The notes beneath the pieces are model-generated. The model saw nothing but the letters and a program-made list of their open reading frames with translations, was not told the DNA's origin and did no database searches. Positions 1-41,385 of a DNA stretch of 41,385 nt are shown piece after piece (position 1 is the first letter of the stretch; the number at the start of each line of letters is the position of its first letter). This DNA is from Crocinitomicaceae bacterium. GTDB lineage: Bacteria; Bacteroidota; Bacteroidia; Flavobacteriales_D; Crocinitomicaceae. The stretch lies in NCBI GenBank assembly GCA_020832365.1, contig JAFIEX010000007.1, positions 1-41,385 on the forward strand, written 5' to 3'. Position numbers and translations under genes: made by a program.

Positions 1-54
1 ACCTCTTCAATAGAAATGTCTTTCCAATAAATTATTTGTGGAGAAGATCGGGCT
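1..54. repeat. Partial copy of tRNA-Ala 3' end and its downstream flank
   Basis: Positions 1-54 match 145-198 with a single difference (a16 versus g160). The copy contains the last 16 bases of the tRNA-Ala gene (39-54) plus about 38 bases of downstream flank, including one half of the terminator hairpin. The window begins inside the copy, so its true outer edge is unknown. Duplicated tRNA 3' ends are typical of tyrosine-recombinase attachment sites, but a decayed tandem tRNA gene is also possible. Confidence 0.85.
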
Positions 55-56
55 TA

Positions 57-104
57 CCGATAGTTATTTTCTAGGGACTTATAGCCCCAGAAAATATACA
101 TCGG
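57..104. repeat. Imperfect inverted repeat (hairpin) between the tRNA end copies
   Basis: The left arm (from ccgatagttattttct, then aggg) and the right arm (cccc, then agaaaat...atcgg) pair over most of about 20 positions around a loop of about 7 bases. There is no adjacent T-run, so it is not an obvious terminator. Function unknown. Confidence 0.55.
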
Positions 105-135
105 CATAGACTTCTCGCCCGCATCGTGCTACAAG

Positions 136-166
136 AAAAAAGACACCTCTTCAATAGAAGTGTCTT
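136..166 (-). terminator. Rho-independent terminator of tRNA-Ala
   Basis: On the minus strand AAGACAC and GTGTCTT form a 7-bp stem followed directly by a run of T residues (a136-a141 on the plus strand). It lies 17 bases beyond the tRNA 3' end. Confidence 0.75.
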
Positions 167-182
167 TCCAATAAATTATTTG

Positions 183-256
183 TGGAGAAGATCGGGCTCG
201 AACCGACGACCTCTACACTGCCAGTGTAGCGCTCTAGCCAACTGAGCTACATCCCC
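183..256 (-). tRNA. tRNA-Ala (anticodon GGC)
   Basis: The minus strand reads GGGGATGTAGCTCAGTTGGC and on to the T-arm GGTTCGAGCCC and discriminator A. The anticodon stem CTACA/TGTAG closes the loop CTGGCAG, giving anticodon GGC, which decodes GCC/GCU alanine. The 3' CCA is not encoded (the next bases are ACA). The acceptor stem has one G-U pair and one T-T mismatch as I fold it. A terminator follows. The 3' 16 bases are duplicated downstream at 39-54. Confidence 0.93.
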
Positions 257-335
257 AACTTCGGTGCTAAAATAACATTTTTTGTTTTAAAAAACATATC
301 AATTCAAGATTAAAGGGATTTAAATTTAGCGCGAA

Positions 336-363
336 TTAAAAAAGGCTACCGATAATGGTAGCC
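336..363 (-). terminator. Terminator of the TonB receptor/lipoprotein unit
   Basis: The stem GGCTACC/GGTAGCC (344-363, loop gataat) is followed on the minus strand by a run of six T residues and more AT. It sits 35 bases after the lipoprotein stop codon. Confidence 0.8.
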
Positions 364-397
364 CTTGTTGACAGTTCGAATTAATAAACTGTGGCTT

Positions 398-1036
398 TTA
401 CTCTTTAATATCAACAGCAAAAGTGATGTCCCAATCAATATCACCACTATTCCATGCTGAGTTTGGCCCTTTTACACCAGGTTTGTGCGCGAGAATAGCT
501 CTAAACTTTGCGTCTGTCGCTGGGCCTGCTGTTGTCCACTCTGTCTCTAAACCTAATGGCAAGCCATTATCGTCAAAATCTTGGTAGTTTATTTCTCCTG
601 AATTATCTGCTATATTTCCAACTCCTGTAGGCGAAGTAAACATTCCCTCATCAAAGGCAAAGAAAATTTGGTGTTCATCATCTTCATCCATGATTTCTTC
701 CAATAAATTTTCAACTGGTGTAACCAACCTGTTTTCCATTAAAAACGTTAATTTATACGTTTGCTGAGGTTTTAAGGTTGGATGCTGTAATATTACTGGC
801 TCCATTGGTCCAAAGCCATCTTCGTCTTCCCAAATACCTTTACTTACATCATTAGGATCGTTCACGTTGGTGAAAATAAATTCTACATACGTAAATTCCT
901 CAACTACATTTTCTTCTTCTGGTGCTTCAAGCTCTTCTTTTTTACATGATGTAAATATTAAAGTTCCTGCTAAAGCAAACGCCATTGGATAACCCAACAC
1001 TCTTCTAAAATTAAGATTTCTCTTTTTCATATTCAT
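398..1036 (-). CDS. Lipoprotein partner of TonB receptor ('type 1 periplasmic binding fold' family)
   Basis: A 212-residue predicted lipoprotein. The N-terminus has basic residues, a hydrophobic stretch and a lipobox ending in Cys31 (residues FTSC), so it is probably anchored in a membrane facing the periplasm or outside. The mid-region motif DEHQIFF, the later NGLPLGL, and a C-terminal strand with HKPG resemble the small Bacteroidota proteins annotated as type 1 periplasmic binding fold superfamily, usually encoded beside a TonB-dependent receptor. Here it follows such a receptor after 19 bases and precedes a terminator, so the two form one unit. The ligand is unknown; I infer a capture or handover role for the receptor's substrate. 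Family call is from recalled motifs, not a search. Confidence 0.7.
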   Translation of the reverse strand: MNMKKRNLNFRRVLGYPMAFALAGTLIFTSCKKEELEAPEEENVVEEFTYVEFIFTNVNDPNDVSKGIWEDEDGFGPMEPVILQHPTLKPQQTYKLTFLMENRLVTPVENLLEEIMDEDDEHQIFFAFDEGMFTSPTGVGNIADNSGEINYQDFDDNGLPLGLETEWTTAGPATDAKFRAILAHKPGVKGPNSAWNSGDIDWDITFAVDIKE

Positions 1037-1055
1037 TTATTTTATTTGTTATTAA

Positions 1056-3443
1056 TTAAAACTTATAAGCCAAAGAAAACAAAACATTAAGCCCTAAATC
1101 ATTGGCATAGTATCGCATACTGTTTAAATAGTCCCGGTATTCTTGGTTTAAAATATTTCTACCTTCTACACTCAAACTGAACTTCCCTTTTTGCATTTTT
1201 ACATAGCTGTTAACCAAGAAATAACCTGCTGGAGGCGCCATAAAATCAAAAATGGGGTCATTAAAAGAAAGTGACACATTTCCTTCTACTAAATCGCGAA
1301 TGGAAATGACTCTTGGCGCTTGAAATTGTCTAAAAGTGTAGGACGGTCTTATGGATATTTCTAACTTATCCAAAGGCCCGACATTTTGCCAAGATTGCGT
1401 CCATTTTGTATGTAAGTGAATGGGGGGTTGATTGATTAAATGTTCGTTTCGTTGGACATTTCGCGACCAAATATAACTAGCTCCAAAGGTGACTTTACCA
1501 TTTTTGTGATAGCTGTACGAATAAGTTAAATCAGCCCCAAGAAATAACGCATCTGCTTGGTCCACTACAAAAGTAGGCATGGGGCCTCTTGCTGTACTCA
1601 ACACCCCAATAGGTCGATGAAACGTAAAGTTGCGAATATAGTTGCTGTAACCCGTTATATTTAATCGGTGTTTTCTTTTTATCCATTCTAACTCTGAAGT
1701 ATATTTGATGCTGTTTTCCGGACGAACGTTACTCTGATTCAAAAGCGTCACATTTTTAGCAGAAATGGTACTATCAGAATCGGGTACATAACGCAGTAAA
1801 CCAAATGTTGTACGCGCTTCATGTTGCCCAAAAGCATATAATTCATGCATGTTCGGTGGTCTCCAACCGGTTCCTATATTGTTAGTAAAAGTGGTGTTTT
1901 TATTTAAATTCGCTTGATACCCTATAGACGCAGTAAGGTTGTGAAAGTCAAAATTATCCCTGAAAATTTGCTGTGCATTTGTCCTTCCGCTTACTTCACG
2001 CGTATCAAAATCATATCTTACCCCGAGTTCCCAACGACCATTTTGGACTTCCATGCGTTCAAGCATAAAACCACTTATTCTCGTTAATCTAAAGTTGGGT
2101 ATAAACGGTGTTACAAGTGTACCTGGGTTGTTTCGATTAAATTGAGAAAAATAATTTACGCCCCAAGAACCGCTAAATCGTTTATTCCATTCATGATTCC
2201 ATTCTAACTGCACCTCATCTGTTGTTAATTCTAAATCGAGCACAGGTAAATCTGCATTTCTCCTAACGTCCCACTCTCTTCTTGCGTTCCATTGACGCGC
2301 AAAGCGTAATTCAATATTTCCGTTTTCCAAATAGCGTGTTAGTATTCCTGCTGCCAATTGGTGAGTTACAATCTGGTTGGGTTCATTAATGGCATAAGAA
2401 AACTCTTTAATATAAGTCGGAATTTCAGCCTCAAAATTTTTAATTAAAGCCGGTCCACTGCTCCCAATAGCTGCCCTTAATATCCCTAAATTTTGACGAA
2501 TAGCACTATAATTTGCTTGAGCTGTCCACTTTCCTTTTCTAAACTTCACCCCTCCTTGATAGGCATATTCCTCGAAACCAGTGTTTGTTAAATTATAACT
2601 TGGTGCATGTCTATCTCCAACCTTATTATAGTTCCCTCCGATATGGTAACTGAAATTTTTTAACCCTTGACCAATAGCTGCATTTATTCCGTAACCTCTG
2701 CCATTTGTTTGGTAAGAGCTTGTAAAATCTCCATAAAACTTATTGTTAAAGTTCAGGTCATTGTTCTCAATAACAAGAGCGCCCCCAAGCGCTTCGGGGC
2801 CATATTTTACTCCTGCTGCTCCTTTAACTACACGAATGCGCTCAGCTCCACTCACGTCTACTTCTGGTGCATGATCACTTCCCCAGTTCTGAAACCCTTG
2901 GGTAAAACCATTATTTAAAACCAAAATTCGGTTGCCGTATAAACCATGAATAACAGGTAGTTGAATATTACTCCCTGTAGAAGCAAACGTTACACCATCT
3001 ATTGCAGCCACTACATCCCCCAATTTAGTCGAACTGTTTCTAGATAATTCGTCTTTTTTTATGTAAGTCTGTGGAAGTGTGTTCATTTCTTTCTTATTTG
3101 ACTTGTCGCCACGAACATTAACTTCGTCCAATTCATAGCTAGATTCTTGTAAGCTGATAAGCGCTTTATCATGAACGCTTAACTCCAACTTTATGGCCTC
3201 ATAGCCATTATAGGTTATTTCAAAAACTGCTGTCTCAAATTTACTAGGTATGGAAAACATTCCGTTCATATCTGTTAACCCCCGCAAAGTTACTTCCACA
3301 TCAGATGAAATTTTAACCCCTATTAATGGTTCTTTAGTGTCCTTATCTATAACCTTTCCAGAAAATTGGAACTCTTGTGCATTGACGTATTCAGCCGTAG
3401 CAAGCAAAATCAACACATTAAGAATAATTAAACCGCTTCTCAT
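1056..3443 (-). CDS. TonB-dependent outer-membrane receptor
   Basis: A 795-residue outer-membrane receptor. Residues 1-22 are a signal peptide (cleavage near NAQ). A CarboxypepD_reg-like domain follows (about 24-110), then a plug domain with HGLYGNRILVLNNG and KGAAGVKYGPEALGGA, then a 22-strand-type barrel ending in the aromatic C-terminus AYKF. Such receptors import a scarce ligand using TonB energy. The GFQNWGSDHAPE segment is typical of a Bacteroidota group sometimes linked to zinc or other metals, but the substrate is not provable here. It is the first gene of a two-gene unit with the lipoprotein. A -7-like box TAACTTTG lies about 25 bases upstream of the ATG. Confidence 0.9.
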   Translation of the reverse strand: MRSGLIILNVLILLATAEYVNAQEFQFSGKVIDKDTKEPLIGVKISSDVEVTLRGLTDMNGMFSIPSKFETAVFEITYNGYEAIKLELSVHDKALISLQESSYELDEVNVRGDKSNKKEMNTLPQTYIKKDELSRNSSTKLGDVVAAIDGVTFASTGSNIQLPVIHGLYGNRILVLNNGFTQGFQNWGSDHAPEVDVSGAERIRVVKGAAGVKYGPEALGGALVIENNDLNFNNKFYGDFTSSYQTNGRGYGINAAIGQGLKNFSYHIGGNYNKVGDRHAPSYNLTNTGFEEYAYQGGVKFRKGKWTAQANYSAIRQNLGILRAAIGSSGPALIKNFEAEIPTYIKEFSYAINEPNQIVTHQLAAGILTRYLENGNIELRFARQWNARREWDVRRNADLPVLDLELTTDEVQLEWNHEWNKRFSGSWGVNYFSQFNRNNPGTLVTPFIPNFRLTRISGFMLERMEVQNGRWELGVRYDFDTREVSGRTNAQQIFRDNFDFHNLTASIGYQANLNKNTTFTNNIGTGWRPPNMHELYAFGQHEARTTFGLLRYVPDSDSTISAKNVTLLNQSNVRPENSIKYTSELEWIKRKHRLNITGYSNYIRNFTFHRPIGVLSTARGPMPTFVVDQADALFLGADLTYSYSYHKNGKVTFGASYIWSRNVQRNEHLINQPPIHLHTKWTQSWQNVGPLDKLEISIRPSYTFRQFQAPRVISIRDLVEGNVSLSFNDPIFDFMAPPAGYFLVNSYVKMQKGKFSLSVEGRNILNQEYRDYLNSMRYYANDLGLNVLFSLAYKF

Positions 3444-3468
3444 CTTTGTGGGTGATGTTTAAATGCAA

Positions 3469-3476
3469 CAAAGTTA
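3469..3476 (-). promoter_or_regulatory. Candidate -7 box (TAACTTTG) for TonB receptor unit
   Basis: Matches the Bacteroidota -7 consensus TAnnTTTG on the minus strand, 25 bases upstream of the receptor ATG. No convincing -33 TTTG is visible. The rest of 3477-3733 is AT-rich without other recognised elements. Confidence 0.4.
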
Positions 3477-3733
3477 CATTTAATTTTTAGACATGGCTAA
3501 ATATTTAATATTTTTTTTAAAGCTTTTAAGTGAGGTTTTTCTAAAAAATGAATTATTGTTTTTTTAAATGGATGTGCTTTTATTAATTTTTTTTATTCTA
3601 AAACAAATACTGATGGGCTAAAATTTGAGATAATTGTAGTTGTTTTTTCAAGCAAAGGAAAACTCATAAGTCAATTTCTAATAAACCAATTCAAATGTTG
3701 TAACAATTAAGCTTTTAACAAAAGAGAGCAACG

Positions 3734-4927
3734 ATGAACAAAACAAACCAACTATTCCAATATTCCCTTAAATTTGCGTTTCAAAGTAATTTTTTGGCAA
3801 ACATTAAAAATAAACATAGTATCTTGATCGCTGTAACAAATGATTTGTCTACTGATCAGCGGGTACACAAAGTTGCTTCTTTTTTGGAGCGAAGCGGTTG
3901 GAATGTAACATTAGTGGGTAGATTATTACCCCATTCTTTGCCGCTAAATCGCAGTTACAAAACAAAAAGATTTCGATTGTTTTTTAATAAAGGAGCACTG
4001 TTTTACGCCAACTACAATTTACGCCTCTTTTTATGGCTTATTTTCCAGAGAAAAACAACAGCAATATTAAGTAATGATTTAGACACGCTTTTAGCTTGCT
4101 TTTTAGCGAGTAAAATGAAAAACTCGACAGTTTATTACGACAGCCATGAGTTATATACAGAAGTCCCAGAATTAACCAAACGCCCGAGGGTAAGAAAAGT
4201 TTGGCTTGCCATTGAAAAATGGATTTTTCCCAAACTAAAAAATGTTTATACCGTTAATCATTCTATCGCGGAGATTTATCAAGAAAAATACCGTGTACCT
4301 ATTCGAGTAGTGCGCAATGTATCTCCTTTATGGCAGCCGAAAAGTAGGTTATCCAGAATAGAGCTAGGCCTTCCCGAAGACAAAGACATCATCATTTTAC
4401 AAGGGGCAGGAATCAATATCGACAGAGGGGCCGAAGAGGCCGTAGCAGCGATGCATTTCGTTTCAAATGCTGTGCTCGTTTTTGTAGGTAGTGGTGATGT
4501 TTTGCCATTATTGAAAAAAAAAGTAGCAGCCGAAAAATTGGAAGACAAAGTGATTTTTATTGGTAAAAAGCCCTATGAAGAAATGATGCAATATACACAC
4601 CACGCATCACTAGGGTTGACATTGGATAAAGATACGAATGCCAACTATCGTTATTCTCTACCCAACAAAGTTTTTGATTACATGCATGCTGGAACACCTA
4701 TTGTAGCGTCCAATTTGGTCGAAATTCGAAGGCTCATTGAGCAACATGATATCGGTCGAATAATTGCCAGTCATGACCCAAAAGATATTGCGGCGTGTAT
4801 TCAGCAACTGTTAAACGATAAAGGACTATTGCGCACACTGAAAGAAAACTGTCTAATAGCGGCGAAAAAAGAACACTGGGAAGTAGAAGAAAAAGTACTC
4901 ATGGAAATCTACAGGCAAGGTGAATAA
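3734..4927 (+). CDS. Glycosyltransferase, GT4 type
   Basis: A 397-residue GT-B glycosyltransferase. The N-terminal domain begins near residue 28 (ILIAVTNDLSTDQRVHK), with DSHELYTEVPEL in the middle. The C-terminal nucleotide-sugar domain contains ILQGAGINIDRGAEEA and NKVFDYMHAGTPIVAS, where the acidic donor-binding motif of GT4 enzymes lies. It probably transfers a sugar from an NDP donor at the cytoplasmic face. The N-terminal 25 residues are outside the usual fold and no alternative ATG is visible in them, so the start is moderately certain. It overlaps the next glycosyltransferase by 8 bases. Acceptor and sugar cannot be assigned. Confidence 0.85.
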   Translation: MNKTNQLFQYSLKFAFQSNFLANIKNKHSILIAVTNDLSTDQRVHKVASFLERSGWNVTLVGRLLPHSLPLNRSYKTKRFRLFFNKGALFYANYNLRLFLWLIFQRKTTAILSNDLDTLLACFLASKMKNSTVYYDSHELYTEVPELTKRPRVRKVWLAIEKWIFPKLKNVYTVNHSIAEIYQEKYRVPIRVVRNVSPLWQPKSRLSRIELGLPEDKDIIILQGAGINIDRGAEEAVAAMHFVSNAVLVFVGSGDVLPLLKKKVAAEKLEDKVIFIGKKPYEEMMQYTHHASLGLTLDKDTNANYRYSLPNKVFDYMHAGTPIVASNLVEIRRLIEQHDIGRIIASHDPKDIAACIQQLLNDKGLLRTLKENCLIAAKKEHWEVEEKVLMEIYRQGE

Positions 4928-6038
4928 GTTCATACACATTGTAAGTTTTGATGTGCCATACCCTGCGAATTATGGAGGAGTAATTGATGTTTACTATCGT
5001 CTTCTGGCATTATCAAATGCTGGCTATAAAATTCATTTGCATTGCTTTGATTATGGAAGGGGAAAACAAAAAAAGTTAGAAGCGCTTGTTCAAAAAGTGT
5101 ATTATTATCAACGAAAATCTTTATGGAAAGCCAATGTTTCTTCTGCACCAATGATTGTGGCCAGTCGAAAAAACCCACAATTATTAGCAAATCTGAAGCA
5201 AAACAACTGGCCCATCCTATTTGAAGGACAACATTGCACAGCATATTTAGACCATCCGAGCCTCACCGACAGAATAAAAATCGTACGCCTACACAACATT
5301 GAACACAACTATTATCGTTCTCTAGCAGCCGCAACCAATAAGCTTTGGAAAAAGTTTTTCTTCTTAATGGAAGCTCAAAAACTACAAAAACAGGAAAAAA
5401 AATTAAGTCATGCGAGCGCCTTGCTATGCATCAATGAAAATGATTTGGCTTATTATGTTGCGCAATGGAACAATTGTTATTTATCCCCAATTGCCCTTCC
5501 GCTAGCGGCGATTGAGCATAATGAAAAAGATAATTATGTACTCTACCACGGAAATTTATCCGTAGAAGAAAATGAAAATGCTGTTTTGTGGTTGTTGCGA
5601 AATGTGGCCACTGAAATCAATTGTAAGTTTGTTATTGCTGGGAAAAACCCAAGCAAGCAACTGCGTCAGCTAATTAACCAGTTTAAAAATATAGAACTAA
5701 TTGCTAACCCATCTGATGAAGCGTTAAATAAACTACTAAAAAGCGCCAAGGCACACCTACTCTATTCTGAACAGGCGACAGGATTAAAATTAAAACTGCT
5801 GCGTGCTTTACAAAATAATGCGCCAGTGTTTGTTAACCAAACCATGGTAGAAGGGACTCAACTTCACGGACTTTGTATGATTTTTGAAAGCGCCCCTTCT
5901 TTAATTTCTGCAATCAACGAATGTCCTGCAACACCTTTGGACAAGAATGATTTTGAAATTAGAATGCAAGCCTTAGCGAAACTTTACGCTCCCTCAATCA
6001 TCGAAAAACAGCTGGATAAACTTTTATTTGCGCAATAA
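4920..6038 (+). CDS. Glycosyltransferase, GT4-like
   Basis: A 372-residue GT-B-type glycosyltransferase starting with GTG inside the previous gene (8-base overlap, suggesting translational coupling). The N-terminus HIVSFDVPYPANYGGVIDVYY holds the glycine-rich loop common in GT4 enzymes. The second half begins at YVLYHGNLSVEENENA and includes FVIAGKNPS. The late segment TGLKLKLLRALQNNAPVFVNQ replaces the usual E-x7-E region. The 3' end overlaps the convergent msrA by 15 bases. Function beyond sugar transfer is unknown; pairing with the upstream gene suggests consecutive steps on one glycan. Confidence 0.8.
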   Translation: MNKFIHIVSFDVPYPANYGGVIDVYYRLLALSNAGYKIHLHCFDYGRGKQKKLEALVQKVYYYQRKSLWKANVSSAPMIVASRKNPQLLANLKQNNWPILFEGQHCTAYLDHPSLTDRIKIVRLHNIEHNYYRSLAAATNKLWKKFFFLMEAQKLQKQEKKLSHASALLCINENDLAYYVAQWNNCYLSPIALPLAAIEHNEKDNYVLYHGNLSVEENENAVLWLLRNVATEINCKFVIAGKNPSKQLRQLINQFKNIELIANPSDEALNKLLKSAKAHLLYSEQATGLKLKLLRALQNNAPVFVNQTMVEGTQLHGLCMIFESAPSLISAINECPATPLDKNDFEIRMQALAKLYAPSIIEKQLDKLLFAQ

Positions 6039-6662
6039 ATCAGGATGTTTTCTTTTAAACTGTTGTAATCTCGGGTCTGAAACCCTTTTGATATAAGGAT
6101 GATTCGGGTTGCGTAATTTAAAGTTTTGATGGTATTCTTCAGCTTCATAAAATCCTGTAAACGCAGTAATTTCTGTTGTTATCTTGCTGAATTGGCCTTT
6201 TTTCAATAGCGTCTTCACATAGTTTTCCGCAAGCTGGCGTTCTTCATCGGTTTGGTAAAAGATCGCGCTGCGATAATGCCTTCCCCTGTCTGGTCCCTGT
6301 TGATTAAGTGTCGTAGGGTCATGAGAATCAAAAAATACAACCAATAACTTTTGATAATCAACAACTTTAGGATCATAATAAATCGCTACCGTTTCTGCAT
6401 GATTTGTTCTCCCTGCACTTACGTCTTGATAGTTAGCATCCGATGCTTTACCTCCGGAATAGCCCGAAACAGCCTCTTTTACACCCTCCACCGACTCAAA
6501 TACAGCTTCAACACACCAAAAACAACCGCTTGCAAAATAAGCAACAGCATAATCCTGCTTGTTTTGCCTTTTATTTGTAGCGTTATGTTGTTGTGCGAAA
6601 ACACCAAACATCAAAAAAATAGTGCTTGTATATACCAATAATTTCATCATTCTATCATTCAT
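6024..6662 (-). CDS. msrA: Peptide-methionine (S)-S-oxide reductase, exported
   Basis: MsrA reduces methionine-S-sulfoxide in oxidised proteins. The signature GCFWC is at residues 46-50 with catalytic Cys47, followed by GYSGG, YYDP and the HDPTTLNQQGPDRGRHYRSAIFY block diagnostic of MsrA. Residues 1-24 form a signal peptide (MKLLVYTSTIFLMFGVFAQ core), so it acts in the periplasm rather than the cytosol. ATG codons at residues 5 and 6 are plausible alternative starts that keep the signal peptide. No MsrB domain is fused. It is a single gene, convergent with the glycosyltransferase pair. Confidence 0.95.
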   Translation of the reverse strand: MNDRMMKLLVYTSTIFLMFGVFAQQHNATNKRQNKQDYAVAYFASGCFWCVEAVFESVEGVKEAVSGYSGGKASDANYQDVSAGRTNHAETVAIYYDPKVVDYQKLLVVFFDSHDPTTLNQQGPDRGRHYRSAIFYQTDEERQLAENYVKTLLKKGQFSKITTEITAFTGFYEAEEYHQNFKLRNPNHPYIKRVSDPRLQQFKRKHPDLLRK

Positions 6663-6791
6663 AGCTTAAAGAAATAACAAAGCACTTGCCTCGTTGTTGC
6701 CAACAATTCAATCAAAAAGAGATGCAATACATTATAAAAACAACTATTTTTGTTGAAATGAGTCCTATTTGTAGGTTTTAACTTTATCAAA

Positions 6792-7319
6792 TTGAAGGTA
6801 GCGATTGCTTTTGGCTTACTATCATTACTCTTCCTCCCAATGTGGGGGTCGCTTGGTTATTTGCAATTGGAAAAGAAAAAAGTACAGAAGTCTGTAAAAC
6901 GAAAAATGATGAAGGGCATTCCTAAAGAAGAGCTGATTTATATGGCTTTTTCAACGGAAGATTTATCTACAAAACTTAACTGGAAACATTCCAAAGAATT
7001 TGAATTAAACGGCGAAATGTACGATATTGTGGAACGAAAAGAAACTGCTGATTCTGCATTTTATTGGGTGTGGTGGGACAAAGAAGAAACGGAGCTCAAC
7101 CAACGGGTAAAACGCATTGCTACTGAAATTTTTGGAAGTTCGCCCGATCAGCAAGAGAAAAACAATGTGGTACAATCCTTTTATAAATCTTTGTTTTTTG
7201 AAAACCAAAACAATGATTTTCCTTTCTTAATAACATCACAACAGCGATTATCTTATCATTATTTGGATAAAACACCTTCCGATTATCATTCAACCATTGA
7301 TACTCCACCCTGGCCGTAA
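6792..7319 (+). CDS. Exported or anchored protein of unknown function beside TonB receptor
   Basis: I do not recognise a functional family. The 175-residue product (TTG start, no ATG available near the hydrophobic N-terminus) has a hydrophobic segment at about 4-22 and then a basic stretch, KKKVQKSVKRKMMKG. The conserved-looking core is NWKHSKEFELNGEMYDIVE followed by DSAFYWVWWDKEETELN. From memory, similar small proteins occur next to TonB receptors in Bacteroidota. The tail contains histidines (YHYL, DYHST), which might bind metal or heme. It lies 67 bases before the receptor gene on the same strand. Confidence 0.65.
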   Translation: MKVAIAFGLLSLLFLPMWGSLGYLQLEKKKVQKSVKRKMMKGIPKEELIYMAFSTEDLSTKLNWKHSKEFELNGEMYDIVERKETADSAFYWVWWDKEETELNQRVKRIATEIFGSSPDQQEKNNVVQSFYKSLFFENQNNDFPFLITSQQRLSYHYLDKTPSDYHSTIDTPPWP

Positions 7320-7386
7320 ATTCGTTATGTAAAAAGGCATTAACATGCTTTTAAACTTGAAGTTTTATTAACGAATTCATATACAT

Positions 7387-9804
7387 ATGAAATTTATTTT
7401 TTTAGTAGCCTTTTTGTGCGCAGGGTTTTCTGTTTATGCGCAGGAGGTGAAAATAGTTGATGAGCGCAATCAGCCGCTGGAAATGGTGGAATTGCGCTCC
7501 AAACAAATCAAAGTTTCTTTATTTACAGATGCGCAAGGAAAAGTTAACATTCAATCGCTGAAAAACGCGAAGGATATTCAAATCATTCTGTTTGGGTATC
7601 AAACGAAAACGCTTTCATACCGAGAATTGGAACAAGAACAGTTTCAAATTCGACTGAGTGAAGATGTTTTTGCGCAGGATGAGTTTGTGGTTTCAGCGAC
7701 GCGTTGGAAGCAATCCAAACGGAATGTACCCAACAAAATCACTTCCATTTCCCCCAAAGAAGTAGCCTTACAAAATCCTCAAACAACAGCGGATCTATTG
7801 GCAACCTCTGGCGAGGTGTTCATCCAAAAAAGTCAACAAGGAGGTGGAAGCCCAATGATTCGTGGTTTTGCTACTAATCGTTTACTTTATACGGTAGATG
7901 GTGTTCGAATGAACAATGCGATTTTCCGAGGGGGAAACATACAGAATGTGATTTCACTTGATCCTTTTGCGATTGAAAACACAGAGATTTTTTTTGGTCC
8001 TGGTTCTGTCGTTTATGGAAGCGATGCCATTGGTGGTGTAATGGCATTTCAAACCTTGTCTCCACGTTTTTCAGAGGGGGATTCTATTCTGTTTTCTGGA
8101 AATGCCGTGGTGCGACATGCTACAGCAAACAATGAACTAACTGGACATGGGAATTTTGCTATTGCCAATACGAATTGGGCGAGTGTTTCTTCTTTTTCTT
8201 ATCACCGTTTTGGTGATTTGCGCATGGGAGAAAACAATACACCGCAAGATTATCGAAAACCATTTTTAGTAGAACGAATCAATGATCAAGATACTGTATT
8301 GGAAAATCCAGATCCCTATTTACAAGACCCAACGGGATACGATCAGTTTAATGTGATGCAAAAAGTAAGTTATCAATCCAATGCCAACTGGTCCATCGAC
8401 TATGGTTTTCATTATTCTGAAACTTCAGAATATAGTCGTTTTGATCGCTTGATGGAACGTGACAATAACGGAACACCAAGAAGTGCTGTTTGGAATTACG
8501 GACCTCAAATTTGGATGATGCACAACTTGCGCTTTGACCATAAAAATGTGAGTGGAAAAGGGTTTTATGACGACCTCAACATCCGATTGGCTTATCAATA
8601 TTTCGAGGAAAGTCGCATCGACAGGCGGTTCAATCATCATCGTTTACGGACACAGCTTGAGCAGTTAGATGCTTATTCTTTAAATGTAGATTTTGAAAAA
8701 GAACTCAATGCACGTAATCAATTGTTTTATGGGTTGGAAGGCTTAAGAAATGATGTCCGCTCTGAAGGAACAGCTATTGATATTCGTGATAACACCCCCA
8801 TGACCGTTTCAAATCGTTATCCGCAAGCCAATTGGAACAGTGTTGCGGCTTATGTAAACAATCAATTTGCATGGACAGAAAAACTGCGTTTACAAGGTGG
8901 GGTGCGTTACAGTCAGTTTTTGATTGATGCTGATTTTTCAGAACACTTGGCCTTATTTCCATTTGATTTTGCGGACAGTCGCGTGCATAACAATGCCTTA
9001 AATGGAAGTATTGGAGTCGTTTATATGCCCACAAAAAAATGGTTTTTGAGTAGCAATATTTCCACTGGTTTTCGGGCGCCAAATGTGGATGATGTGGGAA
9101 AGATTTTTGATTTTCAAGTGGGTGATGTAACCGTGCCCAATACGAACTTAGGAGCTGAGTACGCATACAACTTCGAAGCTACTGCATCACGCATTTTCGG
9201 TCAGAAAGTAAAACTAGATGTAACTGGCTTTTACACCTATTTAGATAATGCCATAGTACGAAGAACTTTTCAGATAGCAGGTCAAGACAGTATTTTATAT
9301 GACGGAGTAATGAGTCAAGTTTTTGCGTTGCAGAATGCAGCTTTTGCAGAGGTGTACGGGTTCAATGTCAATTTGGAGTGGAAAATAATGAAAAACCTCT
9401 CTTTGAATTCACGCTTCAACTATCAGTTGGGAATCGAAGAAATGGAAGATGGTTCGCAAACACGATCTCGACATGCGGCGCCTTGGTTTGGAGTTACACG
9501 TATTACGTATGCCACAAAAAAGCTTGACCTTCAACTCTATGCGATGTACAGCGGAGCAATTTCGGCAGAAAACCTCAACGAAGAGGAGCGACAAAAACCC
9601 TTTTTATATGCCCGCGATGAAAATGGCCATCCGTACTCACCTAGTTGGTACACCTTGAATTTTAAAGTGATGTATGCTGTAAGTAATCGTTTTTCAATTT
9701 CGGCAGGAATTGAGAACATTACAGATCAAGGATACCGCACGTATAGTTCAGGAATTGCTGCTTCGGGTAGGAATTTTATTGTTTCTCTGAGGGGAAGGTT
9801 ATAG
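7387..9804 (+). CDS. TonB-dependent receptor, hemoglobin/transferrin/lactoferrin-receptor type
   Basis: An 805-residue outer-membrane receptor. Residues 1-18 are a signal peptide (cleavage at VYA-QEV), 19-95 a short carboxypeptidase-regulatory-like domain, then a plug with MIRGFATNRLLYTVDGVRMN and FGPGSVVYGSDAIGGVM, then a barrel. The plug motifs match the TonB-dependent hemoglobin/transferrin/lactoferrin receptor family, so heme or iron uptake is the best guess, though Bacteroidota members are often loosely assigned. The C-terminus ends in Leu (VSLRGRL), not the usual Phe. It pairs with the preceding unknown protein. An inverted repeat lies 17 bases past the stop. Confidence 0.9.
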   Translation: MKFIFLVAFLCAGFSVYAQEVKIVDERNQPLEMVELRSKQIKVSLFTDAQGKVNIQSLKNAKDIQIILFGYQTKTLSYRELEQEQFQIRLSEDVFAQDEFVVSATRWKQSKRNVPNKITSISPKEVALQNPQTTADLLATSGEVFIQKSQQGGGSPMIRGFATNRLLYTVDGVRMNNAIFRGGNIQNVISLDPFAIENTEIFFGPGSVVYGSDAIGGVMAFQTLSPRFSEGDSILFSGNAVVRHATANNELTGHGNFAIANTNWASVSSFSYHRFGDLRMGENNTPQDYRKPFLVERINDQDTVLENPDPYLQDPTGYDQFNVMQKVSYQSNANWSIDYGFHYSETSEYSRFDRLMERDNNGTPRSAVWNYGPQIWMMHNLRFDHKNVSGKGFYDDLNIRLAYQYFEESRIDRRFNHHRLRTQLEQLDAYSLNVDFEKELNARNQLFYGLEGLRNDVRSEGTAIDIRDNTPMTVSNRYPQANWNSVAAYVNNQFAWTEKLRLQGGVRYSQFLIDADFSEHLALFPFDFADSRVHNNALNGSIGVVYMPTKKWFLSSNISTGFRAPNVDDVGKIFDFQVGDVTVPNTNLGAEYAYNFEATASRIFGQKVKLDVTGFYTYLDNAIVRRTFQIAGQDSILYDGVMSQVFALQNAAFAEVYGFNVNLEWKIMKNLSLNSRFNYQLGIEEMEDGSQTRSRHAAPWFGVTRITYATKKLDLQLYAMYSGAISAENLNEEERQKPFLYARDENGHPYSPSWYTLNFKVMYAVSNRFSISAGIENITDQGYRTYSSGIAASGRNFIVSLRGRL

Positions 9805-9820
9805 TATAGATTGTTTTATG

Positions 9821-9854
9821 AGCTTGTATGGGTATTTAAACACCTATACAAGCT
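9821..9854 (+). terminator. Inverted repeat, possible terminator after TonB receptor
   Basis: The arms agcttgtatgggt and acctatacaagct pair at 12 of 13 positions around an 8-base loop. There is no T-run after it, so it may end transcription weakly or protect the mRNA 3' end. Confidence 0.45.
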
Positions 9855-9993
9855 TACTTCGAAGAGATTCAACTTGTCGTTCACCTGGTGGAGCAATTAA
9901 AACTTAACCATAGAATTTGGACCCGATGATTACCTTTAAAATTAAATTTTTGCCTTTGTAACAAATGCAACACGTTTATTAGCAAAAAAAGAA

Positions 9994-10001
9994 TAATTTT
10001 G
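9994..10001 (+). promoter_or_regulatory. Candidate -7 box (TAATTTTG) for the DUF2892 gene
   Basis: Fits TAnnTTTG. It ends 7 bases before the ATG, which would give an almost leaderless mRNA. No clear -33 element at the expected distance. Confidence 0.35.
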
Positions 10002-10008
10002 CAACTGC

Positions 10009-10221
10009 ATGAAAAAGAATATTGGAACCCTAGAATCTATAGTAAGACTAACCATTACTGTTGTATTAACCGTTTTGTTTTTATTCAACATTTTTAATTT
10101 CGTCCTCAGTATGGTCTTGTTGTTAATTGGAGTCGCGTTATTAACTACAAGTTTGACGCAATTTAGTCCGATTTATCATCTGCTGGGTATTTCTACGCTC
10201 AACAACAAGCGAAAGGCCTAA
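10009..10221 (+). CDS. DUF2892 (YgaP-like) small inner-membrane protein
   Basis: A 70-residue protein with two hydrophobic segments (about 14-30 and 32-50). The start MKKNIGTLESIVRL and the later FSPIYHLLGIST follow the DUF2892 pattern. Usual members have a Cys in the 'CPLY' position; here it is Ser (SPIY). Family members are small membrane proteins, sometimes fused to rhodanese domains, with no settled role. The last 4 bases overlap the end of the convergent SDR gene. Confidence 0.8.
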   Translation: MKKNIGTLESIVRLTITVVLTVLFLFNIFNFVLSMVLLLIGVALLTTSLTQFSPIYHLLGISTLNNKRKA

Positions 10222-11240
10222 GCTAGTTTGCCTTTAATGGCATTTTCAATTGTTTTTTCTATAGTTTGGAATTCATAACCAAGTAGGTTTTTGATCTTAC
10301 TATTGTCGAAGCGTTTTACGTTGAAGGCGCTATGAGCAGAAGACTTGGTAATCACAGGGCTTGAAAAAGTTATCGCTGACCAAAACACTGCAATGCGCCA
10401 AGCAATACCTAATAGCCATTTTTGCACAGGGTATTTTGGTTTAGGTTTATCCAACTGTTCGGCAATTTTATCGAATAATTCTTTAAATGGAAGGTTATGA
10501 CCAACAACTAAAAAGCGCTGTTTAGAGATATTTCGATTAACTAATTCGACCATAATTTTGGCAACATCCCTTGCATCAACAAAAGCATTGGCGCCTGGGG
10601 AATAGAACTTCAAACCCTTTTTAATCGAATTGAATATCACCATCGAACTTTCTTCCCAATTTCCTGCTCCAATAATAACACTTGGGTTTACGATCACAGC
10701 ATTCAAGCCTTCCTCCATTCCTCGCCAAACTTCTTTTTCTGCACTGTACTTGGATAAAGCATAACCACTTGTTTTATCCGAATTCACCCAAAGACCATTC
10801 TCGTTGATTAACTCCTGTTCAGGAATATCCTTGTTACCAACTGCAGCAGTTGAACTCACATAACAAAAGTGTTTTACTTGATGATGGAGCGCAACATTAA
10901 CCATATTAGCAGTGCCCTCTCTGTTAATTTGAATCAATTTTGAAAAATCTTTACGTTGAAAAGAAACCATAGCTGCGCAGTGGTAAACAACGTCATGCCC
11001 CTTCATAAGTTCCGTTAACAGATGAACGTCCAATATATCACCTTTGACCCATTTTATTTTTTCAGAAAGTAGCTCATTCGCTGAGTTTGGACTGTAGTGT
11101 GCACAAATCTGGTCTAACCTTGTTTTTCTGCTTTCATTCCGAAACAAACAGGTGATTTGCTGAATTTGGTTATCTTTCAAAAGTTCCACTACTAAATGGC
11201 TTCCTACCAAACCAGATGCCCCAGTTACAAAGACTTTCAT
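10218..11240 (-). CDS. Extended SDR: NAD(P)-dependent epimerase/dehydratase or reductase
   Basis: A 340-residue extended short-chain dehydrogenase/reductase. The Rossmann motif TGASGLVGSH is at residues 6-15. YHCAAMVSF follows strand 4, the catalytic YALSK (YxxxK) is near residue 165, and NPSVIIGAG follows. The C-terminal substrate domain lacks features I can assign, so it may be a sugar epimerase, a dihydroflavonol-4-reductase-like enzyme or a sterol-type dehydrogenase. It is probably co-transcribed from arsC (16-base gap) and overlaps the convergent DUF2892 gene by 4 bases. Away from the polysaccharide block, so a role there is not implied. Confidence 0.85.
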   Translation of the reverse strand: MKVFVTGASGLVGSHLVVELLKDNQIQQITCLFRNESRKTRLDQICAHYSPNSANELLSEKIKWVKGDILDVHLLTELMKGHDVVYHCAAMVSFQRKDFSKLIQINREGTANMVNVALHHQVKHFCYVSSTAAVGNKDIPEQELINENGLWVNSDKTSGYALSKYSAEKEVWRGMEEGLNAVIVNPSVIIGAGNWEESSMVIFNSIKKGLKFYSPGANAFVDARDVAKIMVELVNRNISKQRFLVVGHNLPFKELFDKIAEQLDKPKPKYPVQKWLLGIAWRIAVFWSAITFSSPVITKSSAHSAFNVKRFDNSKIKNLLGYEFQTIEKTIENAIKGKLA

Positions 11241-11256
11241 GTTTCTATTGCCCTTT

Positions 11257-11595
11257 TTATACTATAGACAAAACATTTTCTGGTGGTCTACCAATAACTG
11301 CCTTATCCTTGTTTATTACTATAGGTCTTTCCATTAAGTTGGGATGCTCTAGCAAAACTAGAAGCCACTCTTGTTCAGATAGTTCTTTATCTTGGAACAT
11401 TTCTTTAAACAGTTTTTCTTTTTTTCTTAATAATGCAGAGGGTGCAACACCCAGTTTATTCAATATATCTTCCATTTCTGGAACACCCAGTGGCTCCTTC
11501 ATGTAGAGCACCTCCTCTGGATTAAACCCTCTTTCTTTTAAAATGTTCAGTGTTTCTCTACTTTTCGCGCATCGTGGGTTATGATAAATCTTCAT
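11257..11595 (-). CDS. arsC: Arsenate reductase, ArsC/Spx family (thioredoxin fold)
   Basis: A 112-residue protein. YHNPRCAKSRETL places the catalytic Cys at residue 9, and RPIV and IGRPPE near the C-terminus are the arginine-bearing motifs of glutaredoxin-type ArsC. The residue after the Cys is Ala where many relatives have Ser or Gly. The family reduces arsenate to arsenite with glutathione/glutaredoxin; many Bacteroidota copies are of unproven activity and no ars operon genes flank it. It sits 15 bases after mlaF and 16 before the SDR gene, probably in one transcript. Confidence 0.85.
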   Translation of the reverse strand: MKIYHNPRCAKSRETLNILKERGFNPEEVLYMKEPLGVPEMEDILNKLGVAPSALLRKKEKLFKEMFQDKELSEQEWLLVLLEHPNLMERPIVINKDKAVIGRPPENVLSIV

Positions 11596-11610
11596 AGTCT
11601 TCAGTTTAAA

Positions 11611-12375
11611 CTAAAATTCTTGTTTCAATTTCTCTTTTAGGTTTTTCATGAACTGTGAAGCATAAACGAAGTCATTAATTTCCTGGTTATCTGTTTTGAT
11701 GATTTCTTCTTTTGTGCCTGTCCACCAATTCATTCCTTTATAGAGAAACAATATGTTGTCTCCTATTTCAATTACACTATTCATGTCATGCGTAATTACG
11801 ATGGTAGTCATGTCATATTCGTAAGTGATTTCTTTGATCAAATTATCCACAACAATTGATGTGCTCGGGTCTAATCCTGAGTTGGGTTCATCACAAAACA
11901 AGTATTTTGGCTTCATGGCAATAGCTCTTGCGATGGCAATTCGTTTTTGCATACCACCACTGCACTCCGATGGAAAAAGTTTGTTTCTCCCGGAAAGATT
12001 TACCCTATCCAAACAGAAGTTCACACGATCAAGCATTTCTTTTTTAGACATATTGGTGAACATCTTCAATGGAAACATAACGTTTTCTTCTACAGTTAAC
12101 GAGTCAAACAGTGCAGAACCTTGGAAGAGCATCCCTATTTCTTTTCTGATTTCTTTTCGTTCTTTATTAGACATGACAGAAAAGTCTTCACCTTCATAGA
12201 GAATAGATCCATTATCCACTTCCATTAACCCAACAATACATTTCGTCATCACAGACTTTCCAGATCCTGACTGTCCAATAATTAAATTGACTTTTCCTCG
12301 TTGAAAATCTGCACTAAAGTCTTTTAAAACATGCAAATCACCAAAGGACTTATTGATATTTTTTATCTGAATCAT
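11611..12375 (-). CDS. mlaF: ABC transporter ATPase, MlaF type (phospholipid transport)
   Basis: A 254-residue ATPase. Walker A GQSGSGKS is at residues 34-41, the signature is SGGMQKR near 140, Walker B is YLFCDEPNSGLDP, and the switch His is in VITHD. Together with the MlaE permease 1 base upstream it forms the core of an Mla-type inner-membrane complex that moves phospholipids between membranes for outer-membrane asymmetry. The MlaD (MCE) subunit is not in the window; in Bacteroidota it is often encoded just after or elsewhere. Confidence 0.93.
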   Translation of the reverse strand: MIQIKNINKSFGDLHVLKDFSADFQRGKVNLIIGQSGSGKSVMTKCIVGLMEVDNGSILYEGEDFSVMSNKERKEIRKEIGMLFQGSALFDSLTVEENVMFPLKMFTNMSKKEMLDRVNFCLDRVNLSGRNKLFPSECSGGMQKRIAIARAIAMKPKYLFCDEPNSGLDPSTSIVVDNLIKEITYEYDMTTIVITHDMNSVIEIGDNILFLYKGMNWWTGTKEEIIKTDNQEINDFVYASQFMKNLKEKLKQEF

Positions 12376-12376
12376 C

Positions 12377-13117
12377 CTAGAACAACAATAATTGGGTCAA
12401 TACAAAGTTCATTAAGAGGATGCAAATACTACTCCATACAACCGCTTGTGTAGATGATTTTCCAACGTCAAGCGCTCCACCTTTGGTAAAGTAACCAAAA
12501 AAAGAAGAAACAGTGACAATGATAAATGCAAAGAAAGCTGTTTTGGTAAGTGCATAATAAATATCTCCCATTTCAAAGAAAGCGCGTATACCATATATGT
12601 ATTCATCATGAGAAGCAAGATTCGCAGACATCAGGGCAAAATACCCGCCTAAGATACTCAGACCCATTGAAATAATTATGAGAAAAGGGAAAAAGAACAC
12701 TGCTGCGATAACCTTTGGTAACACCAAAAAACTAAGCGAATTCACTCCCATAATTTCTAATGCGTCTATTTGCTCTGTTACTTTCATCGTGCCTATTTCT
12801 GAAGCGATATTAGAACCTACTTTTCCAGCAAGTATTAATGAAATAATGGTGGGTGAAAACTCAAGTATTGTGCTAGAACGAGTAATATAACCTATTGTGT
12901 ATTTAGGCAAAAAAGGACTATCCATATTTGAGGCCGTTTGCAAAGATATTACAGCTCCCATAAACACCGATAATATGGCGACAATTCCAATAGAGTTAAG
13001 CCCGATTGTTTCAATTTCTGTTAACGTTCGGGTATAATATATTTTCAACCGTTCAGGTCTTGCAAATACCGACCGTAACATGTTAAAATACTTACCAATG
13101 CTGTGAATATAATTCAT
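12377..13117 (-). CDS. mlaE: MlaE-family ABC permease
   Basis: A 246-residue membrane protein with about five to six hydrophobic segments. The conserved stretch GTMKVTEQIDALEIMGVNSL is the MlaE coupling-helix region; KVGSNIASEIG precedes it. It is the permease partner of the adjacent MlaF ATPase in retrograde or anterograde phospholipid transport. First gene of the probable unit mlaE-mlaF-arsC-SDR. A small hairpin (tttcgtt/aacgaaa, 13150-13169) lies in its upstream region, which is shared with the divergent SprT-like gene. Confidence 0.92.
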   Translation of the reverse strand: MNYIHSIGKYFNMLRSVFARPERLKIYYTRTLTEIETIGLNSIGIVAILSVFMGAVISLQTASNMDSPFLPKYTIGYITRSSTILEFSPTIISLILAGKVGSNIASEIGTMKVTEQIDALEIMGVNSLSFLVLPKVIAAVFFFPFLIIISMGLSILGGYFALMSANLASHDEYIYGIRAFFEMGDIYYALTKTAFFAFIIVTVSSFFGYFTKGGALDVGKSSTQAVVWSSICILLMNFVLTQLLLF

Positions 13118-13263
13118 CTAATTCCTTACTGTTAGCTTTTCCTTCTTAATTTCGTTCAAAATAACGAAAAATAATACAATTACTGCTAACTTAGTAGAGA
13201 TTTTTGTATGGATAGTACTTGTAATGCTTTATATGCAGCAACTGTTTAAATTTAATTATTATT

Positions 13264-13878
13264 GTGCTAACTAAAAAAGAACTTTCTGAACAATTAGCTT
13301 CATTTCTTCCGGCATGTGCTGTTGACTATGTCGTTTCTTTTTTCTTCACCTACAAGGTGAAATTTACAATTTCTAAATCAAGGAAAACAAAACACGGTGA
13401 TTATCGTGCCCCATATAATGGCTTACCGCATCAAATTAGCGTGAATGGTAGTTTAAACCAATATCATTTCTTAATTACTACGCTGCATGAATTTGCGCAT
13501 TTAATTACCTACGAAAAGTATGGTAGTAGTGTAAATGCCCATGGAAAAGAATGGAAAAACACTTTTAAGTCTTTATTGCTACCAATCTTAAAGATGAATG
13601 AAATTCCCTACGAGATTCGTTTGGCCTTATCAGAAGAGATTGACAATTTAAAAGCATCGACGTCTGGAAACACCAAGCTTTACAAAGCCATTAATGCATT
13701 TAACGCGCAGCATGTTTCATTGTTCTATTTAACAGACGTTCCTGTGGAGCAGCCTTTTATATTGAACGGTAAAACATTTAAAAAAGTAAAACTCCGAAGA
13801 ACTCGCTATCTTTGCACAGAGTTAAACACGAATCGATCTTATTTGATTCCAAAAATTGCCCTAGTTGAAGTCATATAA
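13264..13878 (+). CDS. SprT-like zinc metalloprotease-domain protein
   Basis: A 204-residue cytosolic protein with GTG start. HEFAH at residues 75-79 followed by HGKEW near 93 gives the SprT-like zinc-binding pattern (HExxH plus a downstream His). The C-terminal third (FKKVKLRRTRYLCTELNTNRSYLIPK) replaces the four-Cys zinc ribbon seen in some SprT/Spartan proteins. The family includes DNA-protein crosslink proteases; bacterial members are poorly characterised. It is 14 bases upstream of manC, so co-transcription is likely without implying shared function. Confidence 0.85.
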   Translation: MLTKKELSEQLASFLPACAVDYVVSFFFTYKVKFTISKSRKTKHGDYRAPYNGLPHQISVNGSLNQYHFLITTLHEFAHLITYEKYGSSVNAHGKEWKNTFKSLLLPILKMNEIPYEIRLALSEEIDNLKASTSGNTKLYKAINAFNAQHVSLFYLTDVPVEQPFILNGKTFKKVKLRRTRYLCTELNTNRSYLIPKIALVEVI

Positions 13879-13892
13879 AAACATTAATAAAT

Positions 13893-14951
13893 ATGGAAAA
13901 TAATTATGCTGTAATCATGGCGGGAGGCGTAGGAAGCAGGTTTTGGCCCCTTTCCACCGAGGAAAAACCAAAACAATTTCTGGATGTTCTGGGCATTGGC
14001 AAAACCCTCATTCAAATGACTTTTGAGCGCTTATTGAAAATTGCTCCTTCTGAACAAATTTACATACTAACCAATGAAAAATATGTAGATCTAATAAAAA
14101 AACAGTTGCCAGCTATTAGTGCAGACCAAATATTAACGGAGCCCATGCGCAAAAATACTGCTCCATGCATTACTTATGCCGCTGCCAAAATTCACCAACT
14201 CAATAGTAACGCTGCGATGATCGTGGCACCCTCTGACCACGTAATTATTAAGGAAGAGCGTTTTGCCTCTTTAGTTGAAAGGGGCTTAGAAGAGGCTAGA
14301 GAAAATGGTAGTATTGTAACCTTAGGAATTAAACCTACAAGACCAGACACTGGCTATGGTTATATTCAATTCTCGGATGACGAAGACGTTGTTGCGGGTC
14401 AAGTGAAAAAGGTGAAGCAATTTATGGAAAAGCCTAATAAATCATTGGCTGAAATATTTTTGAAGTCAGGGAATTATTTTTGGAACTCGGGCATATTCAT
14501 TTGGAAAACAAGAACCATTTTGGACGCCATAGCCAAGTTCAAGCCCTTATTGTTTGAACAGTTTTGTTCTAATCCCGCTGTTTTTTATACCCCTGCCGAG
14601 TATGCCTTTATTGCTGATGCATTCCAAAAGTGTGAAGACGTATCTATTGATTATGCGGTGTTGGAAAACGCGAAAAACGTATCTGTAGTTTTATCCGATT
14701 TTGATTGGTCAGACCTGGGAACTTGGAATAGTTTGTATGATTATAAAGAACCTAACCTGGATGCCAATGTTATATTTAGCAATGATAAAGTTCAGGTAAT
14801 CGACTCAAAAGATTGTTTAATCAATATTGAGGCTGGTTACGAAGCTATTGTGCAAGGATTAAATAATCATATTGTTGTTTTGTCTAACGGTAAACTACTT
14901 ATCCTTGATAAAGATAACGAGCAAAATTTAAAGAAATATTTACAGGCATAA
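13893..14951 (+). CDS. manC: Mannose-1-phosphate guanylyltransferase
   Basis: Makes GDP-mannose from mannose-1-phosphate and GTP in the cytoplasm. Evidence: the nucleotidyltransferase signature AGGVGSRFWPLS at residues 10-21, EEKPKQF just after, NTAPCI and APSDH, and FMEKP. At 352 residues it is the single-domain form with no fused C-terminal phosphomannose isomerase cupin. It faces the polysaccharide block across a shared terminator, so GDP-mannose is likely for that glycan or for other mannosylation. The SIS-type isomerase at 37233-38243 could provide mannose-6-phosphate. Confidence 0.95.
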   Translation: MENNYAVIMAGGVGSRFWPLSTEEKPKQFLDVLGIGKTLIQMTFERLLKIAPSEQIYILTNEKYVDLIKKQLPAISADQILTEPMRKNTAPCITYAAAKIHQLNSNAAMIVAPSDHVIIKEERFASLVERGLEEARENGSIVTLGIKPTRPDTGYGYIQFSDDEDVVAGQVKKVKQFMEKPNKSLAEIFLKSGNYFWNSGIFIWKTRTILDAIAKFKPLLFEQFCSNPAVFYTPAEYAFIADAFQKCEDVSIDYAVLENAKNVSVVLSDFDWSDLGTWNSLYDYKEPNLDANVIFSNDKVQVIDSKDCLINIEAGYEAIVQGLNNHIVVLSNGKLLILDKDNEQNLKKYLQA

Positions 14952-14979
14952 AAAAAACGGGACTAAGTCCCGTTTTTTT
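14951..14979. terminator. Bidirectional terminator between manC and wzc
   Basis: The stem ACGGGAC/GTCCCGT (loop taa) has seven A residues on the left and seven T residues on the right, so it can terminate transcription from both directions. It lies directly after the manC stop codon and 8 bases from the end of wzc. Confidence 0.92.
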
Positions 14980-14986
14980 GTTGGTA

Positions 14987-17371
14987 TTATCTTTTAGATT
15001 TCCCGCTTAGTTTTTCTAACCAAGATTTCTTCTTTAAATCTGCGCCATAACCGTAACCATAGCCGTAACCATAGCCATAACCATAGCCATAGCTAAAGCG
15101 CTCCTTTTTAAAGTCAACACCATTGATGAGTACCGCCATGTTGCCGAGTTTACCAGATTTGTGTTTCTCTGAGGCCACCCTAAGCATGTTCTTGTTCAGG
15201 TAATTATAGCGAACCACATAGAGTAAAAGATCGGCCTGATCTGCAATTAACATGGTGTCCACAACCATACCTACAGGAGCGGTATCTATAATTACATAAT
15301 CGAAACGTTTCTTTAACTCAGCTATTAATTCTTTTGCCCTGTCCTTCAACAAAAGCTCTCCTGGATTTGGTGGAATTGGACCCGATGAAATGTAATATAA
15401 ATTATCTTGAATCTCTGAAGGTTGAAGCATTTCTTCGATTTGCAACTCGCTGTTTACAATATAGTTGCTCACACCAATGTTCTTTGGTAAATCTAAATAG
15501 TCCACAATTTTGGGAGCACGCAAGTCAAAACCTACCACCACTGTTTTTTTCTCCGTTTGAGCTAACGAGAAACCTAAATTAATGGACAAGAAAGATTTAC
15601 CTTCTCCGGAAACGGTAGAGGTTAGCATAATTACCTGACCCTCTTCCTTTTTTTGTTCCATCATGAAGCTCATATTGGTTCTAATCATTCGGAGTGACTC
15701 AGCTAAAGACGAGCGTTGGTGTTCTTTAGAAAGAAATTTTTGATCTTTTTCTGCTTCAGGCGTATCACCGATAAATGGTAAATCAAAAGGTTCTAAATCG
15801 CGCGGACCTTTTACTTTATTGTCCAACAAGGACTGGGCATAAACGACACCCGTTGGAATCAATAACCCCATAAGAATGGCGCCCAAGTAAATAATTGTTT
15901 TCTTCGGCGAAACCGGTTTGCCATCACTAAATGCATCATCAATAACTTTGGTATCACTTATCGAAGCGACCATGGTTATTTCGTTCTCTTCTCTTTTTTG
16001 CAATAAGTATAGGTAAAGTGCTTCTTTGATTTCTTGCTGGCGAAGGATTTCCCTGTACTGTCTTTCAAACTCAGGTATTCTCGAAATTTTTTGATTCAGT
16101 TCAGCCTCTTTTGCTTTTAAAGTTTTCAACTCTATATTGAGCGCTTCCTTTAGGTTGTTTAAGCTGCGTTCTAAACTGTTTCTTAGATTAATTAATTGAT
16201 TAGTGATTTGAATTACACTGGGGTTCTTCTCACTTGTTGTGGCCAACAGCTTGTTGCGCTCTAAAACTAGTGTATTATAATTCAATATGGACTCTGCAAT
16301 ACTTCTATCCTCCAAACCCAGATTAGAAGGGATTAGGGTTTCAACTCCTTGATATTCTTTAAAATAATCGACCATAAAAGTGATTAAATTGTATTGTATA
16401 CCAGTTTGAATAATATTTTTACTTAGTTCTGTTTCTTTACCCATCAATGCAGCGGCATCAGAAGATACATCCACCAATCTTTGATCTGTTTTAAAAGTCT
16501 CTCCCTCACTTTCAACTATTACTAACTCACTGGTAATGATTTTTAGGCGATCATTGATAAATGAGCTGGTGTTGAGGGCTATCTGGTTTTTATCCTCAAC
16601 ATTCAATTTTCTTCTGGTTTCAATTAGTCCGTTGATTAAATCATTGTTTTTATTGATTACAGGACCTTTAAGCACAAGGGAGATAACAGAAGCATCTTTG
16701 TTCAATACTGCTACTTTTAGATTTTCCTGGTATTTCAATGCGGCATCCCTAATCGGCGTCCATTGGTAACGGTATTCTCTGTCCAGCCAATTTTCTTCTA
16801 AAGGTTCTGCTAGCTGAATATGAAAAACGTTATCGTTAAACACAAAAGTCCCTTCACTCGAATTGATTTCCTTGATTAATTGGTTTTCTTTAATATCTGA
16901 TACCGTTATTTGGTCTTTTTCAAGATAAACACCAAATTCAAATAAGGAGTCATTAATCATCGCTTTATTTCCTTGGTAAGTGATGCTAAATGGCGAGTTT
17001 TCGTATAATTCACTTCGAACTAAATTAGAGCGGTTACCTACTACCGAAATTTTTTCATTTAGTGCCAAAGAGTCCACTACAATTTCCATCAGCGTTCTAG
17101 ATCGAAAAACTTCGATTTCATTGTACACATTACTCAGGGCGCCTCCAAACCCCAAATCGCTGAATAAAGACAACTCATCCGTTAGACCTCCTTTTTTATC
17201 ATCTTTAACAAGCACCAATGCTTTGGACTCATAAATTACCGTTGCAAAACGCAAATATACGAAGGCTACAGCTACTGTTAAAGTTAGGGCAACAAGATAC
17301 CATTTCCATTTGGCTAGGTACTTATCTAGTATTTCATTCAAGTTTATGTTTTCTTCTTCTTGCTCTTTCAT
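14987..17371 (-). CDS. wzc: Polysaccharide co-polymerase and tyrosine autokinase (Wzc/BY-kinase)
   Basis: A 794-residue inner-membrane protein that controls chain length and export with the Wza-like protein. One membrane helix is near residues 25-42, followed by the Wzz-type periplasmic domain with long coiled regions; a second helix is near 490-515. The C-terminal kinase has Walker A SGEGKS (about 587), Walker A' VVGFDLRAP (about 614) and Walker B YVIIDTAP (about 694). The tyrosine tail is unusual: eight consecutive Tyr-Gly pairs at 761-776. I chose the ATG at 17371; an upstream in-frame extension would run through the end of wza. The wza stop is 5 bases upstream. Confidence 0.93.
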   Translation of the reverse strand: MKEQEEENINLNEILDKYLAKWKWYLVALTLTVAVAFVYLRFATVIYESKALVLVKDDKKGGLTDELSLFSDLGFGGALSNVYNEIEVFRSRTLMEIVVDSLALNEKISVVGNRSNLVRSELYENSPFSITYQGNKAMINDSLFEFGVYLEKDQITVSDIKENQLIKEINSSEGTFVFNDNVFHIQLAEPLEENWLDREYRYQWTPIRDAALKYQENLKVAVLNKDASVISLVLKGPVINKNNDLINGLIETRRKLNVEDKNQIALNTSSFINDRLKIITSELVIVESEGETFKTDQRLVDVSSDAAALMGKETELSKNIIQTGIQYNLITFMVDYFKEYQGVETLIPSNLGLEDRSIAESILNYNTLVLERNKLLATTSEKNPSVIQITNQLINLRNSLERSLNNLKEALNIELKTLKAKEAELNQKISRIPEFERQYREILRQQEIKEALYLYLLQKREENEITMVASISDTKVIDDAFSDGKPVSPKKTIIYLGAILMGLLIPTGVVYAQSLLDNKVKGPRDLEPFDLPFIGDTPEAEKDQKFLSKEHQRSSLAESLRMIRTNMSFMMEQKKEEGQVIMLTSTVSGEGKSFLSINLGFSLAQTEKKTVVVGFDLRAPKIVDYLDLPKNIGVSNYIVNSELQIEEMLQPSEIQDNLYYISSGPIPPNPGELLLKDRAKELIAELKKRFDYVIIDTAPVGMVVDTMLIADQADLLLYVVRYNYLNKNMLRVASEKHKSGKLGNMAVLINGVDFKKERFSYGYGYGYGYGYGYGYGADLKKKSWLEKLSGKSKR
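15044..15091 (-). repeat. Hexanucleotide repeat encoding (Tyr-Gly)8 in the Wzc tail
   Basis: Eight tandem TAY-GGY units, with both tat/tac and ggc/ggt used. Gain or loss of a unit keeps the reading frame, so the number of phosphorylatable tyrosines could vary between strains. Confidence 0.9.
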
Positions 17372-17376
17372 GAAGT

Positions 17377-18156
17377 TTAATTGGTGATTAGAACAACCGT
17401 AGTAACAATTAATGAGGTCAAGGAAATAAACAAACCGCCTGTAGATCGCCAAAGCGCAGCTTGTGACCTGGCTGTTACATTGGGTTCGACATAAACCACA
17501 TCATTTTGTTCTAAATAGTAAACAGGCGAATTAAGAATATCGCGTCGCGTTAAATCCACACGATACTCTTGACGAACACCATCACGATCACGGATTACAA
17601 GCAGGTTATCTCTTTTAGCAGTAATCCTTAGATCTCCAGCTAGTCCAATAGCCTCCAAAAGGGTAATTCTTTCATTGGGTATTTGAAAAGTACCTGGCTT
17701 TTGACAATCGCCCAACACTGTTACTTTGAAGTTTAAAATTTGCAGATTAACAACTGGACTTCTCAGGTAATCTTCATATTTAGTTTTTAACAATGCGTTG
17801 GCCTCCACCCTGGTTAAGCCTGCTAGTTTTACTTTTCCAATAATTGGTAAATCTACCTCCCCATTTTCATCGATTAAATAGCCTGATTTTGATGGTGTAC
17901 CCACCGTGTAACCAAAGTTCATGGGTTCGCGCATACCTTGAGTGGGATAATTAAAAGGAATAGCTGACTCTGGGTCTTCGGCTGTTACCACTACCGCGAT
18001 AAAATCATCTTTCTTAAAAACTGGTGTGAAATTTTGATACGTTGATTCCAGCGACTCTCGATTGTCTTGATTGAACAAAACAATTTCCTTTCTTGTTCCG
18101 CAAGAAAATAGTATGAGCGAAGCCAATAAATATAAGTTAATGAGATTCGGGCGCAT
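17377..18156 (-). CDS. wza: Polysaccharide export lipoprotein (Wza-like, Poly_export/SLBB)
   Basis: A 259-residue exporter. A signal peptide with lipobox LFSC places the lipidated Cys at residue 19, so it is outer-membrane associated. The Poly_export domain spans about 48-140 (GYLIDENGEVDLPIIGKVKLAGLT), then an SLBB domain (VTVLGDCQKPGTFQIPNERITLLEAI). A C-terminal hydrophobic helix (LFISLTSLIVTTVVLI) ends the protein, which is common in Bacteroidota members and shorter than E. coli Wza (about 379 residues). It forms the outer part of the export channel with Wzc, whose start is 5 bases away. Confidence 0.93.
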   Translation of the reverse strand: MRPNLINLYLLASLILFSCGTRKEIVLFNQDNRESLESTYQNFTPVFKKDDFIAVVVTAEDPESAIPFNYPTQGMREPMNFGYTVGTPSKSGYLIDENGEVDLPIIGKVKLAGLTRVEANALLKTKYEDYLRSPVVNLQILNFKVTVLGDCQKPGTFQIPNERITLLEAIGLAGDLRITAKRDNLLVIRDRDGVRQEYRVDLTRRDILNSPVYYLEQNDVVYVEPNVTARSQAALWRSTGGLFISLTSLIVTTVVLITN

Positions 18157-18173
18157 TTTCTTTAGTTAAGCGT

Positions 18174-18181
18174 CAAATTTA
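18174..18181 (-). promoter_or_regulatory. Candidate -7 box (TAAATTTG) upstream of wza
   Basis: Exact fit to TAnnTTTG on the minus strand, 17 bases before the wza ATG in the 72-base gap after the wecA-like gene. No well-spaced -33 TTTG was seen, so wza-wzc may have their own promoter or simply be read through. Confidence 0.4.
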
Positions 18182-18228
18182 GTAATAATTTATATCAATG
18201 AATAAATTTTTCAACCAAACCAAAAAAT

Positions 18229-19356
18229 TTAACTAGCCATTTTGTGTTTTCGCCAAACTTTTATGCGCTTTTGGTATTTCATTGCTCGCAAGATGCGGGG
18301 TTTATTGATGAAAAAGAAATAAGCTACAGCAGCAAATAAAACCACAGACAAAATGAGTAACATGTACCATTGACTTACCAGCATGGCCATACCCGACAAG
18401 AAGATAATTGCAACAAAATGAAAGGCACCAAGCCAAAGACTAGCCTTTCCATGAGATATTTGGTAGTGATCTATAATAACGTGATGGATATGGTTTCTGT
18501 CTGGTGAAAAGGGGCTTCTCCTATTCATTAAGCGAATAAAAAACACCCTAGCGGTGTCGAAAAAAGGCACAATTAAAATCGCGAAAACTACATAAGGAAT
18601 GTTCTCTTGCTCAAAAGGCAACTTAGCAAGCGCAGCGTCTTCCAACATGAGAAAGCGCAAGACCATGACGCTCATCATAAAGCCCAAAAGCATAGACCCA
18701 GTGTCACCCATAAAAATTTTATTCGTTTTAGAGAAATTAAATCGCAGAAAAGCCAGCAAGGTGCCTACCATCACTAAACATGTTAAGAACAAAAAATAGT
18801 TATCTACTTGATAAAAGATAATAGCGAAGACGGTGAAAATAATGATTGATACTGTTGCTGCTAAACCATCAATCCCATCAATTAAATTTACTGCATTGAT
18901 AATGGCGATAATTATGAAAAGTGCCAATGGAAAGGCCAACCACAAAGAGAGCTCTTCCACCCCCATAAAACCATGTAAGCCTTTGATTCCAAATTTAAAA
19001 TCAAACAACAAAAACACGCCTGCGGCAATTTGTCCAATTAGTTTCGTTAGTGGACTTAAAACTACCAAATCGTCTTTTATGCCCAAGATAAACAATATGA
19101 TAAGTCCTGGAATAATAGACATAGAACTCTCTAAAACATCAAAACGCTGAGAGAAATAAAAAGACAACATGATTGCAATAAAAAAAGCAATTCCCCCTAA
19201 ATTTGGAGTGGCAATGCTGTGTGAACTTCTTTCGTTCGGATCATCCATTAAGTGCTTATAATGAACAACCTGAACAATTTTAGGAATAATACTGTAGGAT
19301 ACTACAAATGAAAACAAGAGTAAAAAAGGGGCTAATAGCGTTAAATCATTTAACAT
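18229..19356 (-). CDS. Undecaprenyl-phosphate sugar-1-phosphate transferase (WecA/TagO/MraY family)
   Basis: A 375-residue multi-pass inner-membrane enzyme that starts the glycan by attaching a sugar-1-phosphate, probably GlcNAc-1-P, to undecaprenyl phosphate. Visible motifs are DDPNERSSH (about 38-46), GIKDDL, the catalytic NAVNLIDGIDGLA, FMGDTGSM, and the His-rich RNHIHHVI loop typical of WecA/WbpL-like members. The 3' partners are wza and wzc; the upstream polysaccharide block ends 168 bases earlier. It could serve this glycan or several glycans. Confidence 0.9.
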   Translation of the reverse strand: MLNDLTLLAPFLLLFSFVVSYSIIPKIVQVVHYKHLMDDPNERSSHSIATPNLGGIAFFIAIMLSFYFSQRFDVLESSMSIIPGLIILFILGIKDDLVVLSPLTKLIGQIAAGVFLLFDFKFGIKGLHGFMGVEELSLWLAFPLALFIIIAIINAVNLIDGIDGLAATVSIIIFTVFAIIFYQVDNYFLFLTCLVMVGTLLAFLRFNFSKTNKIFMGDTGSMLLGFMMSVMVLRFLMLEDAALAKLPFEQENIPYVVFAILIVPFFDTARVFFIRLMNRRSPFSPDRNHIHHVIIDHYQISHGKASLWLGAFHFVAIIFLSGMAMLVSQWYMLLILSVVLFAAVAYFFFINKPRILRAMKYQKRIKVWRKHKMAS

Positions 19357-19378
19357 ATTTCAACTTTAGGCGATCAAT

Positions 19379-19412
19379 AGGGCAAATTTACACAACTTTT
19401 TTTATTTGCCCT
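19379..19412 (-). repeat. Inverted repeat overlapping a candidate promoter
   Basis: AGGGCAAAT (19379-19387) and ATTTGCCCT (19404-19412) are perfect complements around a 16-base loop. The -7-like box at 19383-19390 overlaps the left arm. A second small palindrome, CCAAAG/CTTTGG, lies at 19416-19435. Could be a regulator site or a leftover terminator of the deacetylase unit. Confidence 0.5.
19383..19390 (-). promoter_or_regulatory. Candidate -7 box (TAAATTTG) for the wecA-wza-wzc unit
   Basis: Fits TAnnTTTG, 27 bases upstream of the wecA-like ATG, in the 167-base gap after the deacetylase gene. Confidence 0.4.
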
Positions 19413-19523
19413 AATCCAAAGTAATTTTTCTTTGGAAAAGTATTTGATGTAACCTTTTTGAATTGTGCTATTTTTACCACTAGGTATAAAATAGGCAGAA
19501 TATTTTAGGCTAAATAACGCTCA

Positions 19524-20381
19524 CTATTTGGAAGTAATATCTATGACAGGGGCATCTGTCCAGTTGACTTTTTCATTTGCTTTGGCTAAATCCATGAACT
19601 CGAAATTATTCACCCACTTTCTCAACTTTACCTCCGTTTGTTTTAATCCGTAGTAAGATTTAAACTTTCGGACTGCGCTTAAGCCTGGAACCATGGGTTG
19701 TTGGGGATCAAAGTCACGGGGATGGAAGTAAGTCATGACATAAGGCGATTTTTCAGTGAATTTTTGGATGGCGCTATAGGGAAATAATCGAAAGTACCCT
19801 CCTCCGCTGAAAATGATGTCTTTACCAAAAAGACGATGCGTATTGATCGGAAATTCTTTCAATTGCATTCCTTGGCATGCTATGATAGCGGGTTTTGCTG
19901 TGCCAAATTGCTCAAAACCACCATGTGACCTAGATGCCGGAAATACAGAACTGTCTATTTCAATACCATTCTTCAGTAAGGCCTCAAAGGCCCATGGTGT
20001 ATTTGATGTAATTGAAAAACCAGGTGCTCTAAAGTATTTTATTTTATTCCCAGCTATGTCCCCCAATATACCAATAGACTTTTGGAGATCTTGCCCAAAG
20101 TCTGCCGGTGATTGCTCATAAACCAATTGGTGCAGGTGTGTATGCGATCCGATTTCATGCCCATTCTCAATAATTCGCTTCACTTGATCTGGGTGTTTTT
20201 CTGCAATCCAGCCTACTACAAAAAACGTTGCCTTTTGTTGATGGTCATCCAAGATTTTGAAAATCGTGTCCATGTTTTGTGCAAGGCGACTTTCAAATTT
20301 AGACCATTCTGCAATTCCTTTTGTATCTGGATTGTCTAAGATGTGAAACCAATCTTCTATATCGAAAGTAAGAATATTCAT
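19524..20381 (-). CDS. Polysaccharide deacetylase (NodB/CE4 with DUF3473-like tail)
   Basis: A 285-residue deacetylase with no signal peptide, resembling the PEP-CTERM-locus deacetylase subfamily. FDIEDWF gives catalytic Asp7; GHEIGSHTHLHQL provides metal ligands His80 and His84; YFRAPGFS carries Arg118; SGGGYFRLFPY and YFHPRDFDP are the C-terminal motifs. It removes acetyl groups from N-acetyl sugars, probably on lipid-linked intermediates at the cytoplasmic face. The ATG overlaps the stop of the sulfotransferase gene by 4 bases (ATGA), so translation is coupled. It is the last gene before the wecA unit. A free amine made here could be the target of N-sulfation (inference). Confidence 0.92.
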   Translation of the reverse strand: MNILTFDIEDWFHILDNPDTKGIAEWSKFESRLAQNMDTIFKILDDHQQKATFFVVGWIAEKHPDQVKRIIENGHEIGSHTHLHQLVYEQSPADFGQDLQKSIGILGDIAGNKIKYFRAPGFSITSNTPWAFEALLKNGIEIDSSVFPASRSHGGFEQFGTAKPAIIACQGMQLKEFPINTHRLFGKDIIFSGGGYFRLFPYSAIQKFTEKSPYVMTYFHPRDFDPQQPMVPGLSAVRKFKSYYGLKQTEVKLRKWVNNFEFMDLAKANEKVNWTDAPVIDITSK

Positions 20382-21268
20382 TTCCAGTGGTTTAGGCTTT
20401 TATTTAACAATTGCGCGGTTTGAGCAATATCTTTTTCAAAAAAAACTTGAAGCTGCTTTCTTGTGTTGATATTTATTTCATCTTTTTGAAAAAGTTTTGC
20501 GGCTATTTTTTCCGTAATTTTTCTTGGAACTAATTTCAATACCGCCTCACGAATCGTATAGAAAAATTTATTATTTCTGTCCGTTATTTTTGCAATCAAC
20601 TTATTTTTTGGTTTTCCTGAATGACTGAACTTTGTTGAAACATCAATATTATCATAGGGGTCTACTTCAAGAAATTCAAAAACGTCCTCTAATATTCTTT
20701 TTGGTTCACGCTCCAAATCCTCTAATAGAATAACTTTTACGTTAGAAAATGTATCTTGAAAAAGTTTTAGCCCCTCAGCATACAAACCACCTTTCTTATA
20801 TGCCCACATCCAGTCATAGTTTTTAGCAATTCGCTCCTCTTCAAGACTAATGGCTTCATCAAAAGTTATTGTTTCTCTAGAGTCGCGCAATAAATTACTG
20901 TAAGCAGAATAAGCTCTTTCAATAGGGTTTCTAAAACAAAGAATAATTTTTACATCACCAAGCTCTTGCTTAATAGCAGGAACCGTGTTTTTGTGATAAT
21001 AAAAATAATCAGAGCTTGCTTCACCAATTGCTTTGAAGTCATTTAAATCCGCAAAGAGATCATAATACTGCTTTTTATCTCGAATAATTTTGGCATCCAC
21101 TGTGTGGTCTCCTGGGCCATTGTGCGGAAATACAATCCCACTACTACTAAAATATTTAGGCTCTTTTACTTTTGGAAAACCAATTTGGGGGTGCTGTTTT
21201 AAGTAATGATACAAGGATGTTGTTCCGCATCTTGCAACACCTACGATGATGAAGTTGGGGGCTGTCAT
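20378..21268 (-). CDS. Sulfotransferase ST1 (PAPS-dependent)
   Basis: A 296-residue cytosolic sulfotransferase. The 5'-phosphosulfate loop GVARCGTTSL is at residues 10-19; KEPKYFS follows near 35-41. The 3'-phosphate site is CFRNPIERAYSAY with Arg113 and Ser121. The loop carries Arg13 where the other three sulfotransferases here and animal NDST enzymes have Lys. It transfers sulfate from PAPS to a sugar hydroxyl or amine. It overlaps the DUF1972 glycosyltransferase and the deacetylase by 4 bases each, so all three are translationally coupled. Confidence 0.92.
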   Translation of the reverse strand: MTAPNFIIVGVARCGTTSLYHYLKQHPQIGFPKVKEPKYFSSSGIVFPHNGPGDHTVDAKIIRDKKQYYDLFADLNDFKAIGEASSDYFYYHKNTVPAIKQELGDVKIILCFRNPIERAYSAYSNLLRDSRETITFDEAISLEEERIAKNYDWMWAYKKGGLYAEGLKLFQDTFSNVKVILLEDLEREPKRILEDVFEFLEVDPYDNIDVSTKFSHSGKPKNKLIAKITDRNNKFFYTIREAVLKLVPRKITEKIAAKLFQKDEININTRKQLQVFFEKDIAQTAQLLNKSLNHWK

Positions 21269-22362
21269 TTCTTTACGGTTTCGTTCGCTAATTCTAAATA
21301 CAACTTCGTTATTCTATCCCAACTATATTGGCTTTTGGCTCGATCTAATACTCCATTTTTAAGTTCATTATAGTTGTTGGTTTCTATTTTTTCAAATAGC
21401 TTTGATGCCTCACTATCGTTCGAAAAATAAAAACCATTCTCTTTAACTACCTCTCTATTGAAAATGTTATCATGACAAACACATAAATTTTTTGACCCCA
21501 TTGCTTCGAGTAATGAAGGGTTCGTTCCTCCAACGGAATGTCCGTGCCAGTAACTTTTAGAAGCCGCTCTCAATAATTGGAGTTTTTCTCTGTCATATAC
21601 CCCACCGATGAAATGTATTTTATTAGACTGATACTTCAGCAGCTCTTCAGAAAACTTCGTATTTGTATTCCCAACAACCACCAAAGGAAGTTGGGCGTGA
21701 CTCTTTGTATACCCTTCTAAGGTTATTTGCACATTGTTTTCAGGTTCTAAACGAGATACTATTAAATGATACTGTTGATCTTCGTAGGGTAAATCATATT
21801 TTTTCAATTCCTCATTTAGGACTGTGTTATCATTAAACGGATTCAAATAAGTACCATACTCTATTACATGACAGTTTTTACTTCGAAACAGCTTCTTTTG
21901 GTAATACTCCTTAATGCCTGGCGAATCACAAACTAAGTGCTTTGAAACTAGACCTGAGATAAGATACTGCGAATAAAATATGACTTTTTTCCATTTAGGA
22001 TATTTGTCACGACGAAATCCAAGACCATCTGGGTTTACGGCAATTACATGCTTCTTTGAACTATAAAATGGAATGAGCATAGTACCACCAACGCCGCACA
22101 TCAATATAAAATCAGCGCCCCAACTTTTGGCCATCTTTAAACTTTGACCGTAGAATCCAAGTGGATTTTTGGGTTTGTGTGCTTTGGTTTTTTTTACCTC
22201 CACACCCTTATAAGTTTCTTGTGAATAATTCAAGCCTTTATCACCAATAACCAATACGGGGTGACCTTGTTCTACCATCCTAACGGCTACTTCCTCTGCG
22301 AATGTTTCAAAACCTCCGTAATTGGCAGGGATACCGCGTGTGCCTATTATTGCGATTTTCAT
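21265..22362 (-). CDS. Glycosyltransferase GT4 with DUF1972 N-terminus (rhamnosyltransferase-like)
   Basis: A 365-residue GT-B enzyme. The first 20 residues, MKIAIIGTRGIPANYGGFET, are the DUF1972 signature found in many rhamnosyltransferase-like enzymes. VNPDGLGFRRDKYP lies in the middle, and the donor domain includes LIVSRLEPENNVQITLEGY, HGHSVGGTNPSLLEAMG with the acidic donor-binding residue, and FNREVV. Rhamnose transfer would fit the rfbABCD genes in the same block. It overlaps neighbours by 4 bases on both sides. Exact linkage unknown. Confidence 0.9.
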   Translation of the reverse strand: MKIAIIGTRGIPANYGGFETFAEEVAVRMVEQGHPVLVIGDKGLNYSQETYKGVEVKKTKAHKPKNPLGFYGQSLKMAKSWGADFILMCGVGGTMLIPFYSSKKHVIAVNPDGLGFRRDKYPKWKKVIFYSQYLISGLVSKHLVCDSPGIKEYYQKKLFRSKNCHVIEYGTYLNPFNDNTVLNEELKKYDLPYEDQQYHLIVSRLEPENNVQITLEGYTKSHAQLPLVVVGNTNTKFSEELLKYQSNKIHFIGGVYDREKLQLLRAASKSYWHGHSVGGTNPSLLEAMGSKNLCVCHDNIFNREVVKENGFYFSNDSEASKLFEKIETNNYNELKNGVLDRAKSQYSWDRITKLYLELANETVKK

Positions 22363-23477
22363 GAACTTATTATTTTACTTAAACGACTGGCACTTTTTTT
22401 CCAGCTGTAAGTTGATTTGATGTCTTCAGCAATTTGAGTAAGTAGTTCATTTGATTCAGAAGCTGGAGAAAAAATAAATTTCTCTATTTTTTTTAAGAAC
22501 TCACCTGAATCTGGATCGACAAGATGATTTTGTAAAAACGTAAAATCTTGAAGTGCAGTTCTGTTACTACAAATAGTTGGTGTCTTCAAAATAGCAGATT
22601 CTAGCGGCGGTATCCCAAACCCTTCGCACAACGAAGGAAAAACAACAACTCTTGCCGCATTATTTAAATGAAAAAGATCTTCATTCGATACTTGATGTAT
22701 ATGCTTAAATAAGTTGTTTGACAGCTGCTCAGCCTCTTTCAATTTAGACAACACATTGATTTGATTAAAAACTAATTTTCCGACAAAAATGAGCTCTATT
22801 CCTTTTTCATAAATTTTATTCGTCAAATACCAATCAAGAATTAGTTTGTGATTTTTTCTTGTTTCTATTCGACTGACAAATAAAATGTATTCTTTTACTC
22901 TAAACTTTTCAGCAACTATTTTTTTTGATTCCATCTTGTCCTCGGTCTCATAAAAAATGTTGTCCACAGCATTGGGGATTACGTTTTCACTGCCTAAATC
23001 AAGATTGAAATGATGATTAATGCGGTGTCTGGAATACTCTGAAACAGTTAAAATATGATCACTTAAGCGAATTGAATGCTTGAATAACTGTTTGTGAATA
23101 ATTCTATATTTCTTAGGGAAATACTCAGGAAAATCTAGAAAAAGAACATCATGAAGAACGGTGAGGTATTGACACCTTTTTACCTTAATTAATGGAGTAG
23201 TGTAGTTAAATAAAGCATGTGTTGCATTTGTTTTTTTAATTATTTGAGGTATTTCAACTGCTAATCTTTGATATTTATTCTTTGAGTTAATTTTTACATA
23301 GCTGATTTTGTCTGATGAACCAAATTCTGATTGCAATGATTCAATATCATGAGCAATTAAAATAAGTTCAAACTGTTGTTCACTTATAAAGACACTAATT
23401 AATCCTTTTAGGAAAGTCCTAATCCCCTGAAAATTTTGATCAAAAATGTGACAATCAATTAAAACTTTTGTATCCAT
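22359..23477 (-). CDS. Glycosyltransferase, GT4
   Basis: A 372-residue GT-B enzyme. The N-terminal acceptor domain includes DCHIFDQNFQGIRTFLKGL and LTVLHDVLFLDFPEYFP; the donor domain has ILFVSRIETRKNHKLIL and FPSLCEGFGIPPLES around residue 290, the classical E-x7-E motif of GT4. The motif set resembles mannosyl- or rhamnosyl-transferases (WbaZ/MtfB-like). It overlaps the next gene by 4 bases and the preceding GT2 gene by 23 bases. Sugar specificity unknown. Confidence 0.9.
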   Translation of the reverse strand: MDTKVLIDCHIFDQNFQGIRTFLKGLISVFISEQQFELILIAHDIESLQSEFGSSDKISYVKINSKNKYQRLAVEIPQIIKKTNATHALFNYTTPLIKVKRCQYLTVLHDVLFLDFPEYFPKKYRIIHKQLFKHSIRLSDHILTVSEYSRHRINHHFNLDLGSENVIPNAVDNIFYETEDKMESKKIVAEKFRVKEYILFVSRIETRKNHKLILDWYLTNKIYEKGIELIFVGKLVFNQINVLSKLKEAEQLSNNLFKHIHQVSNEDLFHLNNAARVVVFPSLCEGFGIPPLESAILKTPTICSNRTALQDFTFLQNHLVDPDSGEFLKKIEKFIFSPASESNELLTQIAEDIKSTYSWKKSASRLSKIISS

Positions 23478-24438
23478 CCTTTCGTTGTAAGAAATCTTTA
23501 AAACCTAAAACAATACCGCTAGCAGCTGAAAACTTGCCTGTCACCGTCTTTTTTGCTAAACGAATGAGATTATATAAAAATAAAGTGGGTAGGTAATGAG
23601 GGTAATATTTTTTATAAAACACAAAGCTGTTTCTAATAAAATAATAGTGAGCTAATTTACCCCTGCCTGTTGATTGTCCAACCTTATCTAAAACATATGC
23701 ATCTTTTATTAATAGTAATGGTACATCAGCTAATTTGGCCTTTTTACAATAATCTGTTTCCTCCCAGTACAAGAAATATTCAGTAGAGAACAACCCAATT
23801 TTCTTTATAGTTTTTGTCGTTGTTATCAAAGCCCCTCCATAAACATAATCAATTTCATCTAATGTTTTTGTGGATTTGAGACAACTAAAAGGCTTATTTA
23901 ATTTCAAACCTCCTGATGATAATAATTGTGATGGATTATAATAATTACGGACTTCCATAGAAGCGATAAATTCATCCAATTTAATTTCCGAGATTATAGA
24001 TAAAATTTGTGGGTCAATGACAGTGTCAGGATTTAATAAAAAGAAAAGCTTATTTGAAACAGGTAATTCCGCATCGTTTCTAAATATATAATCAATAGCA
24101 GCATTGTTACCAGCTGCAAATCCTAAATTCTGCTTTGATTCTATAAAAAGAATTTTATTAAACTTTATTTCATCATCGCTTTTTTGATTTGAGTCAAAGT
24201 GCACTTTGAAGCTTCCCTCGTTGAAAACGATATGTTGCATCTTCACAAAAGATGAAATACTTTCGAAATAATCTAACAACCTTTCACTTGAACAGTTAGG
24301 AGAGCCGTTATCTACAATAGTAATTTGAAACTTTTTAAACGTACTTTTTAAAATTGAGTTAATACATTCAATTGAATCCTCCCATCCATTGTAGTTAATA
24401 ATTATAATATGGATCAATACATTATTCACAATCTTCAA
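23455..24438 (-). CDS. Glycosyltransferase, GT2 (rhamnosyltransferase WbbL-like)
   Basis: A GT-A enzyme of up to 327 residues. IIIINYNGWEDSIECINS starts the fold, NLGFAAGNN is at 104-112, and the metal-binding NPDT is at 136-139. FLYWEETDYCKKAK is the conserved ED-Y block of dTDP-rhamnosyl GT2 enzymes, supporting rhamnose as the donated sugar. No ATG is available: starts are TTG at 24438, GTG at 24429 or TTG at 24417, the last removing the 17-base overlap with the sulfotransferase gene upstream. The 3' end overlaps the following GT4 by 23 bases. Confidence 0.88.
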   Translation of the reverse strand: MKIVNNVLIHIIIINYNGWEDSIECINSILKSTFKKFQITIVDNGSPNCSSERLLDYFESISSFVKMQHIVFNEGSFKVHFDSNQKSDDEIKFNKILFIESKQNLGFAAGNNAAIDYIFRNDAELPVSNKLFFLLNPDTVIDPQILSIISEIKLDEFIASMEVRNYYNPSQLLSSGGLKLNKPFSCLKSTKTLDEIDYVYGGALITTTKTIKKIGLFSTEYFLYWEETDYCKKAKLADVPLLLIKDAYVLDKVGQSTGRGKLAHYYFIRNSFVFYKKYYPHYLPTLFLYNLIRLAKKTVTGKFSAASGIVLGFKDFLQRKDGYKSFN

Positions 24439-25318
24439 GCCATTTGGGGATGTTGAAATATTTTTTATCTTCCAGAAATTCTTTTAACTGTTTGTTTTTA
24501 AACCTATAAAGCTTATCTAATTCGTTTAATGAAGGCTCCTCTGTTTGAGCAAGTGTTTTAACATTCAAACGGTAATACAATTTCCTTAAATTCTTTTTAA
24601 TCGTATAATTTTTTCTCAAAAATGGTTCAAATTTTTTAGCTGCGAATTGGGCAACTTTTTGCAGTTTTGAATACTTGAAGTTAACAGATTTATTCTCTAT
24701 TTCAAATGACTTATTATTATAAACGGATTCATTCAAATTGAGCCAACTGCATAATTCTTGGATAACTAAATGTGGATTATCTTTCAAGTCATCAAAAAAG
24801 AGTACTTTAATCTGTGAATCACTAAAGTATTCATACCAAACTGGAAGATAATCAATATAACTGCCCTCTAATAATTCTTTTGAATAAGGGTTTTTTGAAT
24901 TCACTTCTTCTAAAGAGCTAAAAGAAAGATGTTCATTGTAAAAAGATGAAAAATTATAATCCTCTGGAAAAATCAACTTTTTCTTTCTGTGTTTGAAGCT
25001 AGAAAGTATCTTCTCCGAAGGATTTCTAAATATAAATATTATTTTGGCATTAGGGTTATACTCTTTTATCAAACCTGCTGTTTTATGTTTACCATAAATG
25101 TATTCGGGACTTGCTTCTAACCAAATATTTTTTGATTTATTCTGAGAAAAAAAGTCTTCGTAGTTTGTATGTTTTTTAAAATAATTATGATCGGAAAAAA
25201 AATGCGTTTCTTTTATATCAGAACAGCATATTTCAGGATGCCATGATAAATAGGTAAACAATGAAGTGGTTCCCGCTTTGTGAACACCCCCAATTATTAA
25301 ATTTTTTTTTAAGACCAT
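24422..25318 (-). CDS. Sulfotransferase ST2 (PAPS-dependent)
   Basis: A 298-residue cytosolic sulfotransferase. The 5'-phosphosulfate loop GGVHKAGTTSL is at residues 10-20 with Lys14. KETHFFSDHNYF follows near 36-47, where the animal NDST/heparan family has KEVHFF. The 3'-phosphate site is FIFRNPSEKILSSF with Arg98 and Ser106/107. The later part is lysine-rich and poorly conserved, so the acceptor sugar is not predictable. It lies 59 bases after the wzy gene. It differs clearly from ST1, ST3 and ST4, which suggests a different position on the repeat unit. Confidence 0.9.
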   Translation of the reverse strand: MVLKKNLIIGGVHKAGTTSLFTYLSWHPEICCSDIKETHFFSDHNYFKKHTNYEDFFSQNKSKNIWLEASPEYIYGKHKTAGLIKEYNPNAKIIFIFRNPSEKILSSFKHRKKKLIFPEDYNFSSFYNEHLSFSSLEEVNSKNPYSKELLEGSYIDYLPVWYEYFSDSQIKVLFFDDLKDNPHLVIQELCSWLNLNESVYNNKSFEIENKSVNFKYSKLQKVAQFAAKKFEPFLRKNYTIKKNLRKLYYRLNVKTLAQTEEPSLNELDKLYRFKNKQLKEFLEDKKYFNIPKWLEDCE

Positions 25319-25377
25319 AGCTTTTGATTATTAAAATCGTGTAAGATTAGCAAAATATCTATTTAATAAATTAGTAT

Positions 25378-26541
25378 TTAAACATGATGTACAAATTTCT
25401 TTTTTGAAGAAACAAGAATAAGAACATAAACAAAAACCAAAGAAACCATTGCTATTGTAAGAAAGTTGAAGATATAACCTCTGTTAATCAAAGTTATAAA
25501 TGAAAATAGTACAAATGTTCTAACGGCTATATGTAAAGCATCAGTGGAATTTAAGTTTTTTCGTTCAAGATAACCAGAAATCGAACCAATAAAAATAGCA
25601 AAAAGAACCGTCAAAAGGTAGCCACCAAGTGCGTATGACATGCCTGGTAATGTAACCGTTAATTCAGCACCTAAATCCACCAAATAACCCCCAGAACCAA
25701 ACTCATAAGTGAATAAATCACTTGGCAAATCAGAAACTTCTGTAACACCGATATTATGAGTATCCATATAGTTATTTAAGAGGATATTATAACCATATAC
25801 GTTACTAATAAATACACGTTCAATAAACTTCGAAGCTGCGACTTCGTAGGTAGAATTCGTGAAATATTGCTTAGTAAGAAAAACGGAAAAAGACAGTATG
25901 AAAAGCAAAGCGAACCCAATTTTAGCGTTATATATTTTTATTCTTTTAAATCTATTACTTATCATCATGAAGTATAGTAAGGTCCAGATTACAAAACCTC
26001 TATACCCAGTAAGAAGGATAATTAAAAGACTTAGAGCTGGAATTATCAGGTAATACTTGTTTTTACGTTCAAAGTATATACAAATAAAAATCCCAGCCAG
26101 TATTGGTATTCCATGAAGAATCACTCTCGAGAAAAGTCCACTGCCAAACTTCAGTAACGTGCGACTTTCGCGCAGATTATCCATAAACAACATAATACCA
26201 ACTTGCGAAAAAAAGAAAATAACGAGCATTAAAAAGAAAATCAAATAAAGCCAAATAACTTTTCCATTTCTAAGCCTTACTTTAATCTTATTATACGAGG
26301 AATTTCCATAAACAATGGAATGTTTTTTAAAATAAACATGGAATGCCAAATGCAGGATAATAAAAATTAAAAAGTTTAAATTTGTTGTTGTGAAGAAGTA
26401 TTCTTCTAAATATAAATTACCAATAAAATTCACAGATAAAACCAAGTTTGAAATAAATATGTAACTAAATCCTTTTTCCGAAAGCTTGAAAATCAGCAAA
26501 AATAGAATCAAAATTATGAAAAAGTCAAAACCTTCAATCAT
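25378..26541 (-). CDS. wzy: O-antigen/polysaccharide polymerase (Wzy-like)
   Basis: A 387-residue polytopic membrane protein with about ten to eleven hydrophobic segments and a large loop near residues 230-290 (TNSTYEVAASKF to YEFGSGGYLVDLGAE). There is no strong family motif, which is normal for Wzy. The placement with Wzx, WecA, Wza and Wzc, and the topology, support a polymerase joining lipid-linked repeat units at the periplasmic face. The assignment is by context and topology. The ATG overlaps the ST3 stop by 4 bases. Confidence 0.78.
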   Translation of the reverse strand: MIEGFDFFIILILFLLIFKLSEKGFSYIFISNLVLSVNFIGNLYLEEYFFTTTNLNFLIFIILHLAFHVYFKKHSIVYGNSSYNKIKVRLRNGKVIWLYLIFFLMLVIFFFSQVGIMLFMDNLRESRTLLKFGSGLFSRVILHGIPILAGIFICIYFERKNKYYLIIPALSLLIILLTGYRGFVIWTLLYFMMISNRFKRIKIYNAKIGFALLFILSFSVFLTKQYFTNSTYEVAASKFIERVFISNVYGYNILLNNYMDTHNIGVTEVSDLPSDLFTYEFGSGGYLVDLGAELTVTLPGMSYALGGYLLTVLFAIFIGSISGYLERKNLNSTDALHIAVRTFVLFSFITLINRGYIFNFLTIAMVSLVFVYVLILVSSKKKFVHHV

Positions 26542-27497
26542 GGTCTATTATCAATATTTTTCCACGAAGTAAAATCCCGTCTTAAGAGATTTTCAAGTTT
26601 ATTGATATCAGCTTTAAATAACGGGATTAAAAACTCCCTTTCCTCAATAGTTAATTGAGGTATTTTTTTGTCTGTTAGCGCGATGTTTTTCATCTTCTTT
26701 ATTAAATATGATGGAAAAATACTTTTGGAAATACTTTTAAAAAAAACCGACTGAAGAAAATAGGTTAAGAGTTTATTTCTAGGTACCTTAGATGCGTTTT
26801 TTTTCTTTTTTCCTTCAGAAATCGACAATGTACTCAGGTTTAAGAACTTCTGAATTTTATTTAGTACTAAGTTGTTGTTGTCTTTGAATTCAGCGTAATC
26901 AAGAATTAGAATATTTTCATTTGGAAAAACTTCAAGATATCTTCTTATTTGTTCATAGTACATGCCTAATTCGATATATAAATGATCATTTTCCCAATAC
27001 TTTGTTCTACTTTTTAAATCCATTTCAACAGCATTAATGAAATTAGAAGATTTACTTCTACCAACCCTTAAGTCCATTAAAAAATGTGAAAAAGCTCTTT
27101 CTATCGGATCACGTAATATAATAATTATTTTCGATTCAGGATTAAAATTAAATATATTCCTTGCTGCATTTTTTGAATAAAGATAGCTTACACTTGCTTC
27201 TCCGTAAAACTTGTAACTTGAATCATAATCTTGAAATAATTTAAGATAACTTTCTTCATTTCTTAAATAAAGTTTATGCCCAGGTTTTACTTTTCCATCA
27301 GAACCAATTTTTAATTTTTGGCGAATAACTTTTTTCCTTTGAGTTTTGCAAAAATTTTCAATCCGTAAGTCGTCAGAAAAAAAATTCGGCTCTTTTATAG
27401 CGCTCATGAAAACCTCAGGTTGTTCAGAAAGTAAAGCATGTAAAGCGGTAGTACCTGCTTTCGCAGCTCCTACGATAAATAAATTTGGTTTCATCAT
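26538..27497 (-). CDS. Sulfotransferase ST3 (PAPS-dependent)
   Basis: A 319-residue sulfotransferase. The loop GAAKAGTTAL is at residues 10-19 with Lys13; KEPNFFSDD is near 35-43; the 3'-phosphate site IILRDPIERAFSHF has Arg129 and Ser137. An insertion with KTQRKKVIRQ to GHKLYL (about 51-80) is not seen in the other three. The C-terminus is basic. It overlaps wzy by 4 bases and follows ST4 after 4 bases, so expression with both is expected. Acceptor unknown. Confidence 0.92.
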   Translation of the reverse strand: MMKPNLFIVGAAKAGTTALHALLSEQPEVFMSAIKEPNFFSDDLRIENFCKTQRKKVIRQKLKIGSDGKVKPGHKLYLRNEESYLKLFQDYDSSYKFYGEASVSYLYSKNAARNIFNFNPESKIIIILRDPIERAFSHFLMDLRVGRSKSSNFINAVEMDLKSRTKYWENDHLYIELGMYYEQIRRYLEVFPNENILILDYAEFKDNNNLVLNKIQKFLNLSTLSISEGKKKKNASKVPRNKLLTYFLQSVFFKSISKSIFPSYLIKKMKNIALTDKKIPQLTIEEREFLIPLFKADINKLENLLRRDFTSWKNIDNRP

Positions 27498-27501
27498 ACT
27501 T

Positions 27502-28383
27502 TTATTTGTACCAACTAGATAAATCTTTTCCTATGATTTTCTCAAGTTCAATTATATCATGCAGGTATAGCTCAATTAGTTTTTTTCTTGTTTGATTATG
27601 AATCCTTTCTGTTGACTCTTTTGTAAAAATTAGTTTTTCAAGATTTTTTTTTAACTTATTTTTTGCATTTTTGGGGATAAGTTTTAAGGGTTTTTTAATA
27701 AAATTTTCACCATATAACACAAATTGTAATAAAGGGTATTTAGCTTCTTTAGCTTTGTTTGATTTTAAGTTAACATCTAAATCTATATTCTCAATATTCA
27801 AAAATTGTAATAACTCTTGAATGACTTCTTTTCTATTTAATATGAAATCATCTTCAAATCTAATGAAAAAAATATTTTCAATTGGAAAATACTTTAGGAA
27901 TCTTTTAACTTGTTCAGCATAGAAACCGCGTGATATATAGCTAAAGTCTGTTTTACTCTGATAATTATGAACTACTCTTACTTCCTCTTGAGCAATCGCA
28001 TCTTCAAAAGAAAGCTCTTCTTTTAACCTTCTTTTTGACATTAAATAATGCGAGAATGCTCTATCAACAGGATTCCTGAAAATGAATATAAGTTTTAAAC
28101 TTTTACCGTGCGCATCAAATAATCTTTTCGCCACATCTTCAAAATACATATACTCAGGATTGCATACTCCACAAACTTTTTCATTTTTATATTCTTTAAA
28201 AAATTCATTGTAATACCAATCCATGCCCTTCTCGAAACGCTCGTCCATATCAAAAAAATGAGCCTCTTTTTTTAATGGAAGAAAGACGTCTGGATGTTGT
28301 CTAAGTATGTCATGTAAAGTAGTAGTACCAGCTTTTTGGGCGCCTACGCAGTAAAAATTTATTTTAGTCCTTAGGTCATTCAT
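27502..28383 (-). CDS. Sulfotransferase ST4 (PAPS-dependent)
   Basis: A 293-residue sulfotransferase. The loop GAQKAGTTTL is at residues 14-23 with Lys17. KKEAHFFDMDERFEKGMDWY closely resembles the heparan-sulfate N-deacetylase/N-sulfotransferase and 3-O-sulfotransferase pattern (KE.HFFD...KG..WY). The 3'-phosphate site IFRNPVDRAFSHYL has Arg103 and Ser111. Of the four it looks closest to the animal glycosaminoglycan type by eye. It sits 50 bases after the flippase gene and 4 bases before ST3. Confidence 0.93.
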   Translation of the reverse strand: MNDLRTKINFYCVGAQKAGTTTLHDILRQHPDVFLPLKKEAHFFDMDERFEKGMDWYYNEFFKEYKNEKVCGVCNPEYMYFEDVAKRLFDAHGKSLKLIFIFRNPVDRAFSHYLMSKRRLKEELSFEDAIAQEEVRVVHNYQSKTDFSYISRGFYAEQVKRFLKYFPIENIFFIRFEDDFILNRKEVIQELLQFLNIENIDLDVNLKSNKAKEAKYPLLQFVLYGENFIKKPLKLIPKNAKNKLKKNLEKLIFTKESTERIHNQTRKKLIELYLHDIIELEKIIGKDLSSWYK

Positions 28384-28433
28384 AAAAACCTTTTTTTAAT
28401 TGTCATGATTACATTTTTTAAGAAACTAATGAA

Positions 28434-29765
28434 TTAGGAATAAAAGTCAAACAAAAAATAAGTTTTTAAATTGAGTTTAACTCTTGCAATAACAGTGAGA
28501 GTTAAATTTAATAATAAGTATTGTAATGAAAAAATTATTGCTGCTGCCTCCATGGTTAATTTAAAATAATATGAAATAACAAAAAACAAAAATACTCCCA
28601 TTAAAAATGAAATGATATTTATTTTTCTTAAAATGTTCTGATTACCACTCATGTTAAAAAGGATACTTACAGAACCTGTCAACGCATTAATTAGTTGTCC
28701 AATTGAGAGAAACAAAAGCACCCAGTAACCAGTTTGAAATTCATTACCAAAAAATGCAAGTATTGCTTTTCCACCGCCAACAAGAATAACAGTTGAACTC
28801 AAGGCCACCCAAAACATCATCTTTGCAGATTGTGTAATTACTTTTTGTAGCTCATTCATTTTACCTGCCCAATACAGTTCTGCAAATTTAGGCGCTGCAA
28901 TCGTATTTACCACAACCAATATTAAAGATACTAAACTTGCTAGGCGAAAAGCTACACTATAGATACCTACTTCTGCTTGAGAGGTGTAGTAGTCTAAAAA
29001 GAAAATTGGCATAGAACTCATTAAACCAGAAGATATACCCGTCACCATCATCGGATACGACGTCTTCATCAATTCTTTTCTTTCAAAGCTTACACTTTTC
29101 TTTGGTACTTTTCTTAGCGCCTTCCAGATCGCCCAACGAGAGACAATGGAGTTAATCATCAAACCAATAATTAAGAGGTAGATGATATCTATATTTGTGA
29201 GGGAATCGTAAAAAAACAAAACAATTCCTAGGATCATCACCAAGGGGCGCAATACACTTCGCACGAGTTCGGAGATTTGGAGCTTTTTAAGTCCTCTAAT
29301 AAATTCTACTGAGATTTGGTTGATGGTAAAAAAAGGCAAAACAATGCCAACCAGCTTTAAACCATCTGCATATTCTTGTTCTTTGCCAGTCCATTGCACG
29401 ATGTAATCTGCACCAAAATAAAGCAAAGCACCAACAGCGATGGTTAAAGGGGCGACAGTCTGCACAAAATACTTGTACAACAGGTGCATTTTGGGGCGTT
29501 GTTCTTCGTTATTGAATTGCCCAACATAACGGAGCACGGAAATATTCATTCCAAGACCTAATACCATGCCTAGCACGGTTAAAATTTGCAACATCACCTG
29601 AAAAAAACCAACACCTGCAGCGCCAGCTTGTTTGGAGATGAGGTAAATCAACACATAACTCAAACCCATCCCGCCCATTTTTAAGACAAAGGTTATAGCA
29701 CTTCCTTTGAGTAGGTCTTTAAGGTGGATGTCACCGTTGAGTTTGTTTTTTATTTTTTGGAGCAT
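28434..29765 (-). CDS. wzx: Polysaccharide flippase (Wzx-like)
   Basis: A 443-residue membrane protein with about 12 hydrophobic segments and the MATE/MOP-type start LLKGSAITFVLKMGGMGLSY. Internal features such as AAGVGFFQVMLQI and AVNTIAAPKFAELYW-like text (VVNTIAAPKFAELYWAGKM) are typical of polysaccharide biosynthesis proteins (Polysacc_synt). It would flip undecaprenyl-diphosphate-linked, possibly already sulfated, repeat units to the periplasm for Wzy. It lies 20 bases after rfbB. Confidence 0.9.
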   Translation of the reverse strand: MLQKIKNKLNGDIHLKDLLKGSAITFVLKMGGMGLSYVLIYLISKQAGAAGVGFFQVMLQILTVLGMVLGLGMNISVLRYVGQFNNEEQRPKMHLLYKYFVQTVAPLTIAVGALLYFGADYIVQWTGKEQEYADGLKLVGIVLPFFTINQISVEFIRGLKKLQISELVRSVLRPLVMILGIVLFFYDSLTNIDIIYLLIIGLMINSIVSRWAIWKALRKVPKKSVSFERKELMKTSYPMMVTGISSGLMSSMPIFFLDYYTSQAEVGIYSVAFRLASLVSLILVVVNTIAAPKFAELYWAGKMNELQKVITQSAKMMFWVALSSTVILVGGGKAILAFFGNEFQTGYWVLLFLSIGQLINALTGSVSILFNMSGNQNILRKINIISFLMGVFLFFVISYYFKLTMEAAAIIFSLQYLLLNLTLTVIARVKLNLKTYFLFDFYS

Positions 29766-29785
29766 CTTCTGATTTGTATCAGCCT

Positions 29786-30799
29786 TTATTTATATTTTGC
29801 TAAATACCAAGCAATGGTTTTTTTAATGCCGGTTTCAAAATTTTCATCTGCTTTCCAGCCGAGTTGATTTTCGATTTTTGTTGCATCAATCGCATAGCGT
29901 TTATCGTGACCTGCTCTATCTTCTACATAAGTGATTTGGTTCTCGTAAGATTCACCGTCTTTCCTTGGGTGCATTTCATCCAACAATTTACAAATCGTTT
30001 GTGCAATGTAATTGTTATTGCGTTCATTTCTACCTCCGATGTTATATACTTCTCCAGCTTTTCCTTTTTCGTAGGCTAAGGCGATACCTTTTCCATGGTC
30101 TAATACATACAACCAATCTCTGACGTTTTTTCCATCTCCATATATCGGAATGTTTTCACCGTTTAAGGCTTTGCGAATCACCGTTGGGATAAGCTTTTCA
30201 TCGTGCTGTTTGGGTCCGTAATTGTTAGAACAATTGGTAATTACCGTGTTCATGCCATAGGTGTGGTGGTAAGAACGTACAATCATGTCTGAAGCTGCTT
30301 TACTTGCGCTATAAGGCGAGTTGGGCGCATAAGGTGTTTCCTCGGTGAACAAACCCGTTTCGCCAAGTGTACCATATACTTCATCTGTTGAAACATGTAA
30401 AAACCTAGCGTTATCATAAGCTGCCTTATACTGAAATGGTTTGTCCATCCAATATTTGTAAGCCACATCAATCAAGGTAAAAGTACCTTTGACGTTCGTT
30501 TCAATGAAAACGCCTGGATTTTTGATGGAGTTGTCCACATGTGATTCCGCAGCAAAATGCATTACACCTGAAATATCATATTTTTCAAAAAGTTCTTGCA
30601 CCAAATTACGGTCACAGATATCTCCTTTTACAAATACATAATTCGGATGGCTTTCAACTTCTTTTAGGTTATCCAAATCACCTGCGTAAGTCAACAAGTC
30701 GAAATTCACCAAACGAATTGATGGATTGCTGTTTAAGAAGTGAATGATAAAATTAGAACCTATAAATCCTGCGCCTCCTGTTACTAATATTGTTTTCAT
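29786..30799 (-). CDS. rfbB: dTDP-glucose 4,6-dehydratase
   Basis: Converts dTDP-glucose to dTDP-4-keto-6-deoxyglucose, the second step to dTDP-rhamnose. It has 337 residues: NAD motif TGGAGFIGSNF at 7-17, HFAAESHVDNS, STDEVYGTLG, catalytic PYSASKAASD (YxxxK) and NCSNNYGPKQHDEKLIP, all diagnostic for RmlB. It is 16 bases after rfbD and 20 before wzx. With rfbA, rfbC and rfbD it completes the rhamnose pathway within the block. Confidence 0.97.
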   Translation of the reverse strand: MKTILVTGGAGFIGSNFIIHFLNSNPSIRLVNFDLLTYAGDLDNLKEVESHPNYVFVKGDICDRNLVQELFEKYDISGVMHFAAESHVDNSIKNPGVFIETNVKGTFTLIDVAYKYWMDKPFQYKAAYDNARFLHVSTDEVYGTLGETGLFTEETPYAPNSPYSASKAASDMIVRSYHHTYGMNTVITNCSNNYGPKQHDEKLIPTVIRKALNGENIPIYGDGKNVRDWLYVLDHGKGIALAYEKGKAGEVYNIGGRNERNNNYIAQTICKLLDEMHPRKDGESYENQITYVEDRAGHDKRYAIDATKIENQLGWKADENFETGIKKTIAWYLAKYK

Positions 30800-30815
30800 G
30801 GTCTTTAACTTTTAT

Positions 30816-31667
30816 TTAAAGGGATTTTAAACACTGTTTTAAACTGTCCCTCCAATGTGGAATGGTGATGTTAAATTTTTGTTTTGTACTTTCTTTATCT
30901 AAAACGGAATAAAATGGTCGCTTTGCTGGTGTTGGATAATCTTTTGTTGGAATGGGATTTACAACACAATTTAAGTTTTTGAGTTCCATGATGGCATGCG
31001 CAAAATCATACCACGAACAGGCGCCTTCGTTGGTGTAGTGATAAATTTCTGTGCCCGATGGTTGGTAGTCCAATAAGTTCTCTACAATAAATTTCGCTAA
31101 ATCTGCCGCGTTGGTTGGACTCCCAATTTGATCGGCAACTACATTTAATGCGGGTTTCTCTTGACCTAAACGCAGCATGGTTTTTACAAAATTATGTCCA
31201 AAAACAGAATATACCCAAGCTGTACGTATGATTACCGCATTAGCACCGCTATCAACAATGGCTTTTTCTCCATCAGCTTTTGTTTTTCCATAAACACTAA
31301 CAGGTGCAATGGGGTAATTCGTAGGGTAAGGACTACTTCCTTTGCCATCAAAAACATAATCTGTGGAAATATGGATCAAAGGAATGTTTTTTTCACGCGC
31401 AATTTCAGCCAAATTTTTTACCGCCAAATGGTTGACAGCGTTGGCTAAGGCTTGTTGCTCTTCCGCTTTATCTACTGCGGTATATGCTGCGCAATTAATG
31501 ATGCCCTCAATTTGATGTTCTGCTACGAAATGCTGTGCGCTCGTAAAGTCGCAAATATCAAGTTGATTAATGTCTGTAAATATAAAACTAGAAAACTCCT
31601 TAGTTATCGCTTCTAACTCACTACCTAATTGGCCTTTGGCACCAATTACCCAAAACTTCTTTTTCAT
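30816..31667 (-). CDS. rfbD: dTDP-4-dehydrorhamnose reductase
   Basis: Catalyses the last NADPH-dependent step to dTDP-L-rhamnose. It has 283 residues: GAKGQLGSEL at 9-18 binds the cofactor, INCAAYTAVDKAE is the RmlD signature, STDYVFDGKG and VYGKTKADGE (catalytic YxxxK) follow. It lies after an intergenic leader of 93 bases downstream of the NusG-like gene, where a -7-like box is visible, so transcription may restart or be controlled here. Confidence 0.96.
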   Translation of the reverse strand: MKKKFWVIGAKGQLGSELEAITKEFSSFIFTDINQLDICDFTSAQHFVAEHQIEGIINCAAYTAVDKAEEQQALANAVNHLAVKNLAEIAREKNIPLIHISTDYVFDGKGSSPYPTNYPIAPVSVYGKTKADGEKAIVDSGANAVIIRTAWVYSVFGHNFVKTMLRLGQEKPALNVVADQIGSPTNAADLAKFIVENLLDYQPSGTEIYHYTNEGACSWYDFAHAIMELKNLNCVVNPIPTKDYPTPAKRPFYSVLDKESTKQKFNITIPHWRDSLKQCLKSL

Positions 31668-31734
31668 TTCTTATAACCAATTTTACAACATTTTTGGCAC
31701 GGCTTCGCCACTGTTAGTCCCATAACGAACTACA

Positions 31735-31742
31735 CAAAACTA
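31735..31742 (-). promoter_or_regulatory. Candidate -7 box (TAGTTTTG) in leader before rfbD
   Basis: Fits TAnnTTTG on the minus strand, 68 bases upstream of the rfbD ATG, between the NusG-like gene and rfbD. A short tggc/gcca hairpin lies downstream in the leader. The spacing of any -33 element is not convincing. Confidence 0.35.
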
Positions 31743-31760
31743 CAGCTAAATCAAATTGAT

Positions 31761-32312
31761 TTAAGCTGCTTTCGTGATTTTTTTGAGCTGCGACTTAGGC
31801 ACCTCAATTATAAATTTGGTGTTTAGCGCCGCTACCGCTAAACACACTTTATGTTTTCCTTTATGCATAATCAAATTACCGGCGATGCCGTAAAAAGACC
31901 CTGCAACTACTTCCACCCAATCACCAAGCTCAAAAAACTCCTCTTCGTGCAAGCTTTGGCAACCTTCAGACCAATTATCTGCAACAAGTTTCATGTGTTC
32001 CATTTCTTTGTCTGAAACAACTCCTGGTACATTTTTAATTTTTAAACAAGCTACAATAAGGGGGTGCTTCAGTACATCTTTAATGGCTGAGGCTTGCAAC
32101 TTAATAAAAATATAGCCCGGCAAGAGTGGTTCCATCACTTTCTTTTTTCTATCACTCCACTGTTTGATGGTCTTTACAATAGGCACAAAGACCTTATACC
32201 CTTGCAGAGTAAGCTCAACAAGTGCTTTTTTTTCAGCACGTGATTTTGTATAAAACACATACCACTTTTCCATAGAAGAATTGGGAAGAGATTGGTGTTT
32301 ATTATCAGGCAT
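31761..32312 (-). CDS. NusG/UpxY-like transcription antiterminator
   Basis: A NusG N-terminal (NGN) protein of 183 residues as called. The NGN fold begins at MEKWYVFYTKSRAEKKALVEL and continues through YKVFVPIVKTIKQWSDRKKKVMEPLLPGYIFIKL; the KOW-like C-terminus is GDWVEVVAGSFYGIAGNLI. In Bacteroides, UpxY relatives stop early termination in capsule operons. The start is uncertain: ATG at 32312, or ATG at 32273, which is the family start and fits the nearby -7-like box better. A longer in-frame reading would run through rfbC and is rejected. It lies 112 bases after rfbC and 93 before rfbD. Confidence 0.88.
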   Translation of the reverse strand: MPDNKHQSLPNSSMEKWYVFYTKSRAEKKALVELTLQGYKVFVPIVKTIKQWSDRKKKVMEPLLPGYIFIKLQASAIKDVLKHPLIVACLKIKNVPGVVSDKEMEHMKLVADNWSEGCQSLHEEEFFELGDWVEVVAGSFYGIAGNLIMHKGKHKVCLAVAALNTKFIIEVPKSQLKKITKAA

Positions 32313-32323
32313 GCTTTTTTTTG

Positions 32324-32331
32324 CAAATATA
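32324..32331 (-). promoter_or_regulatory. Candidate -7 box (TATATTTG) before the NusG-like gene
   Basis: Fits TAnnTTTG on the minus strand. A TTTG sits 15 bases further upstream (32347-32350), closer than the usual 19-21. A start about 6 bases downstream would leave almost no leader for the ATG at 32312 but a leader of about 45 bases for the ATG at 32273. Confidence 0.4.
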
Positions 32332-32424
32332 ACAATATCGTTTTTCCAAATTGTTTCAGCACTAACTATTTTAATCTTTTCACACTTAAACAGCCGGCCT
32401 ACTGTGCTAACATAAAAAACAGGA

Positions 32425-33000
32425 TTAATTTTTATACAATTCTTCTGAATTTTCAAAAACAGCTGCATTTTTAAAAGTAGGTAAATTCTTATCTTTTTCC
32501 GAGAACAACAGCTTTTTTGCTGGAATTTTCCAATCAATTTGAAGGTCTTGATCCAAGGCAAAGAAACCACTGTCGTGTGATGGTGCATAGTAGTTGTCGC
32601 ACTTATAGCTAAAAACCGCTTCTTCAGATAGTACTACGAAGCCATGCGCAAATCCTCTTGGAACAAATAATTGGTGCTTGTTTTCTTCTGTAAGCTCTGC
32701 CACGACCACTTGTCCAAAATAGGGCGAATCCTTGCGCATATCTACCGCAACATCTAAAACTGCACCAGATACAACACGAACAAGTTTGGACTGCGTATAA
32801 GGCATTTTCTGAAAATGCATGCCTCTAATTACCCCCCTTTGGGATTTTGATTCATTATCTTGGCAAAACTCAATTTTTCTTCCTATAAATTCATTGAACT
32901 TATCCATTCTAAAGGACTCAAAAAAATACCCCCTGTGATCACCAAAAACGCTGGGTTTACACAAGACCACATCAGGGATACTACATCTTTCAAATTCCAT
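32425..33000 (-). CDS. rfbC: dTDP-4-dehydrorhamnose 3,5-epimerase
   Basis: Epimerises dTDP-4-keto-6-deoxyglucose at C3 and C5 on the way to dTDP-rhamnose. The 191-residue cupin has HRGYFFESF near 22-30, QDNESKSQRGVIRGMHFQ with the catalytic His, SPYFGQ and VPRGFAHGFVVLSEEA, all RmlC hallmarks. The ATG is 4 bases after rfbA. It is the last gene before the NusG-like regulator. Confidence 0.96.
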   Translation of the reverse strand: MEFERCSIPDVVLCKPSVFGDHRGYFFESFRMDKFNEFIGRKIEFCQDNESKSQRGVIRGMHFQKMPYTQSKLVRVVSGAVLDVAVDMRKDSPYFGQVVVAELTEENKHQLFVPRGFAHGFVVLSEEAVFSYKCDNYYAPSHDSGFFALDQDLQIDWKIPAKKLLFSEKDKNLPTFKNAAVFENSEELYKN

Positions 33001-33004
33001 GCGT

Positions 33005-33886
33005 CTATTTTTTGCGATTAACCAAGTTTATTAAATATTGTCCATAGCCTGTTTTCTTAAGTGGCTGGGCTAGCTCTAATAACTGCTCGGAAGTAATATA
33101 TCCTTTTTCAAAAGCAATTTCCTCTAAACAGGCAACCTTTAAACTTTGTCTATTTTCAATCGTGCGAATAAAGTTAGAGGCGGAAAGCATAGATTCATGC
33201 GTTCCTGTATCCAACCAGGCAAAGCCTCTCCCCATTAGTTCCACTTTCAAACTTCCTTGTTGCAGGTAAGCCTCATTGACGGATGTGATTTCAAGTTCTC
33301 CACGGTCACTTGGGCGAACATTTTTAGCAATTTGCACCACATTGTTGGGATAAAAGTAAAGACCAACAACGGCATAGTTGCTTTTGGGAGTTTGAGGCTT
33401 TTCCTCGATGCTAGTTACATTACCCTTTTCATCAAATCCAGCTACACCATAACGTTCCGGGTCGTTCACATAGTAGCCAAACACGGTCGCTTTTCCCTCG
33501 TTTTCGACAGTATTCACCGCCCTTTTGAGCATCTCAGAGAAACCATGACCATAAAAAATATTGTCTCCAAGCACCAAACAAACATCATCTTCACCGATGA
33601 ATTTTTCACCAATGATAAAAGCTTGCGCTAGCCCATCAGGGCTTGGCTGTTCCGCGTAAGACAGTTGAATTCCTATATCATTGCCATCCCCCAACAACTT
33701 TTTAAAGTTCGGCAAGTCCTCCGGGGTTGAAATAATCAAAGTTTCTCTTATCCCAGCCAACATCAATACCGAGAGTGGGTAATAAATCATGGGCTTGTCG
33801 TAAATACTCAATAGCTGCTTCGACACTCCTTTTGTAATTGGATACAACCTTGTTCCCGATCCTCCTGCTAAAACGATTCCTTTCAT
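33005..33886 (-). CDS. rfbA: Glucose-1-phosphate thymidylyltransferase
   Basis: Makes dTDP-glucose from dTTP and glucose-1-phosphate, entry to dTDP-rhamnose. It has 293 residues with the signature [20 protein letters not shown] at 6-25, [31 protein letters not shown]-like text ([13 protein letters not shown]) and [10 protein letters not shown]. Length and motifs are those of RmlA. It lies 10 bases after cysN, which ties the rhamnose genes to the sulfate-activation genes in one transcript. Confidence 0.97.
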
Positions 33887-33896
33887 TGAATTAATA

Positions 33897-35153
33897 TTAT
33901 ATGATCATTCCCGCAGCCACAGTTTCATTGGTATTGGGGTTAATTAAAATAAAACTACCTGTAGAACGATTGTCTCTGTATTCATCGATCATTACAGGAG
34001 CTGCTGTCTTAATTTTAACACGACATATATCATTCATCCCCATTGAAATATCTTCTTTAAAGCGATCCAAGGTGTTCACATCCACTTTATAAGTAACTTC
34101 CTTTATCATGGCTGTTTGCTCATTGGAGGTGTGTCTAATTATGAATTTGGTTCGATCTTGGTAAGCATCATTTCCTAGCCAACACAGCATCGCATCAAAC
34201 TCTTGAACTTTCTCTGGTTGATTTTTCTTGCGGACAATCATATCACCTCGGCTAATATCAATATCGTCTTCCAATTGCACAGCGATGGACATTGGTGCAA
34301 AAGCCTCTTGGAGGTTCTTTCCCATTTGATCAATGGTTTTTACTTTCGACGAAAAGCCAGAGGGTAATACAACAACTTCATCACCTACTCTTAGTATGCC
34401 AGATTCTAATCTTCCTGCATAACCACGATAATCGATAAATTCTTTAGACTGCGGCCTAATTACCGTTTGTACAGGGAATCTTGTGTCGATTTTATTGATG
34501 TCACTTCCAATGTGCAGTGTTTCTAAGGTGTGTAAAAGCGGTGCGCCTTGGTGCCAAGTCATATTTTCCGAACGATTAACCACGTTATCACCTTTTAGTG
34601 CGGATATTGGAATGAATCGCACATCTTTAATTGTCATCTTAGACAAAATTGCTTGGTATTGCTTCACAATATCATTGAAAACAGTCTCGCTGTAATCGAC
34701 CAAGTCCATTTTATTCACACAAACGATTACGTGAGGGATCTGTAAAAGAGAGGCAATAAATGAATGTCTTTTAGTTTGCTCAATGACACCATGTCTTGCA
34801 TCAATCAAAATAATTGCTGCATTAGCCGTAGATGCTCCTGTTACCATGTTTCTGGTGTATTGAATATGGCCTGGTGTATCTGCAATAATGAACTTCCTTT
34901 TTGGTGTAGTAAAGTATCGGTAGGCAACATCTATAGTAATACCTTGCTCTCTTTCATCTCTTAATCCATCTGTAAACAAAGCCAAGTCAACACCTTCATG
35001 ACCTTTCTTCTGACTAGTAGACTCAATAGCCTCCAATTGGTCTTCAAAAATAGACTTTGAATCATATAATAGACGTCCTATGAGCGTACTTTTCCCATCA
35101 TCCACACTTCCTGCTGTGGTAAATCGTAATAGTTGATTGTTGTTTATTTCCAT
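33897..35153 (-). CDS. cysN: Sulfate adenylyltransferase large subunit, GTPase
   Basis: With CysD it activates sulfate to APS, driven by GTP hydrolysis. It has 418 residues: G1 GSVDDGKS at 15-22, DTPGH at 92-96 and NKMD at 147-150 of an EF-Tu-like GTPase, followed by two beta-barrel domains. It is shorter than E. coli CysN (475) and is not fused to APS kinase, which is a separate gene here. The usual direct contact with cysD is broken by the four-helix-bundle cassette at 35178-35728. Confidence 0.96.
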
Positions 35154-35177
35154 GTTTTTTATTTTAATATTTTTTAA

Positions 35178-35263
35178 TAGTGATTAGTGGTTAGTGATTA
35201 GTGGTTAGTTGCCATAAACTAATCACTAGTTACAATCCACTATTCACCAGATACTAATCACTA
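35178..35263. repeat. Left flanking repeat of the four-helix-bundle cassette
   Basis: A 7-bp-period array of TAGTGAT/TAGTGGT, then gttagttgccataaactaa (35204-35222), then the same units in reverse complement, then caccagatactaatc (35245-35259) and acta. The block is an imperfect palindrome centred on GCCATA. It holds the stop codon of the four-helix-bundle gene. Confidence 0.85.
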
Positions 35264-35619
35264 TTTTTTCTCTTAATTGATTTTATTAACCCGGATAGCA
35301 TTTTTGAAATAGCGTCTGTGTCTTTTAATAAAACTTTAAATTCTTCGTCTTTAAGAAATTTTAAATTATTTGCAATTATTAGTTGCGTGTGCAATTCTGC
35401 CGCGCTTCCTAATGAAATATATAAAAACCGCATAAAATCTTTGTCTGTATTTCTAGCTGAACCTTCGGCAATATTTGAAGGAATAGATACTGCGCATCTT
35501 CTAATCTGACTTGTTAAACCAAACTTTTCGTCTTCAGGAAAACATTTTGTATTATTATAAATCGATGTCACGTGAGCCATAGCGTCTTTCCATACTTTTA
35601 AATCTTTATGTGATTTCAT
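35254..35619 (-). CDS. Four-helix-bundle protein (S23/IVS family)
   Basis: A 121-residue protein of the family once called 23S rRNA intervening-sequence or S23 protein. FKDL-type start (HKDLKVWKDAM), FPEDEKFGLTSQIRRCAVSIPSNIAEG near 28-54 and FLYISLGSAAELHTQL are the family hallmarks. Relatives are ring-forming nucleic-acid-binding proteins such as Avd of diversity-generating retroelements, but no reverse transcriptase is near. The final codons AAT AGT GAT TAG lie in the flanking repeat. It interrupts the cysD-cysN pair without damaging either. Its role in sulfate activation is unlikely. Confidence 0.92.
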   Translation of the reverse strand: MKSHKDLKVWKDAMAHVTSIYNNTKCFPEDEKFGLTSQIRRCAVSIPSNIAEGSARNTDKDFMRFLYISLGSAAELHTQLIIANNLKFLKDEEFKVLLKDTDAISKMLSGLIKSIKRKNSD

Positions 35620-35630
35620 TGTTTACTGTT

Positions 35631-35728
35631 TAGTGATTAGTGAATAGTTGTTAATGTTTAGTGATTAGTGAATAGTTGTTAGTTGCCATAAACTAACCAC
35701 TAATCACCAGATACTAATCTAATCACTA
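35631..35728. repeat. Right flanking repeat of the four-helix-bundle cassette
   Basis: Same design as the left block: TAGTGAT-type units (with a duplicated agtgattagtgaatagttgtta section), gttagttgccataaactaa (35678-35696), reverse-complement units, then caccagatactaatc (35705-35719). It ends in the cta that provides the cysD stop codon TAG. Confidence 0.85.
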
Positions 35729-36631
35729 AAAATAACCTTGTTTTTTTCTATCTTCCATGGCTGTTTCCGATCTTTTATCGTCCGAACGGTTTCCTCGTTC
35801 TGTTTGACGCATAGCTGAAACTTCCAATGCTATCTTTTCGAGCGTATCGGCATCTGATTCAATTCCTCCTGTGATGGTAATATCTCCTAAAGTTCTAAAT
35901 CTAATTTTTTTACGAACGATTTCTTCACCCTCTTCTTTAATAAGATATTCTGAGTCTGGTATCCATGAGTTGTTTCTCCAAACCACGTCTCTTTCATGCG
36001 CAAAGTAAAGCGAAGGAATTGCAATATCTTCTCTTAATATGTAATTCCAAACATCCATCTCTGTCCAGTTAGAGATAGGAAAAGCTCTAAAGTGCTCTCC
36101 TTCAAAGTGCTTACCATTAAATAAATTCCACAACTCCGGTCTTTGATTTTTAGGGTCCCACTGTCCAAAATCATCTCTATGCGAAAAGAATCTTTCTTTC
36201 GCCCTTGCCTTTTCTTCGTCTCTTCTGCCGCCTCCTATGGCACAATCAATCTTGTTAGATGCTATGGCGTCAAGCAAAGTAGTTATTTGTAAGGCATTTC
36301 TTGTGGCAAATTTACCTTTTTCCTCCTGAACCCTTCCTTGATCAATAGACTCTTGCACAGATCCCACTATTAGACGAGCACCTAATGATTCAATCAAGTC
36401 ATCCCTAAATTGAATGGTTTCTGGAAAGTTGTGACCTGTATCTACATGCATTAAAGCGAACGGGAACTTTGCGGGATAAAATGCTTTTCTTGCTAAATGC
36501 GTAACAACGATAGAGTCTTTTCCTCCCGAGAAAAGGATGACTGGGTTTTTAAATTGTGCTGCTACTTCTCTTAGGATAAAGATAGCTTCTGACTCTAATT
36601 CGTCCAAATAATTCAAATAATATTGATCCAT
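35726..36631 (-). CDS. cysD: Sulfate adenylyltransferase small subunit
   Basis: The ATP-PPi lyase subunit that forms APS from sulfate and ATP. It has 301 residues, with the PP-loop FSGGKDS at 34-40, HVDTGHNFPETI, GGRRDEEKARAKER and the intact C-terminus KKQGYF. The stop codon TAG is supplied by the adjacent repeat block, so the insertion left the protein complete. The ATG is 2 bases after cysC. Together with cysC and cysN it supplies PAPS. Confidence 0.97.
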   Translation of the reverse strand: MDQYYLNYLDELESEAIFILREVAAQFKNPVILFSGGKDSIVVTHLARKAFYPAKFPFALMHVDTGHNFPETIQFRDDLIESLGARLIVGSVQESIDQGRVQEEKGKFATRNALQITTLLDAIASNKIDCAIGGGRRDEEKARAKERFFSHRDDFGQWDPKNQRPELWNLFNGKHFEGEHFRAFPISNWTEMDVWNYILREDIAIPSLYFAHERDVVWRNNSWIPDSEYLIKEEGEEIVRKKIRFRTLGDITITGGIESDADTLEKIALEVSAMRQTERGNRSDDKRSETAMEDRKKQGYF

Positions 36632-36633
36632 GG

Positions 36634-37227
36634 TTATAATTTAATTTTTTTATTTACTAGTTCTATTACTTTTTCAACTGATTCCTTGAGGCTTTCTATA
36701 GACGTATCCAAGGTGATATCAGGGTTTTCAGGCGATTCAAAAGGAGCATTAACCCCTGTAAAGTCTTTTATTTCACCTCTTCTCGCTTTTGCATAAAGAC
36801 CTTTCACGTCCCTTTCTTCACAAACTGCTATTGGCGTATCCACGAAGACTTCCATAAAGTATTCTCTACCTATAATTTCTTTAAGCGCTTCTCTGTCTGC
36901 ATTAAGCGGGGAAACAAAAGCGGCGATACAAACCAATCCAGCATCCACCATTAACTTTGCGATTTCACCTACTCTTCTAAGGTTTTCTTTTCTGTCTTCA
37001 GGAGAGAAAGAAAGTCCTTTATTAATCCCTAGTCTAATATTGTCGCCATCTAAAGTATAGGTGTGCACTTTGTTTTCAAATAAGACTTTTTCCAACTCAT
37101 TGGCCACAGTTGACTTCCCGGACCCTGACAAACCCGTAAACCAAACAACAAGAGGTTTGTGTCCGTTTAGGCGCTGTCTGGTCGCTAAATTAACTTTGAA
37201 ATCTTGTAAATATATGTTTTCAGACAT
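36634..37227 (-). CDS. cysC: Adenylylsulfate (APS) kinase
   Basis: Phosphorylates APS to PAPS, the sulfate donor. It has 197 residues: P-loop GLSGSGKST at 32-40, DGDNIR, FSPEDRKENLRRVGE, the FVSPLNADRE region with the phospho-acceptor Ser, and KGLYAKARRGEIKDFTGV, all standard for APS kinase. As a stand-alone kinase inside a sulfotransferase-bearing cluster it points to sulfation rather than cysteine synthesis. No cysH, cysI or cysJ is in the window. Confidence 0.97.
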   Translation of the reverse strand: MSENIYLQDFKVNLATRQRLNGHKPLVVWFTGLSGSGKSTVANELEKVLFENKVHTYTLDGDNIRLGINKGLSFSPEDRKENLRRVGEIAKLMVDAGLVCIAAFVSPLNADREALKEIIGREYFMEVFVDTPIAVCEERDVKGLYAKARRGEIKDFTGVNAPFESPENPDITLDTSIESLKESVEKVIELVNKKIKL

Positions 37228-37232
37228 CCTTA

Positions 37233-38243
37233 TTAATTCTTAATAACATTGATGGTTAAACTTTCTTTCAGACTGTCGATGATATCGATTTCTATTGGGT
37301 CAACACCTAATTTCTCTGCTAAAAAGAGGCTTGCCCAGTCTATAACATGAATGAGGTAAAGACTGTTAACAATAATGTCTTTTTCATCACAAAACAAATC
37401 CATTGTATGCGGTGTTATTTTTTGGATTCTTTGCTTCGAAAACGCAAACCTTTTTTCATTTTGTGGATGTTCAAAAGGCGTCCTGATAAATAGGACCGCA
37501 AAATTGTCTGAACCGCCGGCCCAACCCACCAACTCATTATGGTTCATTTCTGGAATAACATTGTGATAGGCCAATAACTTCGTGTTCTCATTAAACTGCT
37601 GCTTTGCACGCAACGCAACTGGCTCTAATTGTGCTTGAGCATAGGTTATAAGAAACTTCCCATGAGAAAAGTCGGCTATTGCCCTTCCCTTGGCCTGAAT
37701 TTCCTCTAACTGGCTTATCAATAAGCTCATTCCTTTTTCAAAGGACTTCAGGTGGTTTTCGCTTACCAATCCAAGTTGTATAAATATGTTCGTAATTTGT
37801 ACTAGTGAATGCGCCAATTGTGTTCGTGGTGGATTACCTCCTGGAACAATAACGCAATCGAAGTTATGTTTTGAACAAATTTGAGACAGTCTACCTCCAG
37901 AAGAAACCGCAACTATTTGAGCTCCTTTGGTTATACCCTGCTCTACGGCCGATAAAGTTTCCTCCGTATTTCCAGAGTAGGATGAGGCAATTAACAAAGT
38001 ATTTTGGTTAACAAATGCTGGTAACTGATAATCCTGACAAATAACAAGTGGCACTTGCAGCTCGTTTTGGAACCACTTTTCTACCATTTTCCCTCCTATA
38101 CCAGACCCTCCAAGACCACAAATAATAATGTTTTGGATGTCCGAATAGTTGGATTTAAAGGTAAATTCTTTCGCAATAATCAAGGATTTTTCTAAATCAT
38201 TTGGAAACTTATTGATTAGATTGTTCATCATAATTAGGCACAT
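37233..38243 (-). CDS. Bifunctional phosphoglucose/phosphomannose isomerase (SIS domain)
   Basis: Interconverts fructose-6-P with glucose-6-P and mannose-6-P. It has up to 336 residues with two SIS subdomains: ICGLGGSGIGGK near 44-55 and ASSYSGNTEETL for phosphosugar binding, then GGNPPRTQLAHSL, and YHNVIPEMNHNELVGW carrying the catalytic Glu/His. The pattern matches the archaeal/bacterial PGI/PMI family. The first ATG directly follows the cysQ stop (TAAATG); internal ATGs at codons 5 and 6 are better family-like starts. It may feed mannose-6-P towards GDP-mannose. Confidence 0.9.
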   Translation of the reverse strand: MCLIMMNNLINKFPNDLEKSLIIAKEFTFKSNYSDIQNIIICGLGGSGIGGKMVEKWFQNELQVPLVICQDYQLPAFVNQNTLLIASSYSGNTEETLSAVEQGITKGAQIVAVSSGGRLSQICSKHNFDCVIVPGGNPPRTQLAHSLVQITNIFIQLGLVSENHLKSFEKGMSLLISQLEEIQAKGRAIADFSHGKFLITYAQAQLEPVALRAKQQFNENTKLLAYHNVIPEMNHNELVGWAGGSDNFAVLFIRTPFEHPQNEKRFAFSKQRIQKITPHTMDLFCDEKDIIVNSLYLIHVIDWASLFLAEKLGVDPIEIDIIDSLKESLTINVIKN

Positions 38244-39050
38244 TTAAAGTGCAAAGTTAGTGTGATTTTTTCCAATAACCAAGAACCAGTTGTTTAATAA
38301 TTTTTCTCGGTTGTAAATCATGTCTTTTTTCGTTTCCCAATCAATTACTTTACAGCCTGCGAACTTACAGATGGCTTGACCCGCGGCTGTGTCCCATTCC
38401 ATCGTTGGAGCAAATCTTGGATAAAAGTCCGCTTGACCCTCTGCCACCATACAAAGTTTTAATGAACTTCCTTTGGATAAAGTCGCTACATCTCCATAGG
38501 TTTTTGATAGTCCATCGATAAATGTTTGCGTTTCTTCAGACATGTGAGATTTGCTCGCTACCGCCACAACTTGGTCTCCGTTATTTTGCAGGGGTAATGC
38601 AACCTTAGTGTTTGTTTTTTCAGAAAAATTATGGTTGTCAACATCTTGTATTTTAAATGCACCATGCTCATCAGCAAAGTATAATTCTTTCTTGGCTGGA
38701 ACATAAATGACACCAAGTATTGGCTCTTGATTTTCAATCAGCGCAATGTTTACAGTAAATTCTCCATTTCTCTTAATAAATTCTTTTGTTCCGTCAATGG
38801 GGTCAACTATCCATAACTTTTGCCAGTTCTTTCTTTCTTCATAGCTTAAATGCTTACCTTCTTCAGACAATATGGGTATTGCTGTTTTAGATAAATAACT
38901 TAAGATTATTTCATTAGACAGCTTGTCTGCTTTCGTCAATGGAGAATTATCTCCTTTTGTTTCAATTCCAAAATCTTCAGAATTGTACACTTTCATAATT
39001 TCTAAGCCGGCATGCATTGCGGCTTCGATGGCTAAATCTAGGTTGTTCAT
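38244..39050 (-). CDS. cysQ: 3'(2'),5'-bisphosphate nucleotidase (PAP phosphatase)
   Basis: Hydrolyses PAP, the inhibitory by-product of sulfotransferases, to AMP. It has 268 residues: SEEG at 62-65, VDPIDGTKEF at 82-91 with metal-binding Asp83 and Asp86, and EWDTAAGQA near 218-227, all of the inositol-monophosphatase fold CysQ branch. Its place upstream of cysC/D/N and four sulfotransferases fits PAP clearance. The gap to the dehydrogenase gene is 18 bases. Confidence 0.95.
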   Translation of the reverse strand: MNNLDLAIEAAMHAGLEIMKVYNSEDFGIETKGDNSPLTKADKLSNEIILSYLSKTAIPILSEEGKHLSYEERKNWQKLWIVDPIDGTKEFIKRNGEFTVNIALIENQEPILGVIYVPAKKELYFADEHGAFKIQDVDNHNFSEKTNTKVALPLQNNGDQVVAVASKSHMSEETQTFIDGLSKTYGDVATLSKGSSLKLCMVAEGQADFYPRFAPTMEWDTAAGQAICKFAGCKVIDWETKKDMIYNREKLLNNWFLVIGKNHTNFAL

Positions 39051-39068
39051 CTTTTTTTTATTTTATTG

Positions 39069-40469
39069 TTATTCTCCTACTCCTATACCTTGGTACTGAA
39101 AACCAATTGCCTGCATTTGTTCCTTGTTTAATATGTTTCTGCCGTCAAAAACGAAGGCTGGTTTAAGCATTTGGTCAAAAATTCTTTGCCAATCTAGCGC
39201 TTTGAATTCATCCCACTCAGTTAGAATTGCTATGGCGTGCGCATTTTTGGTTGCTTCATACGGACAATTTTCACTTTTCACAGCTTTCTGATTTTCTTCC
39301 GCCGTTCTGGTGTTTAAATAATTTAAATCCGATTGTATTTGGTGGTGTTTCACCTTAGGGTCATAAACCTTAATCATGGCATTTTCTTCTAGCAAATAAT
39401 CTGCTACATAAATCGCTGCGGACTCTCTCGTGTCGTTAGTGTCTTTTTTAAATGCCCAGCCAAAAAAAGCAATGTTTTTGCCCGAAACGGTGTTATACAT
39501 CGTTTTAATCATCTTGTGCGCGAATCGTCTCTTTTGATGGTCATTCATGATGACCACTTGGTGCCAATAGTGTGCTACTTCCTCGAGACCCAAAGATTGT
39601 GCAATATAAACTAAGTTGAGTATATCCTTTTGAAAACAAGAGCCACCAAAACCAACGGAGGATTTTAAAAATTTAGGCCCTATTCTACTGTCCGTTCCAA
39701 TTGCTTTAGCCACTTCATCCACATTAGCACCTGTTTTTTCACAGAGTTCAGAAATCGCATTAATAGAGGAGATGCGTTGCGCTAAAAATGCATTTGCGGT
39801 GAGTTTAGACAATTCAGACGACCAAACATTTGTGGTTAATATGCGCTCTCTCGGTATCCAATGGGCGTAAATATCAACCAATGCATTTAGTGCTGCTTGA
39901 CCTTCTGGAGTGCTATCTCCACCAATCAAAACTCGGTCAGGATTTCTTAAATCATCTATGGCGGTTCCTTCGGCTAAAAACTCAGGATTTGAAAGGATTT
40001 GAAAATTCACACCATTACCCGTGTTTTCTAAAATACTTTTAATTGCCTCTGCTGTTCGAACAGGAAGCGTAGACTTCTCCACAACTATTTTGTCGTCTTT
40101 TGCTACTTTAGCAATTTGTCTCGCACACAATTCGATGTATTTCAAGTCTGCGGCCATTCCCTTGCCTTTTCCGTATTCCTTGGTGGGGGTATTCACAGAA
40201 ATAAAAATCATGTCTGCCTCATGGATTGCCATATCTACAGCTGTACTAAAGAACAAGTTTTTCCCTCGATTGCTTGCAACTATTTCATGTAATCCAGGTT
40301 CATAAATAGGAATGTTTGTAACATCTTCGTCATTCCATGCTGCTATTCTTTCTTTGTTTAAGTCAACAACGTGAATCTTAATTTCTGGGCACTTCTCTGC
40401 GATTACTGCCATTGTTGGTCCTCCAACATATCCAGCCCCGATACAGCAAATATTTTTAATCTTTTTCAT
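39069..40469 (-). CDS. UDP-glucose 6-dehydrogenase (animal-like type)
   Basis: Oxidises UDP-glucose to UDP-glucuronate with two NAD+. It has 466 residues: [11 protein letters not shown] near 10-20, [44 protein letters not shown], and [17 protein letters not shown] with catalytic Cys near 277, then [14 protein letters not shown]. The blocks match animal UGDH unusually well by eye. I chose the ATG at 40469; the upstream TTG extension MKILNTRK is poorly supported. UDP-GlcA would supply a uronic acid for the polysaccharide. Confidence 0.95.
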
Positions 40470-40497
40470 TTTTCTCGTATTCAATATTTTCAAATAG

Positions 40498-41385
40498 TTA
40501 AAAATTTTCCATGTGTTTTTGAGCCAGCTTTTTTCCTAGTTCAACTCCCCATTGGTCGAAGCTGTAAATATTCCAAATAATTCCTTGCACAAAAACAGTA
40601 TGCTCATAAAACGCAATTAAACTGCCTAAGTTTTTTGGTGTTAGTTCCTTCATTGCTATCAAAGAAGCAGGTCGATTCCCCTCATATACCTTTTGTTGAT
40701 TCTCGTTGTTGCTTCCTGTCCTCAAGGCCTCAATTTGTGCTTCGCAATTGGCATTTAGAATTTGCTGGTGAAGCGCATTTACGTCTTTTCGTTGCGCTAT
40801 TTTTACAAATTGTGTTGGTATCACTTCCGTTCCTTGGTGTAATAACTGAAAAAATGAATGCTGACAATTAGTGCCTTCTCCACCAAAAATAACTGGGCAC
40901 GTTGAATAATTTACTCTTTCATTGTTTCGGCTTGCGGACTTGCCATTACTTTCCATGATCATTTGTTGTAAGAATGGCACTAACTTTTTTAGTCGATGGC
41001 TGTAAGGTAAAACCGCATGAACGTTTGCATTCCAAAAATTGGTGTACCAGATTCCTATCAAAGCTTGTACAACTGGGATGTTTTGATCTAGCGGTTTTTC
41101 TAGAAAATGTTCATCTGCTGCGCTTGCACCGGCTAACAGCTGTTCAAAGTTTTGGTAACCAATGGCTAGCGGAATGCTTATTCCAGCAGCACTCCAAAGA
41201 CTTAGCCTTCCTGAAACCCAATCCCAAAAATAAAATGTGTTTTCTGGTTTAATTCCAAACTTTAAAACTTCTTTGGCGGAAGGCTTTGCTGTTACGGCGA
41301 TGAATTGTTGAGCCACTGCTTGATTTGTATCTAATCCTTTTTCTGCAAACCAATTCACCACACTTTTCGCATTGGTCATGGTTTC
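40498..41385 (-). CDS. pgi: Glucose-6-phosphate isomerase, 3' part (cut by window end)
   Basis: The C-terminal 295 or so residues of phosphoglucose isomerase; the reading frame continues past the window edge (Glu-Thr precede the Met at 41379, as in ETMTNA of E. coli Pgi). [44 protein letters not shown] with the active-site Glu and His, and [17 protein letters not shown] are standard. It converts glucose-6-P and fructose-6-P. It lies 28 bases before the UGDH gene in the same direction. A 549-residue full protein is expected from relatives. Confidence 0.95.

What the first reader, a model, noticed from the sequence alone, without database searches (positions are those of the whole stretch)
19524..21268. 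Deacetylase and sulfotransferase coupled by a 4-bp overlap: possible split analogue of animal NDST
Seen: the CE4-type deacetylase ATG overlaps the ST1 stop (ATGA). Known: animal heparan N-deacetylase/N-sulfotransferase joins a deacetylase domain to a sulfotransferase in one protein, producing N-sulfated glucosamine. Inference: here the pair may deacetylate a GlcNAc residue and sulfate the free amine, giving a heparinoid-like N-sulfated glycan made before export.
Basis: inference. Interest (0 to 1): 0.68.

Follow-up and report, generated by a model that had tools for sequence, protein, structure and literature searches.

The report
Bacterial deacetylase–sulfotransferase pair, possible N-sulfation
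In a gene cluster for a sulfated slime polysaccharide, a deacetylase and a sulfotransferase form a conserved pair that may strip acetyl groups from an amino sugar and put sulfate on the exposed nitrogen, as animals do when making heparan sulfate; this chemistry has no assigned bacterial enzyme that I could find, and it is inferred here, not shown.

Summary
ST1 (20378-21268, minus) and a CE4/DUF3473 deacetylase (19524-20381, minus) overlap by ATGA inside a Wzx/Wzy sulfated-polysaccharide locus with four sulfotransferases and PAPS genes. The overlap alone means little: three other gene pairs in the operon share it. The pair is nevertheless real. ST1 orthologues with the same 4-bp overlap lie directly 5' of the deacetylase in three other genera (two Bacteroidota, one Mariprofundus). 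In 74 loci holding relatives of this deacetylase, the gene in ST1's slot is usually an amine-modifying enzyme (40 formyltransferases, 8 ATP-grasp, 7 GNAT, 4 FemAB); four loci have ST1. Loci with directly adjacent ST1 lack any other such enzyme nearby. Sister ST1s keep one between themselves and the deacetylase. Adjacent ST1s form one clade; their deacetylases do not (AU p = 1.7e-20). It is not a split NDST by descent: the deacetylase belongs to another family, ST1 is nearer to heparan 3-O-sulfotransferase by sequence, and NDST1 residues Lys614 and His716 are Arg and Asn. O-sulfation beside a free amine remains a serious rival. No bacterial N-sulfotransferase turned up in the papers searched.

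The parts
19524..20381 (-). CE4 polysaccharide deacetylase with C-terminal DUF3473; no signal peptide; conserved motif residues D7, E9, H80/H84, R118/P120, D143, H220
   Evidence: Pfam; NCBIfam TIGR03006 246 bits against cut-off 276; alignments; AlphaFold pLDDT 89.8 and CE4-fold PDB matches
20378..21268 (-). ST1, PAPS-dependent sulfotransferase with the 3-OST/NDST-type fold; 5'-PSB loop VARCGTT, KEP motif with E36
   Evidence: Pfam; nearest PDB 3RNL (2e-56), then 3-OST-3 (2.6e-7), NDST1 (5.8e-4); AlphaFold pLDDT 90.2; Foldseek
20378..20381 (-). ATGA overlap of ST1 stop and deacetylase start
   Evidence: same overlap in L036, L060, L083, L089
21265..22362 (-). GT4 glycosyltransferase (DUF1972; Cps2T beta-1,4-rhamnosyltransferase-like, below cut-off), conserved neighbour of ST1; also overlaps ST1 by 4 bp
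18229..19356 (-). WecA/MraY-type initiating sugar-phosphate transferase, next gene 3' of the deacetylase
   Evidence: PF00953 6e-37; TIGR02380 141 bits, below cut-off
24422..25318 (-). ST2 sulfotransferase
26538..27497 (-). ST3 sulfotransferase
27502..28383 (-). ST4 sulfotransferase
25378..26541 (-). Wzy-type repeat-unit polymerase
   Evidence: TIGR04370 41 bits, cut-off 40
28434..29765 (-). Wzx-type flippase
   Evidence: PF01943
17377..18156 (-). Wza-type export protein
   Evidence: PF02563
14987..17452 (-). Wzc-type co-polymerase/tyrosine autokinase
   Evidence: PF02706, TIGR01007
33897..35153 (-). CysN, ATP sulfurylase large subunit (PAPS supply)
   Evidence: TIGR02034 above cut-off
35726..36631 (-). 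CysD, ATP sulfurylase small subunit
   Evidence: TIGR02039 above cut-off
36634..37227 (-). CysC, APS kinase (makes PAPS)
   Evidence: TIGR00455 above cut-off
38244..39050 (-). CysQ, removes the sulfotransferase by-product PAP
   Evidence: TIGR01331 above cut-off
39069..40493 (-). UDP-glucose-type 6-dehydrogenase (uronic acid donor)
   Evidence: TIGR03026 above cut-off

Best explanation
ST1 and the deacetylase are a cytosolic two-enzyme module of a Wzx/Wzy-dependent sulfated exopolysaccharide pathway. A WecA-like enzyme starts the repeat unit with an N-acetylated sugar on undecaprenyl phosphate. The CE4/DUF3473 enzyme removes the N-acetyl group from a HexNAc of the lipid-linked unit, and ST1 uses PAPS made by the neighbouring CysDNC to sulfate the freed amine. 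Wzx, Wzy, Wza and Wzc then flip, polymerise and export the N-sulfated repeat. In most related loci the same slot holds another amine-modifying enzyme, so sulfate would be one of several alternative caps. Shown here: the genes, their conserved adjacency, the slot substitution and the separate histories of the two genes. Inferred: which residue is deacetylated, and that ST1 acts on nitrogen rather than oxygen.
For: Same gene order with the same 4-bp overlap in L036/L060, L083 and L089. Gene 5' of the deacetylase in 74 loci: 40 formyltransferase, 8 ATP-grasp, 7 GNAT, 4 FemAB, 3 hexapeptide, 3 HAD (at least two after an ATP-grasp), 4 sulfotransferase, 5 others. 69 of 76 non-ST loci have an acylating or amide-forming enzyme within 2.5 kb; 0 of 4 adjacent-ST loci do (Fisher 2e-4; 1.5e-3 if L036/L060 count once). 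The window locus also has none. Adjacent ST1s are one clade (100/95), sister to three ST1s whose loci keep a FemAB or ATP-grasp between ST1 and the deacetylase. The deacetylases of adjacent loci are not one clade (AU p 1.7e-20) and neither are the GTs, so the missing cap follows ST1 itself. Predicted ST1 fold groups with 3-OST/NDST, glucosaminyl sulfotransferases. Precedents: HfsK proposed to acylate amines exposed by HfsH (PMC5362036); Pontiella exopolysaccharides reported 75-80% N-sulfated with unknown enzymes (PMC7356697).
Against: ST1 is nearer to a 3-O-sulfotransferase than to NDST by sequence (2.6e-7 against 5.8e-4). NDST1 Lys614 and His716 correspond to Arg13 and Asn125, and most bacterial relatives keep His there while this clade does not. 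The sister ST1 clade coexists with another amine-modifying enzyme beside the deacetylase (L039, L145, L164), so the ancestral ST1 probably sulfated something else. ST1 is also often next to the same glycosyltransferase. Only about four independent adjacent loci are known. The commonest slot occupant resembles ArnA, and ArnA formylates before the CE4-like ArnD deformylates, so part of the slot pattern may not mean capping. No biochemistry.
Confidence: 0.45

Rival explanations
1. ST1 is an O-sulfotransferase acting on the same or a neighbouring residue, and the deacetylase leaves a free amine, giving a repeat with both positive and sulfate charges.
For: ST1 is nearest to a heparan 3-O-sulfotransferase among human enzymes of known specificity; NDST1 Lys614 and His716 are replaced; the sister ST1 clade occurs beside other amine-modifying enzymes. 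Free amines after deacetylation are thought to matter in holdfast-type polymers (PMC8449245).
Against: About 9% of related deacetylase loci (7 of 76) lack a capping-type enzyme nearby, whereas all adjacent-ST1 loci lack one.
Confidence: 0.32
2. ST1 belongs functionally to the glycosyltransferase and O-sulfates the sugar it adds; the deacetylase is adjacent only because both work in the same pathway.
For: The glycosyltransferase lies directly 5' of ST1 in the window, L089, L039, L145 and L164, and one gene away in L036/L060.
Against: The GT tree does not match the ST1 split: L089 GT groups with L145/L164, L039 GT with the window. L083 has the ST1-deacetylase pair with different GTs. It does not explain the missing capping enzyme.
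Confidence: 0.17
3. The deacetylase works like ArnD, removing a temporary acyl group from a lipid-linked amino sugar so that later enzymes can act; the slot partners are upstream donors, not caps.
For: The predicted fold matches ArnD (8t0j) among the top hits, and the common formyltransferase partner scores best against ArnA.
Against: ATP-grasp and FemAB partners do not fit a temporary-acyl role, and no formyltransferase is in the window locus.
Confidence: 0.06

Closest known systems
[quoted passage not shown]
   Same: Proposed two-step reaction; ST1 shares the 3-OST/NDST sulfotransferase fold (TM about 0.64) and the Glu of the KE/EE motif (E36).
   Different: Two proteins; deacetylase is CE4/DUF3473, not the Agd3/CE18-like NDST domain (PMC10864358, PMC13353177); no NDST N-terminal domain; Lys614 and His716 replaced by Arg13 and Asn125.
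Caulobacter holdfast HfsH (CE4 deacetylase) and HfsK (GNAT)
   Same: Deacetylase in an exopolysaccharide pathway together with an enzyme proposed to modify the exposed amine (PMC5362036).
   Different: HfsK is a GNAT and is encoded outside the hfs locus; here the partner is a sulfotransferase whose gene overlaps the deacetylase gene.
XrtA/PEP-CTERM exopolysaccharide deacetylase (TIGR03006)
   Same: Same family by sequence (246 bits, E 3e-73), including DUF3473.
   Different: Below the equivalog cut-off of 276; no exosortase found in the window.
Alicyclobacillus sulfotransferase 3RNL
   Same: Closest solved structure to ST1 (2e-56, TM 0.80 by query length).
   Different: Substrate not stated in the record seen; it lies outside the ST1 clade.
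Pontiella N-sulfated exopolymers
   Same: Bacterial exopolysaccharide with nitrous-acid-labile sulfate on hexosamine (PMC7356697).
   Different: Enzymes not identified there; whether Pontiella has an ST1-deacetylase pair could not be checked here.

Membership tests
NDST | Deacetylase and sulfotransferase in one polypeptide | tested here: not met
   Two ORFs with a 4-bp overlap
NDST | NDST-type (Agd3/CE18-like) deacetylase domain and N-terminal domain | tested here: not met
   Only Polysacc_deac_1 and DUF3473 match; no NDST entry among the 50 Foldseek matches shown
NDST | 3-OST/NDST-type sulfotransferase fold | tested here: met
   Foldseek: 3RNL, then 3-OST and NDST ahead of cytosolic SULTs, TPST, Stf0
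NDST | NST catalytic residues Lys614, His716 and the EE-motif Glu | tested here: not met
   Arg13 and Asn125 at the Lys/His positions, E36 kept (sequence alignment only)
NDST | Transfers sulfate to a glucosamine nitrogen | not testable with these tools
   Needs an enzyme assay
Carbohydrate esterase family 4 | CE4 domain and catalytic motifs | tested here: met
   PF01522 2e-23; conserved D7, H80-T-x-x-H84, R118-x-P120, D143, H220; motif 1 is the variant FDIED
XrtA system polysaccharide deacetylase TIGR03006 | Score above the equivalog cut-off | tested here: not met
   246.3 against 276.2 bits
PAPS-dependent sulfotransferase (PF13469/PF00685) | Score above gathering; 5'-PSB loop | tested here: met
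   50.1 and 42.4 bits against 27 and 22; VARCGTT loop
CE4 plus amine-capping enzyme module | Capping-type enzyme directly 5' of the deacetylase | tested here: inconclusive
   ST1 occupies the slot, but that it modifies nitrogen is unproven

The most novel reading that the evidence does not exclude
ST1's clade is a natural bacterial N-sulfotransferase that replaced formyl, acyl or aminoacyl capping enzymes beside several unrelated CE4 deacetylase lineages, so bacteria arrived independently at the NDST reaction with a different deacetylase and as two coupled proteins.
Probability: 0.4. Interest if true: 0.85.

Novelty: new variant of a known kind. Interest (0 to 1): 0.62.

Why it matters
N-sulfated hexosamine has been reported chemically in bacterial exopolymers (Pontiella), yet no enzyme has been assigned and 2020 authors state that prokaryotic glycosaminoglycan sulfotransferases are unknown. 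This gives a specific, testable two-gene candidate that recurs across two phyla. If right, it is a convergent NDST and a prokaryotic source of N-deacetylation/N-sulfation, the step named as the bottleneck in microbial heparin synthesis (PMC13353177). Even if ST1 proves to be an O-sulfotransferase, the slot analysis exposes a general module: a DUF3473 deacetylase coupled to interchangeable amine-modifying enzymes.

Tried and rejected
Overlap length as evidence: rejected, because four of the 23 neighbouring gene pairs in the operon share the same 4-bp overlap. NDST homology of the deacetylase: rejected (PMC10864358). Arg against Lys in the PSB loop as a marker of adjacency: rejected, since L145 has Arg but is not adjacent. 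Searching ST1 against plasmids gave only 26-40% identical sulfotransferases; phages and viral contigs gave none. Foldseek does not separate N- from O-sulfotransferases (3-OST and NDST score alike). Misbinning of the Mariprofundus contig L089 as a Bacteroidota fragment: unlikely, G+C 48.5% against 31-35%. Peptidoglycan or secreted poly-GlcNAc as substrate: disfavoured, since the protein starts at the catalytic motif with no signal peptide and sits in an export locus.

Full report
OBSERVATION. The two ORFs and the ATGA overlap are as described. The deacetylase carries Polysacc_deac_1 and DUF3473; ST1 carries Sulfotransfer_3/Sulfotransfer_1, all above gathering scores. The overlap is ordinary in this operon: ST1/GT, GT/GT and Wzy/ST3 share it.

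SETTING. From 14987 to 40493 the minus strand holds a Wzx/Wzy exopolysaccharide locus: WecA-type initiator, Wza, Wzc, Wzx, Wzy, three glycosyltransferases, four sulfotransferases, RmlABCD, a UDP-glucose-type dehydrogenase, and CysN, CysD, CysC and CysQ for making PAPS and clearing PAP. The related genome G014 has a very similar combination. Neither ST1 nor the deacetylase leaves room for a signal peptide, so both should act in the cytosol, where PAPS and lipid-linked repeat units are (inference from sequence and general pathway knowledge).

IS THE PAIR CONSERVED? A scan of genome contigs gave 80 relatives of the deacetylase, 52-70% identical. An ST1 orthologue lies directly 5' with the same ATGA overlap in L036 and L060 (one genus; L060 lies in the same contig as G014), L083 (Saprospiraceae) and L089 (Mariprofundus, another phylum; G+C 48.5%, so not a misbinned Bacteroidota contig). 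In L039, L145 and L164 an ST1 relative (47-49% identical) sits one or two genes 5' of the deacetylase. Eight more distant sulfotransferases have no such deacetylase nearby. Ascertainment caveat: five of the eight ST1-clade loci came from the deacetylase search; G660 (L145) and G1215 (L164) came from sulfotransferase searches alone, and both also have the deacetylase.

WHAT ELSE SITS IN ST1'S SLOT? I took the gene directly 5' of the deacetylase in 74 loci. Clustering and Pfam gave 40 formyltransferases, 8 ATP-grasp proteins, 7 GNAT, 4 FemAB-type, 3 hexapeptide acyltransferases, 3 HAD (two of them shown to follow an ATP-grasp gene), 4 sulfotransferases and 5 others. Most are enzymes of kinds that put something on an amine. 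Within 2.5 kb, 69 of 76 non-ST loci have such an enzyme and 0 of 4 ST-adjacent loci do (Fisher p 2e-4, or 1.5e-3 counting L036/L060 once); the window has none in the whole locus. The categories were defined from these same loci, so the test is somewhat circular, and the loci are not fully independent. In the script output the label GNAT9 marks the ATP-grasp cluster and ATPgrasp the GNAT cluster; settles which is which.

WHICH GENE CARRIES THE PATTERN? ST1s directly adjacent to the deacetylase form one clade (100/95); the three whose loci keep a FemAB or ATP-grasp gene between ST1 and the deacetylase are its sister group (94/91). The deacetylases of the adjacent loci are scattered among formyl- and ATP-grasp-type relatives; forcing them together is rejected (AU p 1.7e-20), although one of them (L089) is a long branch. 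The window deacetylase's closest relative, L035 (70%), has a formyltransferase in the slot. The glycosyltransferase tree also disagrees with the ST1 split. So absence of another cap follows the ST1 lineage, not the deacetylase or the GT. The simplest reading is that this ST1 lineage took over the capping step more than once.

N OR O? Sequence cannot decide. ST1 matches heparan 3-O-sulfotransferase 3 (2.6e-7) better than NDST1 (5.8e-4), and both far less than 3RNL (2e-56), whose substrate I do not know. The AlphaFold model (pLDDT 90.2) matches 3-OST and NDST about equally. NDST1 Lys614 and His716, implicated in N-sulfation (PMC3733922), correspond to Arg13 and Asn125; the KE-motif Glu36 is kept. 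Asn125 is specific to the adjacent clade, where most relatives have His; its meaning is unknown.

DEACETYLASE. The model (pLDDT 89.8) is CE4-like, with ArnD among the best structural matches. The common formyltransferase partner is ArnA-like. In the Arn pathway formylation precedes deformylation (general knowledge), so for formyl-type loci a temporary-acyl role is possible; that reading fits FemAB and ATP-grasp partners poorly. NDST1's deacetylase is homologous to fungal Agd3 (PMC10864358) and clusters with CE18 (PMC13353177), so there is no common origin of this pair with NDST as a unit.

LITERATURE. Caulobacter HfsK was proposed to acylate amines exposed by HfsH (PMC5362036). Pontiella exopolysaccharides were reported to be 75-80% N-sulfated by nitrous acid difference, with enzymes unidentified (PMC7356697). 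Searches found no bacterial N-sulfotransferase; the library holds open-licence papers only.

VERDICT. Coupled, conserved and probably a deacetylate-then-modify module: well supported. N-sulfation: the leading but unproven reading (0.45). Split NDST by descent: rejected.

Noticed in passing
L035-L114, gene directly 5' of the DUF3473 deacetylase: Formyltransferase-deacetylase pairs dominate (40 of 74 loci), with ATP-grasp, GNAT and FemAB substituting in others: a general slot of interchangeable amine-modifying partners for which I found no description.
   Followed up: partly
window 24422-28383: Three further sulfotransferases (ST2-ST4), about 25-30% identical to ST1, flank the Wzy and Wzx genes; the repeat unit may carry several sulfates.
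   Followed up: no
window 35254-35619: A small four-helix-bundle-like ORF lies between cysN and cysD in the same orientation (judged by eye, not searched).
   Followed up: no
window 31761-32588: NusG-like protein (PF02357) inside the exopolysaccharide operon, its ORF overlapping rmlC; possibly an operon-specific antiterminator.
   Followed up: no
window 14987-17452: The Wzc-like kinase ends in a run of Gly-Tyr repeats, a likely autophosphorylated tail.
   Followed up: no
L036:5975-7114 and L089:547-1671: A GH5-like (Cellulase) gene sits beside the GT and ST1 in relatives but is absent from the window locus.
   Followed up: partly
L039:1851-3589, L106:6253-7982: An ATP-grasp gene followed by a HAD phosphatase gene precedes the deacetylase, suggesting a two-enzyme capping variant.
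   Followed up: no
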